A stretch of 62,039 nt of DNA from an uncultured Porphyromonadaceae bacterium (lineage in GTDB: Bacteria; Bacteroidota; Bacteroidia; Bacteroidales; Muribaculaceae). The stretch covers positions 1 through 62,039 of the forward strand of contig CANRWW010000015.1 in NCBI GenBank assembly GCA_947643665.1. Reading direction: 5' to 3'. Below are positions 1-62,039 of this stretch, piece after piece. The notes below the pieces were generated by a model. The model saw only the letters and a list, made by a program, of their open reading frames with translations, made no database searches and was not told the DNA's origin. Every line of letters starts with the position of its first letter. Position 1 is the first letter of the stretch. The position numbers and the translations under genes are program-made.

Positions 1-1
1 C

Positions 2-76
2 CCATCCAACAATACGTTATATGGTTACAATCTGGAGGAGGACGGCCTATATAAATTGAACGTTGGCTCCCATTAG
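2..76 (+). CDS. 3' end of an unidentified protein (partial)
   Basis: The reading frame starting at base 2 is open for 24 codons and ends at TAG (74-76). The residues (for example LYGYNLEEDGLYKLNVG) read like normal protein, while the other frames hit stops or give poor composition. The gene starts outside the window. The family cannot be named from 24 residues. It lies just upstream of the first peptide/propeller cassette, so it could be another envelope protein, but that is inference. Confidence 0.4.
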   Translation, partial: PSNNTLYGYNLEEDGLYKLNVGSH

Positions 77-165
77 ACCAGGACATCCCAACTCCGGAAT
101 AGGTTTTCTTAGAGGGTGTTTAATAATATCTGTTAATTAGGGGGTGTTCTGAATTTTTTGAAAAA

Positions 166-194
166 TTGTTAATGTAAAAAAATATATACCTTTG
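166..194 (+). promoter_or_regulatory. Bacteroidetes-type promoter of cassette 1
   Basis: TTG at 166-168 and TACCTTTG at 187-194 match the -33/-7 consensus of the Bacteroidetes primary sigma factor with normal spacing. The element lies 63 bases before the peptide start codon at 257. Confidence 0.7.
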
Positions 195-256
195 CAATTG
201 GAGAAGATATCACAAATTTTATATAAGCAGCTAATTTACATTAAAATATAGATAGA

Positions 257-631
257 ATGAAATTGATAGTGATAAAAAATGTTCTTTTGTGCACTACATT
301 TTTAACAGTCTTGTTTGTGGGTATAAATCTTCAACACGTTGATAACGAGTATTCGCCTGCAGTCATGGCAAATGTAGATGCCTTATCGACTCCTGAGGGA
401 GAAGATGGGGGGGTAGAAACTTTTTATAATCGTCACGAAGGTTTTTGTGATTTCTATGTCAAAGCTAATGCCACTGTTACTATATTAGGATTGGGAGTTT
501 TTCAAGCAGATGCTAATGGATTAGTGAGAGTCTCGGGACAATTAGCGTGTAGTAGTGGAGGGGTTTTTACTTGCCGACCAATAGAGTGTTACGATATTTA
601 TCAATTGTTATCTGTTTCAGAGAGGGATTAA
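257..631 (+). CDS. NVEALA-like secreted cysteine peptide, cassette 1
   Basis: The 124-residue product begins with a basic N-terminus and a hydrophobic stretch (about residues 8-26). It then has the block VMANVDALSTPEGE, which resembles the NVEALA motif (Pfam NVEALA family) that marks small Bacteroidetes exported proteins. The mature part has four cysteines in the pattern C-x33-C-x7-C-x4-C, the last three in ACSSGGVFTCRPIEC. The same spacing occurs in the cassette 2 peptide, so it is conserved rather than accidental. No enzyme motif is visible. The stop (629-631) lies two bases before the ATG of the propeller lipoprotein, so the two are probably co-translated. The role is unknown; export and disulphide formation in the envelope is inferred from the leader and cysteines. 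Confidence 0.8.
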   Translation: MKLIVIKNVLLCTTFLTVLFVGINLQHVDNEYSPAVMANVDALSTPEGEDGGVETFYNRHEGFCDFYVKANATVTILGLGVFQADANGLVRVSGQLACSSGGVFTCRPIECYDIYQLLSVSERD

Positions 632-633
632 AG

Positions 634-1773
634 ATGAGTTCTTATGTAAAGAAATTTGTTTACTTCTTTTTGATATTGCTTACTGGTTGTTCAGCTTCGG
701 AAAGCAATAGCGGTGAGAATGTAATCAGTGTAAAGGTTGATGAATTTTCTCCGGTCAAAGACTTCTTTGACGGCTATAAATTTGTGGTATTGGAAACTAC
801 AGATGAAAGCTTAGTCTCAAATGAATCAATATTCAGAACAAGTGACAGGTACATAATCTCATACTCTCCGAACAGTGGGTTCGTTATTTTCGATAATGAG
901 GGAAAGTATCTGAACTCATTTAATCATACCGGCGAAGGTCCCGATGAATATGTGGGATTAACGGATTTTTATATAAAAAATGAAACGATATATGCCGTTG
1001 CTGGATTCTTTAAAAAAATTTTGGAATATGGAGTCATTGATGGTGAGTGTCTGGCGGTTCATCCTATTGATGGAGAATATGTCTATGCATCGCCTCTTGC
1101 CGATGAGACTATAGTTTTAGGAGCGGCATATAATAGTTCCACATTATATAATTTCGCGATCTTCGACCTGAGTTCAGACACTACCCTAAAGGTGTTTGCG
1201 CCATACAACAACCGGGCATCCTTAATCTTAGGTAATTTTAATTCTTTTGTTGGAGCAAACACCTCAGATGGAACAGTGTACGGGGTATTACCTTATAATG
1301 ATAACTTGTATGCCATCACCTCTGATACATGTGAGGTTTGCGAGACTTATGCCTTTAATACATCCTATAAACTACCTGATATTTCGCCGGAGGATTTACA
1401 GGTATATGAAACCTGGGAGAAAGTGCGATTTGAAAGAATGGTTCAGAGGCTTCTCAGTTTTTATAAAATGCCTTCAGGCGTATGTTACCAGGCATTCGAA
1501 ATAATGTCTGAATATGGTCTTATTCCAATGATTTGCAGGTATGATTCAGATAAGAAAGGGGCAGAAACACTTAGGATGAATGCCGAACTTTTCGATGAGT
1601 TTCCATTCTTATACGGATCTCCGTTTGAATTTCGGAACGAATATTGCATTACGGCGATTAATGCAGAATTTGCCTTGAATACAGCGAGCAAATTCGGTCT
1701 GGATATATTTTCCGGTTATGATTTGACCGAGGAGTCAAACCCTGTGATATTTTATCATCATTTCAAGGATTAA
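634..1773 (+). CDS. 6-bladed beta-propeller lipoprotein, cassette 1
   Basis: The 379-residue product has a lipoprotein signal with lipobox LLTGC. The start at 634 was chosen because it gives a clean signal peptide directly after the peptide stop; the frame is also open upstream to a TTG at 571, inside the peptide gene. The body matches the Bacteroidetes 6-bladed beta-propeller family (Pfam DUF5128-type): the signature GEGPDEY followed by the LTDFY strand, repeated aromatic beta strands, and the conserved C-terminus EESNPVIFYHH. Proteins of this family are surface or periplasmic lipoproteins of unknown ligand. Its place between an exported peptide and a thioredoxin-like lipoprotein suggests it binds or handles the peptide, which is inference. 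It is the paralogue of the genes at 2995-4128 and 6149-7294. Confidence 0.8.
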   Translation: MSSYVKKFVYFFLILLTGCSASESNSGENVISVKVDEFSPVKDFFDGYKFVVLETTDESLVSNESIFRTSDRYIISYSPNSGFVIFDNEGKYLNSFNHTGEGPDEYVGLTDFYIKNETIYAVAGFFKKILEYGVIDGECLAVHPIDGEYVYASPLADETIVLGAAYNSSTLYNFAIFDLSSDTTLKVFAPYNNRASLILGNFNSFVGANTSDGTVYGVLPYNDNLYAITSDTCEVCETYAFNTSYKLPDISPEDLQVYETWEKVRFERMVQRLLSFYKMPSGVCYQAFEIMSEYGLIPMICRYDSDKKGAETLRMNAELFDEFPFLYGSPFEFRNEYCITAINAEFALNTASKFGLDIFSGYDLTEESNPVIFYHHFKD

Positions 1774-1824
1774 GGATATGTCTAATCTGAGTAGCAGTTT
1801 TTTAGTATTCATAATCTTTTTGAT

Positions 1825-2389
1825 ATGAAAAACATTTTCATTGCATTACTGATTTGTTCTCATCTGTTTACATTTGTTTCATGTGCGTGGCTTGAGAATA
1901 AGAACGAAGAGCGGCGCCAAAGATCCGAGGCTGAATCAATAGTCAATTCATGGTTAGGGAAAGTCATATCAATAGACACAACTGTCGGATTTATTACAGA
2001 AAAGGGTGATTCCATAGATGCTGACATGCCGGATGCAGATTTTAGGTTGATACGATATTGGCGGGGATGATTGCACGTCGTGTCGCATGCATCTACACAA
2101 GTATAACGAAGCGCTAAGAACCTTGTCAGACAGTGCTGGAACCGAGGTAGATTTCCTTTGTATAGTTTGCCCCAACAATTTAGATGAATTGAGGCGTATT
2201 AAAAAAACTGAAAATCGCAGTAACCTAAAGATTTTAGTAGACACTCGCGACAGCCTCAACCGGTTGAACAGCCTCCCTGAGGTTGATGGCTTACGGACAT
2301 TTCTTGTCGACCGCAACAATCAAGTTCTCGGAGTCGGCGATCCGGCGGTCAATCCTCAGATAATGCGGCTCTACACCTCCATCCGATAA
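1825..2389 (+). pseudogene. broken thioredoxin-like/DUF1573 lipoprotein, cassette 1
   Basis: Residues 1-81 match the N-terminus of the intact copy at 4175-5089 (signal with lipobox FVSC, then the blocks VNSWLGK and VGFITEKGDS), but the frame ends at TGA 2068-2070. Directly after, in another frame, the match resumes with DCTSCRMHLHKYNEALRTLS and runs to MRLYTSI, where TAA (2387-2389) stops it. Comparison with copy 2 shows that two bases are missing near 2056: adding two restores Y-V-G-G-D-D-C. The C-terminal DUF1573 domain (about 100 residues in copies 2 and 3) is absent. The CxxC motif survives only in the shifted frame. The gene is therefore both frameshifted and truncated. Confidence 0.85.
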
Positions 2390-2406
2390 ACCGAAGATAT
2401 ATGGTT

Positions 2407-2460
2407 GTGACAATCGTCATAACCTGCACGGCGTCATATCCGTTGCAGTTCACGAAGTTT
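2407..2460 (+). pseudogene. remnant of an O-antigen-ligase-like gene
   Basis: Read in frame from 2407 this short stretch gives TCTASYPLQFTKF, against TCIASYPLQFVEF in the ligase-like gene of cassette 3 (9014-9054). Over the first 30 aligned bases (from 2422 and 9014) 25 are identical, mostly with third-position differences. It sits just downstream of the truncated cassette 1 Trx-DUF1573 gene. This suggests one deletion removed the DUF1573 domain and most of a ligase gene that once followed it, as still seen in cassette 3. Confidence 0.6.
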
Positions 2461-2526
2461 TGCACTTCAGTTTGGAATCTTCAAACCTACGCAAACTATT
2501 TTTTTGAATAATCTCCACTCTTAAAT

Positions 2527-2557
2527 TTTGTAAATAAAGATTATATACTTACCTTTA
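2527..2557 (+). promoter_or_regulatory. promoter of cassette 2
   Basis: TTTG at 2527-2530 and TACCTTTA at 2550-2557. The surrounding bases closely resemble the cassette 3 promoter at 5282-5313: both have TTAAATTTTGT, then GATTATAT, then CTTA before the -7 box. This supports common descent of the whole cassette including its promoter. Confidence 0.65.
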
Positions 2558-2623
2558 CAACAATTAATCAGGATCACTAAATTATATAGATGATCGGAGA
2601 TATTCTTAACAACCTTAAATCAA

Positions 2624-2998
2624 ATGAAAAAGTCTTTCTTCTTAACTGTGGCTGTGTCCCTTGGTGTCATCGGCTATCTATGCTACGAGCTACAATCTCC
2701 CAAATCAGAACCATTAAATCCTGCCGTTTTAGCAAATATTAATGCTCTTACGGAAGCAGAGGGATAAGATGGTGGAGGGTTGGACTGTTCTTACGACAGA
2801 GAGACAAACGAGTGCTACATTTATGTAGGTATAAAAGGAAGCGTAGAATTGTTTGGATTCGGAGTACTGTATGCAGGTGCAGACGGGTATGTTAGAGTAA
2901 AAGCTGAAGTTATATGTAAATCAGGAGGGAACAGCACTTGTACACCTTTCGAATGCTTTCAATTATATTCTCTAATAAAAGATTCTGAGAGATCATGA
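2624..2998 (+). pseudogene. NVEALA-like secreted cysteine peptide, cassette 2, with in-frame stop
   Basis: From ATG 2624 the frame encodes a signal segment (MKKSFFLTVAVSLGVIGYL) and the block VLANINALTEAEG. It then meets TAA at 2765-2767, exactly where cassette 1 has GAA in the sequence E-G-E-D-G-G. After the stop the same frame continues D-G-G-G and the conserved cysteine domain to TGA 2996-2998 (C-x33-C-x7-C-x4-C, including ICKSGGNSTCTPFEC). One G-to-T change would explain the break. Re-initiation at TTG 2780 would give a 72-residue leaderless product. Stop and propeller start overlap as ATGA, so the downstream gene normally depends on translation through this one. An upstream reading error cannot be excluded. 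Confidence 0.8.
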
Positions 2999-4128
2999 AA
3001 TTCATTTCATTTCAGGCAATTGCGAGTTGCTTAATTCTTTGCGCAGCTTGTAGTAATATTGATTCTTCCCGTGGGAGAATCAATATAGATGTCGAAACAT
3101 TTTCTCCAGTCACAGACTTCTTTGACGAGGTCAGGTATGTAATATTGGAGACAAACGACAGCTCAATTATCGGAGAACGAGTTAAGTTTCGACTTGCCTC
3201 AGACTATAACAGAATTGTCGCCTTCTCAGATCAAACGGGTTTTACCGTGTTCGATGGTAATGGGAAATGGATCAATACTTTCGATCATCAGGGGGAGGGT
3301 CCCGAAGAATACATAGGTATCACAGACTTTTACCTCTTTAAAGAGGAATTGTATGCGGTATCATGTTATCAAAGTAAGATTTTAGTTTACTCAATTGATA
3401 CCGGAGAATGTAACCGCGTCATAAATATGGCTGATAATTATAGCGATGCAACATGGCTAAACGACAACTATATAGCTCTATGTTCAGCCTACAACAATAC
3501 GTCGCTTTATAATCTTGCAATACTCAATGCTTCCGAAGGTAAAATAGAAAAACTGTTTTTGCCATATAAATTCTTCGACTCCTCTACAGACAGCAACTAT
3601 AACGCTTTTGTCGGACGAGATGTGGAAGGTGTCTATGTAACACTTCCGTATAATACCGATTTGTATTATCTTACATCCGATACTTGTGTAGTCGCAGAGA
3701 CATATTGTTTCAACTCTCCCGACAAACTTCCGGAGGTTAAAATGGAGGATGTGAATAAGCGTGAAATGGAAGAACCCACCCGTACAACCCGGAGCGTAAA
3801 TTGGTTGGGATACTTCTGTAAGCCATCCGCTGACATGTGCTATCAGGCGTTTGAACTGCTGACAGATTATGGCAATAGGACATATATCAGCAAATACAAC
3901 CCTATTTCAGGCGACAGCAGAACTTTTTGCATAGACACGACTGATGAATTTCCTTATCTCATATGGAAGCCTGTGCTGATGAACGATGACTATTACATCT
4001 CTGCTCCAAAAGCAGAATTTATATTGAGTTACGAGAATATATCCGGGAGAACTACATTTACAGACGCTGGTCTTACACATGATTCAAATCCCGTGATATT
4101 CTTTTACCACCTCAACCATTCGTGGTGA
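2995..4128 (+). CDS. 6-bladed beta-propeller lipoprotein, cassette 2
   Basis: The 377-residue product has lipobox LCAAC near residue 19 and the family signature GEGPEEYIGITDFYL. It shares blocks with the cassette 1 propeller throughout: FSPVTDFFDE, LETNDSS, YNNTSLYNLAI, LPYNTDLY, MCYQAFELL and the C-terminal SNPVIFFYHL. The start overlaps the peptide stop by ATGA, implying translational coupling. The peptide gene in front carries a nonsense codon, so expression of this propeller may be lowered. Function is unknown; it is expected to be a lipid-anchored envelope protein. Confidence 0.8.
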   Translation: MKFISFQAIASCLILCAACSNIDSSRGRINIDVETFSPVTDFFDEVRYVILETNDSSIIGERVKFRLASDYNRIVAFSDQTGFTVFDGNGKWINTFDHQGEGPEEYIGITDFYLFKEELYAVSCYQSKILVYSIDTGECNRVINMADNYSDATWLNDNYIALCSAYNNTSLYNLAILNASEGKIEKLFLPYKFFDSSTDSNYNAFVGRDVEGVYVTLPYNTDLYYLTSDTCVVAETYCFNSPDKLPEVKMEDVNKREMEEPTRTTRSVNWLGYFCKPSADMCYQAFELLTDYGNRTYISKYNPISGDSRTFCIDTTDEFPYLIWKPVLMNDDYYISAPKAEFILSYENISGRTTFTDAGLTHDSNPVIFFYHLNHSW

Positions 4129-4174
4129 TTAAATAATCACATTTTCAGAAACAACGTTTCCGGATTCTATATCA

Positions 4175-5089
4175 ATGAAAAATAGTTATATCGCGATAGT
4201 TATCTACTTGATTTTCTGCTCTTTTATTTCATGCGGAGGGATTGATACAAAGTTTAAGGTCGGTCATGACAACGCGGATGTGGAAGCTGTTGTTAACTCA
4301 TGGTTTGGAAAAGTTATAACTATTGACCCTACCGTTGGCTTTATAACTACAAGAGGAGATTCTACAGATATTGAATTGCCGGATGCAGAATATAAATTGA
4401 TCAGATATGTTGATGGAGGTGGTTGCACATCATGTCGCTTGCATTTACATAAGTATAACGATGCATTGAGAACATTGTCAGATAGCGCTGGAGAAGAGGT
4501 GGGACTTCTTTGTATAGTTTGTCCAAAAAAATTTGGTGAGTTAAAGCGTATTCTAAAAATTGAAAATCGTGGCAATCTTCCGGTTCTGGTTGACATGAAC
4601 GACAGTCTCAACCGTCTGAACGGCTTCCCTGAAGCTGACGGGCTGCGCACGTTTCTTGTTGACCGCGACAACCATGTGCTCGGAGTGGGCGATCCGGCGG
4701 TAAATCCTCAGGTAATGCGGCTGTATACCTCTATTCTCACCAGCGATTCCGTGAGATTGCAACGTCGGCGTATGCCGAAAACTTCTCTCGTGATGTATCC
4801 TGCGAAAATGAATATCGGGCGTATAGTTGCGGGCGATTCCGCGGTGGGAGAATTTCATCTGGGCAATTACGGCAATGAGCCTTTCGTGCTCGACGCGCTG
4901 TTACCGTCGTGCGAGTGTGTCACGGCAGTTCTCTCCTCCGATACCATCGCTCCCCATAGCGAGGCCATTCTGCGTGTTGTATTCCGAGAGGATGAACCGA
5001 TCGGGAGTTTTGAGCGCACTGTAGAGGTCGTAGGCAACATCGACCCAGACTTTGCCCTCACCATCACCGGCACAGTCGTCGAAAAGTAG
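4175..5089 (+). CDS. thioredoxin-like/DUF1573 lipoprotein, cassette 2
   Basis: The 304-residue lipoprotein has lipobox FISC near residue 20, then a thioredoxin-like region with GGGCTSCR (CxxC at residues 84 and 87) and a strand-helix pattern through LLCIVCP and VGDPAVNPQV. It ends with a DUF1573 domain (about residues 205-300; blocks GNYGNEPFVL, LPSCECVTAV, FEREDEP-like and ITGTVVEK). DUF1573 is an immunoglobulin-like fold common in Bacteroidetes envelope proteins. A periplasmic disulphide role on the cysteine peptides is plausible from context, not shown. Base composition changes inside the gene: the first 400 bases are AT-rich, the rest clearly GC-richer. This fits a recombination junction near 4600. 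Confidence 0.8.
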   Translation: MKNSYIAIVIYLIFCSFISCGGIDTKFKVGHDNADVEAVVNSWFGKVITIDPTVGFITTRGDSTDIELPDAEYKLIRYVDGGGCTSCRLHLHKYNDALRTLSDSAGEEVGLLCIVCPKKFGELKRILKIENRGNLPVLVDMNDSLNRLNGFPEADGLRTFLVDRDNHVLGVGDPAVNPQVMRLYTSILTSDSVRLQRRRMPKTSLVMYPAKMNIGRIVAGDSAVGEFHLGNYGNEPFVLDALLPSCECVTAVLSSDTIAPHSEAILRVVFREDEPIGSFERTVEVVGNIDPDFALTITGTVVEK

Positions 5090-5281
5090 AAGATGCCACA
5101 AATGACGCCGAACTCCCCTGCAAGAAGCGTGGGAAACTTTCGGTGCATCTTTTCGCTCGAATAGTATGACGACTATTGTCTGCCATTTTACAGAAATATC
5201 CGTGTGCTTTTTGAATTAAAATCTCATAAACAACCCAATAAACGAATGAACCCGAGTCTTTTTTGATTTTTTACTATTAAA

Positions 5282-5313
5282 TTTTGTGAATCTGGATTAT
5301 ATGCTTATCTTTG
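5282..5313 (+). promoter_or_regulatory. promoter of cassette 3
   Basis: TTTTG at 5282-5286 and TATCTTTG at 5306-5313, with the shared core ATTTTGTGAAT and GATTATAT seen also upstream of cassette 2. The preceding 190 bases (5090-5281) show no gene. Confidence 0.7.
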
Positions 5314-5374
5314 CAGCGTATACTTAATCTAAGTATTGAAATATTAGTCAAAATTAGCAAACATTAGTTATGTT

Positions 5375-5767
5375 TTGGGAGATAAAGTTAGGGTAATTAG
5401 CTGCTTGTTGGTAGTAATTACTCTTATTGGAGTAGGTACATATTATCAAATACCGGTTAGTTCAACAGAAGACCTTCGATTGAAAAATATTCTTGCCGTA
5501 TCTGAATTAGAGGATGGTGAAAAAGGTTCTGATATTTTGGCTAAAGAAAAAATTGTCACTACAAAAGTGCTTGATGTGGATATTTATTTAGAACTCCAAC
5601 CAGATAACTCCTATAAAGAGGTTGTAAAGGGATATCATATACTTCAAGTAACATCATGTGAAGGAGAAGGATTGGTGAAATGTTATCCTGATATGGATTA
5701 TGATTATTGGCCTGTGGAGGGTTCGAGCTCAGATTTTAATGGGTTCGCAGGTAAAAAACGGAAATAA
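5375..5767 (+). CDS. NVEALA-like peptide 3a, start codon doubtful
   Basis: The frame encodes a signal-like segment (VRVISCLLVVITLIGVG), then LKNILAVSELEDGE, an NVEALA-like block, and near the end SCEGEGLVKCYP. This last block shares the C-x7-C motif with a GG/GEG centre seen in the other peptides. The only start in frame is TTG 5375. An ATG at 5370 lies in another frame and is followed by a run of four T; five T would join that ATG to this frame and give a normal leader. It is therefore either a TTG start or a one-base loss. The gene precedes a second peptide gene and the cassette 3 propeller. Confidence 0.6.
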   Translation: MGDKVRVISCLLVVITLIGVGTYYQIPVSSTEDLRLKNILAVSELEDGEKGSDILAKEKIVTTKVLDVDIYLELQPDNSYKEVVKGYHILQVTSCEGEGLVKCYPDMDYDYWPVEGSSSDFNGFAGKKRK

Positions 5768-5806
5768 ATATAAATTTAGGATTTCATTTAAATATTAGAT
5801 GATGTT

Positions 5807-6136
5807 ATGAACAAGATCATCAAGTCTTCTCTCGCTGTAATAATTTTGGTTTTTGTTTCTTTTTGGGGAATGTATTGCCATTCCGATATTATAGAGAAAA
5901 AATATAGAGATCAATATACTCTTGCGAATATGGAATCCCTGTCAGAAATAGAAAATATTGAAACTGGCATAGGCTTTAACGTTTCAGAGGTGACGGCTCA
6001 TACAGAACCGTATTTTTCAAATAATGGTAACGGAACAATTAGCATATACAATAAAACCACATATGAATGCAAAGGTGAAGGGCCAATAAACTGTCCCATG
6101 TATCCTAAATATGAATTTGTTGAAATGTTTCCATAA
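5807..6136 (+). CDS. NVEALA-like peptide 3b
   Basis: The 109-residue product has a hydrophobic N-terminal segment (about residues 6-24), then YTLANMESLSEIEN, a good NVEALA-type block, and a short mature region with ECKGEGPINC, the C-x7-C motif with central GEG also present in peptide 3a. It ends 12 bases before the propeller start at 6149. Cassette 3 thus carries two peptides where cassettes 1 and 2 carry one. Their bodies differ from the cassette 1 and 2 peptides except for leader and the C-x7-C motif, so the mature peptide is the variable part of the system. Confidence 0.75.
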   Translation: MNKIIKSSLAVIILVFVSFWGMYCHSDIIEKKYRDQYTLANMESLSEIENIETGIGFNVSEVTAHTEPYFSNNGNGTISIYNKTTYECKGEGPINCPMYPKYEFVEMFP

Positions 6137-6148
6137 AATTCTCTATGT

Positions 6149-7294
6149 ATGCGTAAAATTCAGCTTTTCTTATTCATAGTTTTTTGTTCGATTATTTCCG
6201 GTTGCTCATATAAACCTTCAGTTTCAGATGATGTAGTTCCCGGTGCAAAAATTAAACTTGTTTTTCAGGAAGGTGACCAGTCTCTTGTATTTGATTCCAT
6301 AGCGACCAGATGCGGACACTTTGTTCCAGAAACAACAGAAAACGCACTTTTAGGAAGTATACACAGAGTAGTGAAATGCGATTCGTTATATTTTATATTT
6401 GATGACCTGAAACAGGTTATGGCGTTTACTGAGACAGGTAAACACCGGTTCACAATACATAATATTGGTGAAGGTCCGGGTGAATATATAACTTTATGGG
6501 ATATCGCGATTGATTATACCCGTAAAAAATTGGTTCTGTTAGTTGATCAAAAGATATTGTACTATAATCTTGATGGTACATTTACCGGTCATGAAACGAC
6601 ACTGCCAGATTATGCCCATGAGATTATTGTCTCAGGACAAACGGAATTCCTTACCCTTAGCACATATACCAACAATGAGCTAAGTAAGAACTCAATCCGT
6701 ACGATAAATCAGAACGATGGAACTTCTTTTGATTACATGAAACCATTGCACGAATATGCACCATCCTGCTTCTTTTTAGGAAGCAATCTTACTTCTTCGG
6801 TGGATGGAACAGTATATTTCACCCGTAAATTCGATTCAAATATATATACCTTGCATGAAGATTCATATTCTATTGAATATCAGATTGATTGGGGAGAATG
6901 GGAATTTATTCCTAAAGAAGATGTGCAATATGAATGCAGCGATATTTTTAAAGAAGGTCTGATGGATAAGAAAGTATATGCTGTATATGATTTTCAAAGA
7001 GGTGATTCAATTATAACATTCAGAACCAATTACCCCGGTTTTTATTACGGGTCACTGAATACAAGGAGTATCTACTATATATTGCAGCCAATCGATGGGG
7101 AGTTCAATCTCCCGCTTGTAAATGCAATGCCGGTAGGTGGAACCGACGGTATGATAATGTTTGATTTGAGCCAATTCTATCTAGAAAAGCAACTTGAGTC
7201 TATTCCAACGTATGGCAACGAGAAGTTTCGGGAAGTATTTGACAGTATGTCGAAGGATTCCAATCCGCTGCTGATTTTCTATAAACTCAAATGA
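6149..7294 (+). CDS. 6-bladed beta-propeller lipoprotein, cassette 3
   Basis: The 381-residue product has lipobox IISGC near residue 19 and the family signature IGEGPGEYITLWDI. The repeated strands (YFIFDDLKQVMAF, LLVDQKILYYNLDG) and the conserved C-terminal block KDSNPLLIFYKLK place it in the Bacteroidetes 6-bladed beta-propeller family. It is more diverged from the other two propellers than they are from each other, matching the different peptides before it. This suggests peptide and propeller co-vary. The stop overlaps the next start by four bases (7291-7294). Confidence 0.8.
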   Translation: MRKIQLFLFIVFCSIISGCSYKPSVSDDVVPGAKIKLVFQEGDQSLVFDSIATRCGHFVPETTENALLGSIHRVVKCDSLYFIFDDLKQVMAFTETGKHRFTIHNIGEGPGEYITLWDIAIDYTRKKLVLLVDQKILYYNLDGTFTGHETTLPDYAHEIIVSGQTEFLTLSTYTNNELSKNSIRTINQNDGTSFDYMKPLHEYAPSCFFLGSNLTSSVDGTVYFTRKFDSNIYTLHEDSYSIEYQIDWGEWEFIPKEDVQYECSDIFKEGLMDKKVYAVYDFQRGDSIITFRTNYPGFYYGSLNTRSIYYILQPIDGEFNLPLVNAMPVGGTDGMIMFDLSQFYLEKQLESIPTYGNEKFREVFDSMSKDSNPLLIFYKLK

Positions 7295-8190
7295 CCCGAT
7301 ATCTGTCCGTCATATATATTATTCTGATAATTTTGTCAGGAATACTTACCTGCGGGTGTGACAGACAGCCTCATTCTGATGTCGAGGCTGTTGTTGATCG
7401 GTGGATCGGTAAAACTATAAAATTTCCGGGGGATTCTATCGGAGCATTTGTCGTAGGGCGTGACACAGTGGCGTCTCCGGTTTTCGATGCCCGTTTTACA
7501 GTTGTCAGATATGTGGATTCCGTTGGTTGCACATCATGTAAATTACGGCTTCCGGAATACCGTTCGCTAATAGAGCGGTTCAATATGCTCAGCAGTAACA
7601 GGGTTGACTATTTGTTGGTAGTCACCCCATGTGATATAAGGGAATTTCGTGAGATATTAAAGCGAGATAATGTAAAATATCCAGTTTTGCTTGACGAAGA
7701 CGCATCGTTCAAGAAGTTGAATGAGCTGGAGGATAGTGATGTATTCCATATGATGCTATTGGATAAGGATCGTAAGGTATTGGCAATCGGCAATCCCGCT
7801 ATTAGTCCGAAGGTAATGAAGCTGTATGTCGATTTACTCACTGAAAATGCAGTGTCCGGAGGCAATTATATCAAAATAACGACTATAAACTCAGAAGTCA
7901 GAAACCATGATTTTGGTGATGTCTGTGTTGGCACAGTGGCTCATCATCGCTTTCATATCACTAATACTGGCAACGAATACTTTTTTGCAGACACAGTAGT
8001 TTCTTCATGCGACTGCACACGCGCTATGATTCATCCCAGAAATATAGCTCCCGGTGAAATTGCTGAAGTAACCGTCGCGTTTCATGCTGATGAACCGACA
8101 GGTTTCTTTGAACGCGAGGTGGACGTATTTGGAAATATTCCATCCGGTAAATTCACCCTCACCCTCACCGGCACAGTCGTCGGGAAATAG
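7291..8190 (+). CDS. thioredoxin-like/DUF1573 lipoprotein, cassette 3
   Basis: The 299-residue product has a lipoprotein signal ending ILTCGC and a thioredoxin-like region with VGCTSCKL (CxxC at residues 80 and 83) followed by LLVVTP and AIGNPAISPKV. A C-terminal DUF1573 domain (about 200-299) contains SSCDCT and ends LTGTVVGK. The last bases of the gene, 8167-8182, are identical to 5066-5081 of the cassette 2 copy and both are followed by TAGAAGAT. The 5' halves are much more different. It is translationally coupled to the propeller gene and followed after 13 bases by the ligase-like gene. Confidence 0.8.
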   Translation: MTRYLSVIYIILIILSGILTCGCDRQPHSDVEAVVDRWIGKTIKFPGDSIGAFVVGRDTVASPVFDARFTVVRYVDSVGCTSCKLRLPEYRSLIERFNMLSSNRVDYLLVVTPCDIREFREILKRDNVKYPVLLDEDASFKKLNELEDSDVFHMMLLDKDRKVLAIGNPAISPKVMKLYVDLLTENAVSGGNYIKITTINSEVRNHDFGDVCVGTVAHHRFHITNTGNEYFFADTVVSSCDCTRAMIHPRNIAPGEIAEVTVAFHADEPTGFFEREVDVFGNIPSGKFTLTLTGTVVGK

Positions 8191-8203
8191 AAGATAGATT
8201 TTA

Positions 8204-9556
8204 ATGGATTGGAGAGTCGGGTATAAACAACTCGGAAGTCTGCTTGCGCGGATTGAGTGGGGGCAAGTATTGGAGGCTGGAGTGCTTGCGGTAGGACTTG
8301 TGGAGGGAATTTGGGGCGCGTTGCAACTTTTCGGGTTTGTCGATAGCGGTCACCCGCGCTACCCGGTGACGGGGTCGTTCTACAACCCCGGTCCTTTCGG
8401 GTGTATGCTTGGATGCGTGTTTCCGGTGGCGGTCAGCATATATCTGCGCCCCCGGGCGAAATGGCTGAAATGGAGCGCTGGGGTGTTTCTGATGCTCTGC
8501 GCATTGCTGCTGCCGGGAGGAATGAGCCGCACTGGATGGATAGCAGCTCTGGCAGGCTCGGCGGTGACATTGACCGGCATTTATCGGGAAAAAATCTTTT
8601 CGATAAACAGAAAATATCTGGTTGCGACAATCGCCGTTACCGGCATCGGTTTATGCGCCGCAGGGTATGGAGCCTACCATATAAAAAAAGATTCAGCCGA
8701 TGGGAGGGTGCTGATGTGGAAAGTGGCAGCTCTGGCTGTATCCCGCTCGCCGCACCAAGGGGTAGGATGGGATTATGTTGAAGGAGCCTATGGAGATGCG
8801 CAGGAGGAGTATTTCCGCGATGGTATGGACAGTGGAAACGAAGCGATGGTCGCCGGCACTCCGGTGTATGTTTTCAATGAATATCTTCAGCTGGCTATCG
8901 CTTTCGGGTGGCTCTGCGGGGTTATGTTTTTGCTGTCATTGCTGCTTGCATGCGGGCTTTATATGCGCCGCAGGCTGTATGGCATGGCTGGAACGACGGT
9001 AGGGATAGCCGTGACATGCATAGCATCATATCCCTTGCAGTTCGTAGAGTTCCGATGGTTCATCGGTCTTACGGTGATTTGCGCTTTCATGCTTTTGCGC
9101 AGGCTACCGCTCCGGTTGTCGGCAGTAGCGGCATCAACCGCAGCAATGATTCTCTTTTTCTGCAACAAACCCGATTCCGACATAAATGCCGAGTTCCGTA
9201 AAGCCCACGCGACATATCAGAATGGAAATTTCCGCGAGGCTATCGACAGCTTCAACGAACTTCTGCCAAAAACCTCTGATCCTATGCCGTTAAACCTTAT
9301 CGGCAAATGCTATCAGTCGCTCGGGATGCCGGATTCGGCAGAACACTATTTCATCCGATCCACCCATAGGCTACCCAACCGCTTCTATCCTCATTATCTC
9401 CTGATGAAGCTCTACGCCGAAAATCCGGCAGACAGCGCCAAAATGCGCCGCGAGGCTACCTATCTACTTTCCACAGAGCCAAAGACCCCCTCCAAAGCCA
9501 TTGATGAGATGCGCGAGGAAGCAACGCACCTTATTTCATCAATCTGTCGAAGATAA
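8204..9556 (+). CDS. O-antigen-ligase-like membrane protein with TPR tail
   Basis: The 450-residue product has about eight hydrophobic segments and the motif PVTGSFYNPGPFG, typical of the Bacteroidetes branch of the O-antigen ligase/polymerase (Wzy_C) family. It also has the long periplasmic region and SYPLQFVEFRW before the last membrane segments. Residues from about 325 form TPR-like helices (ATYQNGNFREAIDSFNELL, KCYQSLGMPDSAEHYFI). Wzy_C proteins transfer lipid-linked glycans to lipid A, polymers or proteins. Family members usually carry several more N-terminal membrane segments, so this one may be shortened at its 5' end. Its place directly after the Trx-DUF1573 gene suggests it belongs to the cassette, perhaps modifying an envelope product; that is inference. 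Confidence 0.7.
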   Translation: MDWRVGYKQLGSLLARIEWGQVLEAGVLAVGLVEGIWGALQLFGFVDSGHPRYPVTGSFYNPGPFGCMLGCVFPVAVSIYLRPRAKWLKWSAGVFLMLCALLLPGGMSRTGWIAALAGSAVTLTGIYREKIFSINRKYLVATIAVTGIGLCAAGYGAYHIKKDSADGRVLMWKVAALAVSRSPHQGVGWDYVEGAYGDAQEEYFRDGMDSGNEAMVAGTPVYVFNEYLQLAIAFGWLCGVMFLLSLLLACGLYMRRRLYGMAGTTVGIAVTCIASYPLQFVEFRWFIGLTVICAFMLLRRLPLRLSAVAASTAAMILFFCNKPDSDINAEFRKAHATYQNGNFREAIDSFNELLPKTSDPMPLNLIGKCYQSLGMPDSAEHYFIRSTHRLPNRFYPHYLLMKLYAENPADSAKMRREATYLLSTEPKTPSKAIDEMREEATHLISSICRR

Positions 9557-9561
9557 TGCAC

Positions 9562-9589
9562 TTGGATTCTAATTTATTTAGTAAATTTG
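9562..9589 (+). promoter_or_regulatory. promoter of the RND efflux operon
   Basis: TTG at 9562-9564 and TAAATTTG at 9582-9589, 57 bases before the adaptor start. The element falls in the only gap between the ligase-like gene and the efflux operon, so the operon probably has its own promoter. Confidence 0.55.
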
Positions 9590-9645
9590 TCATCGGAAGA
9601 ATCTATTGCAAAAGTCGAGGAACCGTAGTTAAGTAAACAAACCAT

Positions 9646-10725
9646 ATGAGACACCTGTCGACAATAACATTTCTTACAACGGCATCGTTGCTTCTTGCGG
9701 CATGCACGGAGAAAAACGAAGAGCAACGCGCCGAGAAGAATGAGGTGGCAATGATAGGTGTGCAGTCGAATGCCGCCGAAGTGACGGTGATGAGACTGGA
9801 GCCGCGCATGTTCACCCACGAAGTGGTGAGCAATGGCAAAATTGCAGCTGGAGCCTATGCCGACCTGCGCTTTACCACCTCCGGTGCGCCGATAGAAAAA
9901 ATAATGGTGAAAAACGGCCAAAGGGTCAGAAAAGGTGATGTGCTTGCGGTGCTTGACCGCTTCCAGCTGACAAACAATGCCACCAATGCGCGCAACAATC
10001 TGGAGCGCGCGCGGCTTGACCTTGCCGACGCGCTCATCGGGCAGGGCTACGATCCGGCTATGCAGGAGACGGTACCGGAAGAGGTGATGGCTCTTAGCCG
10101 CCTGCGCAGTGGAGTGGCGCAAGCCGAAATTAATCTTGCCGAGGCCGAGAAGGCACTCCACGAAGCCACGATGCGCGCCCCTTTCGACGGCGTGGTGGCC
10201 AACATGTTTCAGAAAGCATGCAATTATCCCGACGGCGCACAGCCGTTTTGCCGCATACTCTCCACCTCGGGAATGGAAGTGGATTTCACCGTGCTGGAAA
10301 GTGAGCTGCCGTTGATACATATCGGCGATGCGGTGAAGGTTTCGCCATATGCCTCCGACGGCACTTTCAACGGCACCGTAAGTGCTGTGAACCCCATAGT
10401 GGAGTCTGACGGTATGGTGAAGGTGACGGCCACCGTGGGGAGCGGCACCGGACTTTTCGATGGCATGAATGTACAGGTGAGCGTGAAGCGCGAGGTAGAG
10501 CAGGCACTGGTGGTGCCCAAGAGCTCCGTGGTGCTACGCAGCGGCGGGCGGCAGGTGGTGTTCACCCACCACGATGGGAAAGCGCTTTGGAACTATGTGA
10601 CCACCTCGCTTGAGAATATGAACGAATATGTGGTTACCGACGGCCTTCAGGCAGGAGCCGAAGTGATAACTACCGGCAATCTGAACCTCGCACATGAAGC
10701 CCCCGTAAAAATTATCAGCGACTGA
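9646..10725 (+). CDS. RND efflux periplasmic adaptor (membrane fusion protein)
   Basis: The 359-residue product starts with lipoprotein signal LLLAACTEKNE and has the HlyD/AcrA layout. A lipoyl half-motif (GAPIEKIMVKNGQRVRKGDV) is followed by a coiled-coil hairpin (about residues 105-180, NNLERARLDL and AEINLAEAEKAL), then the second lipoyl half (MRAPFDGVVANM), then beta-barrel and membrane-proximal domains (ALVVPKSSVVLR). It links the inner-membrane pump to the outer-membrane channel. Its stop and the next start overlap (TGATG at 10723-10727). Confidence 0.9.
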   Translation: MRHLSTITFLTTASLLLAACTEKNEEQRAEKNEVAMIGVQSNAAEVTVMRLEPRMFTHEVVSNGKIAAGAYADLRFTTSGAPIEKIMVKNGQRVRKGDVLAVLDRFQLTNNATNARNNLERARLDLADALIGQGYDPAMQETVPEEVMALSRLRSGVAQAEINLAEAEKALHEATMRAPFDGVVANMFQKACNYPDGAQPFCRILSTSGMEVDFTVLESELPLIHIGDAVKVSPYASDGTFNGTVSAVNPIVESDGMVKVTATVGSGTGLFDGMNVQVSVKREVEQALVVPKSSVVLRSGGRQVVFTHHDGKALWNYVTTSLENMNEYVVTDGLQAGAEVITTGNLNLAHEAPVKIISD

Positions 10726-13715
10726 TGGTAAAATTTCTTCTCAACCGTCCCATAGCTGTGATCATGGCCTTTCTCGCGGCCGTTATAATAGGGTGTGTCA
10801 CTTATTTCACCCTGCCGGTATCGCTGCTGCCGACAATAGACATACCCAACATCACGGTGCAGGTAGCAGGAGGCAACAACAGCGCACGGGAGCTGGAGAA
10901 CACCGTGGTAGGTCCGCTGCGCCGACAGTTGCTGCAGGTCGGCGGCCTCAGCGAAATAAGGAGCGAGACCCGCGACGGCATCGGACTGCTGTGCCTGTAC
11001 TTCGACTACGGGGTGAGCACCGACCTCGCATTCATTGAGGTGAACGAGAAAATCGATGCCGCCATGAGCTCGCTGCCGCGCGATATAAGCCGGCCGAAGG
11101 CCATAAAGGCTTCGGCTACCGACATACCTGTACTCTATCTCAACATGACACTGCGCGACGACAGCGGCGACTTCCTGCAGATGGCAGAAGTGGCCGAGAA
11201 TGTGGTGCGCCGACGCATAGAGCAAATGCCGGAAATTGCCATGGCCGACATCACCGGGAGCCCGCTACGGCAACTTCGCATAGTGCCCGACCGGGGGAAG
11301 ATGGAATCGGTATCCATTTCGGTCGCCGACATTGAGCGGGCGCTGAACGACAACAATGCCGAAGCGGGGTCAATGACAGTGCGCGACGGATATTATGAAT
11401 ACCGCATCAACATCTCCACACAGTTGCGCACCGCAGAAGATGTGAAAAACATTTTCATCAGAAAGGCCGATCGCCTGATGCAGCTCGGAGATTTCTGCAA
11501 GGTGGAGGTTGTGGACGACAATCCGCTGGGCTACTCCTATTTTAACGGCAAACGCGCCGTGACGCTCGCCATCATAAAGCAGAGCGAGGAAAACATGGAC
11601 AAGCTGAAAAGCACATTAAAAGAGACCACCGACCATTTCGAGAATCTTTACCCACAGATAGAGTTCACTCAGAGCCGCAACCAGACCGAGCTGCTTGACT
11701 ACACCATCTCTAACCTCGTGCAGAACCTCATTTTCGGATTCATATTGGTGTTCGCCCTCACAGCCTTGTTCATGGGCGAGATACGCTCTTCGATGGTAAT
11801 CGGCATCAGCATCATGGTATCAGTGGTCATCACATTCCTGCTGTTCTACCTATTCGGGGTGTCAATCAACATCATATCGCTCTCGGGACTTATCCTGGCA
11901 GTGGGCATGATGATTGACAACTCGGTGATCGTGACCGAAAATATAATGCAGTACCGTCAGCGTGGCCTGCCGCTGACTGAGGCCTGCGACAGGGGCACAT
12001 CGGAGATGATCACTCCCATGCTTTCCTCGTCGCTCACCACAGTAGCGGTGTTCATACCTTTGGTATTCGTCAGCGGCATTGCCGGAGCCATATTCTTCGA
12101 CCAGGCGTTCGCCATCACCGCCGGACTGGCCGTGAGCTATATCACCGGCATAATGCTGCTGCCGGTAATATACCGTCTGTTTTTCAGCCGGTCGACGGCC
12201 AAGGTGAAAACCGGCAACGCCAACAGGGTGCTTGCCAAAGGATATACCGCCGTGATGGACTGGTGTTTCGCTCACAAGACTGTCTGCCTGGTGTTCACGG
12301 CGCTCGCTCTGCCGGCCTGCATGCTGCTCTTTGGAATACTTCCGGTGGAGCGCATGCCACAAATTGACCGCGACGACATGGTGGCTCGCGTGGAATGGAA
12401 CGAGAACATCAACATTGACGAGAATGCCCGGAGGGTGAAGGAGGCAGTGGACGCCCTTGACTCCACGAAGCTCACAGCCAACTCGGCCTATATCGGCGTG
12501 CAGGATTATCTGCTTGACGCCGGCAACGAACTTTCCCCCTACGAAGCCGAAATATATCTCCAGGCCACCGACCCGCGCGAACTGCCGGGACTGAAAGCCA
12601 GAGTGCGGGAATGGATGGCCGGCCGGTTCCCGCAGGCCACTGTGGAGTTCATGGGCGCAGAAAATATCTTTGAGAAAATATTTTCTACAGACGAGCCCGA
12701 CCTTGAAGCACGGCTGCACCGCACCGATAAATCGCCCGACGCCGACATTGACGCGCTGCTGGCTCTGGAAAAAGGGATAACAACCGACCCCACACCGATG
12801 CATGACCGCCTGGACATAGTGGTAGACCATGAGAAACTGCAGCTATATCACATAAGTTACAGCGAGGTGGCGCATGCCCTCCGCACAGCTTTCAATGCCA
12901 ACAATGCCGGTGTACTTCGCTCATATCAGCAATATTTGCCCATAACCATCGCCGGCAACAACGTTACGGTAGAAAACGTGCTCACCCACACGATGGTGCG
13001 CGATGTACCGCTGTCGTATCTTGTGCATATAAAACAAGCCAAGGACCTCAAAAGTATCACCGCCGCCTCCGACGGCGAATTCATTCCTCTTGATTTCCAC
13101 GATGTGGAGGATCCGAAGCAAAAAATGGAGGAGATAAAAGCAGCAGTAGAACGCACCCCTGAATGGAAGGTGAGCTTCACCGGAAACATCTTCTCTAACA
13201 TGGAGCTGATGAAAGAGCTCGCAGTGATTCTGATGATATCGGTGCTGATGATGTATTTCATTCTCTGCGCACAGTTCGGCAGTTTTGTGCAGCCACTCAT
13301 AGTGCTAGCCGAGATTCCTGTTGACACTGCCTTCGCACTGATTTCACTATGGCTATGCGGCCACTCGCTTAACCTCATGTCGGCAATAGGCATAATAGTG
13401 ACATGCGGCATCGTAGTGAACGACTCCATCCTCAAACTTGATGCCATCAACAATCTACGTTCCCGGGGGATGCCACTGGCAGAAGCCATACACACTGCCG
13501 GACTACGCCGCCTGCGTCCCATTATAATGACTTCGCTGACCACAATCCTTGCCATGGTGCCGATGCTCTTCACCAACGACATGGGCTCGGAGCTTCAGCA
13601 GCCGCTCGCCATAGCCATGATCGGCTCAATGGTGGTGGGCACACTGGTCAGCATATTCGTCATACCGATCGTTTACTGGTTAATCTATCACCGCAATGAA
13701 AAAACTACTGCTTAA
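10725..13715 (+). CDS. RND efflux permease 1 (AcrB-like)
   Basis: The 996-residue product has the full AcrB/HAE-type layout: TM1, a large porter loop, TM2-7, a second porter loop and TM8-12. TM4 carries VGMMIDNSVIVTENI, where AcrB has two adjacent Asp residues; here there is one Asp followed by Asn. The TM10 lysine of AcrB is also not evident (CGIVVNDSILKLD). The proton relay therefore differs from classical multidrug pumps. It overlaps the outer-membrane factor gene by 20 bases. Substrate cannot be told from sequence. It is a different subfamily from permease 2 in the same operon. Confidence 0.9.
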   Translation: MVKFLLNRPIAVIMAFLAAVIIGCVTYFTLPVSLLPTIDIPNITVQVAGGNNSARELENTVVGPLRRQLLQVGGLSEIRSETRDGIGLLCLYFDYGVSTDLAFIEVNEKIDAAMSSLPRDISRPKAIKASATDIPVLYLNMTLRDDSGDFLQMAEVAENVVRRRIEQMPEIAMADITGSPLRQLRIVPDRGKMESVSISVADIERALNDNNAEAGSMTVRDGYYEYRINISTQLRTAEDVKNIFIRKADRLMQLGDFCKVEVVDDNPLGYSYFNGKRAVTLAIIKQSEENMDKLKSTLKETTDHFENLYPQIEFTQSRNQTELLDYTISNLVQNLIFGFILVFALTALFMGEIRSSMVIGISIMVSVVITFLLFYLFGVSINIISLSGLILAVGMMIDNSVIVTENIMQYRQRGLPLTEACDRGTSEMITPMLSSSLTTVAVFIPLVFVSGIAGAIFFDQAFAITAGLAVSYITGIMLLPVIYRLFFSRSTAKVKTGNANRVLAKGYTAVMDWCFAHKTVCLVFTALALPACMLLFGILPVERMPQIDRDDMVARVEWNENINIDENARRVKEAVDALDSTKLTANSAYIGVQDYLLDAGNELSPYEAEIYLQATDPRELPGLKARVREWMAGRFPQATVEFMGAENIFEKIFSTDEPDLEARLHRTDKSPDADIDALLALEKGITTDPTPMHDRLDIVVDHEKLQLYHISYSEVAHALRTAFNANNAGVLRSYQQYLPITIAGNNVTVENVLTHTMVRDVPLSYLVHIKQAKDLKSITAASDGEFIPLDFHDVEDPKQKMEEIKAAVERTPEWKVSFTGNIFSNMELMKELAVILMISVLMMYFILCAQFGSFVQPLIVLAEIPVDTAFALISLWLCGHSLNLMSAIGIIVTCGIVVNDSILKLDAINNLRSRGMPLAEAIHTAGLRRLRPIIMTSLTTILAMVPMLFTNDMGSELQQPLAIAMIGSMVVGTLVSIFVIPIVYWLIYHRNEKTTA

Positions 13716-15147
13716 CATACTGATTCTGTTCCCCCTTACGCTATATTCCCAAAAGGTCAACCTCACGCTGCAACGCGCCATCTCAATAGCCAATGACAGC
13801 TCGCTGCAGGCATTCAGGGTGAAGAACATGTACCAGTCGTACTACTGGCAATATCGCTCGTTCAAAGCCGAGAGACTGCCGTCGCTATCGCTGCAACTCA
13901 CCCCGGCCTCATACAACCGCTATATCCGTCAGCGATACGACTCACAGGAAAATATTGACGTTTATCGCGCCCAGCAGATGTACAGCGCCTCGGGAATGCT
14001 CAACATCACGCAAAATTTCGACCTCACAGGCGGTACGTTCTATCTGGAAACCGGGGTGGAGTATATGCGTAATTTCGGCGACTACACCGGCAACCAGTTC
14101 TCGTCGGTGCCTGTCAGAATAGGCTACCGGCAGAACCTCATCGGTTTCAACCCATTCAAATGGGACAAGAAAATAGAACCGCTGAAATTCGAGAAAGCCA
14201 AGAAAGAACTTATCTACAACATGGAGATGGTGGCGGAAAACACCGTGGAACTGTTCTTCGCCCTTGCCCTCGCGCAGGAGGAACTGCACCTGGCAGAAAA
14301 CAATCTCGCGTCGTGCGACACACTGTTCATCACCGGAGAAAGGCGCTTCAGAATACAGTCAATCTCAGAAGCCGACCTTCTGACATTGAAACTTGACCGT
14401 GTGAACGCACAAAACACCCTTGACAACGCACGTATATCGCTGAAAAGAGCGCGTTCTGGGCTTGCCACGTTTCTTGGTCTGAGTCAGAACGCCGATATTT
14501 CGGTAGTACTCCCGGCTGTGCCCCTTGCAAGCGAGATCCAAGCCGACATAGCCGTGGAACAAGCCCGCGCCAACAACCCGACACTGCTACAGCACAGGCA
14601 GAGCATACTTGAAGCGCAACGCACGCTGAGCCGCACCAAGATGGAGTCTCGGTTCAACGCCAATTTTAACGCCTCAGTGGGTTTCAACCAGGTGGCCCCC
14701 ACATTCAGCGAGGCATACCGTCATCCGCTAAGGCAGGATCTCGTGTCGTTTTCCGTCAGCATACCCCTTGTGGACTGGGGAGTGCGCAAAGGACGTGTGA
14801 ACATGGCACAGAACGATCTTAATGTGGCCGAGATTTCGGCGCGTCAGGAAGAACTTACAGTAGAGGAAGATGTGATAATGACCGTAAGCGACTATAACAT
14901 CCAACAGCGCCTGGTGACCTCTGCCATGGAAGCACTTGACCTCGCCGATATAGCATACGAGCGCACCAAACAGCGCTTCATGATCGGGAAAAGCGACATC
15001 AACTCGCTCACCCTCTCACAGTCAAGACAGCAGAACGCCAACACCAACTATATCCGCGCACTCCACAACTACTGGCGCAGCTATTACAGGCTGAGAAAAC
15101 TCACCCTCTACGATTTTGACTTTAACAAGATGATTGATATTGAATGA
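13696..15147 (+). CDS. TolC-family outer membrane efflux factor
   Basis: The 483-residue product has a signal peptide (LLLNILILFPLTLYSQ) followed by two long alpha-helical repeats typical of the outer membrane efflux protein family (NLTLQRAISIANDSS; LDLADIAYERTKQRFMIG). It forms the outer-membrane exit channel for the two permeases. Start at 13696 overlaps the end of permease 1, and its own end overlaps permease 2 by four bases, so all four genes are one tight operon. Confidence 0.9.
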   Translation: MKKLLLNILILFPLTLYSQKVNLTLQRAISIANDSSLQAFRVKNMYQSYYWQYRSFKAERLPSLSLQLTPASYNRYIRQRYDSQENIDVYRAQQMYSASGMLNITQNFDLTGGTFYLETGVEYMRNFGDYTGNQFSSVPVRIGYRQNLIGFNPFKWDKKIEPLKFEKAKKELIYNMEMVAENTVELFFALALAQEELHLAENNLASCDTLFITGERRFRIQSISEADLLTLKLDRVNAQNTLDNARISLKRARSGLATFLGLSQNADISVVLPAVPLASEIQADIAVEQARANNPTLLQHRQSILEAQRTLSRTKMESRFNANFNASVGFNQVAPTFSEAYRHPLRQDLVSFSVSIPLVDWGVRKGRVNMAQNDLNVAEISARQEELTVEEDVIMTVSDYNIQQRLVTSAMEALDLADIAYERTKQRFMIGKSDINSLTLSQSRQQNANTNYIRALHNYWRSYYRLRKLTLYDFDFNKMIDIE

Positions 15148-18100
15148 AACGCTCATTCTCAATAATCGTAATATTCATCGCACTCGCCATACTCGGATGC
15201 GCCCTGATTCCACGCCTGCCGGTGAAGCTCATGCCCTCGCGCATGTTGCCTCAGATATCGGTGGGCTTCAGCATGCCCTCGGCTTCGGCGCGCGTAGTGG
15301 AGAGCCAGGTGACAAGCCGTCTCGAATCTATGCTCGCCCGCGTACAGGGGGTAAACGGCATCAACTCCACCTCGTGGAACGGGGGCGGAAGCATAGACCT
15401 CACACTTGACAATCACACCGATATAGGGCAGGCGCGGTTTGAGGCTTCAGCCATTATCAGGCAGATGTGGTCCGAGTTGCCTGATGAGGTCAGCTACCCA
15501 CATCTCACGGTCTCACGAACCATCAGCCAGTCGGCAATGCCAGTGTTGACCTACACCATCAACGCGCCCGGCAAATCGTCGGAGATAATGCGGTACGCCG
15601 ACGAGAACATCCGCACACGGCTTGCCAAAACCGTTGGCGTGAACCATGTGCAAATCAACGGAGCCACACCAATGGAATGGCACCTCACTTACGACAGCGA
15701 GCAACTAAAAGAATTGGGAATAACCCCAGACAACATTGCAGGAGCAATCTCGGAACAGATGCAATCCACTTTCATCGGCATGGCGCTCACCGACGCCGGA
15801 CAATGGCTATCGGTTAGAACCACTACCGGCGATGCCGACTTGAATGATTTATCAAAGATTCTTGTGTCCGTGCCAGGCAAAGAACCGGTGCGTCTTGATG
15901 CCATAGTGACTTTCAGACATACAGAAGCGGAGCCTTCGGGCTACCACCGCATCAACGGTATGAACTCCATCTTCTGCGATATTTATGCCGACGAGGATGC
16001 CAACCAGATTGAAGTGGTGAAAGCGGTGAAGGAACGGCTCGCATCAATGCAGCTGCCAAATGGATATGTGATGAGGCTTGCAAACGATGTGACAGAAAGC
16101 ATCTCGTCAGAGCTTGAAAAGATATATATACGCACCGGATTGACTCTGATCATACTGCTGGCGTTCGTGGCACTGATTACCCGCAGCATCAGATATATGG
16201 CAGTAATCTCCATATCCCTATTGCTTTCGTTGGCAGTCGCTGTTATATTTTACTACTTTTTCAATATAGAGATCCAGCTCTATTCGCTTGCCGGAATCAC
16301 CATATCACTTAACCTTATCATTGACAATATCATTGTCATGAGCGACCACTACCACCGGCACCGCAATGTGAGCGCCTTCCCAGCCGTGCTCGCGGCCACA
16401 CTCACCACCATAGGTGCCATGGGCATAGTGTTTTTCCTTGACGACAGTCTGCGGCTCAACCTTCAGGATTTCGTGGCAGTGGTCATAATAAATCTTTCGG
16501 TGTCACTCGCAGCATCGCTCTGGTTAGTGCCGGCACTCATACAATACACCGGGCTTGACCGGTCCGTAAGTCGCAAAAACCGCAGCAGCCTGAGAATGCT
16601 ACATAGGTTCAACGCTTGCTACATGGCCTTCATTAATTTCGCTCTGCGCTACCGTTGGCTTCTAATCGCCATGATAGTGCTCTGTTTTGGTCTTCCCACA
16701 TTCATGCTGCCTGATAAAATTGACGGATGCGAGACTTACAACAAGACCCTTGGCTCGAAAATGTATATCGAAAACATACGTCCGGTGGTTGACCGCATAT
16801 TGGGTGGCACTTTGCGCATATTCGTGCAGGATGTGTTCTCAGGAAGCTATTTCAGCCGTGGCAAAAATGAACCTGTGTTGGAGATAACCTCATACATGCC
16901 CAATGGTGCCACATTGGAGCAGATGAACGAGCTTATCAAAAAAATGGAAGCCTACCTCGCTGATATTCCTGAGATAAGACAGTTCCGCACCGAAGTGCGC
17001 TCGGCACAAAGCGCATCAATTTCGGTATTTTTTACAAAAAAAGCCGCCAGGAGCACTTTCCCGATTATCCTTAAAACAGATGTTATAAGAAAAGCACTGA
17101 CACTCGGCGGCGGAAGCTGGACTGTGAGAGGAATAGACGACAATGCGTTCAACAACTCAATAACCGAGAGGTCTGGCAGCTATAAGGTTAAACTTATGGG
17201 CTACAACTACGACGAGCTTGAAAAACTCGCCGAAGAGTTCCGCACCATACTCCTCTCGCACCAGCGCATAAAAGAAGTGGAAGTCAGCTCCGACTTCTCA
17301 TGGTACAAAGACGACTACAGCGAATATTATCTTGAAATTGACAAGCAGGCCCTGGCACGCATGGGGCTGAATGTATCGGAACTCTTCGGAGCCATACGCC
17401 CGGTGTTCGGACGCGATATGCGTTGCGGTACAACGCCTGAGGACAAGGAAGCCATATTCCTCATGTCCCGGCAGGCGCACGAATACGATGTATGGGCACT
17501 GATGAACCGGCCCTTTGAAATTAACAACAAGTCGTTTAAGCTCAGTGAGATGGCAAAGATTGCCAAAAGCTCAACACCGCAAAAAGTGGCTAAAGAAAAT
17601 CAGCAATACCGCCTCTGTTTGCAATATGATTATATCGGTTCGCTAATTCAAGGCGACAAGCTGCTCAAGAATGATATAAAGGAATTCCGAGAGAGATTGC
17701 CGCTTGGTTATTCAATTGAAACTCCACGTGATTCATACCACTGGGGGGATAAGTCGAATTCAAGCTATAAACTCTTGCTGCTCGTCATCGCAATAATATT
17801 CTTCACCACAGCCATACTTTTCAACTCATTGATATTGCCATTCGCAATAATACTCACGATACCGATAAGTTTTATCGGAGTGTTCACCATATTCTATCTC
17901 ACACACACCAATTTCGATCAAGGTGGATTCGCCTCCTTCGTGTTGCTCTGCGGTATCACAGTCAACGCAGCCATATACCTCATCAACGAATTCAACAGGC
18001 ACAAACAGAATACCCTGAAGGATTATGTAAAAACATTCAATGCCAAAATATTTCCCATCACACTCACTGTGCTGAGCACCGTACTAGGATTCATACCATT

Positions 18101-18236
18101 CATGATAGCCATCGACGGGAAAGAAGGCTTCTGGTTTTCCCTCGCAATAGGCACCATAGGCGGCCTTGTAATGTCGCTTATAGCCCTGATAGTATTCGTC
18201 CCCATATTCATCTTCTGGAACCGTCGCCCATGCTGA
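15144..18236 (+). CDS. RND efflux permease 2
   Basis: The 1030-residue product has the RND fold, with an N-terminal block LGCALIPRLPVKLMP, two large porter loops and twelve predicted membrane segments. TM4 has LNLIIDNIIVMSDHYH with a single Asp. The C-terminal half contains LLCGITVNAAIYLINEFNRH. It is clearly not a duplicate of permease 1. Two dissimilar permeases served by one adaptor and one channel recall MdtBC-type heteromeric pumps, although separate pumps sharing partners are also possible. Confidence 0.88.
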   Translation: MKRSFSIIVIFIALAILGCALIPRLPVKLMPSRMLPQISVGFSMPSASARVVESQVTSRLESMLARVQGVNGINSTSWNGGGSIDLTLDNHTDIGQARFEASAIIRQMWSELPDEVSYPHLTVSRTISQSAMPVLTYTINAPGKSSEIMRYADENIRTRLAKTVGVNHVQINGATPMEWHLTYDSEQLKELGITPDNIAGAISEQMQSTFIGMALTDAGQWLSVRTTTGDADLNDLSKILVSVPGKEPVRLDAIVTFRHTEAEPSGYHRINGMNSIFCDIYADEDANQIEVVKAVKERLASMQLPNGYVMRLANDVTESISSELEKIYIRTGLTLIILLAFVALITRSIRYMAVISISLLLSLAVAVIFYYFFNIEIQLYSLAGITISLNLIIDNIIVMSDHYHRHRNVSAFPAVLAATLTTIGAMGIVFFLDDSLRLNLQDFVAVVIINLSVSLAASLWLVPALIQYTGLDRSVSRKNRSSLRMLHRFNACYMAFINFALRYRWLLIAMIVLCFGLPTFMLPDKIDGCETYNKTLGSKMYIENIRPVVDRILGGTLRIFVQDVFSGSYFSRGKNEPVLEITSYMPNGATLEQMNELIKKMEAYLADIPEIRQFRTEVRSAQSASISVFFTKKAARSTFPIILKTDVIRKALTLGGGSWTVRGIDDNAFNNSITERSGSYKVKLMGYNYDELEKLAEEFRTILLSHQRIKEVEVSSDFSWYKDDYSEYYLEIDKQALARMGLNVSELFGAIRPVFGRDMRCGTTPEDKEAIFLMSRQAHEYDVWALMNRPFEINNKSFKLSEMAKIAKSSTPQKVAKENQQYRLCLQYDYIGSLIQGDKLLKNDIKEFRERLPLGYSIETPRDSYHWGDKSNSSYKLLLLVIAIIFFTTAILFNSLILPFAIILTIPISFIGVFTIFYLTHTNFDQGGFASFVLLCGITVNAAIYLINEFNRHKQNTLKDYVKTFNAKIFPITLTVLSTVLGFIPFMIAIDGKEGFWFSLAIGTIGGLVMSLIALIVFVPIFIFWNRRPC

Positions 18237-18655
18237 CACCGGCTTCATCACGGTACACTCAACATCAGGATATCCTGAAAAAGCCCGAAACATATGCCCC
18301 CTGTGGCAAAGCGGCTTATATAGGAAAAGCGCTGAAATTGGAAAACCAGGCTCGGATGACCCCTGCGGCCATGTTGATTTACCCCCTGAGCTAAAATAGC
18401 ACAGGCCCTTTTGTCCAAGATAAAATGCCCCTGTTGACAGAATGTCAGCATGGGTATATATGTATGTATCTTTGAATTCCGTTTTGGCCGACAGGGATAT
18501 AATTCAAAGAAACATGGACACAAAGTTACAATAAATATTCTCCTATGCCACGCATCGGGGATGGGCATAAAAAGCATCAGCAGCGTTTTTGGCATCTACG
18601 AATTTTCATGTGAATTTTCCTGTGGTTGAGGACTTATTTTTTCAAATAATTATGG
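18237..18655. other. intergenic region without a convincing gene
   Basis: About 420 bases between the efflux and gtr operons. A 115-codon minus-strand frame (18248-18595) has no recognisable motif, signal or good codon pattern. A lone -7-like TATCTTTG sits at 18467-18474 on the plus strand without a gene after it. The stretch could hold a decayed gene or an unannotated small RNA; nothing firm is visible. Confidence 0.4.
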
Positions 18656-18685
18656 TTGAAAATAACCAATAATTTTGTAATTTTG
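18656..18685 (+). promoter_or_regulatory. promoter of the gtr-like operon
   Basis: TTG at 18656-18658 and TAATTTTG at 18678-18685 fit the Bacteroidetes consensus, 52 bases before the ATG at 18737. A second TAATTTTG overlaps at 18670-18677. Confidence 0.55.
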
Positions 18686-18736
18686 TGGTATCAAACCTGG
18701 TAAACCACGGATCTTCCAAACACGTAACAATCTAAT

Positions 18737-20484
18737 ATGCAGCAAATTACCCCCCCCCACCATTACAATCTGTAAACATTACAGGAAACTGTATTGAAGG
18801 CAAGGATAAACCACACATTGCCCATAGGCCGCAAAATAAAAGCCGGAAAAATGCAGAAACCATCTTAATCGTTGTCATCTTACTCCTGTCAGCCATATCT
18901 GTTGGACTGCGAAGTTATTTTAGGGAACCGGTCAGCGATGATCTATTATACAGATATATCCTTGACAACAATACCCTTGGCGAAAATGATTATTCCATAG
19001 AAGTAAAATCTTTTTCCGACGCCGTAAAATCACAAGCGGTACAATATTTCCACTCAAACGGACGCGCGCCCATCCATGTATTGGTGCAAATGTTCGCGGG
19101 GCCATGGGGATACACGGCATATTCCTGGTTTATTGGATGTTCGTTTTTACTTGTAGTAATTCTATTCGTAAATTATTCGGCTCCGGGGAAATCAAAGCGC
19201 AGCCCGTTAATATGGCTTGCAGCGACATTCATCTACCTTTATCTGTTTCAAAGCAACAGCCGTAATTGGTATAGTATCTGCGGAGGTATGAATTACCTTT
19301 TCCCTATGATACCTACGCTACTGCTGCTGTCAATATTGCCAATAGTTGACCGTTCCAGACATTTCAACAATCCGTCCGGCTACATCCTGCTGTTATTGCT
19401 TGGCATTGCCACAGGATGGAGCCAGGAATGTTTTTCGCTACCATTGTCAGGCGGTTTGTTTTTCTATCTTTTGTTGAACTACAAGAAAACCCGCGCACGC
19501 ACATGGCTCATCGCGATATCACTTTGGACAGGCACCGCAATCCTGGTCTTTGCTCCTGGTAATTTCGTCAGGCTTGCCAATAGCCCGGGACTGTTGTCAA
19601 GCCTTATCAATGGGGTTAAATTACTTATTGGCACCAGGTTGTTCTGGATATTGGCAGCCGGCGCCTTATGTCTGAGAATATGGAATAAAGCACTTTTCAA
19701 AAACTTCTTGCAACAAAACATATTAGGATTGCTCATACTTGCAGTAGCCTTGGCTTTCGGATTGGTCGCCAATACATTACCACAATCATTCAATGGCATT
19801 TCATTTTATTCAGCCATACTGCTTTTCCGTCTGCTGGCAACGGTATCTGATACGGCCGGAAAGCGCATCCCCGCCATGGCCATAACTGTTGTACTAGCCA
19901 TTCCTATGTTTGTGCACCAGACGAGAATCATTTCCACCAGCAAATATATCAGCCAGGTCAATCACAAGTTTGTAGAAAACTATATGGCATCCTCAGATGG
20001 AGTAATGCTTGTGCCTGAAGTATATATCCCAGCCGATGTAAAACCATTTACAAACAATTGGTTCACCAATCAAGTAAGATGGTGGTTGATGTTCACTCTT
20101 TGTAAACATTACGGAGATGACAGCAAGCCTATAAAATTGTTAAACGCAAAAGATTATTCTGCCTATTCGAATCGGGAAGAATTCATCTTGACGAACAAGC
20201 CATTGGACTGCTGTCAAAACATTTATCAAGGCGACGGATATGTCTGGTTTGACAAAGAAGCCCCACAGGCCGGAGATACAGTGTTTATAAAATATGAACC
20301 GTCAAAAACAGAAGACCGGTTAAAGTTTCTGAGAGGTATAAAGAACCGTATAACAGGTTTCAAAATAAAAGACGAGCAACAGAGAACCGTAGATGAATCA
20401 AATATTATCACTGGCAGAAATGGATTGGTAGGAATCCCTGTAGAAAACCGGCCTATTGAAAATGTATACCTCATCAAACACTGA
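18737..20484 (+). CDS. polytopic gtr-type membrane protein, out of frame at a poly-C tract
   Basis: ATG 18737 is followed by four codons and then nine C (18750-18758). In the frame of that ATG translation stops at TAA 18773. The downstream frame is open without a stop from the tract to 20484 and clearly coding from about 18850: a membrane helix (ILIVVILLLSAISVGL), YFREPVSDDLLYRY, SNGRAPIHVLVQMFAGPW, further helices and a C-terminal soluble part. Ten C would join the two and give 582 residues. The first usable start inside the open frame, TTG 19081, would drop the first helix and conserved loop. The protein looks like a GT-C-like or DUF6056-type polytopic protein and heads an operon with GtrB- and GtrA-like genes, so a role in adding a sugar to a surface glycan is likely. 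Confidence 0.75.
18750..18758 (+). repeat. homopolymeric C9 tract inside the gtr start region
   Basis: Nine consecutive C immediately after the fourth codon of the gtr-like membrane gene. Adding one C (or removing two) restores the frame, so the tract has the position and length expected of a slipped-strand phase-variation switch. A sequencing or assembly length error is the main alternative. Confidence 0.7.
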
Positions 20485-20488
20485 CAAC

Positions 20489-21463
20489 ATGAAGAAAGTA
20501 TCAATCCTCATACCGATGTATAATGAGCAGGAGGTGCTACCCGCCCTGTTCAACAGACTATCAGACTTGATGGACGGCAACCCGTCTTACATGTGGGAGG
20601 TCGTAATGGTAAACGACGGCAGTACCGATGCTACTGCGGCAAAAGCGCTGCAGATGCACAAACGTGACAGCCGATTTCATTTCGTTGATTTGTCCCGTAA
20701 TTACGGGAAAGAAATTGCAATGATGGCGGGATTTGACTTTGTTTCCGGCGACTGCGCTGTGATAATGGATGCGGACCTTCAGCATCCACCGGAGGTGATC
20801 CCGTCAATGATCGCCCAATGGGAAAACGGATATGACGATGTTTACGGACGCCGTATCACTCGCGGAAAAGAACCTTGGTTGAGAAAACGCCTTTCGCTGC
20901 TATACTATACCCTCCTGCAGAAAACGACAAAGATACCCATCCTGGAGAATGTTGGAGATTTCCGTCTCCTGGACCGTTCATGTATTGAAGCCTTGAAAAA
21001 GATCCGCGAAACACACAGATATACCAAAGGACTTTTCTGTTATATAGGCTTCAAAAAGACTGATGTGCCGTTTGAGCAGGCAGACCGGGAGGCGGGTCAG
21101 ACAAAATGGAACTTCCTCAAACTCCTTGGACTGGCAATTGAAGGCATCACATCCTACACCACAGTGCCATTGCGCCTTGCCACCGTAGCCGGATTCGCAG
21201 TATCCATATGCGCATTGATGTATCTTATCTACATATTTGTCAAAACATTGATTGTCGGAGAGAACGTTGCCGGATTTCCCACGCTTATGGTGACCATACT
21301 GTTTCTGGGAGGTCTTACGTTGCTGACATTGGGCATTATGGGCGAATATATCGGACGTATTTTCAATGAGACGAAGCAACGTCCAGTATATTTTGTAAGG
21401 GAAGTGGATGGAAACCGCTATTGCCAGAAAGAAAAAGATGAAAGCCAAAAATCTGATTCATGA
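20489..21463 (+). CDS. GtrB/DPM1-like family 2 glycosyltransferase
   Basis: From ATG 20489 the product is 324 residues. It starts with the GT2 fold (VSILIPMYNEQEVLPALFNR, VNDGSTDATA), has the DxD-type motif VIMDADLQHPPEV and the block VGDFRLLDRSCIEAL. It ends with two membrane helices (about residues 225-300), as in polyprenyl-phosphate glucosyl- or mannosyltransferases of the GtrB/ArnC/DPM1 group. It would charge undecaprenyl phosphate with a sugar. The start was chosen four bases after the preceding stop; the frame is open further upstream to 20456. Confidence 0.9.
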   Translation: MKKVSILIPMYNEQEVLPALFNRLSDLMDGNPSYMWEVVMVNDGSTDATAAKALQMHKRDSRFHFVDLSRNYGKEIAMMAGFDFVSGDCAVIMDADLQHPPEVIPSMIAQWENGYDDVYGRRITRGKEPWLRKRLSLLYYTLLQKTTKIPILENVGDFRLLDRSCIEALKKIRETHRYTKGLFCYIGFKKTDVPFEQADREAGQTKWNFLKLLGLAIEGITSYTTVPLRLATVAGFAVSICALMYLIYIFVKTLIVGENVAGFPTLMVTILFLGGLTLLTLGIMGEYIGRIFNETKQRPVYFVREVDGNRYCQKEKDESQKSDS

Positions 21464-21971
21464 AATAGTCCACAGCGACAACGTAGCGTTCACGTTCATG
21501 CGTTCTGCTATGGCAAGCCTTGCTTCAGCCATAGCAGATCTTGGTTCGCGCATTCTGTTCTATTCGCTCATCCTTACCTCCATGCAAGAATTTTACCGCT
21601 CCAACCTTGCAGTTGCCATTGGAGCTGTAATCGGTGGAGTGGTTAATTGTTGCGTCAACTACAAGTTCACATTCCATGCCTCCGGGCAGGATATCAAGGC
21701 CGTAGCCATCAAATTCATGATTGTGTGGGGTGGAAACCTATTGCTCAATATGTACGGCACTACCTATCTTGCCCGCCCGCTAAGCCGTTGGCAGCTATTG
21801 CTTGATCTCGGTTTTACTGACAATGGCATTTTTGCCGTAGCCACCTTTATTGTAGCCGGCATCGTAAGCATTTTCTGGAATTTCCTTATGCAACGCCATT
21901 TCGTGTACCAAAGAAATATTTTTGATACAGTATTAGACCGTTGGCTAAAACAAGGCAATGTAACAAAATAA
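21408..21971 (+). CDS. GtrA-like membrane protein
   Basis: The 187-residue product has four predicted membrane helices and the GtrA-family pattern (FTFMRSAMASLASAIADLGS, GAVIGGVVNCCVNYKFTF, IVSIFWNFLMQRHFVY). GtrA proteins are thought to flip polyprenyl-phosphate sugars made by GtrB. The start overlaps the GT2 gene by 56 bases if 21408 is used; ATG 21438 is an alternative and shortens the overlap. With its two neighbours it completes a three-gene gtr set. Confidence 0.85.
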   Translation: METAIARKKKMKAKNLIHEIVHSDNVAFTFMRSAMASLASAIADLGSRILFYSLILTSMQEFYRSNLAVAIGAVIGGVVNCCVNYKFTFHASGQDIKAVAIKFMIVWGGNLLLNMYGTTYLARPLSRWQLLLDLGFTDNGIFAVATFIVAGIVSIFWNFLMQRHFVYQRNIFDTVLDRWLKQGNVTK

Positions 21972-22014
21972 CAAGGCGGCGCTGTGAGCCGGCATTATTC
22001 GGGATGGTTCAGGC

Positions 22015-25000
22015 TCAAGGCTTCCGCACAATCCCTGAGGTCCGGCGACCGTCAATGCCGATCGTGATGGGAGTGCTGAAATTCACCACACGCACAAATC
22101 CGCTTTCGTATTCGGCCGGTTGCGCATCAAGAAATTCCTGATCTATATAATCGTCTCTCCCAAACGGATTTACCGTAAAATAACCGACACCGAAAGATGT
22201 AAGGTTCTGGAAAAAATGCGTTCCCTGGCTAGGCTCTATCCTGTAGTTGTTCAGCGCAGTCTCTACAATAAGCCTTGCCGAGGAAATATCCGCCCAACGC
22301 ACAGGAATCCCCAGGGCGTCGTCACTAGAGCCCCACCTGCCTGGGCCTATAAGTATATATCCCTCCCCACGGTCGGCCATACGCTTGTTAATATCGGCTA
22401 TTTCAGCTGCTATGGCCCTGTTGTTGAACGAACAGAATGTATCCGGACGCACATAGACAATGCGTGTTATATTGTCTGTCGTGCCGTGTCCCAGGGCGGT
22501 ATTGCTCCGCAATATCAGCTCTTTGTCCGGAAGCGACATCAGTTCTTCGTCCACATCTTCTTTCCGGTCAATTATAGGACGTATCTGAAGCCAGTAAATA
22601 CGTCCCTTCTGCCCCCCTTCGCTCTCTATGTTTCCGGCAAACTCTATCTCTACCGGCCGTTGCATAGCATGCTGTCCCTCAGTAAGCATCAGGTTCACAG
22701 CTTCAGCCATAGGGAAAGCCTTGTCGCGCAATATATTGGAAAAAGTCACGACCTTGCGTCCACGCCCCTCCGAACTGTCACGTATCATCTGGTCGTTCGG
22801 ATCATAAGTGGAAACCATAAGACGCAAAGCATCGGTATCTTTGAAATCCTGCACATTGGCACGGGTGAGATTGAAACTGTCATCAACCTTGAAATTACCA
22901 TCCACCTCATTGAGATTCAGGCAATACAGTTCACGCTGGGTATCACGCAAAGCCAGATCAAGGGTGGAAGTCTGCAATACTTTGTCGGGATGGCGCGGTG
23001 AAAAACGTAGAGCACGGCCACCATCAACTATATACTTGCCAAGCCCGATGGCCACCTCTGCCACCCCCTCCTCAGGAAGTTCATCGTTCAGAGGATAGTA
23101 ATTAAGCGAACGACCCACCCCTGCAAATGAAGGGAAATAATACCCGTCGTATTCCTTTCCTACCACCTCCTGTATTATGACAGCCATTTTCTCCTGGTCG
23201 ATCACATTTGATGTTGCTGTCATATAAGCCTTGCTTTCAGCATAAAACACCGATGCATATACACCTTTTATGGCATCGGTCAAGAGCTTACGCATATTCT
23301 CCGCGTCATTGACACGCGGTATCATATAAGTGGAGTACACTCCTGCGAACGGTTGGTAATGCGAATCCTCCAATATGCTGGAGCTGCGCACTGCCAGCGG
23401 ACGGTTCACGACCTCGGTCAACGCCAGCAGGTCGTCGCGCACCCTTTCAGGCAACCGCCCTTTGAGAAAAGCCGACAGTATCTCTTCGTCTGAAGCATTA
23501 CTCAAAGCCAGAGGATAGAGATCGTTATCTGTCATAAATTCGTCAAAAATATCAGTGCAGAGCACTACCGTACGGGGTATTGTAATAGTAACCCCTTGGA
23601 AATTATCGCATTCAGGATGTTTTTTTATGATAGAATCAATAAATGCCAGACCACGTCCCTTACCCCCTAAAGACCCCTGGCCGATTCTTGCGAAATTGGA
23701 ATAATAGTCAAAACGGTCCTTTCGGAATACCGCCACCACTCCACGGTTCTTCATCTTACGGTACTTTACAATAAGGTCGAAGAACAAGCGCTTGACCGCA
23801 GGAGCCTCCTCAATGGAGTTGATCCGATGCCACTTTATGACATCAGCTATCGGGAACATGGCACGTGAATAAAGCCAGCGCGATATGTCATTGCGACGCG
23901 CATGGTACAACAACGATGCTGACGGTATGTCAAACATACGTTTCTGAAGCTCGTTGACAGACGACACACGCATTATCTCCTTACCGGTTTCAGGATCAAG
24001 GAAACGGAAATCGCCGAAACCGAAACATTTCATTATCGCCTGCCCGAGATCCACCGGCAGTTTCTTGGAGGTCTTGTCAAGAAACACCCCGTCGAAACTT
24101 CCCACATGGTTACGGTTATCGCTTTCGGTAGATTCCACAATAATGGGAAGGTAAGGATCTTTCGAACGCAGATATTCGGCAAATTTAAGTCCTGCACGCG
24201 GATCTTTCACTCCCTCACGCATAAAACTTACGTCGGTAATCACTCCAAGCATCTTGTCAGAAAACTTTTCATAAAGAGCCATTGCCTCTTCGTAATCACG
24301 CGCAAGTATTACTTTGGGGCGTCCGCGCATGCGGAGCATCTTCTCATGCTCATTAAGCGCCTCAGTGGAAAATATCACGCTCTGCTTGAGAAGGAATTTG
24401 TAAAGATGGGGAAGTATGGAAGAATAGAACCGCACCGAATCCTCCACCATCAGGATCATCTGCACACCCACACCGAGCACATCATTGTCAGCGTTCATCT
24501 TATCCTCCAGCAACTTGATTATGGCCAGAAGAAGATCCACATTGCCAAGCCACGAAAACACATAGTCAACCCCGCTGAGATCCTCAGAAGCGATGCGCCT
24601 TGATACTTCCTTTGAAAAAGGCGTAAGCACTACCACAGGAACCCTCGGATGTGCCTCCTTCAATGTTTTCGCCGTGATGAAAGTATCGCTGATATCCATG
24701 CCAGGCATAGCGATGACAAGGTCGAAATGTTTCTGCGACATCGCCTCAAGCGCCTCGCTTATATGCGAGACTCTGGTAATACGCGGAGGAGAGGAGAGAT
24801 TGAGAGCCACATACTCGTTATACAACTGCTCTTCAACGCGCCCGTCCTCCTCCATCATAAAGGCATCATATGGAGCCGCAACAAGAAGCACATTGAAAAT
24901 GCGACGTTGCATCAGGTTCTGAAACGCCGTATCTTTCAGATAAAGCTGGCTAAGCGATTCTTCATTCATTGCACTTTGCTGAAATCTTAAGTTTCCCATC

Positions 25001-25023
25001 CTTTCCCCACCCATTAATTGCAT
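22015..25023 (-). CDS. receiver-like domains fused to PEP-synthase N-terminal domain
   Basis: The 1002-residue product has two receiver-like domains (about residues 40-175, FNVLLVAAPYDAF to LVIAMPGMDISDT; and 190-330, MILMVEDSVRFYSSILPHL to GVITDVSFMREG). These are followed by a PEP/pyruvate-binding domain of the PPDK N-terminal family (ARIGQGSLGGKGRGLAF; PLAVRSSSILEDS; GRWGSSDDALGI near the C-terminus). The phosphohistidine swivel and the PEP-binding barrel of true PEP synthase are not visible, so annotation as PEP synthase would mislead. Alternative starts lie at 24999 and 24969. It is convergent with the gtr operon. Confidence 0.8.
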   Translation of the reverse strand: MQLMGGERMGNLRFQQSAMNEESLSQLYLKDTAFQNLMQRRIFNVLLVAAPYDAFMMEEDGRVEEQLYNEYVALNLSSPPRITRVSHISEALEAMSQKHFDLVIAMPGMDISDTFITAKTLKEAHPRVPVVVLTPFSKEVSRRIASEDLSGVDYVFSWLGNVDLLLAIIKLLEDKMNADNDVLGVGVQMILMVEDSVRFYSSILPHLYKFLLKQSVIFSTEALNEHEKMLRMRGRPKVILARDYEEAMALYEKFSDKMLGVITDVSFMREGVKDPRAGLKFAEYLRSKDPYLPIIVESTESDNRNHVGSFDGVFLDKTSKKLPVDLGQAIMKCFGFGDFRFLDPETGKEIMRVSSVNELQKRMFDIPSASLLYHARRNDISRWLYSRAMFPIADVIKWHRINSIEEAPAVKRLFFDLIVKYRKMKNRGVVAVFRKDRFDYYSNFARIGQGSLGGKGRGLAFIDSIIKKHPECDNFQGVTITIPRTVVLCTDIFDEFMTDNDLYPLALSNASDEEILSAFLKGRLPERVRDDLLALTEVVNRPLAVRSSSILEDSHYQPFAGVYSTYMIPRVNDAENMRKLLTDAIKGVYASVFYAESKAYMTATSNVIDQEKMAVIIQEVVGKEYDGYYFPSFAGVGRSLNYYPLNDELPEEGVAEVAIGLGKYIVDGGRALRFSPRHPDKVLQTSTLDLALRDTQRELYCLNLNEVDGNFKVDDSFNLTRANVQDFKDTDALRLMVSTYDPNDQMIRDSSEGRGRKVVTFSNILRDKAFPMAEAVNLMLTEGQHAMQRPVEIEFAGNIESEGGQKGRIYWLQIRPIIDRKEDVDEELMSLPDKELILRSNTALGHGTTDNITRIVYVRPDTFCSFNNRAIAAEIADINKRMADRGEGYILIGPGRWGSSDDALGIPVRWADISSARLIVETALNNYRIEPSQGTHFFQNLTSFGVGYFTVNPFGRDDYIDQEFLDAQPAEYESGFVRVVNFSTPITIGIDGRRTSGIVRKP

Positions 25024-25057
25024 ATATCGGAACAGTTGCTGCCCGAAAGATTTCCGG

Positions 25058-25702
25058 TCACACAGCTTTCAGGCCATTTATAGCCTCTAGCGGGTCTGCC
25101 GCCTTGAAGACATAGCTGCCGGCAACGACTATATCAGCTCCTGCCTCAGCGAGAAGAGGCGCGGTATCAGCGTTCACACCACCATCCACTTCAATTTCGG
25201 CATGCGATCCGGCACGGGCTATCAACTCGCGCAACCTGCGTATCTTTTCAATCGTATTGCCTATGAACTTCTGACCGCCGAAACCTGGATTTACAGACAT
25301 CAGAAGCACCATATCAAGATCAGATATGATATCCTCCAGCATACACACCGGGGTGGAAGGGTTGAGCGTGACAGCTGCTTTCATACCCTCTTTTTTTATG
25401 GCCTCCACAGTGCGGTGCAGATGCACACATGCCTCCTGGTGCACATTCATTATGGCAGCCCCGCAATCGCGCACCTGCGTGATATATTTCTGCGGCTCAA
25501 CAATCATAAGATGCACGTCCAGCGGCTTTTGCGCCACCTTGCACACAGCTTCTATAACAGGGAAGCCAAATGAGATATTAGGCACGAACACTCCATCCAT
25601 CACATCAAGGTGGATCATATCGGCACTGCTCCGGTTCAGCATTTCCACATCACGGGCTATATTGCCGAAATCGGCAGACAACAACGATGGCGAGACTTTC
25701 AT
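25058..25702 (-). CDS. rpe: ribulose-phosphate 3-epimerase
   Basis: The 214-residue TIM-barrel protein interconverts ribulose 5-phosphate and xylulose 5-phosphate in the pentose phosphate pathway. Recognised by PSLLSADFGNI, the metal-binding HLDVMDGVFVPN, DVHLMI, MSVNPGFGGQKF and EVDGGVN. Length is normal for the family (about 215-225). It lies 13 bases downstream of the DedA gene on the same strand. Confidence 0.95.
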   Translation of the reverse strand: MKVSPSLLSADFGNIARDVEMLNRSSADMIHLDVMDGVFVPNISFGFPVIEAVCKVAQKPLDVHLMIVEPQKYITQVRDCGAAIMNVHQEACVHLHRTVEAIKKEGMKAAVTLNPSTPVCMLEDIISDLDMVLLMSVNPGFGGQKFIGNTIEKIRRLRELIARAGSHAEIEVDGGVNADTAPLLAEAGADIVVAGSYVFKAADPLEAINGLKAV

Positions 25703-25715
25703 ATCTGCGACTGAT

Positions 25716-26417
25716 TTATTTTTTACGTTTACTTACTACATTCCATGCGATGTATCCGATACAACATACCAGCAAAATTATGCCCGCAACAGTCAGATAC
25801 CCGTTGTACTCTTCTACTTTGGCATACAACTGACTGATATCGATAGTCTTTCCGAGCCAGTAGCCAAGAGCGGCAAGCACGCAATTCCATACCATAGCAC
25901 CCAGGCCGGTAAACACTACGAATTTAACTATATTCATACGTGCCAGCCCCGCCGGAATGGATATAAGCTGGCGTACGGCAGGGATAAGACGCCCTATGAA
26001 GGTTGAGGCAGCACCATGCTCGTCAAAATAGCGTTCGGCTTTCTCCACCTTTTCCTGATCAATCAGGCACGCATGGCCGAACTTGCTGTTGGCAAAGGCA
26101 TACACTATCGGACGGCCGACCCATACTGACAGATAATAATTTATCAACGCCCCGACAATTGCTCCGGCTGTGGCCACAAGCACAATCAGAAACACATTCA
26201 TATCAGGTATCGCGATAGTCTCACCCTGGTATGTGAGTTGACGCGACGTCTGGGCTGCAAGGAATGCAGCCGGCGGCACCACCACTTCCGACGGAAACGG
26301 AAGAAACGAACTCTCTATCACCATAAAAAGGAAAACCAGCCAATATCCTGCATTCTCCATGAAAAGCTGAAGGAGATACTGTGCACTGGCATAGTCGGAA
26401 ATAGCACATTCAATCAT
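25716..26417 (-). CDS. DedA-family membrane protein
   Basis: The 233-residue polytopic protein has family motifs VIESSFLPFPSEVVVPPAAFLA and FIGRLIPAVRQLISIPAGLARM, including the conserved Arg and Gly residues of the DedA/SNARE-associated domain. DedA proteins act in lipid carrier recycling (for example undecaprenyl phosphate) and proton-dependent envelope homeostasis. It is probably co-transcribed with rpe. Confidence 0.9.
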   Translation of the reverse strand: MIECAISDYASAQYLLQLFMENAGYWLVFLFMVIESSFLPFPSEVVVPPAAFLAAQTSRQLTYQGETIAIPDMNVFLIVLVATAGAIVGALINYYLSVWVGRPIVYAFANSKFGHACLIDQEKVEKAERYFDEHGAASTFIGRLIPAVRQLISIPAGLARMNIVKFVVFTGLGAMVWNCVLAALGYWLGKTIDISQLYAKVEEYNGYLTVAGIILLVCCIGYIAWNVVSKRKK

Positions 26418-26643
26418 AAGTAAACAGTTGAATTATATAGACAATTATATTAATCAATAAATGGACTGTCATTAAACAAACACAAATACCGTTCTGTTTC
26501 CACTCCCCCACTCTATCCACCACAAAATTACGCATTTTCCCACAACCTTCAAAAAAGCAATAACCAAACCAATCTCCAATTAAAAATACGATTATATCTC
26601 AGTGAGAAACAGACTGGCACCATCATCGGCGTGAAGCAACGTA

Positions 26644-27234
26644 TTATAACAGTCCAACATGCCGGAACATCGCGGCATAATACTCTGCCTTTTTTTCAAG
26701 CGCCAGAGGATAAGCGCGTGATGTGGAAGGCATACGCCATATCTCCAGACAGTCTGGGGCAGTCACCATATCGCCCATTTTCGGAACCGACGTACCCGTG
26801 ATGGAAGCTATAACACCGGCTGCTTTCTCACCGGTTGTTGCCACGGAATGGCAATCCGGCATTTGTGCCAAAAGATCATGCAACGGCACCGGCTCCAATA
26901 TTTCCAGAAACTTGTCGGATGCATTCCCTTTAAGCCGTCGCACCTTACGCGCGGTATCTGACAGGGCTATATGTTTTTCAGCCATAAGCCTCTTTATGGC
27001 ATCCGGATCAAACTTTTTTGCCTGGCGGTCATATAGCGCATATCTGTCACCCAAAAAGATATGCCCCATCACAAACCAGAAATCGTTCGTACGGTTAGGA
27101 TAATAAAAATCCATGCTCCACCGGTGGTTACCGGGGGGAAATGTCCCCATAATCAATATTTTTGCCCCCGTTGGAATAAAAGGTTCCCATGGATGGCATT
27201 CTACAGGCAAATATTCAGAACTATCAGATTCCAT
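26644..27234 (-). CDS. uracil-DNA glycosylase superfamily protein
   Basis: The 196-residue product has the UDG-superfamily opening AKILIMGTFPPG, the region FYYPNRTNDFWFVMG, a middle block TVRSRL-type basic stretch, and the motif MPSTSRAYPLALEKKAEYY near the end, matching the mismatch/deoxyinosine-type DNA glycosylase branch. It likely removes damaged or mispaired bases. The substrate cannot be assigned. The flanking 226 bases (26418-26643) show no gene. Confidence 0.8.
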   Translation of the reverse strand: MESDSSEYLPVECHPWEPFIPTGAKILIMGTFPPGNHRWSMDFYYPNRTNDFWFVMGHIFLGDRYALYDRQAKKFDPDAIKRLMAEKHIALSDTARKVRRLKGNASDKFLEILEPVPLHDLLAQMPDCHSVATTGEKAAGVIASITGTSVPKMGDMVTAPDCLEIWRMPSTSRAYPLALEKKAEYYAAMFRHVGLL

Positions 27235-27353
27235 TAAACAAAAGGAGGTTTAAATACTTAAATATAAATCCGGCAATATATGCTCTAGTATAAATAACGT
27301 TTTAACTTACCAAAATGCTTTAGTATGGCATATGGCTGGCATCTGTAATTAAC

Positions 27354-27389
27354 AAAAATAGAGGCAACGATTATGTCACCTCTATTTTT
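27354..27389 (-). terminator. terminator after efp
   Basis: Inverted repeat AAAAATAGAGG (27354-27364) and CCTCTATTTTT (27379-27389), 34 bases past the efp stop. The AT-rich outer stem gives a T-run on both strands. Confidence 0.75.
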
Positions 27390-27422
27390 TATGTCCATGA
27401 TGTAGCAATCAATGCATCTTAA

Positions 27423-27986
27423 TTACTTCACACGCTCAAGGTAGTTTCCCGTACGGGTATCCACACGCACCTTATCACCTATATTGCAGAAGAGAGGCAC
27501 ACGTATTTCAGCGCCGGTCTCAACTGTCGCAGGTTTAAGTGTGTTAGTAGCCGTATCGCCTTTGATGCCTGGCTCTGTGTACTGAATCTCAAGCACCACG
27601 TTGGCGGGAAGTTCGCAGGTAAGAACTGTCTCTGAAGCCGCATGCACCATAGCCTCAACTATATCACCGTCTTTCAGGAAAGCGACACCCTCAATGCTTT
27701 CGCCTGGAAGTACGATTTCTTCCCATGTCTCTGTATGAAGGAAGTGATACCCCATCTCGTCTTTGTAAGAATACTGATAGGGGCGGCGCTCTATACGCAC
27801 CTCGCTAACTTTGACACCGGAGTTCCAGGTCTTGTCCAGAATACGTCCGGTTTTGACATTGCGGAGTTTTGTACGCACGAAAGCCGGCCCTTTGCCAGGC
27901 TTTACATGCAGGAATTCAACGATAAAGAAATAATTGCCGTCGATGTCGAGGCACATGCCGTTCTTAAAATCTGCGGTCGTTGCCAT
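27423..27986 (-). CDS. efp: elongation factor P
   Basis: The 187-residue product has the three OB-fold-like EF-P domains: KOW-like N-domain with the loop [17 protein letters not shown], a middle domain, and a C-terminal domain with [16 protein letters not shown] relieves ribosome stalling at proline runs. The tip lysine of the loop (KPGKG) is present. Length is standard. Confidence 0.95.
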
Positions 27987-28190
27987 AGTTTCTTTCTATC
28001 TTGTTATATATTATAATGCGCTATAAATCTCTTAGTTACACTGCGATCAAGTAAAATCAGCGAACTGTTTTTCATTTTTAACGTGCAAATTTAATGTTTT
28101 TTCGGCGTTTCCCCAAATTTACAACCCAGGCTTTCTAAAAACCGTATGAAAAAAGCATATGCAGAGACTGCGGATACCGGAGGAAATTTG

Positions 28191-28198
28191 TATCTTTG
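28191..28198 (+). promoter_or_regulatory. -7 box of the ftsK promoter
   Basis: TATCTTTG at 28191-28198, 69 bases before ATG 28267; no clear TTG at the matching -33 position. Confidence 0.5.
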
Positions 28199-28266
28199 CC
28201 TGATAATATGCACTCACATGGGTCAACCAATGGTACAATTCATTTCCTCCACGCCAAATCAGCAAA

Positions 28267-31200
28267 ATGAGCGATTTTAATTACAACAATAACGGTGTCG
28301 ACTACGATCCCGACCTAATATATGACAGACCTCGCAGACGGGAGCATCCTGATACGTCTATCCCCTACAACAGCCGCTTCAATCCTGAACGAAGCGAAAT
28401 AGACTATGCCCGTCAAGATCGCGGATATGAACCGGCAGAACGCACAAACCAACCAAGGCGTCGTCGTAAAACAGTTGATCCTGTATCCGGACCTACACCA
28501 AACGGCAATCGGGAAAAACCAACAGAAACAAGAAACAGCACCTCGGCAAAAGCACCTGCAAAAGAGCCTCGCCAGAAAAAGCCACACGCCCCACGGAAGC
28601 CGTGGAGCGAACGCGGATTGGTAAAATTTTTCTGCGACAAACGGTTCCACGCCGTGCTCGGAGTAGCCCTGGTCTTTGCTGCCGTATATATATCGGTCGC
28701 AGCAATTTCATTTTTCCGTTCGGGAGCGGAAGACCAGAGCATTGTAACTTCACTCACAGTAGCCGAGATAGCATCGCAAGGAACCGGAGTTGAAAATGCC
28801 GCCGGACCTGTCGGTGCCAGGCTGGCACAATCCATAATAGTTGAAGGACTTGGACTTGGCTCCATCTCCCTGATAGCCTATATGGTCCTGTTAGGCCTGT
28901 CGCTTATGGGACTTCGGAAGATGTCATTCTGGTCACTGACATTCAAGACGCTTCTTGTGGCGATATGCACCTCGCTTGTACTGGGACTGTTCTCATTATG
29001 GATAGAAACCAACTATAATCTTGGGGGGTACCATGGCCAATATGTGAACTTATGGCTTGTGACCCACTGCGACTGGGTCGGCGCTGCACTTGTAAGCGCT
29101 TTCGCCATGGTTTCAGTATTCTACGTATACATCAACGACATATATGTGCTCTTAAGCCGATACCGGGCAATCCGGCGCGCACGACGCGAAAAAGCAGAAC
29201 AACTGAGACTTGAACGTGAAGAGGACCGGATGCGTGTGCGTCAGGCGATGGAACTTGCCAACCGCCGCGAAGAAGATGACGATGAAGACGCCATTGCCAT
29301 AAAGAATCAACCTAATGAAAGCCAAGACCGCACACCGGTCCCTGTAGGGTTTGAGGAAGCGGAGGAGTACGTAGAAGAGGATCCGTACGCAATTACGGAC
29401 CACACCCGTTATATGCCCCCCATGGATGCGGGCAATGCTGAAGAAAACAAGAATACGGAAGATCATCAGAACGACCTCACCACCCAGGCTGTAAGGGAAC
29501 CAGTTGAAAGCCTCCCCAAAAAACCAAATAACGAGATCCCGGCATCACCGGCATCTCCCAACCATGACACACCCGTTTCAAATGTGACCGCCACCCAAGT
29601 GCCAGCAGCATCCACCCAGCAATCGCCTGCACCTACCACCCTTGATGTAGTTATCGCGGAAACAATTGAAGAGGGGAAAGAAGGAAAAACGGAACTTTAC
29701 GATCCTACCGCCGAACTGTCCCGTTACTGCAAACCGTCTGTGGAACTCTTACGTGACATACCCCAGAAAGAGAACAATGTGGATATAGCCGAGCAGGAAG
29801 AAAACCAGGCACGTATCCGCAAGACACTCAACGACTACGGTATAGAGATAAGTAAAATAAAAGCTACCGTGGGCCCGACAGTGACACTGTATGAGATAAT
29901 CCCGGCAGAGGGCGTGCGAATTGCAAAGATAAAACGCCTTGAAGACGATATCGCCCTTTCGCTTGCCGCACTCGGCATACGCATTATCGCCCCGATGCCT
30001 GGAAAAGGCACAATAGGCATAGAGGTTCCGAACAAAGATCCGCAAACAGTCTCCATACGCTCCATACTTTCATCAAAACGCTTCCTTGAAGGGAAAGAGA
30101 CACTGCCTATGGCGATGGGAGCGACGATCTCAAATGAGGTATTTGTAGCGGATCTCTGCAAGATGCCCCACCTCCTGGTAGCCGGTGCCACCGGCATGGG
30201 CAAATCGGTTGGCCTGAACGCCATAATAGCGTCGCTGCTGTACAAATGCCATCCTGCAGAGTTGAAATTTGTGCTGATTGACCCAAAAATGGTGGAATTC
30301 AGCCTTTACAGTGTACTTGAACGGCATTTTCTTGCAAAACTGCCCGACGAAGAGGAGGCCGTTGTCACACAGATGGACAAAGTGCTTGCCACTCTGAACT
30401 CACTCTGCGTGGAAATGGACAACCGCCTTACGTTGCTTCGCGACGCCAACGTGCGATCAATCGCCGAATACAACGAGAAATTCGTACAAAAACGCCTGAA
30501 TCCCAATAACGGCCATCGCTTCCTGCCATATATCGTAGTGATCGTTGACGAGTTCGCCGACCTGATCATGGTCGCAGGCAAAGAGGTTGAAAAACCTGTG
30601 GCGCGTATAGCACAGAAGGCACGTGCCGTCGGTATCCATATGATTGTGGCAACACAACGCCCATCTACAGACGTGATCACAGGATTGATAAAGAACAACT
30701 TCCCAGGCCGTATAGCATTCCGTGTCACACAGATGGTAGACTCCAAGACCATCCTTGACCGTCCGGGAGCAAACCAGTTGATCGGACGAGGTGATATGCT
30801 ATTCTCCCACAACGGCGCCCTTACACGAGTACAATGCGCTTTCATTGACACTCCGGAAGTGCAAGCCATATGTGAGCATATCGAACGTCAGGCGGCTTAT
30901 CCGACAGCATATCTTCTCCCTGAACCGGTAATGGAGCCGGAAGGAGGATCCATGATAGGAAGCGGCAACCTTTCAGACAGGGATGTGCTCTTCAATGAAG
31001 TTGCCGAAGCCATTGTGCAAAGCGGATTCGGCTCCACCAGTTCCGTGCAACGCCGTTTCCAGGTCGGTTTTGCCCGCGCCGGAAAAATAATGGACCAGCT
31101 AGAAGCCGCCGGTATCGTAGGACCGGCCACAGGCGGCAAACCCCGCCAGGTACTTGTGGACATGATGGGGTTACAGGATATACTCCGCACCCTTTCATGA
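28267..31200 (+). CDS. ftsK: DNA translocase FtsK/SpoIIIE
   Basis: The 977-residue product has a basic N-terminus and four membrane helices (about residues 130-300), a long charged and Pro-rich linker (about 310-500) and the motor domain. Walker A is GATGMGKSVGLN, Walker B is YIVVIVDEFADLI, and VATQRPSTDVITG is conserved. The C-terminal gamma winged helix (SGFGSTSSVQRRFQVGFARA) reads KOPS-like polar sequences. It clears chromosome termini from the division septum. Downstream lolA-like gene starts 38 bases later and may be co-transcribed. Confidence 0.95.
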   Translation: MSDFNYNNNGVDYDPDLIYDRPRRREHPDTSIPYNSRFNPERSEIDYARQDRGYEPAERTNQPRRRRKTVDPVSGPTPNGNREKPTETRNSTSAKAPAKEPRQKKPHAPRKPWSERGLVKFFCDKRFHAVLGVALVFAAVYISVAAISFFRSGAEDQSIVTSLTVAEIASQGTGVENAAGPVGARLAQSIIVEGLGLGSISLIAYMVLLGLSLMGLRKMSFWSLTFKTLLVAICTSLVLGLFSLWIETNYNLGGYHGQYVNLWLVTHCDWVGAALVSAFAMVSVFYVYINDIYVLLSRYRAIRRARREKAEQLRLEREEDRMRVRQAMELANRREEDDDEDAIAIKNQPNESQDRTPVPVGFEEAEEYVEEDPYAITDHTRYMPPMDAGNAEENKNTEDHQNDLTTQAVREPVESLPKKPNNEIPASPASPNHDTPVSNVTATQVPAASTQQSPAPTTLDVVIAETIEEGKEGKTELYDPTAELSRYCKPSVELLRDIPQKENNVDIAEQEENQARIRKTLNDYGIEISKIKATVGPTVTLYEIIPAEGVRIAKIKRLEDDIALSLAALGIRIIAPMPGKGTIGIEVPNKDPQTVSIRSILSSKRFLEGKETLPMAMGATISNEVFVADLCKMPHLLVAGATGMGKSVGLNAIIASLLYKCHPAELKFVLIDPKMVEFSLYSVLERHFLAKLPDEEEAVVTQMDKVLATLNSLCVEMDNRLTLLRDANVRSIAEYNEKFVQKRLNPNNGHRFLPYIVVIVDEFADLIMVAGKEVEKPVARIAQKARAVGIHMIVATQRPSTDVITGLIKNNFPGRIAFRVTQMVDSKTILDRPGANQLIGRGDMLFSHNGALTRVQCAFIDTPEVQAICEHIERQAAYPTAYLLPEPVMEPEGGSMIGSGNLSDRDVLFNEVAEAIVQSGFGSTSSVQRRFQVGFARAGKIMDQLEAAGIVGPATGGKPRQVLVDMMGLQDILRTLS

Positions 31201-31238
31201 CAGCAAACTCTTAACCTGTAATTCTTGTTATATACACG

Positions 31239-31865
31239 ATGAAACTTACCGGAATACGTCACATATACGCAATATTGCTGTTTTTGGTAGCCGCGATACA
31301 ATCCGTATCGGCGGCTACCCCCACTGCAGCCGACATACTGGCAAAAACATCCGGGGAAATGAGGAAAGCTCAATCGCTCAAAGCATCTTTCACTGTAGAC
31401 GGCAACGGCCAGCGGTCATCAGGAGAGATAACCATTGACGGAAACCGTTTCTACCTGACCACCCCGGAAATGGCAACCTGGTTTGACGGAAAAACACAAT
31501 GGTCATACTCCCCTGCGGCAGAAGAGGTGAGCGTTTCTGAGCCTACTGCTTCGGAACTTGAACAGATCAATCCGTTCGCTATAATTGACGGCTTGCAGAA
31601 ACAGTTCAAGGGGAGGCGTTTGACCGCTCCAAAAGGACTGGATAGACTGGAGCTAACTCCCAAAAACAACAGCGACTATTCCAAAGTGGTCCTCACCATA
31701 AATTCGGCAACCGGCCTTCCTGTAGAGATAACATTTACAACTACAGACCGCACCGTTACAGCTATCAAAATACTCTCTCTGATAAAGATAAAGACGCCAC
31801 CGGCCTCCACTTTCCGTTTCGATCCTAAAAAATACCCGCTTGCAGAAATTATTGATTTAAGGTAA
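31239..31865 (+). CDS. LolA-like outer-membrane lipoprotein carrier protein
   Basis: The 208-residue product has a signal peptide (residues 1-25, cleaved near VSAATP) and the LolA-type incomplete beta-barrel features: KAQSLKASFTVDGNGQ, GEITIDGNRFYLTTPEMATWFDGKTQWSYSP, and ending PLAEIIDLR. It would shuttle lipoproteins from the inner to the outer membrane. That is relevant for the many lipoproteins here. Confidence 0.85.
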   Translation: MKLTGIRHIYAILLFLVAAIQSVSAATPTAADILAKTSGEMRKAQSLKASFTVDGNGQRSSGEITIDGNRFYLTTPEMATWFDGKTQWSYSPAAEEVSVSEPTASELEQINPFAIIDGLQKQFKGRRLTAPKGLDRLELTPKNNSDYSKVVLTINSATGLPVEITFTTTDRTVTAIKILSLIKIKTPPASTFRFDPKKYPLAEIIDLR

Positions 31866-31920
31866 TTCCAGCAACCGATAGAACACCCATACAACAAACA
31901 CAAAATATACGATTATAACC

Positions 31921-32862
31921 ATGGCAACCATAACGACACGCTGTGCCATCATCGGTGGAGGTCCCGCCGGATTTACCGCAGCAATTTACGCCTCACGCGC
32001 CAATCTGGCGCCACTGCTTATTGAAGGCCCCCAGCCTGGAGGACAGCTCACAACCACAACCGACGTAGAGAATTTCCCGGGGTATCCCGATGGAGTAAAC
32101 GGCACAGAAATGATGGAGCATTTCCGCTCACAGGCAAAGCGTTTCGGAACCGACATCCGCATGGGCCAGATCAGCAAGGTTGATTTATCCAAACGCCCTT
32201 TTACGCTGTACCTTGATGGTGGCGACACCGTAGAAGCCTCCAGCGTGATAATTGCCACAGGTGCGTCTGCCAGGTACCTCGGACTGCCGGATGAACAGAA
32301 ATTCATGGGACTGGGCGTATCGGCTTGTGCCACATGCGACGGTTTCTTCTACCGCAAGCGCACCGTAGCCGTAGTGGGAGGAGGAGACACTGCATGCGAA
32401 GAAGCGCTATATCTTGCCTCTTTGGCAAAAAAAGTGTACATGATCGTGCGTAAACCTTATCTGCGCGCATCAAAAGTAATGCAAAAACGTCTGGAAGGCA
32501 AGGACAACATAGAAATCCTGTTTAACTGCAACACACTGGGGTTATATGGCGGAGAAGTGCTTGAAGGAGCAAATATTGTGGAAAATGCCGGGACAGACCA
32601 GGAACGCCGCTTTGACATCGCCATTGACGGATTTTTCCTTGCCATCGGCCATACCCCCAATACCTCCCTCTTCAAAGGGCAGATAGATATGGATGCCGAA
32701 GGATACCTTAAGGTAAACACACCGTCAACAGCCACCAACATACCGGGTATATTTGCTGCTGGCGACGTCTGTGATCCCATCTACCGGCAGGCGATCAATG
32801 CAGCGGCAGCCGGTTGCCGGGCAGCCATAGACGCCGAGCGGTATCTGCTTGACGCGGAATAA
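31921..32862 (+). CDS. trxB: thioredoxin-disulfide reductase
   Basis: The 313-residue flavoprotein has FAD-binding CAIIGGGPAGFTAAIYA, active-site ACATCDGFFY (CxxC), NADPH-binding VAVVGGGDTACEEALYL and the C-terminal FAD motif IFAAGDVCD. It reduces thioredoxin using NADPH in the cytoplasm. Length is standard. Confidence 0.95.
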   Translation: MATITTRCAIIGGGPAGFTAAIYASRANLAPLLIEGPQPGGQLTTTTDVENFPGYPDGVNGTEMMEHFRSQAKRFGTDIRMGQISKVDLSKRPFTLYLDGGDTVEASSVIIATGASARYLGLPDEQKFMGLGVSACATCDGFFYRKRTVAVVGGGDTACEEALYLASLAKKVYMIVRKPYLRASKVMQKRLEGKDNIEILFNCNTLGLYGGEVLEGANIVENAGTDQERRFDIAIDGFFLAIGHTPNTSLFKGQIDMDAEGYLKVNTPSTATNIPGIFAAGDVCDPIYRQAINAAAAGCRAAIDAERYLLDAE

Positions 32863-32880
32863 AACTCACTTATACCTAAA

Positions 32881-32917
32881 AAAACACGATATGCAAATGT
32901 TTTGCATATCGTGTTTT
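32881..32917 (+). terminator. bidirectional terminator between trxB and the restriction island
   Basis: Perfect 17-base inverted repeat (32881-32897 with 32901-32917) around a three-base loop, flanked by A-run and T-run. It can end transcription from trxB on the plus strand and from the restriction genes on the minus strand. Confidence 0.85.
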
Positions 32918-32968
32918 TTAGTGGCTGATTCAACGGGCAATGTTTGCGATAAACTCACATATGATAAT

Positions 32969-34672
32969 TTAAGAAAGGGTAAACGCCTCTAAAACACCTT
33001 CATATTTAGAAAATATCTTTTTTGAACTTTCATGTCCTTTTTCAAGAGCTAAGACCAAGGTTTTGTTGAAATGGTAGATTTTACCTGTCAGCTCACGGAA
33101 GTTGCGAGTAACGAAATCTTCCATTTCCCCAGGCGAAATAACGAATTTATAAAATTCATATTTACCGTTGAGCAAACCGATGAAGTGCTCACGGAAGCGT
33201 TTGCGGATATCCGCCTTAAATTCGTCGCGCACTGTTTGATGTGGAGACACAAATAGTGCAAGGACATAAAGGAAGTTAATATCGTAATGAGCGAGCCAAA
33301 GAGTATCACGGTCAAACAAACGGTTAGCGAAATGTTTGCTGACAGCATAGTTTTTGCCGTCATTAGCTTTATGAACATGCACACCCGGTTCTGAGTACCT
33401 ATATTCTTCGTCAATTTCAGCAGAGATGAAGAAATTTGGAGTAACGTTATAACCATCCGTAAGCGTATCAAGGTATGGTAACGCACCCTTGTTGAACGCT
33501 TCACTTCCAAAGCGTAGGAAAAGGTCAATATTATAATGTATGACGTTTCGGGCGTATGTATATTGCTTGTATTCCGAATTGCCGTGGACCGAGCCTCCGA
33601 TTTTGTAATACTTGCTGTCTCCGATGTAGTAAATATCGTTTGGAGAAACAAGCGAGACATATGGATAGATATGGTCAACAATCTTGCCGTCTCGTTGGTC
33701 TCGAAGTGCAGAAGGGATATTACTATCTGAAACGAGGGTATCAATCATCGTTTCAAAGACTCGGTTGAAATTGGAAACAAACAGATATTCCGACGCGTCA
33801 GATTTTGCTCTCATCTGTTCTGCCATTGCGAAAAAGCAATAGCACAAATTCCAAAGTTGGAGAGCTTTGTCAGAAAAATATTTGTATTTGATTTGCAAGA
33901 GCCGGGCTTTACCAAGTCCGGCTAAATAGGTCTCAAACTTTGCGCCGGAGATTAACTCATAGTTAAATATGGTATTTATGGGGAAACCATATTTATTCCT
34001 GACGTAATTAAGAATAGAGTAAAAGATTACAAGTAATTCCTCATCAAAGTTAATCTGCTTTTTCTTATTGACCATGTTGACATAATAGGGGGTCCCATTA
34101 TGGATAAAAGCTGTTTTGGCGGCGATAGTCTTGTTCCAATGAATTTTATTATAACCTCTATGGATGTTCTTGATAATGAACATGAAAAAGTCGCGGTTAT
34201 CGTTGGCAAACTTTATTAGCGAAAGGATGACATCAATGAGTGTACCGTCGGTATTTTGCCCATTAAGACCTACACTGGAGAATTGTTTACGATAAACAAT
34301 CCGGCAGCGCCGGCTCTCCGGCAATTCTTCATTGATGCGGACAAACTCTGCTATTGCACGATAAATCCATGTTGAGAGATTATAAATAAAATCTCGTTGA
34401 TCTGAGTTTAAGCGTTCATCCCGGAAAGCCTTGTTTACATCTATAATATCAACCGGATTGAATTTCTTGAAAACGGTATCCTCTGCCTCCGATTCGTGAT
34501 AGTCAAGAATTACCTTCGGGAGAATAAAAACGCAGTCGTCAATTGAAGGGTTATATAAATATCCTACATTTGAAATACGGCAAATCCCGTCGGTCCCGTA
34601 GGGTTCTTCGCCTCCAAGCAAACCACGGACTTTGTCAGCCGGATAAGGATAATCCTCAATCAGAAGTTTCAT
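32969..34672 (-). CDS. LlaJI-type restriction subunit (McrC-like)
   Basis: The 567-residue product resembles the LlaJI R2/RE_LlaJI family. The N-terminus (MKLLIEDYPYPADKVRGLL) and VSNFNRVFETMIDTLV followed by DHIYPYVSLV and IYYIGDSKYYKIGG give a PD-(D/E)xK-like core: Asp then D-S-K. It would be the nuclease partner of the NTPase encoded just upstream, with which it overlaps by one base. The DNA is clearly more AT-rich than trxB and feoAB on either side, suggesting a transferred island. Confidence 0.8.
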   Translation of the reverse strand: MKLLIEDYPYPADKVRGLLGGEEPYGTDGICRISNVGYLYNPSIDDCVFILPKVILDYHESEAEDTVFKKFNPVDIIDVNKAFRDERLNSDQRDFIYNLSTWIYRAIAEFVRINEELPESRRCRIVYRKQFSSVGLNGQNTDGTLIDVILSLIKFANDNRDFFMFIIKNIHRGYNKIHWNKTIAAKTAFIHNGTPYYVNMVNKKKQINFDEELLVIFYSILNYVRNKYGFPINTIFNYELISGAKFETYLAGLGKARLLQIKYKYFSDKALQLWNLCYCFFAMAEQMRAKSDASEYLFVSNFNRVFETMIDTLVSDSNIPSALRDQRDGKIVDHIYPYVSLVSPNDIYYIGDSKYYKIGGSVHGNSEYKQYTYARNVIHYNIDLFLRFGSEAFNKGALPYLDTLTDGYNVTPNFFISAEIDEEYRYSEPGVHVHKANDGKNYAVSKHFANRLFDRDTLWLAHYDINFLYVLALFVSPHQTVRDEFKADIRKRFREHFIGLLNGKYEFYKFVISPGEMEDFVTRNFRELTGKIYHFNKTLVLALEKGHESSKKIFSKYEGVLEAFTLS

Positions 34673-36825
34673 TAGTCAGAAACGTTTTGCGTTAACCCTT
34701 TAGGAAAAATGGAAGGATAATTGTTTACAAAACTTTTGATAGCAGAGTAATAACTATCAGGCCACAAGGAAACAACACTGAATACCTTGTCATCACTTGA
34801 CTTAAATGGGTCTTTATACCAACGAAGTCTGCCATTTTCATCTCTCCCAAGGTCATCAGCAGTTCCAAGTTGTAATGCAGATTTGCCATCGTAAGTCTTT
34901 TTGACGATTCTATCAAAATCAGCACGAATGGCATCAAAAGTCATTGTCAAACAAAGTGTTTCTATCACTTTGCGGATCACTTTCCCGATACCTGAAAAGT
35001 ATTCTCCATTAAGAACATAAGAATATTGGGAACCTTTTGTACGTCCATTTTCAGTTTGTCCGTCAATAACGGGTGAATATTCATCTACGGGATTATTTGT
35101 CATGGACTCGCCATTATCCATTCCTGGATAATGAGACGATATTTTTTCAACTCCGAGAGTGTCAAGAAACTTTATAACGTGGCCGGCTTGAGGCTCTCCG
35201 TTCTCATTAAAGAAAGTGGTAAAGGAAAATATCTTACCGAAAGCCGAGTCTGATTTTTCAAGTGAAGCGAAGTCTTTTATAACATCATTCCAGATGTAAA
35301 ACAGGGCTTTACAGACAAATAGCTTCCAATCAACAATGCCGGAATCATCGGGTTTGATAAACCAATAACCTAGTTGTTTGTCTTCGCTCTTGGTAAGGTC
35401 ATAAATCTTTTCATTTACGAGCCTAATAAATGAAGTCCAATTATACCGAGTACCATTGACATCAAGTATGTGGTTTTTCTCCGCGGGTTTAATTGCCGTA
35501 TAATGCCAATCCCACCGACGCTTAAATGCAGAATCGATTGGAAAAAGAGATTGGTCGGATGTATTCATCGTTGCATATATGAATAAGTTTGCAGGCAATC
35601 TCATTTCCATCCCATTTTGGATTTCAAAAGGAATATTGGGTATATTGGCAAGATTATCAGCAATAAATCTTTGCAGGTCTACATCAGGAGTAATGGTGTA
35701 AGAAGATTCTCCATTGGAATTGCGGTCAAGCAGTTGGAAGATATCTCCGAAAATTTGGGCACAATTACCACGATTGATCTCTTCAATAACAAGGTAAAAC
35801 GGTTTCGATAAATCACTCCATGCTCTCACATAGGCGTTTGCAAACGCTTGTGGGGTAAAGTTATATTCTATTGCACCGTTATTCATGGTAGGTTTGAAGC
35901 AGCCGACAAACGAAGAGTAATCAGTGTCTGGATGGAATGTGGTACGGACGTAACGCTTTTTAGCCTCAACATCCACTATGTCTTGAACGGACTTGGATTT
36001 ACCGGTACCAGGTGCGCCAAAATATATTACTTGACGAGGTTTATCACTCGCATATGGTTTAGGCGCACAGTACAAGAAAAACTGCGTGCCACGTTTTTCT
36101 GAATAATAATCCGGGTAATACAGATTGATGAATTGTGAAAATACAGGATATCCTTCAGATTTAGGATTGTTTTTTAGATACCATGAAGTGCCATCCACAA
36201 CAAATTCATCCTCCCAATAACAGCCTTCCTGGAAGTCATCGGCTCTGAAATACAAATTGAGATCATGCGATATGGTCTTGAAAGTGCCATCAGCGTATGC
36301 ATTTAAATCAAGACGATTGAAAAACGCTTCAAAATTATCGGTGTCATAGAAGTGTTTCAACACGGACCGAACAAACTGACGGAATGAGTTGGCTATAAGA
36401 ATTTCCTCGGCAGTTTTGGATTTATGTTCTCCGAATTTTTCAAGCCGTTCTCTGCAATCGCGTTCCTTGCCCTGAAAGAAAAATTCAATTGGAATTTCTG
36501 AGTTGAGCAATTTCCCATTCCAATCATAGAGATGCCATGTGTCAGGTTCAACTTCCAAGAACAAATATTGGTCTTTGAAGTTTTTTGCCAAAGTATGCCA
36601 GCCCTTCAGATAGCTTTCTATCGGTTCGGTAGAATCCTCATATGTTGCAATGATGTATTCGGCCATTTTCCATATGGAATTGGCGCGAGTACTAAGACCA
36701 TCTTTAAGCAACGAGTTCCGCCCCGTTTGTCTGTATGTACCCTTATTCGTTTGAGAACTATAATAGGTCGCAAACCGTTCAAGGTTCGATTGAAGTTCTT
36801 CAAGAGTCAGTACTGATTGTGCCAT
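34672..36825 (-). CDS. McrB/LlaJI R1-like NTPase
   Basis: The 717-residue product has an N-terminal specificity-like region (1-255) and an AAA+ domain of the McrB type. Walker A is YFGAPGTGKSKSV (about residue 270), Walker B with the McrB signature is LVIEEINRGNCAQIFGDIFQLLDR, and the GTP-recognition-like motif is ATMNTSDQSLFPIDSAFKRRW. Such proteins translocate DNA and drive the partner nuclease. The first bases overlap the methyltransferase end by 19. The order methyltransferase-R1-R2 matches LlaJI systems, though LlaJI has two methyltransferases and here only one is seen. Confidence 0.88.
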   Translation of the reverse strand: MAQSVLTLEELQSNLERFATYYSSQTNKGTYRQTGRNSLLKDGLSTRANSIWKMAEYIIATYEDSTEPIESYLKGWHTLAKNFKDQYLFLEVEPDTWHLYDWNGKLLNSEIPIEFFFQGKERDCRERLEKFGEHKSKTAEEILIANSFRQFVRSVLKHFYDTDNFEAFFNRLDLNAYADGTFKTISHDLNLYFRADDFQEGCYWEDEFVVDGTSWYLKNNPKSEGYPVFSQFINLYYPDYYSEKRGTQFFLYCAPKPYASDKPRQVIYFGAPGTGKSKSVQDIVDVEAKKRYVRTTFHPDTDYSSFVGCFKPTMNNGAIEYNFTPQAFANAYVRAWSDLSKPFYLVIEEINRGNCAQIFGDIFQLLDRNSNGESSYTITPDVDLQRFIADNLANIPNIPFEIQNGMEMRLPANLFIYATMNTSDQSLFPIDSAFKRRWDWHYTAIKPAEKNHILDVNGTRYNWTSFIRLVNEKIYDLTKSEDKQLGYWFIKPDDSGIVDWKLFVCKALFYIWNDVIKDFASLEKSDSAFGKIFSFTTFFNENGEPQAGHVIKFLDTLGVEKISSHYPGMDNGESMTNNPVDEYSPVIDGQTENGRTKGSQYSYVLNGEYFSGIGKVIRKVIETLCLTMTFDAIRADFDRIVKKTYDGKSALQLGTADDLGRDENGRLRWYKDPFKSSDDKVFSVVSLWPDSYYSAIKSFVNNYPSIFPKGLTQNVSD

Positions 36826-37802
36826 AATTTCAAAGCATCTTTAGTTTGAGGGAAAGGGGAGGAAGCTCCGATTGGAAGGCCCATCAAGTATTCGGCATGA
36901 AGGGCTGTGGGTTTACCAAAAATACGTACATACTTAGCGCAAGACGGGTGTTTCATCATTGACTTGTAATGATAGTTGCCCATCGTAGTGGGAGTATGTA
37001 TATAGATAGGGTCGTCGGGGTTTTGCTGTTGAATCCAAGTCTCAGCGGACTCAAATACAGCATCAATCTCATCTTTATGAGGTACGACGCTATCATAAAG
37101 ATGTGTCAGATGCCTATTGACGAGAATACGGAAAGCTGTGGCAGCCGCGATTGGGGCCTGTGCGTTACCTACACCTCTCTTTTGAGGAGCAAGAACAGGA
37201 ACAGGAGACGGGTATTTGATTGAGTGAGGATTGATTTTCCAGAAATTGGCATTGAAACGAGGAAGTGAAGTGACGCTCTTTGCGACTTTTTGGAACACGT
37301 CGTCATCCTTTACTGCCAATAACCAAAAGCGAGGTCTCTTGTGGTCTGCGTGAAGATCCTGGCAAGCAAGACGACATCTCTCAACACGGTAACCCAACTT
37401 TTTTAAATCTTCAACAGCTTTATCAATAGCAATTATTGTTACATTTTCGCCAAAAACTATTGGAGCTTTAGACTGAATTACAAAATCCAACATATAAGGC
37501 CATAAGTCCTTTTCCTCAATGTTGTTCCCATGTGCGGCATAACTAAATGCCTGACAAGGAAATCCTCCACAAAGTATGTCAAAAGAGCCTATGAAATCCT
37601 CGCCGTTAAGAGTGGTAATATCCCCGTAAATTGGAAATTCGTCCATCCATCCGTCCTTTTGGCGTTGTGTCAGGACCTGTTGACAGAATTTATTAATCTC
37701 AACGCCCGCGCAACAATGATGCCCTAACATCTCACCTCCATAGATGCCTCCACCTATTCCAGCGAATAGGTGCAACTCTTTGATATCGGTATCGTTTGCC
37801 AT
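36807..37802 (-). CDS. DNA cytosine-5 methyltransferase
   Basis: From ATG at 37802 the product is 331 residues. It has SAM-binding LHLFAGIGGGIYGGEML, the catalytic GGFPCQAFSYAAHG (Cys 83), the ENV motif IVFGENV and QDLHADHKRPRFWLLAV. It protects host DNA from the linked nuclease. The open frame reaches 37847, but 37802 gives the normal N-terminus. A promoter lies at 37938-37970. Confidence 0.9.
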   Translation of the reverse strand: MANDTDIKELHLFAGIGGGIYGGEMLGHHCCAGVEINKFCQQVLTQRQKDGWMDEFPIYGDITTLNGEDFIGSFDILCGGFPCQAFSYAAHGNNIEEKDLWPYMLDFVIQSKAPIVFGENVTIIAIDKAVEDLKKLGYRVERCRLACQDLHADHKRPRFWLLAVKDDDVFQKVAKSVTSLPRFNANFWKINPHSIKYPSPVPVLAPQKRGVGNAQAPIAAATAFRILVNRHLTHLYDSVVPHKDEIDAVFESAETWIQQQNPDDPIYIHTPTTMGNYHYKSMMKHPSCAKYVRIFGKPTALHAEYLMGLPIGASSPFPQTKDALKLWHNQY

Positions 37803-37937
37803 ATACAAAAAAAAAACTTCCGGATAGGCTGACAACCGACCAGACATTTATGTGGCTACAAGGATGTTCAGTTCTTTTTTACAAAGAATTGTTTCTTACA
37901 TAATCGGTCTTTGTCAGCGCGAACGCATATTATAGTA

Positions 37938-37970
37938 CAAAGTTACGAACTTTTTTCGAGACTTCAGCAA
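37938..37970 (-). promoter_or_regulatory. promoter of the restriction-modification operon
   Basis: On the minus strand TAACTTTG (37945-37938) and TTG (37970-37968) fit the Bacteroidetes consensus upstream of the methyltransferase start. Confidence 0.55.
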
Positions 37971-38024
37971 TCGTATATAAAGAGTATGGCCACCGTATTT
38001 GGGGTGCATAAATGAGTTTTATTA

Positions 38025-40433
38025 TCAGAAAAGTAGGGCGAGGCGGTAGGCACCGAAAGCCACTACCCATGCCAAAGCGGTATTGTATAACACGGTAAAG
38101 AGCCCGTATCGCCATGAGCGGGTCTCACGCACGACGGCAATCACTGTAGCAGTGCATGGGCAATAAAGCAATATGAATATCATAAAGCTGAGAGCATTGG
38201 CATGATTGAAATCCGGCTCAACGGCACCAACCATAGGTGTGGAAAGGCGCTCCTTGAGAGCCGTGTCTGCCGCCTCGTCAGAACCTGTGTACAGCACGCC
38301 TAGAGTGCTCACCACAATTTCTTTAGCCGGTACTCCGGCAATGGCCGCCACAGTGGCCCTCCATGAAAAACCGAGCGGTTCAAGGATCGGATTCACCGCC
38401 TTGCCCATCATTTCCAGATATGAATCATGTCCTGGATTTATTGTCCCGCTTTGCTCCACATTTATCTGCTGTATGTCTTCGGGGTTTTCTCCCCGCAACG
38501 GAAAGAAATTCAAAGCCCACACAATGATTGATGCCAGCAGGATTATCCCGCCCATCTTGCTCAGATACTCTTTGCCTTTACCCCACATATGGCGCAATGT
38601 CGTCTTAAATGTAGGCACACGGTAGGGCGGAAGCTCCATTACAAACGGTATTTCATCCACCGGGAAAAAGAATTTACGGAGTATCTTAGCGGTGAACATA
38701 GCCGCCAGCACTCCAAGAAAATACATACAGAGAAACACCAGGGCAGCCTGTGCCTGGAAAAACGTGCCGATAAGAAGCACATACACAGGCAAACGTGCCG
38801 AACAACTCATAAAAGGGGTAATCAGCACCGTAATGATGCGCGACGAGCGGCTCTCTATGGCACGCGCCGCCATAATGGCAGGCACGTTGCAGCCGAATCC
38901 CATTACCAGCGGTATGAACGACTTGCCATGCAGGCCTATCTTATGCATGAGCCTGTCCATTATAAAAGCCGCTCTTGCCATGTATCCCGAATCCTCCATA
39001 AAGGATATGAAGAAAAACAGGATAAGTATGTTCGGCAAAAACACAATAACCCCTCCCACTCCCCCAATGATGCCATTGGAAAGAAGATCTTTCAGAGGAC
39101 CGTCAGGCATGTTTCCGTTCACAAGAGCGGCGAGATAATCCACACCGGCCTGGATCCAGTCCTGCGGGTAGCTTCCTACGGCGAAAGTGAACCAGAAAAT
39201 AAATACCATTACCGCAAGAAAGAAAGGAAAGCCGAAAATACGGTTGGTGACAATTGAATCTATCACCATAGTGCGGGTCTGCTTCTCCGTATCCGGAATT
39301 TCAAGAGTCTCGGCAAGAGCGCCGGCTATGAAACCATATTTTTCCCCGGCTATCAGTGCCGAGACATCCTCACCTTTGTGGTGTCGTTCAAGCTCCTTAC
39401 GCTTGCGGTCGCGCAATTTCAATATCTCTTCCCCCTTTACGCTATGCTCCACCGCCTCCTCAGCCTCACGGTCCCCCTCCATCAGTTTTATGGCAAGGTA
39501 CCGAGGCGAATAATGTGGATGTATACCCTTGTCAGTCTTAAGCGCGTCTTTAAGTTCGGTCAGGCAATCTTCGAAATCATGCCCTAACTTCACATGGACA
39601 TGACGCACAACATTGTTGCGCCGCTCATACACTTCAATAATCGTATCAAACAACTGTCCTATCCCCTCCCCGTTGCGACTGACGGTGGGAACGACAGGAA
39701 CACCTATCATGCTTCCCAAGGTCTCATAATCAAACCTGACTCCACGCGCACGCATCTCGTCGAACATGTTCAAAGCTATGACCATGGGATAATCCATATC
39801 AATCAGCTCGGTAGTCAGATAAAGATTGCGCTCAAGATTGGAACCATCCACCACATTCACTATGATATCAGGACTGTTGTCACGAAGATAGCGGCGCACA
39901 TACCGTTCTTCCGGCGAATATGCCGAAAGCGAATAAGTGCCTGGCAAATCTATTATATTGAAAGTGTACCCACCATGAGTGAACACCCCTTTTTTCGCAT
40001 CTACAGTAACACCGCTGTAATTGCCCACATGCTCCTGCGCGCCTGACGCCGCATTGAAAAGCGATGTCTTTCCACAGTTAGGATTGCCGATAAGGGCTAT
40101 ATTTATGATATGCCGCTCCCCTTCGTAACGTTCGCGATGCAGGGCGTCTACCTCATCAGATGGCACCATATAATCCTTTGGCGACGGCATATCCTGTTTT
40201 ATATGCTCTTCCAGCGGTATCACCTCTATCATCAAAGCCTCGTTGCGGCGCAAAGACACTTCATACCCCATCAGCCGGTACTTGACAGGATCACGCAGAG
40301 GAGCAGATAATATGGAAGTGATCTTTCTCCCCTTCACAAACCCCATCTCCATGACACGCTTGCGGAAAGCGCCATGTCCGAGCACCTTTACTATCACGGC
40401 CGACTGGCCGCTTTTCAAATCTGATAATCTCAT
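38025..40433 (-). CDS. feoB: FeoA-FeoB fusion ferrous iron transporter
   Basis: The 802-residue product carries a FeoA SH3-like domain at residues 1-75 (MRLSDLKSGQSAVIVKVLG) and then the FeoB G-domain: G1 IGNPNCGKTSLFN, G3 DLPGTYSL, G4 ALNMFDE. A membrane part has two gate motifs (MGFGCNVPAIMAARAI; AAIAGVPAKEIVVSTLGVLY). It imports Fe2+. The fused FeoA is a common Bacteroidetes arrangement. Confidence 0.95.
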   Translation of the reverse strand: MRLSDLKSGQSAVIVKVLGHGAFRKRVMEMGFVKGRKITSILSAPLRDPVKYRLMGYEVSLRRNEALMIEVIPLEEHIKQDMPSPKDYMVPSDEVDALHRERYEGERHIINIALIGNPNCGKTSLFNAASGAQEHVGNYSGVTVDAKKGVFTHGGYTFNIIDLPGTYSLSAYSPEERYVRRYLRDNSPDIIVNVVDGSNLERNLYLTTELIDMDYPMVIALNMFDEMRARGVRFDYETLGSMIGVPVVPTVSRNGEGIGQLFDTIIEVYERRNNVVRHVHVKLGHDFEDCLTELKDALKTDKGIHPHYSPRYLAIKLMEGDREAEEAVEHSVKGEEILKLRDRKRKELERHHKGEDVSALIAGEKYGFIAGALAETLEIPDTEKQTRTMVIDSIVTNRIFGFPFFLAVMVFIFWFTFAVGSYPQDWIQAGVDYLAALVNGNMPDGPLKDLLSNGIIGGVGGVIVFLPNILILFFFISFMEDSGYMARAAFIMDRLMHKIGLHGKSFIPLVMGFGCNVPAIMAARAIESRSSRIITVLITPFMSCSARLPVYVLLIGTFFQAQAALVFLCMYFLGVLAAMFTAKILRKFFFPVDEIPFVMELPPYRVPTFKTTLRHMWGKGKEYLSKMGGIILLASIIVWALNFFPLRGENPEDIQQINVEQSGTINPGHDSYLEMMGKAVNPILEPLGFSWRATVAAIAGVPAKEIVVSTLGVLYTGSDEAADTALKERLSTPMVGAVEPDFNHANALSFMIFILLYCPCTATVIAVVRETRSWRYGLFTVLYNTALAWVVAFGAYRLALLF

Positions 40434-40798
40434 TATCCTAAAACAACGACTGGTGAGAAACCCATTGGATCCCTCATCTATTTTTTACTCTGCAAATATC
40501 GCATTTTTTAATGGATCCATAAGCCTACATACCCGGTTATTATGCATAATCGCTCCGAATAATAACACTTTTTAACTCAAAAACATCACCTCTGCCCAAA
40601 GCATTCTTATCTGATCAAGACATACAGAAATAATTCCTGTTTTTGAGGCATTTTCAGTAAAAGCACTTGATAATTCAAAATTATTTCGTAATTTCGCAAT
40701 TATATTTCAAGCCGGTGCTATGCATGGGAAACCATTAACCGCCAGCTTGACAGACTGTTCAGGAAGCAAATCCCAAACCAAACATAAATTTAAAGGTT
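40434..40798. other. divergent intergenic region, feoAB and carboxyltransferase
   Basis: 365 bases between two divergent genes, with no open frame worth calling. A promoter for the plus-strand gene is visible at 40667-40696. The feoAB promoter and any iron-dependent operator must lie here but I see no clear Fur-like palindrome. Confidence 0.5.
40667..40696 (+). promoter_or_regulatory. promoter of the carboxyltransferase gene
   Basis: TTG at 40667-40669 and TAATTTCG at 40689-40696, a near-consensus Bacteroidetes promoter about 100 bases before ATG 40799. Confidence 0.5.
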
Positions 40799-42691
40799 AT
40801 GGTAACAAAGAAGCTCAAAATCAGAGATCTCACTCTGCGTGACGGACAGCAGTCGCTCTTCGCCACACGTCTGAAACAACAGGACATTGATCCGCTCCTG
40901 CCCCTGTATAAAGATGCAGGATTCTATATCATGGAAGTATGGGGCGGTGCAGTGCCCGACTCGGTAATGCGCTACCTTGACGAATCGCCATGGGTGCGCC
41001 TGCGTAGCATTCGCGAGGCTGTCGGTCCCAACCAGCTCCTCTCCGCACTGTCCCGTGGCCGCAACCTCTTCGGATATGTTCCCTACCCCGACTCTGTTCT
41101 TGAAGGATTTTATAAGGAAGCCATCAAAAACGGCCTCAGCATAATGCGTATTTTCGACGCACTCAACGATATTGACAACGTACGCGAAAGCATCCGCCTC
41201 ATCAACGAATTGGGAGGCATCGCCGATGCTGCCGTATGTTATACCGTAGACCCCAAGGAAGAAGCGGCCCCTGCCCCGGAAAAGAAAGGGTTCTTTGCAT
41301 CGCTGTTCGGCAAAAAAGAGCAGGCGCCTGCCGCTCCTGAAAAAATATTCACAGACGAATATTTCGTAAACAAGGCTCTGGAAATGGAGCGTCTCGGTGC
41401 CAAGATCGTGACACTTAAAGATATGGCCGGATTGGTAAACCCACTGCGCGCCGCATCAATAATCGGCAAACTCAAACAGGTGCTCAAAGTGCCCGTTGAC
41501 TTCCATACACACTGCACTCCTGGCTACGGCCTGGCATCCTCTGTCATGGCGATACTCAACGGCGTGGATATACTTGATACCAATATCTGGTGGTTCGGTG
41601 AAGGTTCAGCCGCTCCCGCAATCGAGCTTGTATATATCTTCTGCCAGAAACTCGGAGTGGAAGTAGAAGCCAACATGGAAAAGGTCGGTGAAATACGCGA
41701 GCGCCTTGAAAGCGTACGCCGCAACCTGGCAGATTTCGACCTCAACAAAGACAAATTCCCCAAACGCTTCGATCCACTGCATGACAAACTTCCCGCAGAG
41801 GTAGACGCGCTATTTGACAAAGCCATCGCCGCAGCAAAAGCCGGCGACGAGAACACACTTCTTGAGGCTTGCCACGCAATTGAGGCACACTTCGGTTTCC
41901 CAAAACCGAACCTTCTGGTAAAAGAAGCCGAGGTTCCCGGCGGCATGTACTCCAATATGGTTGCACAGCTCAAGGCCCTCAACTCGTCAGATCTTCTTGA
42001 CGACGCCATGAAGCTGATCCCCAAAGTGCGACGCGACGCAGGTTTGGTACCTTTGGTTACGCCAACAAGCCAGATCGTAGGTGCCCAGGCCGTAAACCTT
42101 GCCATTGACCGCAAGAAAGGAAACCCGGATTACACCAATACTTCAAACCAGTTTATCTCACTGGTAAAAGGTGAATACGGACATACCCCGGCTCCGATAG
42201 ACCCCGCTTTCCGTGAGAAAATCACCGGCGATCCTGTGGAGCGCGCATACGACGTTTCCAAATATAAAAAACCGGAAATACCAACTGTTCCTGAATTCGA
42301 CGGCGTGAAACTTGCTACCAACACAGAAGAAGAACTGCTCATGGAGCTGCTTCCCAACGTTGCCAATAAGTTCCTGCGCAACCGCCGTGCCGAAGAATAC
42401 GCCGCCAAACAGCCAAAAGAACAGCCCAAGGCAGAAGAAACCGCAACAGTTGCAGCATCTGCCGACGAGCCTATCACAGGCGAAGTGTTCCGTGCACCTA
42501 TGGGTGGCCGCATCGTTGAAATAAACGTAAAAGCTGGCGACAAAGTCAAGAAAGGACAAAAAATGATGGTTTACGAAGCCATGAAGATGGAAAACGACCT
42601 TGAAGCCGACCGCGACCTCACGGTAAAACGCATCTTCGTAGCTCTTGACGAAGTTGTCGGCACCGACGCTCCGCTTATTGAATTTGAATAA
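40799..42691 (+). CDS. biotin-dependent carboxyltransferase (oxaloacetate decarboxylase alpha/PycB type)
   Basis: The 630-residue product has an HMGL-like carboxyltransferase barrel (IRDLTLRDGQQSLFATRL; VPVDFHTHCTPGYGLAS), a PYC_OADA conserved domain (KEAEVPGGMYSNMVAQL) and a C-terminal biotinyl domain with VYEAMKMEND carrying the biotin lysine. It transfers CO2 between biotin and pyruvate/oxaloacetate. A charged and Ala/Pro-rich insert at about residues 153-183, containing KKGFFASLFGKK, interrupts the barrel. The partner subunits (OadB/G or PycA) are not in the window, so the exact complex is open. Confidence 0.9.
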   Translation: MVTKKLKIRDLTLRDGQQSLFATRLKQQDIDPLLPLYKDAGFYIMEVWGGAVPDSVMRYLDESPWVRLRSIREAVGPNQLLSALSRGRNLFGYVPYPDSVLEGFYKEAIKNGLSIMRIFDALNDIDNVRESIRLINELGGIADAAVCYTVDPKEEAAPAPEKKGFFASLFGKKEQAPAAPEKIFTDEYFVNKALEMERLGAKIVTLKDMAGLVNPLRAASIIGKLKQVLKVPVDFHTHCTPGYGLASSVMAILNGVDILDTNIWWFGEGSAAPAIELVYIFCQKLGVEVEANMEKVGEIRERLESVRRNLADFDLNKDKFPKRFDPLHDKLPAEVDALFDKAIAAAKAGDENTLLEACHAIEAHFGFPKPNLLVKEAEVPGGMYSNMVAQLKALNSSDLLDDAMKLIPKVRRDAGLVPLVTPTSQIVGAQAVNLAIDRKKGNPDYTNTSNQFISLVKGEYGHTPAPIDPAFREKITGDPVERAYDVSKYKKPEIPTVPEFDGVKLATNTEEELLMELLPNVANKFLRNRRAEEYAAKQPKEQPKAEETATVAASADEPITGEVFRAPMGGRIVEINVKAGDKVKKGQKMMVYEAMKMENDLEADRDLTVKRIFVALDEVVGTDAPLIEFE

Positions 42692-42711
42692 GATTACCAT
42701 TTGAATACAGC

Positions 42712-42754
42712 CAAAGCGTCCGGCACAGGGCTTACCCCGATGCCGGACGCTTTG
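42712..42754 (+). terminator. terminator after the carboxyltransferase gene
   Basis: Inverted repeat CAAAGCGTCCGGCA (42712-42725) and TGCCGGACGCTTTG (42741-42754) with a 15-base loop, 20 bases after the stop codon. Confidence 0.8.
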
Positions 42755-42846
42755 TTTCATACATCATATACTACACTCCACACCAACCAATCACACATGC
42801 AATAATGCGGTGATACCCACACCGGAGGAACAACATAAGCACCTGA

Positions 42847-44061
42847 TTATTCTGTACATTTATGGGACAAGAAGGTGTCTATATCCTTATCTCCACGACC
42901 GGACAGATTTACCACCACTACATCATCCGGATTGAACTGCAGTTTATCAAGGGCTGCAAGAGCATGCGAACTTTCCATCGCAGGTATTATACCCTCCAAT
43001 CGTGTAAGACGATATGCCGCGGCAATCGCTTCGCAATCGGTGGCAGAAAGGACAGATGTGCGCCCCGAAGCAGCAAGCCATGCCTGCAGGGGACCGACCC
43101 CTGGATAGTCCAGACCGGCGGAAATGGAATATGGTTCGGCCACGCCGCCATCATTGTCTTTTATAACCAGCGTACGCGAACCATGGAGCACTGCTTCAGA
43201 CCCTAAAGTCATAGTGGCTGCATGTTTGCATGTCTCAACACCAAGCCCCGCAGCCTCCACAGCCACAAGCCTCACCGACGGCTCATCAATGAAATTGAAA
43301 AAAGCACCCGCTGCATTGCTCCCGCCTCCCACACATGCTATCACATAATCGGGAAGAGGTTTGCCGGTAAGCACCGGCACCTGTGCCTTTATCTCCTCAC
43401 TGATCACAGACTGGAATTCAGCCACCATCTCAGGATAAGGATGTGGCCCCACAGCACTCCCCATAAGATAAAATGCTTCTGAACGATTGCGGCACCAATC
43501 GGCAAGCGCCTCATTTACAGCATCTGTCAAAGTGCCCGTGCCGGCTTTCACACTCTTTACCCCGGCTCCAAGCATCAGCATACGTTCAACATTGTGACGC
43601 TGCCTCCTGATATCTGTCTCCCCCATGAACACGGTGCATTCCAGCCCAAGGAGAGCACACACCGTAGCAGTCGCCACACCATGCTGCCCTGCGCCCGTCT
43701 CGGCTATCACACGCCGTTTGCCCATACGGCGGGCAAGCAGTCCCATCGCTATTGCATTATTGATCTTATGTGCACCTGTGTGGTTGAGATCCTCCCGTTT
43801 AAGGTAAATATTGGTACCATAATGACAACTCATTCTCTCTGCCTTGTATAGCGGAGTCGGCCTCCCTACATAATCACGCAATAACTGGCGATATTCATTC
43901 ATAAAATTCATGTCTGCCATCGCCTCATAATAGGCATCAGCCAGTTCGTCCAGGTTTGCCTTCAATTCTGGCGCAACAAAAGCACCACCAAACCGTCCGT
44001 CTCCATAAAATCCACTGTCGTTCACCGGCATTCGGTGTTTACGCACACTAGTAGGGCTCAT
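42847..44061 (-). CDS. trpB: tryptophan synthase beta chain
   Basis: The 404-residue product joins indole and serine to tryptophan using PLP. Seen are RPTPLYKAERM, the PLP-lysine motif HTGAHKINNA, ETGAGQHGVATAT, and the phosphate-binding CVGGGSNAAGAF. Length and motifs match the TrpB1 type that normally pairs with TrpA. No trpA or other trp gene is next to it: the upstream neighbour is ygiQ-like and the downstream gene is on the other strand. The gene has its own promoter and a Trp-codon attenuator (44083-44331). Confidence 0.95.
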   Translation of the reverse strand: MSPTSVRKHRMPVNDSGFYGDGRFGGAFVAPELKANLDELADAYYEAMADMNFMNEYRQLLRDYVGRPTPLYKAERMSCHYGTNIYLKREDLNHTGAHKINNAIAMGLLARRMGKRRVIAETGAGQHGVATATVCALLGLECTVFMGETDIRRQRHNVERMLMLGAGVKSVKAGTGTLTDAVNEALADWCRNRSEAFYLMGSAVGPHPYPEMVAEFQSVISEEIKAQVPVLTGKPLPDYVIACVGGGSNAAGAFFNFIDEPSVRLVAVEAAGLGVETCKHAATMTLGSEAVLHGSRTLVIKDNDGGVAEPYSISAGLDYPGVGPLQAWLAASGRTSVLSATDCEAIAAAYRLTRLEGIIPAMESSHALAALDKLQFNPDDVVVVNLSGRGDKDIDTFLSHKCTE

Positions 44062-44082
44062 ATAATATTGATTTTAAGTACT

Positions 44083-44130
44083 AAAAAAAGAGAACCATCG
44101 GAATCCCGGCATGGCCGAAAATCCGATGGT
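44083..44130 (-). terminator. attenuator terminator upstream of trpB
   Basis: On the minus strand ACCATCGGATT (44130-44120) pairs with the complementary arm (44104-44094), with an inner CGGC/GCCG extension and a T7 run (44089-44083). It lies 60 bases after the leader stop and 21 before trpB. The 5' arm can pair instead with the leader segment 44231-44221 (AATCCGTTGGT, 10 of 11 pairs), giving an antiterminator. Confidence 0.8.
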
Positions 44131-44189
44131 CCAGTATGTGTCTGTAATAAAAATTGCCGCACAAAACGCGCAGAATACAAAGACTTTCG

Positions 44190-44279
44190 TCAGACATCTC
44201 TCATTTCATGCAATGTCGCAACCAACGGATTCTCTTTCGTCGGGCGCCACCATCGATAAAGTGTGAGACTTGTTTTCAT
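44190..44279 (-). CDS. trpL: trp leader peptide
   Basis: A 29-codon open frame starts with ATG at 44279 and contains two adjacent Trp codons (codons 10-11, in LYRWWRP). Both sit just before the antiterminator segment (codons 17-20), which a ribosome stalled at the Trp codons would leave free. Promoter, peptide, terminator and trpB are arranged as in classical ribosome-mediated attenuation. Such Trp-rich leaders upstream of trp genes have been described in Bacteroidetes. The frame is too short to rest on statistics, so the support is the arrangement. Confidence 0.8.
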   Translation of the reverse strand: MKTSLTLYRWWRPTKENPLVATLHEMRDV

Positions 44280-44300
44280 TCTGTTCCTGTTTTGTACCGG

Positions 44301-44331
44301 CAAAGATATGTATCAAAAACGGCAAATGCAA
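44301..44331 (-). promoter_or_regulatory. promoter of the trp leader and trpB
   Basis: Minus-strand TATCTTTG (44308-44301) with TTG (44331-44329) at normal spacing. It places the transcript start about 15 bases before the leader ATG. Confidence 0.7.
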
Positions 44332-44342
44332 ATATTTCTGTA

Positions 44343-44379
44343 ATAAATTTTGCATAAACGATATTTATGCAAAATTTAT
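44343..44379 (-). terminator. terminator or operator after the ygiQ-like gene
   Basis: Perfect 16-base inverted repeat (44343-44358 with 44364-44379, loop CGATA), AT-rich, 14 bases past the YgiQ stop and just upstream of the trp promoter. Most likely a terminator. Its position would also suit an operator. Confidence 0.6.
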
Positions 44380-44393
44380 ACACCATATATACA

Positions 44394-46298
44394 TTACCTC
44401 GGAAATAAGCGACGGATAAGGTCAGGACGGTGCAGGCGGTTGAGCGATGATATTATACCTTGCCTGTATGTGCGGTCATACCAAAAAAAATACTGGCGTT
44501 GCGCAAGTTTCTGCGACGGAGTTACCGCAGTAAAAATCTTTTCTCCAGTGTATGGGTGGTAACCGGAGTAATATATCTCCGTAGCCACTGTCATGGGAGT
44601 CGGTGTAAAATCCTGTACCTGCTCAAGATGGAAATCAAGTTCACGTGTCTTTATAGCAAGTTCAGCCATATCTGTCTCATGGCATCCGGGATGCGATGAT
44701 ATGAAATATGGTATCAGTTGCTGACGCAGATTATAACGTTCGTTCACCCGGTCAAAGATCTTCTTGAAATCATAAAACTGCGAAAACGACGGCTTACGCA
44801 TCACATCAAGCACAGCGTCTTCCGTATGTTCAGGCGCCACTTTCAGGCGCCCGCTCACGTGGTTCAGAATCAGCTCCTCATTGTAACGGCGGTTTGTGGC
44901 ATCAACCTCCTTGTTGCCGCTGCGATGCATTGAAAGGTCGTAACGCACGCCACTGCCTATGAACGACTTCTTAACGCCAGGCAACTCATCTACGGCATGG
45001 TACAAATCCAAAAGCGCTCCATGGTCATTGTCAAGATTAGGACACGGCCTGGGATGCAGGCAACTCGGACGCATGCATTTGTCGCATATCGCCTGGTTCT
45101 TACCACCCATGCGATACATATTTGCCGACGGACCACCGAGATCGGAAACATATCCTTTGAAATCATGCATCTGTGTCACATTCCTCACTTCCTTCAGTAT
45201 GGACTCTTTGCTACGCGATGCAATGAACTTTCCCTGATGCGCCGAAATGGTACAGAAAGCACAACCGCCGAAACAGCCACGGTGCATATTGACCGAGTGA
45301 CGTATCATCTCATAAGCCGGTATACGCTTGTCTTTATAACGCGGATGAGGCAGACGGGTATAATTAAGGTCAAACGAACGGTCTATCTGGGAAGTTGTCA
45401 TAGGAGGGAACATAGGATTGACTTTCACAACCCTCCTGCCATGCACCTGCCAAAGGACTGCCCCATGACGGCGGTTGGACTGCTGCTCTATATGCCTGAA
45501 ATTCTCAGACTGTTTACGCTTGTCGGCACGGCAGTCCTCCCATGAATTCAAAATAATATTTCCATCATCTGGCTGGGGCATGGAGTCCACGCTCTCCCAT
45601 ACCACCGTCTGATTCAAATCTTTTATCTCACCGATACTCTCGCCAGCGTCAAGCCTCCGTGCGAGTTCAAGCATAGGCAACTCTCCCATACCGTAGACAA
45701 TCATATCCACAGGCGCATCGGCGAGAATTGACGGACGAAGACGGTCTTGCCAGTAATCATAATGGGAATTCCTACGCAAAGAAGCCTCTATGCCTCCGGC
45801 GACAATAGGCACATCAGGATACAATGAACGTAATTTTTCGGCATAAACAACCGTTGGATAATCAGGACGCATGCCATGGCGCCCGTCAGGCGTATAGGCA
45901 TCGTCGCTACGGCGCCTGCGGGCTGCAGTATAATGGTTCACCATTGAATCCATTGCGCCGGCAGAAATCCCGAAAAACAGACGCGGGCGTCCGAACTTGC
46001 GAAAATCCCGCAGGTCATCCTGCCAGTTTGGCTGAGGCACTATCGCCACCTTGTACCCCCCGGCCTCAACAAGCAGCCTGCCTATCACCGCCGCTCCAAA
46101 CGAGGGATGATCCACATAGGCATCACCTGAAAATATCACGATATCCACCTCTTCCCACCCGTGCAAGGCAGCCTCTTTGACAGAAGTCGGCAGCCAGTCT
46201 GTAACAGGACGGCGGGGCATAACAGGCACCTGGGCCTTATGCACACCTGGAGTGTTTTCTTTTTCTGTATATGTCTTGCGTTTGCGCGGCTTCATCAT
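44394..46298 (-). CDS. YgiQ-family radical SAM protein
   Basis: The 634-residue product has the B12-binding-like N-terminal region (VDIVIFSGDAYVDHPSFGAAVIGR), the radical SAM cluster motif RGCFGGCAFCTISAHQG (CxxxCxxC) and the family's C-terminal segment with YFISSHPGCHETDM and FTPTPMTVATEIYYSGYHP. YgiQ proteins are widespread; their substrate is not established. The start overlaps the uvrB stop by four bases. Confidence 0.9.
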   Translation of the reverse strand: MMKPRKRKTYTEKENTPGVHKAQVPVMPRRPVTDWLPTSVKEAALHGWEEVDIVIFSGDAYVDHPSFGAAVIGRLLVEAGGYKVAIVPQPNWQDDLRDFRKFGRPRLFFGISAGAMDSMVNHYTAARRRRSDDAYTPDGRHGMRPDYPTVVYAEKLRSLYPDVPIVAGGIEASLRRNSHYDYWQDRLRPSILADAPVDMIVYGMGELPMLELARRLDAGESIGEIKDLNQTVVWESVDSMPQPDDGNIILNSWEDCRADKRKQSENFRHIEQQSNRRHGAVLWQVHGRRVVKVNPMFPPMTTSQIDRSFDLNYTRLPHPRYKDKRIPAYEMIRHSVNMHRGCFGGCAFCTISAHQGKFIASRSKESILKEVRNVTQMHDFKGYVSDLGGPSANMYRMGGKNQAICDKCMRPSCLHPRPCPNLDNDHGALLDLYHAVDELPGVKKSFIGSGVRYDLSMHRSGNKEVDATNRRYNEELILNHVSGRLKVAPEHTEDAVLDVMRKPSFSQFYDFKKIFDRVNERYNLRQQLIPYFISSHPGCHETDMAELAIKTRELDFHLEQVQDFTPTPMTVATEIYYSGYHPYTGEKIFTAVTPSQKLAQRQYFFWYDRTYRQGIISSLNRLHRPDLIRRLFPR

Positions 46299-48367
46299 TT
46301 GGTATTTTTAAGCAATTCCTCCATTTTGAGTATTTCGTCACGCAGCCGTGCGGCCTCCATAAACTCCATGTTTTTGGCAGCGGCCACCATGTCGGAACGC
46401 ATACGATTGATGGAGCGCTGCAATTCGGCAGCATTCATGTATGATATCACCGGATCAGCAGCAATATCCACATTTGATGTATATTCACTCTCATACGGCA
46501 CGGGGGAGGCCACAGAAACCGGCTGTTTACATGCTCCCCTCTTGGGAGACTGCGACGTATTGGCATCTTCTCCGTCAAGACCTATTATCCGGTTACGGGC
46601 TTTGACTATGGCTTGTGGGGTTATGCCATGCTCCTCGTTGTATGCAAGCTGCTTGGCACGACGACGCTCAGTCTCCTCAATGGTGAGGCGCATGGAGTCG
46701 GTAATCTTGTCGGCATACATTATCACTGTACCGTTGAGGTTTCGGGCAGCACGCCCCACTGTCTGCGTAAGCGAACGATGCGAACGCAGGAATCCCTCCT
46801 TGTCGGCATCAAGTATCGCTACCAACGATACTTCAGGAAGATCAAGCCCTTCACGTAGCAGATTCACCCCTATAAGCACATCATATACCCCGGCACGCAG
46901 GTCATCCAGTATCTTTATACGGTCAAGCGTATCCACATCAGAATGGATGTATGCCGAATGTATGTCAAGCCGCTTGAGATAATCGTCAAGCTCTTCGGCC
47001 ATACGCTTTGTCAAAGTAGTTACAAGCACCCTTTCCCCGCGCTCGCGGCGGAGTTGTATCTGCTCCAGCAGATGGTCTATCTGATGCTCTGACGGCTGCA
47101 CTGTGATAAGCGGGTCAAGAAGGCCGGTTGGGCGTATCACCTGTTCCACGATCACACCCTCGCTCTTTTCAAGCTCATAATCAGCAGGAGTGGCACTCAC
47201 AAACAATGTCTGGTTTGTCAGCCGCTCGAACTCCTCAAAGCGGAGAGGACGGTTGTCTAGCGCGGAATCCAGACGAAAACCATAATTTACAAGATTCTGC
47301 TTGCGGGAAAGATCGCCGCCATACATGGCACGTATCTGCGGCACTGTCACATGGCTTTCATCTATAATGGTCAGATAATCCTTGGGGAAATAGTCAAGCA
47401 GGCAGAACGGGCGCATGCCCGATTCGCGTCCGTCAAAATAACGGCTGTAGTTCTCAATACCCGGGCAATGCCCCACTTCGCGTATCATCTCTATATCATA
47501 AGTCGTACGCTCATAAAGACGTCGTGCCTCAAGCTCACGTGCCTCCTTCCTGAAAAATTCCACCTGCTCCCCGAGATCCAGTTCCATCTGTGCCAATGCC
47601 GATGCCTGGCGCTCATGGGAAGTGACGAACAGGTTTGCAGGATATATAAGGAAACTGTCATGCGATCCGAGACTTACATTGTCAATCGGATGCAAAGTAG
47701 CAATCTGCTCAATCTCATCCCCCCAGAACACTACACGAAGTACAATATCCTCATAAGCCAACCGTATGTCTACAGTATCACCCTTCACACGGAAATTGCC
47801 ACTGTTAAGCTCTATTTCATTACGTGAATACAACGACTGGGCAAGTGAACGCAAAAAAGCATTGCGTGCTATCTTCTGACCGACCTTTATATGAATGACA
47901 TTCGCATTGAAATCTTCAGGATTTCCCATACCGAACAGACACGAGACCGAACTTACCACCACCACATCGCGCCGGCCGGAAAGAAGGGCAGACACGGTCG
48001 CAAGACGCAACCGCTCTATCTCGTCGTTAATCATCAAGTCCTTCTCTATATACTTGTCTACCGACGGTATATACGCCTCAGGCTGGTAATAATCGTAATA
48101 TGACACGAAATACTGCACCGAATTTTCCGGAAAAAACAGCTTGAACTCGCCATACAGCTGGGCGGCAAGCGTCTTGTTATGGCTTAGGATGAGCGTGGGG
48201 CGCTTCACCTGCTGTATCACATTTGCCATGGTGAAAGTCTTGCCGGAGCCGGTGACCCCCAAAAGCGTCTGAGCGGGCAATCCATCCTCTACACCTTTCA
48301 CAAGCTGCTCTATGGCCTGCGGCTGATCACCTGTCGGCTTGTACTGCGAATTAAGTCTGAAATCCAT
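46295..48367 (-). CDS. uvrB: excinuclease ABC subunit B
   Basis: The 690-residue product has helicase motif I TLLGVTGSGKTFTMANV, the beta-hairpin region YYDYYQPEAYIPS, DESHVTVPQIRAMYGGD, LLREGLDLPEVSLVAILDADKEGFLRS, and a C-terminal UVR domain (residues about 650-690). It verifies DNA damage in nucleotide excision repair. Translationally coupled to the ygiQ-like gene. Confidence 0.95.
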   Translation of the reverse strand: MDFRLNSQYKPTGDQPQAIEQLVKGVEDGLPAQTLLGVTGSGKTFTMANVIQQVKRPTLILSHNKTLAAQLYGEFKLFFPENSVQYFVSYYDYYQPEAYIPSVDKYIEKDLMINDEIERLRLATVSALLSGRRDVVVVSSVSCLFGMGNPEDFNANVIHIKVGQKIARNAFLRSLAQSLYSRNEIELNSGNFRVKGDTVDIRLAYEDIVLRVVFWGDEIEQIATLHPIDNVSLGSHDSFLIYPANLFVTSHERQASALAQMELDLGEQVEFFRKEARELEARRLYERTTYDIEMIREVGHCPGIENYSRYFDGRESGMRPFCLLDYFPKDYLTIIDESHVTVPQIRAMYGGDLSRKQNLVNYGFRLDSALDNRPLRFEEFERLTNQTLFVSATPADYELEKSEGVIVEQVIRPTGLLDPLITVQPSEHQIDHLLEQIQLRRERGERVLVTTLTKRMAEELDDYLKRLDIHSAYIHSDVDTLDRIKILDDLRAGVYDVLIGVNLLREGLDLPEVSLVAILDADKEGFLRSHRSLTQTVGRAARNLNGTVIMYADKITDSMRLTIEETERRRAKQLAYNEEHGITPQAIVKARNRIIGLDGEDANTSQSPKRGACKQPVSVASPVPYESEYTSNVDIAADPVISYMNAAELQRSINRMRSDMVAAAKNMEFMEAARLRDEILKMEELLKNTK

Positions 48368-48424
48368 AATAAACCCGGTTTATACCTGAGACATAAGCCA
48401 AGCGCAACGATGCGCGGCAACTTG

Positions 48425-48432
48425 CAAAGATA
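48425..48432 (-). promoter_or_regulatory. -7 box of the uvrB promoter
   Basis: Minus-strand TATCTTTG at 48432-48425, 58 bases before the uvrB start. The -33 element is not clear. Confidence 0.45.
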
Positions 48433-48519
48433 CAAAATCTCCCACTCATATCCTCCATAAGCATCCCTATCCGCTGTTAAAAACTATTATTTACACTTAG
48501 TTCTGTATACAGACAGTAA

Positions 48520-48561
48520 AGAACAGCAAACCCCGTCGGTGATGTCGGGGTTTGCTGTTCT
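48520..48561 (-). terminator. terminator after the outer-membrane receptor gene
   Basis: Perfect 16-base inverted repeat (48520-48535 with 48546-48561, ten-base loop), 17 bases past the receptor stop, followed by a T-rich stretch on the minus strand. Confidence 0.75.
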
Positions 48562-48577
48562 GGCCATGAAATATTTA

Positions 48578-50656
48578 TTATCGGCCGCCGGCGGTAGAGC
48601 GGTCTGCATCGGCATTGATATCAACAAGTTTCTGGACACCGCGTTTCTGTCTGCCCCATTGCAGATTATAGCTGACAGAAATGTATGGCATGCGCATGTC
48701 AAGGTGCATATGCTGCTCGTTGGTATTCCATTTACTGAGCATTTTTGAGCCTTGATCGTATGTGCCAAACGGCATTATCATACCTGCTCCGAATTGCCAA
48801 TCTTTCCAATTATAAGAAAAATCAATGATAGAAAGGTTTTCACCCCAGCTAATTTTCTCACCCCAAAGATCATGCTGGGCGCGGACATATTGTGCCGATA
48901 AGGAAAATCCCCAATGCATAAGCCGAAGATTGGCATTGCCACTCCAGTTATTGTTATGGAGTTTGTAACCAGTCCCCCGCATACGTTCCATACGGTATTG
49001 CAGATAGCCGCTAAACATTAGCCATTGGGGTATGATATCAATTTGAGGAGTAATGAAAAAAGAAAGATTTTTCAATCCATTGCTGTTTTCATAGGTGGTG
49101 ATAAGCCTGTTATCCTCCCAATACAAAAGAGGAGTTATGGCATTGGGACTTGTAAACGCTCTGATTCCGAATGTTCCGGATACTCTCGGAATATTGAAAT
49201 TATAGCGTAGCGTTAGCATATATGAATTGGATGTCTTCAAATCCGGATTGCCGACTCGCCATTGAAAACTGTCAAGTTGCTGAGGAGCGACGTTTGTTTC
49301 AGCCAATGATGGAGTAGATTGCCACGACTCAAAACTTAACCTGAACTGGTGATTCTGGTTTATGCCGTATGTAACTGTAGCTTGCGGGCGCATATTCCAC
49401 GAATGGCTTCCTTGATTCGTCTCCTTAAACAAAAAGTCTGTATATTGCGCGCCAATTCCGGCGGTTAGGGTTACCTTGCTGATTCTTTGGAAATACTCCG
49501 CAAAGAAATAGACCTTATCCTGCCGCTGATGAAAAATCTGACCTCCGAGATTTTCATAAACAGACCGGTTACGGTTGGCGGTATAAGAAGCTCCAGCTGT
49601 AAGCCGCGAATTTCTCCAATTTTTAATATAGTCCGCTTCGATGGCGTAAGCCTGATTACAGTCTTTAATCATCGTATGGATGTCAGTAAGGTAATTTGTC
49701 GCATCAGGCAGTTGCTCAATATAGTCCGAATATGATTTGCCAAACCAGAAAGAACTACTGAAATCAACAACAATCATTTGCTTATGGGCGAAATGTTGCT
49801 CCAGATACACAGACAGATATGGCTTACTGCCATTTTCACCATGTATATCGGTGAGAAGGATATCGTCTAACCCATTACTCAAAGACATCAACCCATTATA
49901 TTGAAACTTGTCAGTAAACTTGTCAAAGTATGATAAATCAATCATAAACACAGTTGTATCAGGCTTTATGTAGCTGTATGAAGCGGTAAAGTTGCCCATT
50001 GAATTGTCCATTGATCCTCCGCGTGAAGTTTCCTTCCTTGAAAGCGAAGTGCCATCAGGATATGTGAATGTCTCCATATATTCGCGGTGTGTTTTTATCT
50101 TATTAGTTAGTTTGAATCTACCCCATACCTCAAACTGGGAATAACCACTGTTTAATTTAAGATCAGCCATATAGCTTCCCCAAGCCTGGTTAAGAGCGGG
50201 CATGGCATTAGCCATTACCGAACCTCCAATCGCAGGGTTTGCTACTATAAAATTCAACACATAATTTGCGCCATTATATCGAAGGCCCGGATTATCAATC
50301 CATTCCACTCGCTTGATTGTTTCAGGAAGAAGAGCCCGCACTTGGTCAATTGAGGATTCGCGCCCGTTGATACGCACTTGCACCGATTGTCCGGCAGCCT
50401 GAATAGTTCCTAGCGCTTCTGTCACACTAAGAGATGGTATCATAAGGTTGTTGAGTAATTGCATCCCATTCTTTGAGTTGGCCACCGCACTCTCAGAGGG
50501 ATAGTAAACGTCCATATCAGCTTTCCTGATAACTTTGGGAGCCTCGATTACAATTTCCTGTAGCTCCTGCACTGCGATTGAATCCTGCGGCTCAGGTTGG
50601 GCAATTGCACATAATACACAAAAAATTACAAGCAAAACTGTAAGTAGTGTCTTCAT
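48578..50656 (-). CDS. TonB-receptor-like outer-membrane beta-barrel protein
   Basis: From ATG 50656 the product is 692 residues with signal peptide MKTLLTVLLVIFCVLCAIAQ. A plug-like region follows (residues about 25-140, EIVIEAPKVIRKADMDVYYPS, VRINGRESSIDQVRALLP), then a long barrel with alternating aromatic strands. It resembles the outer-membrane beta-barrel family (OMP_b-brl_3) related to TonB-dependent receptors, without the N-terminal carboxypeptidase-like domain common in SusC. It ends RSTAGGR rather than the usual aromatic residue. A second start at 50668 would add four residues. Confidence 0.8.
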   Translation of the reverse strand: MKTLLTVLLVIFCVLCAIAQPEPQDSIAVQELQEIVIEAPKVIRKADMDVYYPSESAVANSKNGMQLLNNLMIPSLSVTEALGTIQAAGQSVQVRINGRESSIDQVRALLPETIKRVEWIDNPGLRYNGANYVLNFIVANPAIGGSVMANAMPALNQAWGSYMADLKLNSGYSQFEVWGRFKLTNKIKTHREYMETFTYPDGTSLSRKETSRGGSMDNSMGNFTASYSYIKPDTTVFMIDLSYFDKFTDKFQYNGLMSLSNGLDDILLTDIHGENGSKPYLSVYLEQHFAHKQMIVVDFSSSFWFGKSYSDYIEQLPDATNYLTDIHTMIKDCNQAYAIEADYIKNWRNSRLTAGASYTANRNRSVYENLGGQIFHQRQDKVYFFAEYFQRISKVTLTAGIGAQYTDFLFKETNQGSHSWNMRPQATVTYGINQNHQFRLSFESWQSTPSLAETNVAPQQLDSFQWRVGNPDLKTSNSYMLTLRYNFNIPRVSGTFGIRAFTSPNAITPLLYWEDNRLITTYENSNGLKNLSFFITPQIDIIPQWLMFSGYLQYRMERMRGTGYKLHNNNWSGNANLRLMHWGFSLSAQYVRAQHDLWGEKISWGENLSIIDFSYNWKDWQFGAGMIMPFGTYDQGSKMLSKWNTNEQHMHLDMRMPYISVSYNLQWGRQKRGVQKLVDINADADRSTAGGR

Positions 50657-50742
50657 TACGATTTCCATTTTCTATATCTGACGCAAAATTACAGCTGTAG
50701 GTTGCAAACGGCTTCAACAAATGTTAAAAAGCGCACAAAACG

Positions 50743-51306
50743 TCAAATATTTTTCCGCAACCTGCTTAGATGCGTCTGGGTTATATCCAGGAAAGACGCG
50801 ATGTCCTTCAATGGGAAAAGCGAAAACAGGTCGGGATGCCGGGAGATCAGATCGTTGTAACGTTGCCTGGGAGTTTTGATGTACAAATCTTTGTACCGGT
50901 CATACACGGTGGAAAATACCGCTTCAGTAGCTATCATCACCATCTCTTTTAGTTCCGGATCGGTCTTCAACCTCTCGCCTAGGGCAACGGTAGAAAGACA
51001 ATAGATATCGCATGGTGTCTCGGCAATAACAGAAGCCCGCGCTTTCTGCCCACGAAGCGAGAAAGGGAAATCCGTCACAAACTCACCGGCAAACTCCAGA
51101 CCGATCACATGCTCGGTGCCGTCGTCACCGTATACCACATATTTCAGCGTCCCCGATTTGATGTATCCGAGATACCGCGCCACTTGCCCTTCGGTAAAAA
51201 AATATTCCCCTTTTTCGAAATGCCTCGGCACACCTTCGCGCAAACACAACTCCCGCCAGAAATCCGCCGACGGATTTTCGATATATGAATTGAAATTGTT
51301 TGTCAT
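50743..51306 (-). CDS. Crp/Fnr-family regulator
   Basis: The 187-residue product has a cyclic-nucleotide-binding-like N-terminal domain (FEKGEYFFTEGQVARYLGYIKSG) and a short C-terminal helix-turn-helix region (LKDIASFLDITQTHLSRLRK). The nucleotide-binding arginine pattern of CRP is not evident. It lies 75 bases upstream of the receptor gene on the same strand and could control it. Confidence 0.85.
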   Translation of the reverse strand: MTNNFNSYIENPSADFWRELCLREGVPRHFEKGEYFFTEGQVARYLGYIKSGTLKYVVYGDDGTEHVIGLEFAGEFVTDFPFSLRGQKARASVIAETPCDIYCLSTVALGERLKTDPELKEMVMIATEAVFSTVYDRYKDLYIKTPRQRYNDLISRHPDLFSLFPLKDIASFLDITQTHLSRLRKNI

Positions 51307-51482
51307 AATTAAGTCGTGGAAATTTCATACAAAAACAGGTTACAAAGCTAATGATTTTTTGTAAAAGCACCTATCTGTAAGGCACTGATTCTGCCAATGT
51401 GATCGCCGGAATACCAGTATATAATTATAGCCCCACAGCAAAATAATCTGCGTACAGACCGCATAAAGACGATAACTTTTCG

Positions 51483-51490
51483 TAACTTTG
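51483..51490 (+). promoter_or_regulatory. -7 box of the GH27 promoter
   Basis: TAACTTTG at 51483-51490, 45 bases before ATG 51535. Confidence 0.5.
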
Positions 51491-51534
51491 TATTTGAATA
51501 ATCATTTACCAAACTAAACCATTTATCACTTGCC

Positions 51535-53274
51535 ATGAAAAAAGTACTTGCAATGGCTGCATGTGGTGTATTGGCCGCGACTTTCTTCAACAACGCACAT
51601 GCGCAACGCACCCCGCTTATGGGATGGAGCTCATGGAACACCTATGCTCTCAACATCAGCGAGCAACTCATAAAAGAACAGGCCGACGCCATGGTCTCTA
51701 CCGGGCTTAAGGATGCCGGATATAAGTTCATCAACATTGACGATGGTTTCTGGAACGGACGCGCCGAAGACGGCACACTCATCATTGACACCACAAAATT
51801 CCCCAACGGCATGCGCGCCGTATCTGACTACATACATAGCGTGGGGCTGAAAGCAGGCATATATTCCGACGCAGGAGACAACACATGCGGTTCGCAAAAC
51901 CGGGATCCGTACGGACTTAACGTTGGACTATTCCGCTATGAAAAAGAGGACTGCCACACATACTTCATTGACTGGAACTACGATTTTATAAAAGTAGACT
52001 ATTGCGGGGGCATCCATAAGAATCTTGATGACAAGGTGCAATATACCAAAATCGCAGAAGCTATTAAGAACTGCGGACGTGATGACATACAGTTCAACAT
52101 CTGCCGCTGGGCATACCCCGGCACTTGGGTTGCAGGTATAGCAGATTCATGGCGCACGACAGGCGACATATATGATTCATGGGACTCCGTGGAAAGCATA
52201 CTCGCTGAAAACCTGTATATGTCGGCTTACTGCCGCGACGGGCATTACAACGATATGGACATGCTTGAAGTAGGCCGCAGCATGACCCACACCGAAGACC
52301 AGACACATTTCGCAATGTGGTGCATCATGAGTTCCCCGCTCCTTGTGGGATGTGACATGCGCAACATGAAACAGGAGACAATTGACCTCCTTACCAATAC
52401 CGAACTTATCGCGCTAAATCAGGATCCGCTGCATTTGCAAGCATATGTCGCATACAAAAGCAACGGATGCTACATATTGGTCAAGGACATAGAAACCCGC
52501 TTCGGCAATACCAGGGCAATAGCTGTGTACAACCCGTCATCATCCTCTCGCACCGTCAACCTGGACCTTAACAAGCTGGAACTTGGAGGAGCTGTCACCC
52601 TACGCGACTTATTCACCCACACTGACCTTGGCAATTTCACAGGGAAATACCGCGTGACGATACCTTCACACGGAACCGCCGTATTCAAAGCCACTGCGCA
52701 GGAACGTCTCGAAAGAGTGCGGTATGAAGGGGAATGTGGATACATCAGCGACTATCAGGAACTCGCCAATAACGAACTTATGCGTACTGGCATATACACC
52801 AAAGACGACGCATGCTCCGGAGGATATAAAGCCGGATGGCTAGGGTACAAAGAAGAAAACGACCTATGTTTCGATAACGTATACAGCCGCGATGGTGGAA
52901 AATATGATATGACAATCGCATTCCTCACGGCAGATGACCGCGCAATAAAGCTGGATATCAACGGAAAGCATGTAGCGACACAGATCGTTAATTCTGGAGG
53001 ATACGACAAGATAGGGACAATTACAATCCCTGTGACCTTAAAGGCTGGATTAAACACCATAAGAATGCATGACGCCGATTACTTTATGCCTGACATTGAC
53101 TACTTTGACCTGGTTCCCGCAAAACAGGACGGTACCGCGGCAGTGGAAACAGACAACGGCAACAGAACAGACAATGGCACATATACCCTAAACGGTGTGA
53201 AAGTTGACGATACTGAAAACCTGCCGTCAGGCATCTATATCGTAGGAGGTAAAAAAGTGGCCCATAACAACTGA
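51535..53274 (+). CDS. GH27 alpha-galactosidase, secreted
   Basis: The 579-residue product has a signal peptide (residues 1-23), then the GH27 barrel: TPLMGWSSWNTY, INIDDGFWNGR, nucleophile Asp 155 in FIKVDYCGG, acid/base Asp 211 in SWRTTGDI. A beta-sandwich follows, then a carbohydrate-binding-like domain (about 390-540). The end, LNGVKVDDTENLPSGIYIVGG, resembles a short C-terminal sorting-type domain. It cleaves alpha-galactosides from plant or host glycans outside the cell or in the periplasm. Confidence 0.9.
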   Translation: MKKVLAMAACGVLAATFFNNAHAQRTPLMGWSSWNTYALNISEQLIKEQADAMVSTGLKDAGYKFINIDDGFWNGRAEDGTLIIDTTKFPNGMRAVSDYIHSVGLKAGIYSDAGDNTCGSQNRDPYGLNVGLFRYEKEDCHTYFIDWNYDFIKVDYCGGIHKNLDDKVQYTKIAEAIKNCGRDDIQFNICRWAYPGTWVAGIADSWRTTGDIYDSWDSVESILAENLYMSAYCRDGHYNDMDMLEVGRSMTHTEDQTHFAMWCIMSSPLLVGCDMRNMKQETIDLLTNTELIALNQDPLHLQAYVAYKSNGCYILVKDIETRFGNTRAIAVYNPSSSSRTVNLDLNKLELGGAVTLRDLFTHTDLGNFTGKYRVTIPSHGTAVFKATAQERLERVRYEGECGYISDYQELANNELMRTGIYTKDDACSGGYKAGWLGYKEENDLCFDNVYSRDGGKYDMTIAFLTADDRAIKLDINGKHVATQIVNSGGYDKIGTITIPVTLKAGLNTIRMHDADYFMPDIDYFDLVPAKQDGTAAVETDNGNRTDNGTYTLNGVKVDDTENLPSGIYIVGGKKVAHNN

Positions 53275-53301
53275 CACGGATAAAAAGATCCGATAAAAGT
53301 T

Positions 53302-53331
53302 TTGCAGGTTCCAGGGAAATGCGTACCTTTG
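53302..53331 (+). promoter_or_regulatory. promoter of the L31 gene
   Basis: TTTG at 53301-53304 and TACCTTTG at 53324-53331, 66 bases before ATG 53398. Confidence 0.65.
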
Positions 53332-53397
53332 CAAGCCATTACTATATGCCGCCCTACCAGCGGTACTTCCCAAGTAATTAAATAACAACAAAATAAA

Positions 53398-53652
53398 ATG
53401 AAAAAAGACCTCCATCCTTCCAATTACCGCGAAGTAGTTTTCAAAGATATGTCGAACGAGGAAATCTTCATCACCCGTTCTACAGTAGCTGCTAAGGAAA
53501 CCATTGAAATTGATGGCGTAACCTATCCTCTTGTAAAACTTGAAATCACCAGCTCATCTCACCCGTTCTTCACCGGTAAGCAGAAGCTCGTGGACACCGC
53601 TGGTCGTGTGGACAAATTCCTCTCACGTTACGGCGAGCGTAAGAAAAAATAA
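53398..53652 (+). CDS. rpmE2: 50S ribosomal protein L31 type B
   Basis: The 84-residue product matches L31 type [43 protein letters not shown] and a basic end. No zinc-binding CxxC is present, as expected for the B form used when zinc is low. Single gene with own promoter and strong terminator. Confidence 0.95.
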
Positions 53653-53662
53653 GCCCATCATT

Positions 53663-53718
53663 CTTTATACATATGAAAAGCCCCGGACTGCAGTCCGGGG
53701 CTTTTCATATGTATAAAG
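53663..53718 (+). terminator. long palindromic terminator after L31
   Basis: A perfect 56-base palindrome (28-base arms 53663-53690 and 53691-53718) centred on CTGCAG, containing GAAAAGCCCCGGACTG and its complement. It starts 10 bases after the L31 stop. The GC core with T-rich exit fits an intrinsic terminator; the arm length is unusual. Confidence 0.8.
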
Positions 53719-53899
53719 ATGCAAAACTATATCTGGCTAATTTTACAAACATACCGCATATTCAATATGCACATGCATAAAATTGACAAAACGTCAACAT
53801 ACACCAGCGTTTACAAGTCAATTTGCTCTTAGAAACCACCTTTACACACCACTTGATGCAAAATATTGTTAATAACACATCTTTTTTACAAGAAAACCC
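53719..53899. other. gene-free stretch before the leader RNA
   Basis: AT-rich, no open frame or repeat of note. Part of an 856-base gap between L31 and the next protein gene. Confidence 0.5.
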
Positions 53900-53930
53900 T
53901 TGACTGTGCCGCAAAAACCTATTACCTTTG
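53900..53930 (+). promoter_or_regulatory. promoter of a small RNA or leader
   Basis: TTG at 53900-53902 and TACCTTTG at 53923-53930, with no protein gene for more than 500 bases downstream. A short RNA ending at 54002 would be made. Confidence 0.65.
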
Positions 53931-53936
53931 CAACGT

Positions 53937-54003
53937 GTTTTTCATGGTATTAGATTTAAGGTTAACTAAGATTGGTTTGTCGTGAGACAAATCAATTTTT
54001 TTG
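53937..54003 (+). ncRNA. candidate small RNA or conserved leader with terminator
   Basis: Starting near 53937 the transcript would contain GGTATTAGATTTAAGGTTAA, a sequence that looks like a conserved Bacteroidales 5' leader element. A hairpin follows: TTGGTTTGTC (53972-53981) with GACAAATCAA (53986-53995), loop GTGA, and seven T. Promoter plus terminator 70 bases apart without an open frame points to a small RNA or an attenuated leader. Recognition of the conserved block is from memory. Confidence 0.55.
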
Positions 54004-54508
54004 TGTACCCACCTGCGCAAATGAAGATCAAACACAGCCCGTTTTCTCCATGAGCCGATATTTACCCGTATCATACCTATCATCCATTTGCAGCTAGACA
54101 CAATCCATCCAGCATACCATACTTGATTCCACACACTATTGCCGTGTAAAACTCCCCGGCAACCATTTAAGCATCTGCCTATACAAAAGCTATGCGGTTG
54201 CTAAAATCCAGAATCCTTGGACCAATCCTGTCGCAGAAGAAAAATATTATAAAAATTTGGTTCGTGAAAATAAATATATATCTTTGTCAAAAATTGCAAA
54301 AACGCCAATTTAAATAGCAGAATGACCCCATACGTCCCATACATCTAGAATAAAGAAGCGAATAACCACCACGCCTTTGCATATTGCCATAATACCCGCA
54401 AACCGTAAAGGAGGCTTAATCGCATTAAATATTTTGACAAATGCCGCAAGCGGAAAAAACGGGTCGCTGCAAGCAAGGCATTCACATTCTGGCCCGTGGA
54501 TACTAAGG
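54004..54508 (+). promoter_or_regulatory. long 5' region of the large adhesin gene
   Basis: No convincing gene. A promoter is visible at 54257-54286 (TTG 54257-54259, TATCTTTG 54279-54286), leaving a 5' untranslated region of over 200 bases before ATG 54509. The frame is open in this leader from a TTG at 54377, but the signal peptide begins at 54509. Confidence 0.5.
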
Positions 54509-57500
54509 ATGAATCAGTTATTACGTACAGTTCTTGTCTCGGCACTCGCCGTGACAGGAGTGTTTTCAGTTGTGGGTTATCCTGCGTCGCAAACAAGAGA
54601 GCTGCCCTCTGTGTCATCATCCACAATGACAGACGGCATAAAGATAGTGCCTCAGAGGATTTCAGAAAGTGCGGCGGCTGACCGTCCGGATTTTATTCCA
54701 CGACGCAAAGTAGCCGGGATCAGTGCACCCTTTGCCAGCGCACGTAATGTTTACAACCCGGCACCGATAAGATTACAAGCACCTCGCACTGCCATGCCAA
54801 CAGGAGGCACAATGCGCGGCGTGGTACTTACCAACACTACATGGGATTATTATGCACCGGAATATGGGATCTACGAATATCCGTTGGCACAGGGAGCACC
54901 TGTTTGTACACCGATACATATTGATCCGGAACACTTCTATTTTATTGGCGGTGTGTATATGGGAGAAACTTTCTGGGGCGCTGTACCTGTGTATAATTCA
55001 AATTTTGAAGTTTCAAAGATGACGTTTTACACGTTTGATACAGAGACATGGACTGTTATTGACGAGCAAGTTGGCGATCCTTCATTCTCCCCTCTTGACA
55101 TGACATTCGATGAAACCACGGGAACCGTTTATGCCGTTTATGTAAATATGAGTTCATTCAAATGCACGTTGGCCAAATGGAATACACAGTATGGTTTCTA
55201 TGAGGATATTGCTTCATTGCCTGAATTTGTAAGCGGTCTTGCCGCCAATGCGACCGGGGAGCTTTACGGGTTGACTACCAAAGGGGTACTTTGGAAAATT
55301 GATAAAACAGACGGCACTGTCATTGAGATCGGAGATACCGGATTGAAGCCTTATTGGGCTACTTCGGCGGCTATTGACCCTAAAAACGGGCAATTTTATT
55401 ATGCCCTAGCACTGGAGGGCAAAGCCGAGATGTATGAAATAGATCCGGAAACTGCCGTTGCGACAAAACTGTATGATTTCGAAAACGACGAGCAGATTTT
55501 CTGCATGTATATCCACCATGAAAAGGCTTCCCCACATGCACCTGCCATGGCCCAGGATCTGGCAATAACATTTGAGAATGCATCACTCCATGGTACAGTA
55601 TCGTTCAGGGTGCCCACAACCTATTTCGACGGCACCGAGGCAACAGGAGCCGTTGATTACAAGGTCTGTATAAATGGCACAGAGGCAATTGCCGGCACCA
55701 CTTCATTTGGAGCATTTGTAAGTGAAAACCTTACAATACCATCTGCCGGCGCACATACGATTTCAGTAGTACTTGCAAACAACGAAGGCGAGAGTCCTGC
55801 CGCCAAAATTTTCCAATGGATCGGTGGCGATATACCCAAAGCAGTCACTGGTGCCAAGGCTACATGGACCGACGGTATATTTACCGTGAAATGGAATGCT
55901 GTTTCGGAAGGTGTGAACGGCGGTTATGTAGATGCATCGGCGGTAACATACGATGTGGTCCGTTTTCCTGACGAAGTTTTGGTCGCAGAAAATATCATGT
56001 CAACAGAAATAACAGACAATGTAACCGAACCGGTAAACAATGTCCTGTCATACCATTACTCCATCACCGCACGTTATGAAGGACAGGTTTCTGAAGCCGC
56101 GACCACATCAAAGACATCCCTGGGCTATGTTCTTCCACCGTATCTGAACACCTTGGACAATTCTGCCATGACTGCCGGTTTCAAAATTGTTGACGGCAAC
56201 TCTGATGGCAAAAAATGGGGATATAATTCGGCTAATGGATGCTTGCGCATATCATACAATTCCAAAATTGCGATGGACGACTGGGTATTTACCCCTGCCA
56301 TACAACTTGAAAAAGGAAAGGCATATCAATTCTCATTAAAGGCCAAGGCACACAACGACTCCGACAACGAACGCCTGGAGGCGGCAGTCTCAACAGACAC
56401 AAACGTATCATCAGTAGTTTCTATGATAATTGACGCGACCGATATCATATCGAAAGAGTATGTAACATTATCGGGCATGTTCATCCCTCAGGAATCAGGA
56501 CGCTACCATCTTGCCATTCATGGCATAAGCGATAAAAACAAATACTATCTTTATGTAGACGATATAGCCGTGTCAGAAGGTGCGGAACTTGCAAGGCCGG
56601 CATCAGTAAACGGTCTTAACGCCGTTCCTGATGCATCAGGAGCCATGAAAGCTGAAATCAGTTTCAATGCACCGATTGCAGACCTTGCCGGTGAAACCCT
56701 CTCATCACTTGAAAAAATAGAAATCCTTAGGGACGAGACAGTCATCAAGACTTTCACTGCTCCAGCACCTGGCACGGAATTGTCCTTCACTGACACTGAA
56801 GCCAAACAAGGATTCAACACTTATACAGTAATACCATATGGACTGTCTGGTGCAGGCGAATCTGCGTCAATCACCTGCTTCGTAGGCCTCAACAAACCTG
56901 CGGCTCCCGAATATGTAAACGCTTACCGTGGATCTCAAAGCGGAACGGCCACAGCTGAATGGCCTGCAGTTACACTTGACATAAATGGCAAAACACTCCC
57001 CGAAGGTGCGGTAACTTATGACCTTTACATTGTGGAAGGCCAAGAGATGACACTGGTCGGTGAAAATCTTAATGAGACATCAATGCAATATCGTGTTTGC
57101 GAGGATACCGACAAGCAGCGTTTCGTTTACTTCGAAGTGGTCGCCAAGACTTCCGGTGGAGAAGCCATGCCTGAGGTCAGTGAACTCATACCCGTGGGAG
57201 CTGCTTATACGTTGCCGTTCAACGAATCATTCGCCAACGGGCGGCTGACTAACAACTGGGGGGTATTGCCTCTAAGCAGCACCGGAAGCTGCATGATCGG
57301 CCAGGACACCTCTATTGATGAGATATCATCGTTCGACGGAGACAACGGCCTGTTTATCATTCAAGGCATCCAGGCAAACGACCGCGCCTGCATCTTCTCA
57401 GGAGCGATCTATATAGCCGATGTCAATAATCCGACTTTGTCACTCTATTATTTCAACTACAACTGTTCCAACAAGATTGCAGTGCAAATCGCAGACTACA

Positions 57501-59071
57501 CCACCGGAGAGACCACACTGTTGGCAGAGGCCACCATGAGCGGCACACTGCCGGAAGCATGGATGCGCATGACCGCAGACTTGTCGGCATATGCAGGACA
57601 TGAGATAAGCATATACCTTATCGGGACATGCGTCAACGGTAATGTGGTAGTACTTGACAATATCACTGTTGATACCGGATATGACCATAACCTAAAGGTG
57701 AGGAACTTCTCAATGCCGGGGCGTGTAGTTACAGGAATCAGCTACAATATTTCGCTTACAGTTGAAAACGTGGGGTTGCAGGACGCTTCAGGTTACATGG
57801 TAGAATTGTTCCGCGACGACACAAAGGTCGCATCCACACAAGGCAAAGAGCTGGCATCCGGAGATTCTGAAACTTTCATTTTCGAGCAGGTTGCCGACAT
57901 TTTATCAACAAAAACAATTGATTATCATGCCGTGGTGACTTTTGACGCTGACCAAGTCAAAGACGACAACTGTTCAGCCTGTTATACGATGAAGGTAACC
58001 GCTCCTGAAGGACCGGCAATAACCGACCTCAAAGCCATTGCGAATCCAGATGGGGTGAACCTTACATGGAGTTCTCCTGATCTCACGGTTGTGCCAATGG
58101 ATGCCGTTACAGAAGACCTGTCCGGACTGGAACCATTCTCAATCGGCCTAGCTACTACATCTGTTTTCGACGACTTCATAGGTAACTGGTCCATGATTGA
58201 CTCAGACGGTTTGCGTCCGTTCGACATGACTTCCGGGGGCAACCTGGTCACTTATCCCAACTCCGGAAAACCAATCAGTTTTATTGTGCTTGACTGTGAA
58301 GAATTTGGAGTTGAAGGATGGGAGGCCCACAGTGGCACTAAAATGTTTGTCAGCTTCGCTTCTAATTACGGATGCAATGATGACTGGATGATTTCACCCA
58401 TGCTGTCAGGCGCGGCACAGACAATCAAATTCTATGCAAAGTCAATCACACACATGTTTGGCGCCGAGTCGTTTGAATTCTTCTACTCGTCCGATCTGCC
58501 TGTTGTCGGGGCTTTCCGCAAACTACATACCGTGGCAGAAGTTCCCGAAAGATGGACTGAATACAGTTACGACCTGCCTGAGGGAGCACGTTATTTTGCC
58601 ATACGGTGTACTTCAAACGGCACATTCGCACTTTGTGTCGATGATCTTACCTACATTCCTGAAAGCCCGCTTGCCAGCCTTTCCATACAAGGGTTCAATA
58701 TCTACCGCGACGGTGCAAGAATCAACGACGCAAATGTTGATACGCCCAATTACATAGATACCGGAGCTGAACCTGGAGACCATACATATACCGTAACGAC
58801 AGTCTACAATCTGGGGGAATCGGAACTCTCAAACGAGGCGTCCATACTTGTTTCAGCAATCAACGCAGCTAAAGCCGGTATATTCAAGGTTTCATCACTT
58901 TCCGGAAATATCATAATTGAAGGAGCTGCCGGATGCTTGGCGACGGTTTCCGCCACCGACGGCAAAGTTATGTTCAACGGTATTCTCAAAGATAAGACGA
59001 TTGTCAGCGTTCCTACCGGCGTATACATCGTGAAAATTGCCGACAAGGCAGTGAAAATAAGTGTGATATAA
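54509..59071 (+). CDS. large multidomain secreted adhesin-like protein
   Basis: From ATG 54509 the product is 1520 residues with a signal peptide (MNQLLRTVLVSALAVTGVF). In order: a propeller-like region (about 75-345, with MTFDETTGTVYAVY and ELYGLTTKGVLWKIDKTDG), fibronectin-III-like domains (about 345-540), three choice-of-anchor/cleaved-adhesin-like jelly rolls (about 545-700, 895-1055 and 1215-1370), a CARDB-like domain (about 1060-1170) and a C-terminal sorting-like domain (last 70 residues, ending GVYIVKIADKAVKISV). The C-terminus resembles type IX secretion sorting domains. Likely cell-surface; the ligand is unknown. It is a paralogue of the next gene. Confidence 0.8.
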   Translation: MNQLLRTVLVSALAVTGVFSVVGYPASQTRELPSVSSSTMTDGIKIVPQRISESAAADRPDFIPRRKVAGISAPFASARNVYNPAPIRLQAPRTAMPTGGTMRGVVLTNTTWDYYAPEYGIYEYPLAQGAPVCTPIHIDPEHFYFIGGVYMGETFWGAVPVYNSNFEVSKMTFYTFDTETWTVIDEQVGDPSFSPLDMTFDETTGTVYAVYVNMSSFKCTLAKWNTQYGFYEDIASLPEFVSGLAANATGELYGLTTKGVLWKIDKTDGTVIEIGDTGLKPYWATSAAIDPKNGQFYYALALEGKAEMYEIDPETAVATKLYDFENDEQIFCMYIHHEKASPHAPAMAQDLAITFENASLHGTVSFRVPTTYFDGTEATGAVDYKVCINGTEAIAGTTSFGAFVSENLTIPSAGAHTISVVLANNEGESPAAKIFQWIGGDIPKAVTGAKATWTDGIFTVKWNAVSEGVNGGYVDASAVTYDVVRFPDEVLVAENIMSTEITDNVTEPVNNVLSYHYSITARYEGQVSEAATTSKTSLGYVLPPYLNTLDNSAMTAGFKIVDGNSDGKKWGYNSANGCLRISYNSKIAMDDWVFTPAIQLEKGKAYQFSLKAKAHNDSDNERLEAAVSTDTNVSSVVSMIIDATDIISKEYVTLSGMFIPQESGRYHLAIHGISDKNKYYLYVDDIAVSEGAELARPASVNGLNAVPDASGAMKAEISFNAPIADLAGETLSSLEKIEILRDETVIKTFTAPAPGTELSFTDTEAKQGFNTYTVIPYGLSGAGESASITCFVGLNKPAAPEYVNAYRGSQSGTATAEWPAVTLDINGKTLPEGAVTYDLYIVEGQEMTLVGENLNETSMQYRVCEDTDKQRFVYFEVVAKTSGGEAMPEVSELIPVGAAYTLPFNESFANGRLTNNWGVLPLSSTGSCMIGQDTSIDEISSFDGDNGLFIIQGIQANDRACIFSGAIYIADVNNPTLSLYYFNYNCSNKIAVQIADYTTGETTLLAEATMSGTLPEAWMRMTADLSAYAGHEISIYLIGTCVNGNVVVLDNITVDTGYDHNLKVRNFSMPGRVVTGISYNISLTVENVGLQDASGYMVELFRDDTKVASTQGKELASGDSETFIFEQVADILSTKTIDYHAVVTFDADQVKDDNCSACYTMKVTAPEGPAITDLKAIANPDGVNLTWSSPDLTVVPMDAVTEDLSGLEPFSIGLATTSVFDDFIGNWSMIDSDGLRPFDMTSGGNLVTYPNSGKPISFIVLDCEEFGVEGWEAHSGTKMFVSFASNYGCNDDWMISPMLSGAAQTIKFYAKSITHMFGAESFEFFYSSDLPVVGAFRKLHTVAEVPERWTEYSYDLPEGARYFAIRCTSNGTFALCVDDLTYIPESPLASLSIQGFNIYRDGARINDANVDTPNYIDTGAEPGDHTYTVTTVYNLGESELSNEASILVSAINAAKAGIFKVSSLSGNIIIEGAAGCLATVSATDGKVMFNGILKDKTIVSVPTGVYIVKIADKAVKISVI

Positions 59072-59092
59072 TTGTAATCCGGTTTCATTGCA

Positions 59093-59116
59093 GCACTCCC
59101 GGTTTGCCGGGAGTGC
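59093..59116 (+). terminator. terminator between the two adhesin-like genes
   Basis: GCACTCCCGG (59093-59102) and CCGGGAGTGC (59107-59116) with a four-base loop and T-rich tail, 21 bases past the stop. It may separate or attenuate the second gene. Confidence 0.75.
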
Positions 59117-59133
59117 TTTACTTGCTTTACTTT

Positions 59134-61182
59134 ATGAATAAAATATCAATCACATTTATCTGTTTGGCTGTGGAGTGTATCGTTTGCGCACAAGACACAC
59201 ACAATAGATTGTATGCCAACGTGACAGGAGCGGCATCCTGGACAGATATTGAGACTGCCCCATACGGCATCTATGAGCTGCCGCTTGGCGGAAGCAATGA
59301 CCTTACAATGCAATCCCATGAAGTTGTACCGGCCAATTTCGGAGCCGTATTGGCTGGCGGCCGTTATTTTGTAGCTAACGGTTTTGCCTATGGCGAAATG
59401 GTGTTTGTGACCAACTATATATATGATGCCGATACATGGCAGAAAATCACGGATTTTGAGGGTAAGCATTACAACATTGCCGATATGGCTTGGGATGAGA
59501 CTACTGGCAACGTCTACGGATATTTTACACATCTTGTTACATTTGATTCGTTTTTCGGCACGATAAGCATGGAAACCGGCCGTATAAACGAGATATCACG
59601 ACCTGAATACAGGCTGAAAGCGTTGGGATGCCATACCAACGGCACTCTTTACGGTATTACAGATGAGGGACTACTCTGCCGTATTGACAAGTCCACTGGC
59701 CAAATAGAAGAAATCGGTAAAACAGGTTGTGTGAGCACATACTCGACTTCGGGAGCAGTATTATCTCGCGAAAATAGATTTTATTACGCCACATGTTCAG
59801 ATACAGAAACTGCGTTGTACGCCATTGACCTTAATACGGCAGAAGCTACAAAACTTTATGATATGCCTGACAGCGAGGAGATAAGAGGCTTGTTTTTCAC
59901 CGGTCCATCGGCAACGGACAAAGCGCCAGGAGAAATAACCGGTCTTACCGTAAATTTCAATGACGACGCACTGTCTGGCACCTATAACTTTACTCTTCCT
60001 CCCACGCTTTTCGACGGTACTGCCAGCAACGGGGATGTGGAATATGTGGTTTCACTTGACAAGACACCGATAGCGACAGCAAAAGCTCCGTATGGCTCAG
60101 CGATTTCCGGTGACATTTCGGTTGATGGAGCGGGAATGCATACTCTTGAAGTACGCGCTATCAATGATGCCGGCCACGGTCCTACGGCATCGTTGTCAGC
60201 ATGGATCGGCGATGACCTTCCCGCACCTGTGACCTCCCTTACGGTCAATTACGACGGTAAGAACAAGATAACCCTTGAATGGGATCCTGCAAAGGCTCTA
60301 CACGGAGGATATTTTATTGATACCGATGTCACATATAACGTAACACGCTTTCCAGAAGAAATTTCCGTCAGCGGCATTACAGAATGTTCATTTACCGATG
60401 ATGTGCCACAACCCGACGCTGACGGATATGCTACATATTACTATATGGTGACAGCCGTATACCATGGAAAAAAATCATCATCAGTGATTTCGCCAAGCTA
60501 CACCATAGGCAGTGTTTCCCCACCGTTCAAAGAAGAATTCGACAACCGCTGGGATCTCGGCAAATTCACTATCATAGACGGCAACGGCGATAATGAACGA
60601 TGGAATTGGGTCTCAAAAAGTGTAACCCTTTTGGCTGGACATACAGCAGCAGACGATTATCTGATACTACCTCCACTTATGCTTGAAGCCGGATGGACAT
60701 ATCGGTTTTCTGTAGACGCACATGGGAAGTATGCATCGGATACGGAGAGATTTGAAGTACTAATGGGACATATGGCCGACATCCAGGCACTGCAAACTAC
60801 TATTATGGAGCCTGTAGATGTGAAATCTATAGAATCCCAAAACTTTACTGCCGACTTCGCTGTCACAGTCTCTGAGGCGTGTTTTATTGCTGTGCATGGC
60901 ATCAGCGATCCTTATCAAGGCGCACTAACAATTGATAACATTTCAGTCACGCCAGTAAAACAATCTTTATCAGATACAGCTTTTACCGAACGCGCATCAG
61001 TGAAAGGCTTATCAGGCGGTATATTAGTTGCAACTCCATCGGCAATAGATGTGTGCGTGCATGCCGCCAGTGGCATAAAGGTATATGGCGATAAGATCAA
61101 TGGCACCGTTTTCATACCCCTTTCAAAGGGTATATATGTTTTTACTACAACAGATACAAATATAAAAGTAGTTGTCAAATAG
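59134..61182 (+). CDS. secreted adhesin-like protein, shorter paralogue
   Basis: From ATG 59134 the product is 682 residues with signal MNKISITFICLAVECIVCAQ. It has one propeller-like region (about 40-265, MAWDETTGNVYGYF, LYGITDEGLLCRIDKSTG), fibronectin-III-like domains (about 270-450), one cleaved-adhesin-like domain (about 455-620, WDLGKFTIIDGNGDNERWNW) and a C-terminal sorting-like domain. Domain order equals the first half of the previous gene plus its tail, so the two arose by duplication with internal domain gain or loss. No promoter is evident in the 18 bases after the terminator. Confidence 0.8.
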   Translation: MNKISITFICLAVECIVCAQDTHNRLYANVTGAASWTDIETAPYGIYELPLGGSNDLTMQSHEVVPANFGAVLAGGRYFVANGFAYGEMVFVTNYIYDADTWQKITDFEGKHYNIADMAWDETTGNVYGYFTHLVTFDSFFGTISMETGRINEISRPEYRLKALGCHTNGTLYGITDEGLLCRIDKSTGQIEEIGKTGCVSTYSTSGAVLSRENRFYYATCSDTETALYAIDLNTAEATKLYDMPDSEEIRGLFFTGPSATDKAPGEITGLTVNFNDDALSGTYNFTLPPTLFDGTASNGDVEYVVSLDKTPIATAKAPYGSAISGDISVDGAGMHTLEVRAINDAGHGPTASLSAWIGDDLPAPVTSLTVNYDGKNKITLEWDPAKALHGGYFIDTDVTYNVTRFPEEISVSGITECSFTDDVPQPDADGYATYYYMVTAVYHGKKSSSVISPSYTIGSVSPPFKEEFDNRWDLGKFTIIDGNGDNERWNWVSKSVTLLAGHTAADDYLILPPLMLEAGWTYRFSVDAHGKYASDTERFEVLMGHMADIQALQTTIMEPVDVKSIESQNFTADFAVTVSEACFIAVHGISDPYQGALTIDNISVTPVKQSLSDTAFTERASVKGLSGGILVATPSAIDVCVHAASGIKVYGDKINGTVFIPLSKGIYVFTTTDTNIKVVVK

Positions 61183-61208
61183 TAATTCCCCTACATTTCA
61201 AATTTAAT

Positions 61209-61246
61209 AAATGCGGGTCGGTGAATAAAATCGCCAACCCGCATTT
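61209..61246. terminator. bidirectional terminator between convergent genes
   Basis: AAATGCGGGT (61209-61218) and ACCCGCATTT (61237-61246) between the stops of the plus-strand adhesin and the minus-strand repeat protein. Confidence 0.75.
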
Positions 61247-61295
61247 GGACTATAATTAGAAAGGTTTAAATTCAAAAATAAATAATACCGATGTG

Positions 61296-62039
61296 TTATC
61301 TTACAACTATCTTGGCTGTGGTTTCACCGGATTTCACAATGTAGATTCCCTTATTGAGATGGCCAGAAATCTCCGAGGGCAAAACATCTTTGAACATCAA
61401 GAGTCCTTCATATGTGTAAACAGTGACTGTCTGGCTGTCATCAGCAAATATTGCAGTTATTCCGTTTAACTCCGATGTTGTGCCATGGATCTCAAGATCA
61501 TGAGCCGGCATCGTTTCAGGAATATTTTCCTGCCATCCGTCAAACTTCCGGTCATCAGGAACTTCCGGCTCCGGAATATTAATTGTTGCTCCATATTCAA
61601 CTTCTTCCGTGTAAAATAACTGGTCATCAAGATATACTGCCAAAGTATAATAATTTATAACGAAAGATCCCGTAACAGTTACATCATGGGAGGGCATCGT
61701 GTCTGGCAAGCCTTCCCAACCGGAGAAGGTATGACCCTCCTTTTCGGGAGTTTCAGCCACGAGTTCAGAGCCGAAGTCTACATCAAGCTCTTTGTATGTC
61801 TCACCATCAATCACATAGGTTAACTTATAGGAATTCACTGTATAGCTGCCGGTGATCTCTAGGTCATGGGACGGCATCATTTCAGGAACATTATCCCAGC
61901 CGTTGAAGGTATAACCCTCCCTGACCGGGGCATCGGGAGATACTACCGGCTGGCCGAAAACTACTTCCTTGCTTTCAATAACCTCATCGCCAATCTTGAA
62001 AGTGGCGGTATAGGAATTGATTGTGAAAGATCCCGTAAC
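61296..62039 (-). CDS. InlB/Listeria-Bacteroides repeat protein, 5' end outside the window
   Basis: The frame is open from the window edge to the stop, over 245 residues. It contains at least three repeats of about 60 residues (for example EGYTFNGWDNVPEMMPSHDL, EGHTFSGWEGLPDTMPSHDV, DRKFDGWQENIPETMPAHDL), each with the GW and MP(A/S)HD blocks of the Listeria-Bacteroides/InlB B repeat. The last 60 residues form a C-terminal sorting-like domain (LNKGIYIVKSGETTAKIVV). It is a cell-surface or secreted protein. The start and the number of repeats are unknown. Confidence 0.8.
   Translation of the reverse strand, partial: VTGSFTINSYTATFKIGDEVIESKEVVFGQPVVSPDAPVREGYTFNGWDNVPEMMPSHDLEITGSYTVNSYKLTYVIDGETYKELDVDFGSELVAETPEKEGHTFSGWEGLPDTMPSHDVTVTGSFVINYYTLAVYLDDQLFYTEEVEYGATINIPEPEVPDDRKFDGWQENIPETMPAHDLEIHGTTSELNGITAIFADDSQTVTVYTYEGLLMFKDVLPSEISGHLNKGIYIVKSGETTAKIVVR

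Follow-up and report, generated by a model that had tools for sequence, protein, structure and literature searches.

A modular leader, core and propeller system of gut Bacteroidales, apparently undescribed

Analysis of a 62,039-nucleotide stretch of DNA from an uncultured Porphyromonadaceae bacterium (hereafter the window) and of related loci revealed mini-proteins of Bacteroidales in which a common export leader is joined to many cysteine-rich cores. Related cores tend to adjoin related beta-propeller lipoproteins (propellers), which suggests matched peptide-partner pairs, for competition or signalling. The leader, core and propeller apparently make up an undescribed modular system of Bacteroidales in the gut, one that offers a testable role for families in common gut bacteria to which Pfam assigns no function. 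The cleavage, export route and function of the peptides we infer from sequence comparison.

Peptides with a common leader and variable cores

Comparison of the peptides revealed a conserved N-terminal leader, consisting of a hydrophobic stretch, about 20 residues, and then N-[VI]-E-A-L-[AST]-x-x-E, followed by a variable core. All 94 cores with a length of 18 residues or more contained two or more cysteines, and the number was even in 64 of them (68%, compared with 49% expected). The median net charge of the cores was −2, an acidic character unlike that of many membrane-active bacteriocins.

An earlier note on this DNA had described an NVEALA-like block in four peptides. The motif does follow the hydrophobic stretch, and a broader leader profile recovered all four peptide genes of the window, two of which had been used in its building and one of which, peptide 3a, was recovered at just E 0.004. 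Membership in the NVEALA family shows through this broader profile only, as scores against PF14055 (cut-off 27 bits) were 16.4 for peptide 3b and 19 for gene 2, with peptides 1 and 3a unmatched. The companion motif, C-x2-[GE]-G-x3-C, is indeed carried by all four genes. PF14055, a family without a function in Pfam, resembles the peptides of relatives more closely, with all seven tested matching it at E up to 0.01 and five scoring above the cut-off, but it was rejected as a sole probe, with the window's own peptides below the cut-off and matches in just 7 of 148 genomes of the order.

The peptides are mosaics, in that several genomes have peptides with common upstream DNA and leader, the cores of which differ from near the NxEAL motif. 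For 18 same-genome pairs (nine genomes), selected by a leader identity of at least 0.75, identity around the motif dropped from about 0.9 to 0.5, compared with a cross-genome core baseline of 0.45, and core similarity was at most 0.20 in 16 of them. The junction of leader and core may be read as marking the site of cargo exchange. Within the window, identity is about 42% between cores and likewise between propellers, whereas thioredoxin-like (Trx) copies 1 and 2 reach 77% over one stretch, the 99 residues of the second piece of Trx 1. Upstream inverted repeats were discarded as a general feature (4 of 116 upstream stretches, compared with 0 to 2 in five shuffles).

An array with one whole cassette

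Between 257 and 8190, peptide, propeller and Trx follow one another in this order three times (Table 1), as the earlier note had stated, but not in three intact copies: cassette 3, which has two peptide genes, is the sole whole one, and the Trx gene of cassette 1 and the peptide gene of cassette 2 are disrupted. Trx copy 1 consists of ORFs at 1825–2070 and 2087–2389, with a gap of 2 nt against copy 2 directly upstream of CTSC, and ends ahead of the DUF1573 domain. The CTSC said to be common to the Trx proteins is found in copies 2 and 3, the frame of copy 1 breaking right before it. Those two copies match DUF1573 (PF07610, cut-off 26.1) with 51.9 and 74.2 bits (E 8e-14 and 9e-21), and the Redoxin, Thioredoxin_8 and AhpC-TSA profiles gave sub-threshold scores for copy 3 and no match for copy 2. 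The CxxC and a proline are kept in 99–100% of 84 Trx proteins. Starts and stops overlap at two junctions only (2995–2998 and 7291–7294), not throughout. Related promoters are plausible, with one TAnnTTTG/A box, which we take to be a Bacteroidota-type −7-like motif, ahead of the first peptide gene in every cassette (187, 2550 and 5306), although comparably short boxes found by the pattern scan also precede some other genes in the window. The model of the earlier note lacks the mosaic break between leader and core and the hub proteins, among them the Wzy_C-TPR membrane protein encoded at 8204–9556, with an RND operon next to it on the 3' side.

Table 1. Features of the array and the adjoining genes, in window positions
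Feature	Position	Strand	Basis and remarks
−7-like box before cassette 1, TACCTTTG	187..194	+	pattern scan
Peptide 1	257..631	+	open frame; leader up to NVDALS, core with CSSGGVFTC
Propeller lipoprotein 1	634..1773	+	PF17170, open frame
Trx gene 1, broken	1825..2389	+	frame lost directly 5' of CTSC; DUF1573 half missing
−7-like box before cassette 2, TACCTTTA	2550..2557	+	pattern scan
Peptide gene 2	2624..2998	+	in-frame TAA at 2765–2767, near leader/core junction
Propeller lipoprotein 2	2995..4128	+	PF17170, open frame; 42% identity to propeller 1
Trx-DUF1573 lipoprotein 2	4175..5089	+	CTSC, open frame
−7-like box before cassette 3, TATCTTTG	5306..5313	+	pattern scan
Peptide 3a	5375..5767	+	core motif CEGEGLVKC; leader matched weakly (E 0.004), start codon uncertain
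Peptide 3b	5807..6136	+	leader NMESLS, core CKGEGPINC
Propeller lipoprotein 3	6149..7294	+	PF17170, open frame
Trx-DUF1573 lipoprotein 3	7291..8190	+	CTSC, open frame
Wzy_C-TPR membrane protein, hub member	8204..9556	+	Phe in place of ligase-motif His
HlyD, RND, OEP, RND operon, candidate exporter	9646..18236	+	Pfam for HlyD, OEP and second RND; similarity for first RND

No further propellers of the PF17170 type and no further complete Trx-DUF1573 genes were found in the source genome (E up to 1), and no match was found in the 12 other genomes of the genus listed, for which the best six candidates per genome were scored. The latter result and the two broken genes would suit an array that is a decaying remnant with cassettes 1 and 2 inactive, a reading that we consider rather unlikely, as open frames remain for peptides 1, 3a and 3b, for Trx 2 and 3 and for every propeller, and cassette 1 could draw on Trx 2 or 3 in trans.

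Co-occurrence of the families and pairing of cores with propellers

With profiles fixed beforehand, peptide, propeller and Trx were found together at 31 of 34 new Trx-anchored loci and at none of 20 control stretches (which we chose arbitrarily along long contigs from 11 genomes), bearing out the expectation that the families co-occur. The first round gave 31 of 41 Trx loci, a count that includes the window and the loci from which the profiles were built. Trx is the looser companion of the other two, since at 13 further PF14055-anchored loci peptide and propeller were present at 11 and Trx at only four. A propeller lay at most 400 bp downstream of 52 of the 71 peptides of the first sets. Profile scans of genome contigs yielded nothing confirmed with probe A2 and eight named loci with probe A6, among which the fixed profiles found Trx without peptide or propeller at two (L174 and L177) and peptide and Trx without propeller at two (L172 and L173). 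In a phylum-wide sample of 296, no match spanning the CxxC region was found outside the order among the best eight candidates scored per genome. The Trx, phylum-wide and hub counts are lower bounds because only the best six, eight and four candidates per genome, respectively, were scored.

Several loci were handled separately. Matches to DUF1573 only (G016, G033, G080, G132, one of G136, G322 and G171) were left out as wide loci; G243:C5, G243:C16 and G245:C14, omitted initially, were later included as PF14055-anchored loci; and L112, a weak PF14055 match with none of the families, was excluded from the 87 loci. Among the 39 propellers for which no peptide was called, at least one, at L041, does have a leader upstream.

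The three propellers of the window match PF17170/DUF5128 with 84.2, 86.9 and 102.2 bits (cut-off 22.9; E 1e-23 to 4e-29). All three contain GEGPxEY, as had been reported, but the SNPxxxFY spacing near the end is confined to copies 2 and 3, copy 1 having two residues between SNP and FY instead of three. An acidic surface export signal was present in few propellers; the surface is reached by most Bacteroidales lipoproteins according to an excerpt of a review. A relaxed iteration of the propeller profile drifted into Trx proteins and was replaced by a stricter one.

Comparison of 81 core-propeller pairs, drawn from 120 peptides after leaving out those with no clear motif, a core below 18 residues or, within 900 bp, no propeller 220 residues or longer, as well as duplicates, showed that core similarity and propeller similarity are correlated, between genera as well (Pearson r 0.634 across genomes and 0.526 across genera). 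Within-genome shuffles gave a mean r of 0.132, and none of 3,000 reached the cross-genus value. The proposed co-variation is nevertheless confined to recognisable core families, since the rank correlation across genera was 0.04 (reached by 29 of 500 shuffles; likewise 0.04 in the first set) and r fell to 0.244 once the 20 most similar core pairs were removed. These two limits, and the adjacency of the genes, would also be expected if peptide and propeller were co-inherited as neighbours with no physical pairing. We think this unlikely, as the Trx gene, although also close by, does not follow the propeller (r 0.069, equal to its null), nor does the leader, which is part of the same gene as the core (r 0.003, a control that is less sensitive than the core comparison because leaders are short).

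A cross-genus core match of 0.25 or more was available for 32 cores, a number in which reciprocal matches are counted twice. The partner's propeller ranked best of 60–80 for 17 of them and among the first three for 25; among the 19 distinct core pairs, propeller similarity was below 0.14 in five. Peptide 3b has its best cross-genus core match beside a propeller that is unrelated, ranking 79 of 79. Propeller 1 has its nearest relative outside the window at L164 (38% identity), where no peptide was called ahead of that relative.

Core-propeller pairing, together with acidic, disulfide-rich cores, would also fit secreted pheromones with the propellers as extracytoplasmic receptors, each pair defining a signalling group. 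Histidine kinase- and response regulator-like genes were seen by eye, judging from gene starts, near the peptide at L093 and L094. Such genes were noticed at these two loci of one genus only, and single genomes hold several different pairs plus propeller-only runs, so that we think this reading unlikely. Taken together, co-occurrence and cross-genus pairing support two conjectures of the earlier note, that the peptide may be bound by its propeller, at least within recognisable core families, and that the cassettes may represent an undescribed envelope system; a literature search found no description of a peptide-propeller-Trx system. If the pairing is physical, the core-propeller set of each genome would constitute an identity or weapon code.

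The hub, a possible export route and known systems

The system is associated with a hub, which comprises a ligase-like Wzy_C-TPR protein that RND genes, a transglutaminase-like lipoprotein and a dedicated signal peptidase frequently accompany. The Wzy_C-TPR protein of the window matches PF04932 (O-antigen ligase/Wzy_C) in its membrane domain with 38.9 bits (E 9.7e-10; cut-off 31.7). Proteins of this type differ from the ligases in a C-terminal TPR and in Phe where the ligase motif, presumably H[NSQ]x9Gxx[GTY], has His (25 of 25 aligned members). The Ser and Lys that we take to be the signal peptidase I (PF10502) dyad, at positions assumed by us, are invariant in 21 of 21 such hub proteins of relatives, and one Cys and one His in 28 of 28 transglutaminase-like proteins. 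The window has no dedicated gene for either protein, and the source genome has only seemingly general ones.

Wzy_C-TPR was found in at least 25 of the 28 family genomes with Trx (31 Trx-bearing genomes minus G057, G132 and G599). Among 361 genomes with best candidates scored, hub and Trx occurred together in at least 25, Trx alone in three and hub alone in four; as both models were built partly from genomes later counted, those giving rows to the hub model were removed, leaving 17 with both, three with Trx alone and four with hub alone (n = 353). Two of the four genomes with a strong Wzy_C-TPR but no Trx hold peptide and propeller, in one the contig ends early, and in the remaining one only transglutaminase-like genes adjoin. 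Outside the window, 18 of 74 Trx loci include RND parts, a statistical link only. Coupling of the peptide to a glycan or surface polymer by Wzy_C-TPR, or its cross-linking by the transglutaminase-like protein, with the propeller as carrier, would suit the Wzy_C match, the invariant Cys and His and the hub association but is quite improbable given the missing ligase His and leaves core-specific propellers without a clear reason.

We give about even chances to an exported polymorphic disulfide mini-protein system with a swappable core and propeller cargo. The peptide would cross the inner membrane via Sec and be cleaved near EAL(A), either by the dedicated signal peptidase in genomes that have it or, as is probably so here, by the general one. 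Disulfides would then form with help from the Trx protein, the peptide's own propeller would hold it in the periplasm, and an RND-TolC type pump would release it. Behind a resident leader, core and propeller would move as one exchangeable unit, analogous to the toxin and immunity gene of polymorphic toxins. Competition among relatives would be the likeliest use, and the propeller would then act as a cognate immunity or escort protein; this is the weakest step. A His-less ligase-like protein and the RND link point to an export route not found described in the literature searched. More tentatively, it is possible that signal peptidase, His-less Wzy_C-TPR, Trx and RND-TolC pump form a dedicated Bacteroidales secretion route for a large pool of exchangeable disulfide mini-proteins, with a separate propeller to neutralise or sense each of them, amounting to a combinatorial peptide-recognition code among gut bacteria.

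Polymorphic toxins have a conserved N-terminal trafficking part and a neighbouring immunity gene. Here too, within the limits set by the rank correlation, a conserved N-terminus is followed by a variable C-terminus that is matched with a neighbouring partner, but the cargo is a disulfide mini-protein core of 28–117 residues, the partner is a beta-propeller and the export parts are different. No toxin domain was found in the peptide cores, and PADLOC gave no match among 10 proteins tested as a defence system. In the portion consulted, PMC3482391 describes C-terminal cargo of polymorphic toxins varied through recombination, another likeness.

Bacteroidetocins, as far as the excerpt of PMC6671954 goes, are likewise exported Cys-bearing peptides of Bacteroidales with a leader and a thiol oxidoreductase in the locus; the excerpt also states that general disulfide machinery is absent from Bacteroides. 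They differ in having no obvious immunity gene and in their GG leader of 15–16 residues, which an ABC transporter-peptidase cuts. The leader found here is hydrophobic and about 40 residues long and is accompanied by an adjacent propeller and, in many cases, by signal peptidase and Wzy_C-TPR; an ABC-peptidase was not noticed. For DUF5128/DUF4934 propellers (PF17170, PF16288), with 4raa as a solved relative (profile match E 8e-12), we found neither a function nor a peptide partner described. Finally, in the part of PMC10434189 consulted, BT0662-BT0669 of B. thetaiotaomicron are alike by annotation, one numbered stretch comprising an O-antigen ligase, a propeller, a signal peptidase I and an RND adaptor. 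The same part lists expression of BT0662-0664 under iron limitation, with 0.11 to 0.44 beside the BT0662-BT0669 row values.

An array of cassettes and its relatives

The window comprises the complete contig C15 of a 2.6 Mb genome in 68 contigs, and the order of peptide gene, propeller lipoprotein (PF17170/DUF5128) and Trx-DUF1573 lipoprotein, here called a cassette or unit, is present in it three times in tandem, as the earlier note had described. Only unit 3, which carries two peptides (3a and 3b), is whole, however; the Trx gene of unit 1 is frameshifted and shortened, and the peptide gene of unit 2 has an in-frame stop near the border between the leader, the conserved N-terminal part up to an NxEAL motif, and the core, the variable cysteine-containing part that follows. 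At the thresholds used, the rest of the genome held no further propeller of the window type and no further complete Trx-DUF1573 gene. Trx copies 1 and 2 share 77% identity over 99 residues, compared with about 42% for propellers 1 and 2 and for the cores of their peptides; therefore, the cargo changed faster than Trx or was exchanged. The contig starts just 5' of peptide 1 (window 1-256), so further cassettes or hub genes (Wzy_C-TPR and its usual neighbours) could lie beyond its end. At window 32969-36825, a match to the LlaJI restriction endonuclease, barely above the cut-off (25.5 vs 23.6 bits), adjoins a 717-residue frame.

Features of the cassette array and of the genes that follow it
Feature	Position in window	Placement
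Three peptide / propeller lipoprotein / Trx-DUF1573 lipoprotein units	257-8190	
Wzy_C-TPR membrane protein	8204-9556	directly after unit 3
RND operon	9646-18236	after Wzy_C-TPR gene

The check suggested earlier, co-occurrence of the three families across Bacteroidales, was borne out. At 41 first-round loci, the window included, whose surroundings were fetched after genomes had been searched with a Trx alignment, profile counts gave a peptide at 34, a propeller at 34 and all three families at 31, with profiles built partly from these loci. In a later set, obtained by a new search with the profiles fixed beforehand, all three families were present at 31/34 loci; since these were found through Trx, the test bears on the peptide and propeller. 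By the same profiles, 0/20 control stretches of 17 kb, picked arbitrarily along long contigs from 11 of the genomes, contained any of the three families, Wzy_C-TPR or signal peptidase, and one contained a transglutaminase-like gene. At 13 additional loci anchored on PF14055 (Pfam NVEALA), peptide and propeller occurred together at 11, Trx at four and all three families at three, and 52 of the 71 peptides of the first sets were followed within 400 bp by a same-strand propeller. The basic unit is a peptide followed by its propeller, with Trx before, after or absent.

Runs of six and seven propellers with one peptide gene occur at L136:7159-15231 and L102, loci from other genomes, and of the 135 propellers that are 300 residues or longer, 39 had no called peptide within 900 bp, at least one of the 39 wrongly so. 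Judged by eye from gene starts, histidine kinase- and response regulator-like genes lie between peptide and Trx genes at L093:5591-8512 and L094:1077-8602. Several relatives' Trx-DUF1573 genes carry a single in-frame stop (e.g. genome:contig G366:C108, G055:C38 and G117:C1), two at L083 are broken between the Trx and DUF1573 parts, and two insertion element-like genes, identified by eye, separate these parts at L089:5531-7832 (Bacteroides ihuae).

The Trx domain was found in at least 28 of 361 genomes of the host's family and, among the matches listed, in none of 12 other genomes of the same genus. In a phylum-wide sample of 296 genomes, the matches listed placed it in only three, all of the order; most of the other matches were to the DUF1573 part. 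Species of Parabacteroides and Bacteroides and a Tannerellaceae bin are among the carriers of both peptide and Trx; in Phocaeicola faecalis and Parabacteroides sp. PF5-6, Trx has no peptide or propeller nearby, and B. thetaiotaomicron, judged by annotation alone, appears to have a similar stretch. This patchy spread fits exchange or loss. By title and abstract, the literature searched, outside which lie most subscription papers and all bioRxiv preprints, gave no account of a peptide/propeller/Trx/hub system; NVEALA by name gave no paper there, and PF14055 and the propeller family names gave only papers unrelated by title.

Conserved leaders and variable cores

Among 97 distinct peptides, the motif reads N (97%), I/V (86%), E (90%), A (94%), L (87%) and A/S/T (93%), with E (78%) following after two unconstrained positions. 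The median distance to the motif is 37 residues from the peptide start and 20 from the end of the hydrophobic stretch. Its ALA resembles a signal peptidase I site but lies far from the hydrophobic stretch, and cleavage at this ALA is putative. Each of the 94 cores with a length of 18 residues or more contains two or more cysteines, the number being even in 64 (68% vs 49% expected), and median core net charge is -2. The pattern C-x2-[GE]-G-x3-C, previously noticed as common to the window peptides, is indeed present in all four peptide genes, and the looser C-x3-G-x3-C occurs in 13/81 cores, compared with an average of 2.7 in shuffled cores.

In Parabacteroides acidifaciens, Bacteroides ihuae and further genomes, peptides of the same genome have the leader and as much as about 200 nt of upstream sequence in common and diverge past the EAL codons. 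For 18 same-genome pairs from nine genomes, selected because their leaders were at least 0.75 identical, mean identity was 0.88-0.93 across the bulk of the leader, 0.76 in the final 15 nt of the leader and 0.42-0.56 beyond, the baseline for this core stretch being 0.45 between peptides of different genomes with the same aligner; core similarity was at most 0.20 in 16 of these pairs. Leader similarity was 0.373 within genomes versus 0.205 across genera, and core similarity hardly differed (0.127 versus 0.106). An inverted repeat starting GGAGT lies about 170-210 nt 5' of the peptide gene at L080 and L101/L089 (P. acidifaciens, B. ihuae); it is not general, being found in 4/116 upstream stretches.

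Covariation of cores and propellers

Comparison of 81 peptide-propeller pairs from 31 genomes bore out in part the suggestion that peptides and propellers co-vary. Core and propeller similarity were correlated (Pearson r 0.634 across genomes, 0.526 across genera), whereas shuffling propellers within genomes gave 0.132 +/- 0.065 across genera, with 0/3000 shuffles reaching the observed value. The rank correlation across genera, however, was only 0.04 and was reached by 29/500 shuffles, which confines the signal to recognisable core families rather than all pairs; r drops to 0.244 without the 20 most similar core pairs. Leader and propeller were uncorrelated (r 0.003), and where Trx lay within 4 kb (66 pairs), its comparison with the propeller gave r 0.069, the same as the null, and with the leader r 0.373, although Trx and leader may both simply track the genome. 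The data look like two blocks, leader with Trx and core with propeller.

Among 19 distinct core matches across genera with a similarity of 0.25 or more, propeller similarity was at least 0.14 in 14, against a median of 0.033 for all cross-genus pairs. Window propeller 3 has its nearest relative at L048 (27% identity), where the peptide carries a similar CEGKGHIEC, and the paired propellers closest to window propeller 1 are those at L056 and L156, with cores that match peptide 1. There are counter-cases: the best cross-genus core match of peptide 3b is paired with an unrelated propeller, ranked 79th of 79, and L164, with the closest relative of propeller 1 outside the window (38%), has no called peptide.

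Hub genes and a proposed route

Pfam comparison of ten neighbour proteins of relatives identified four as signal peptidase I (PF10502, all at E 2e-26 or lower) and gave transglutaminase (PF01841) matches for two, only one of which passes the cut-off. Signal peptidase, transglutaminase-like genes and RND parts occurred at 16, 19 and 15 of the 26 cassette loci with Wzy_C-TPR, compared with 6, 15 and 6 of the 61 without it (Fisher p across the 87 loci 1e-6, 3e-5 and 6e-6, respectively). Among the 361 family genomes, at least 29 had a strong Wzy_C-TPR match (E no higher than 1e-90, the threshold being placed at a gap in the list) and at least 25 had both this and the Trx domain (p 3e-31); these p values are nominal because the genomes are related. 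Eight genomes with both were among the sources of the Wzy_C-TPR model; with these left out, the matches listed gave 17 genomes with both, 3 with Trx only, 4 with hub only and 329 with neither, and leaving out every genome used for either model gave 13, 2, 4 and 329. At 15 additional loci fetched around Wzy_C-TPR genes, mostly where the hub was previously unseen, a signal peptidase lay in the same stretch at 11/12 strong loci, also where cassettes lie elsewhere in the genome, and at 0/3 weak loci.

The aligned signal peptidases have an invariant Ser and Lys, taken as the catalytic dyad, and the transglutaminase-like proteins an invariant Cys and His. The Wzy_C-TPR family has Phe in 25/25 members where the O-antigen ligase motif has His, and is therefore probably not an ordinary O-antigen ligase.

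A crude scan, which took the wrong Cys for window propeller 2, found a lipobox in 116/142 propellers. An acidic lipoprotein export signal is described in PMC5080379; at least two acidic residues fell in the six positions after the Cys in 18/116 propellers and 10/59 Trx proteins. We propose that Trx would serve the disulfides of the cysteine-rich cores. According to PMC6671954, Bacteroides lack general disulfide machinery and bacteroidetocin loci carry a thiol oxidoreductase; a Trx next to cysteine-rich cores is in keeping with this. RND parts would offer the peptide a way out of the periplasm; they were present at 18/74 Trx loci versus 0/20 controls (p 0.008).
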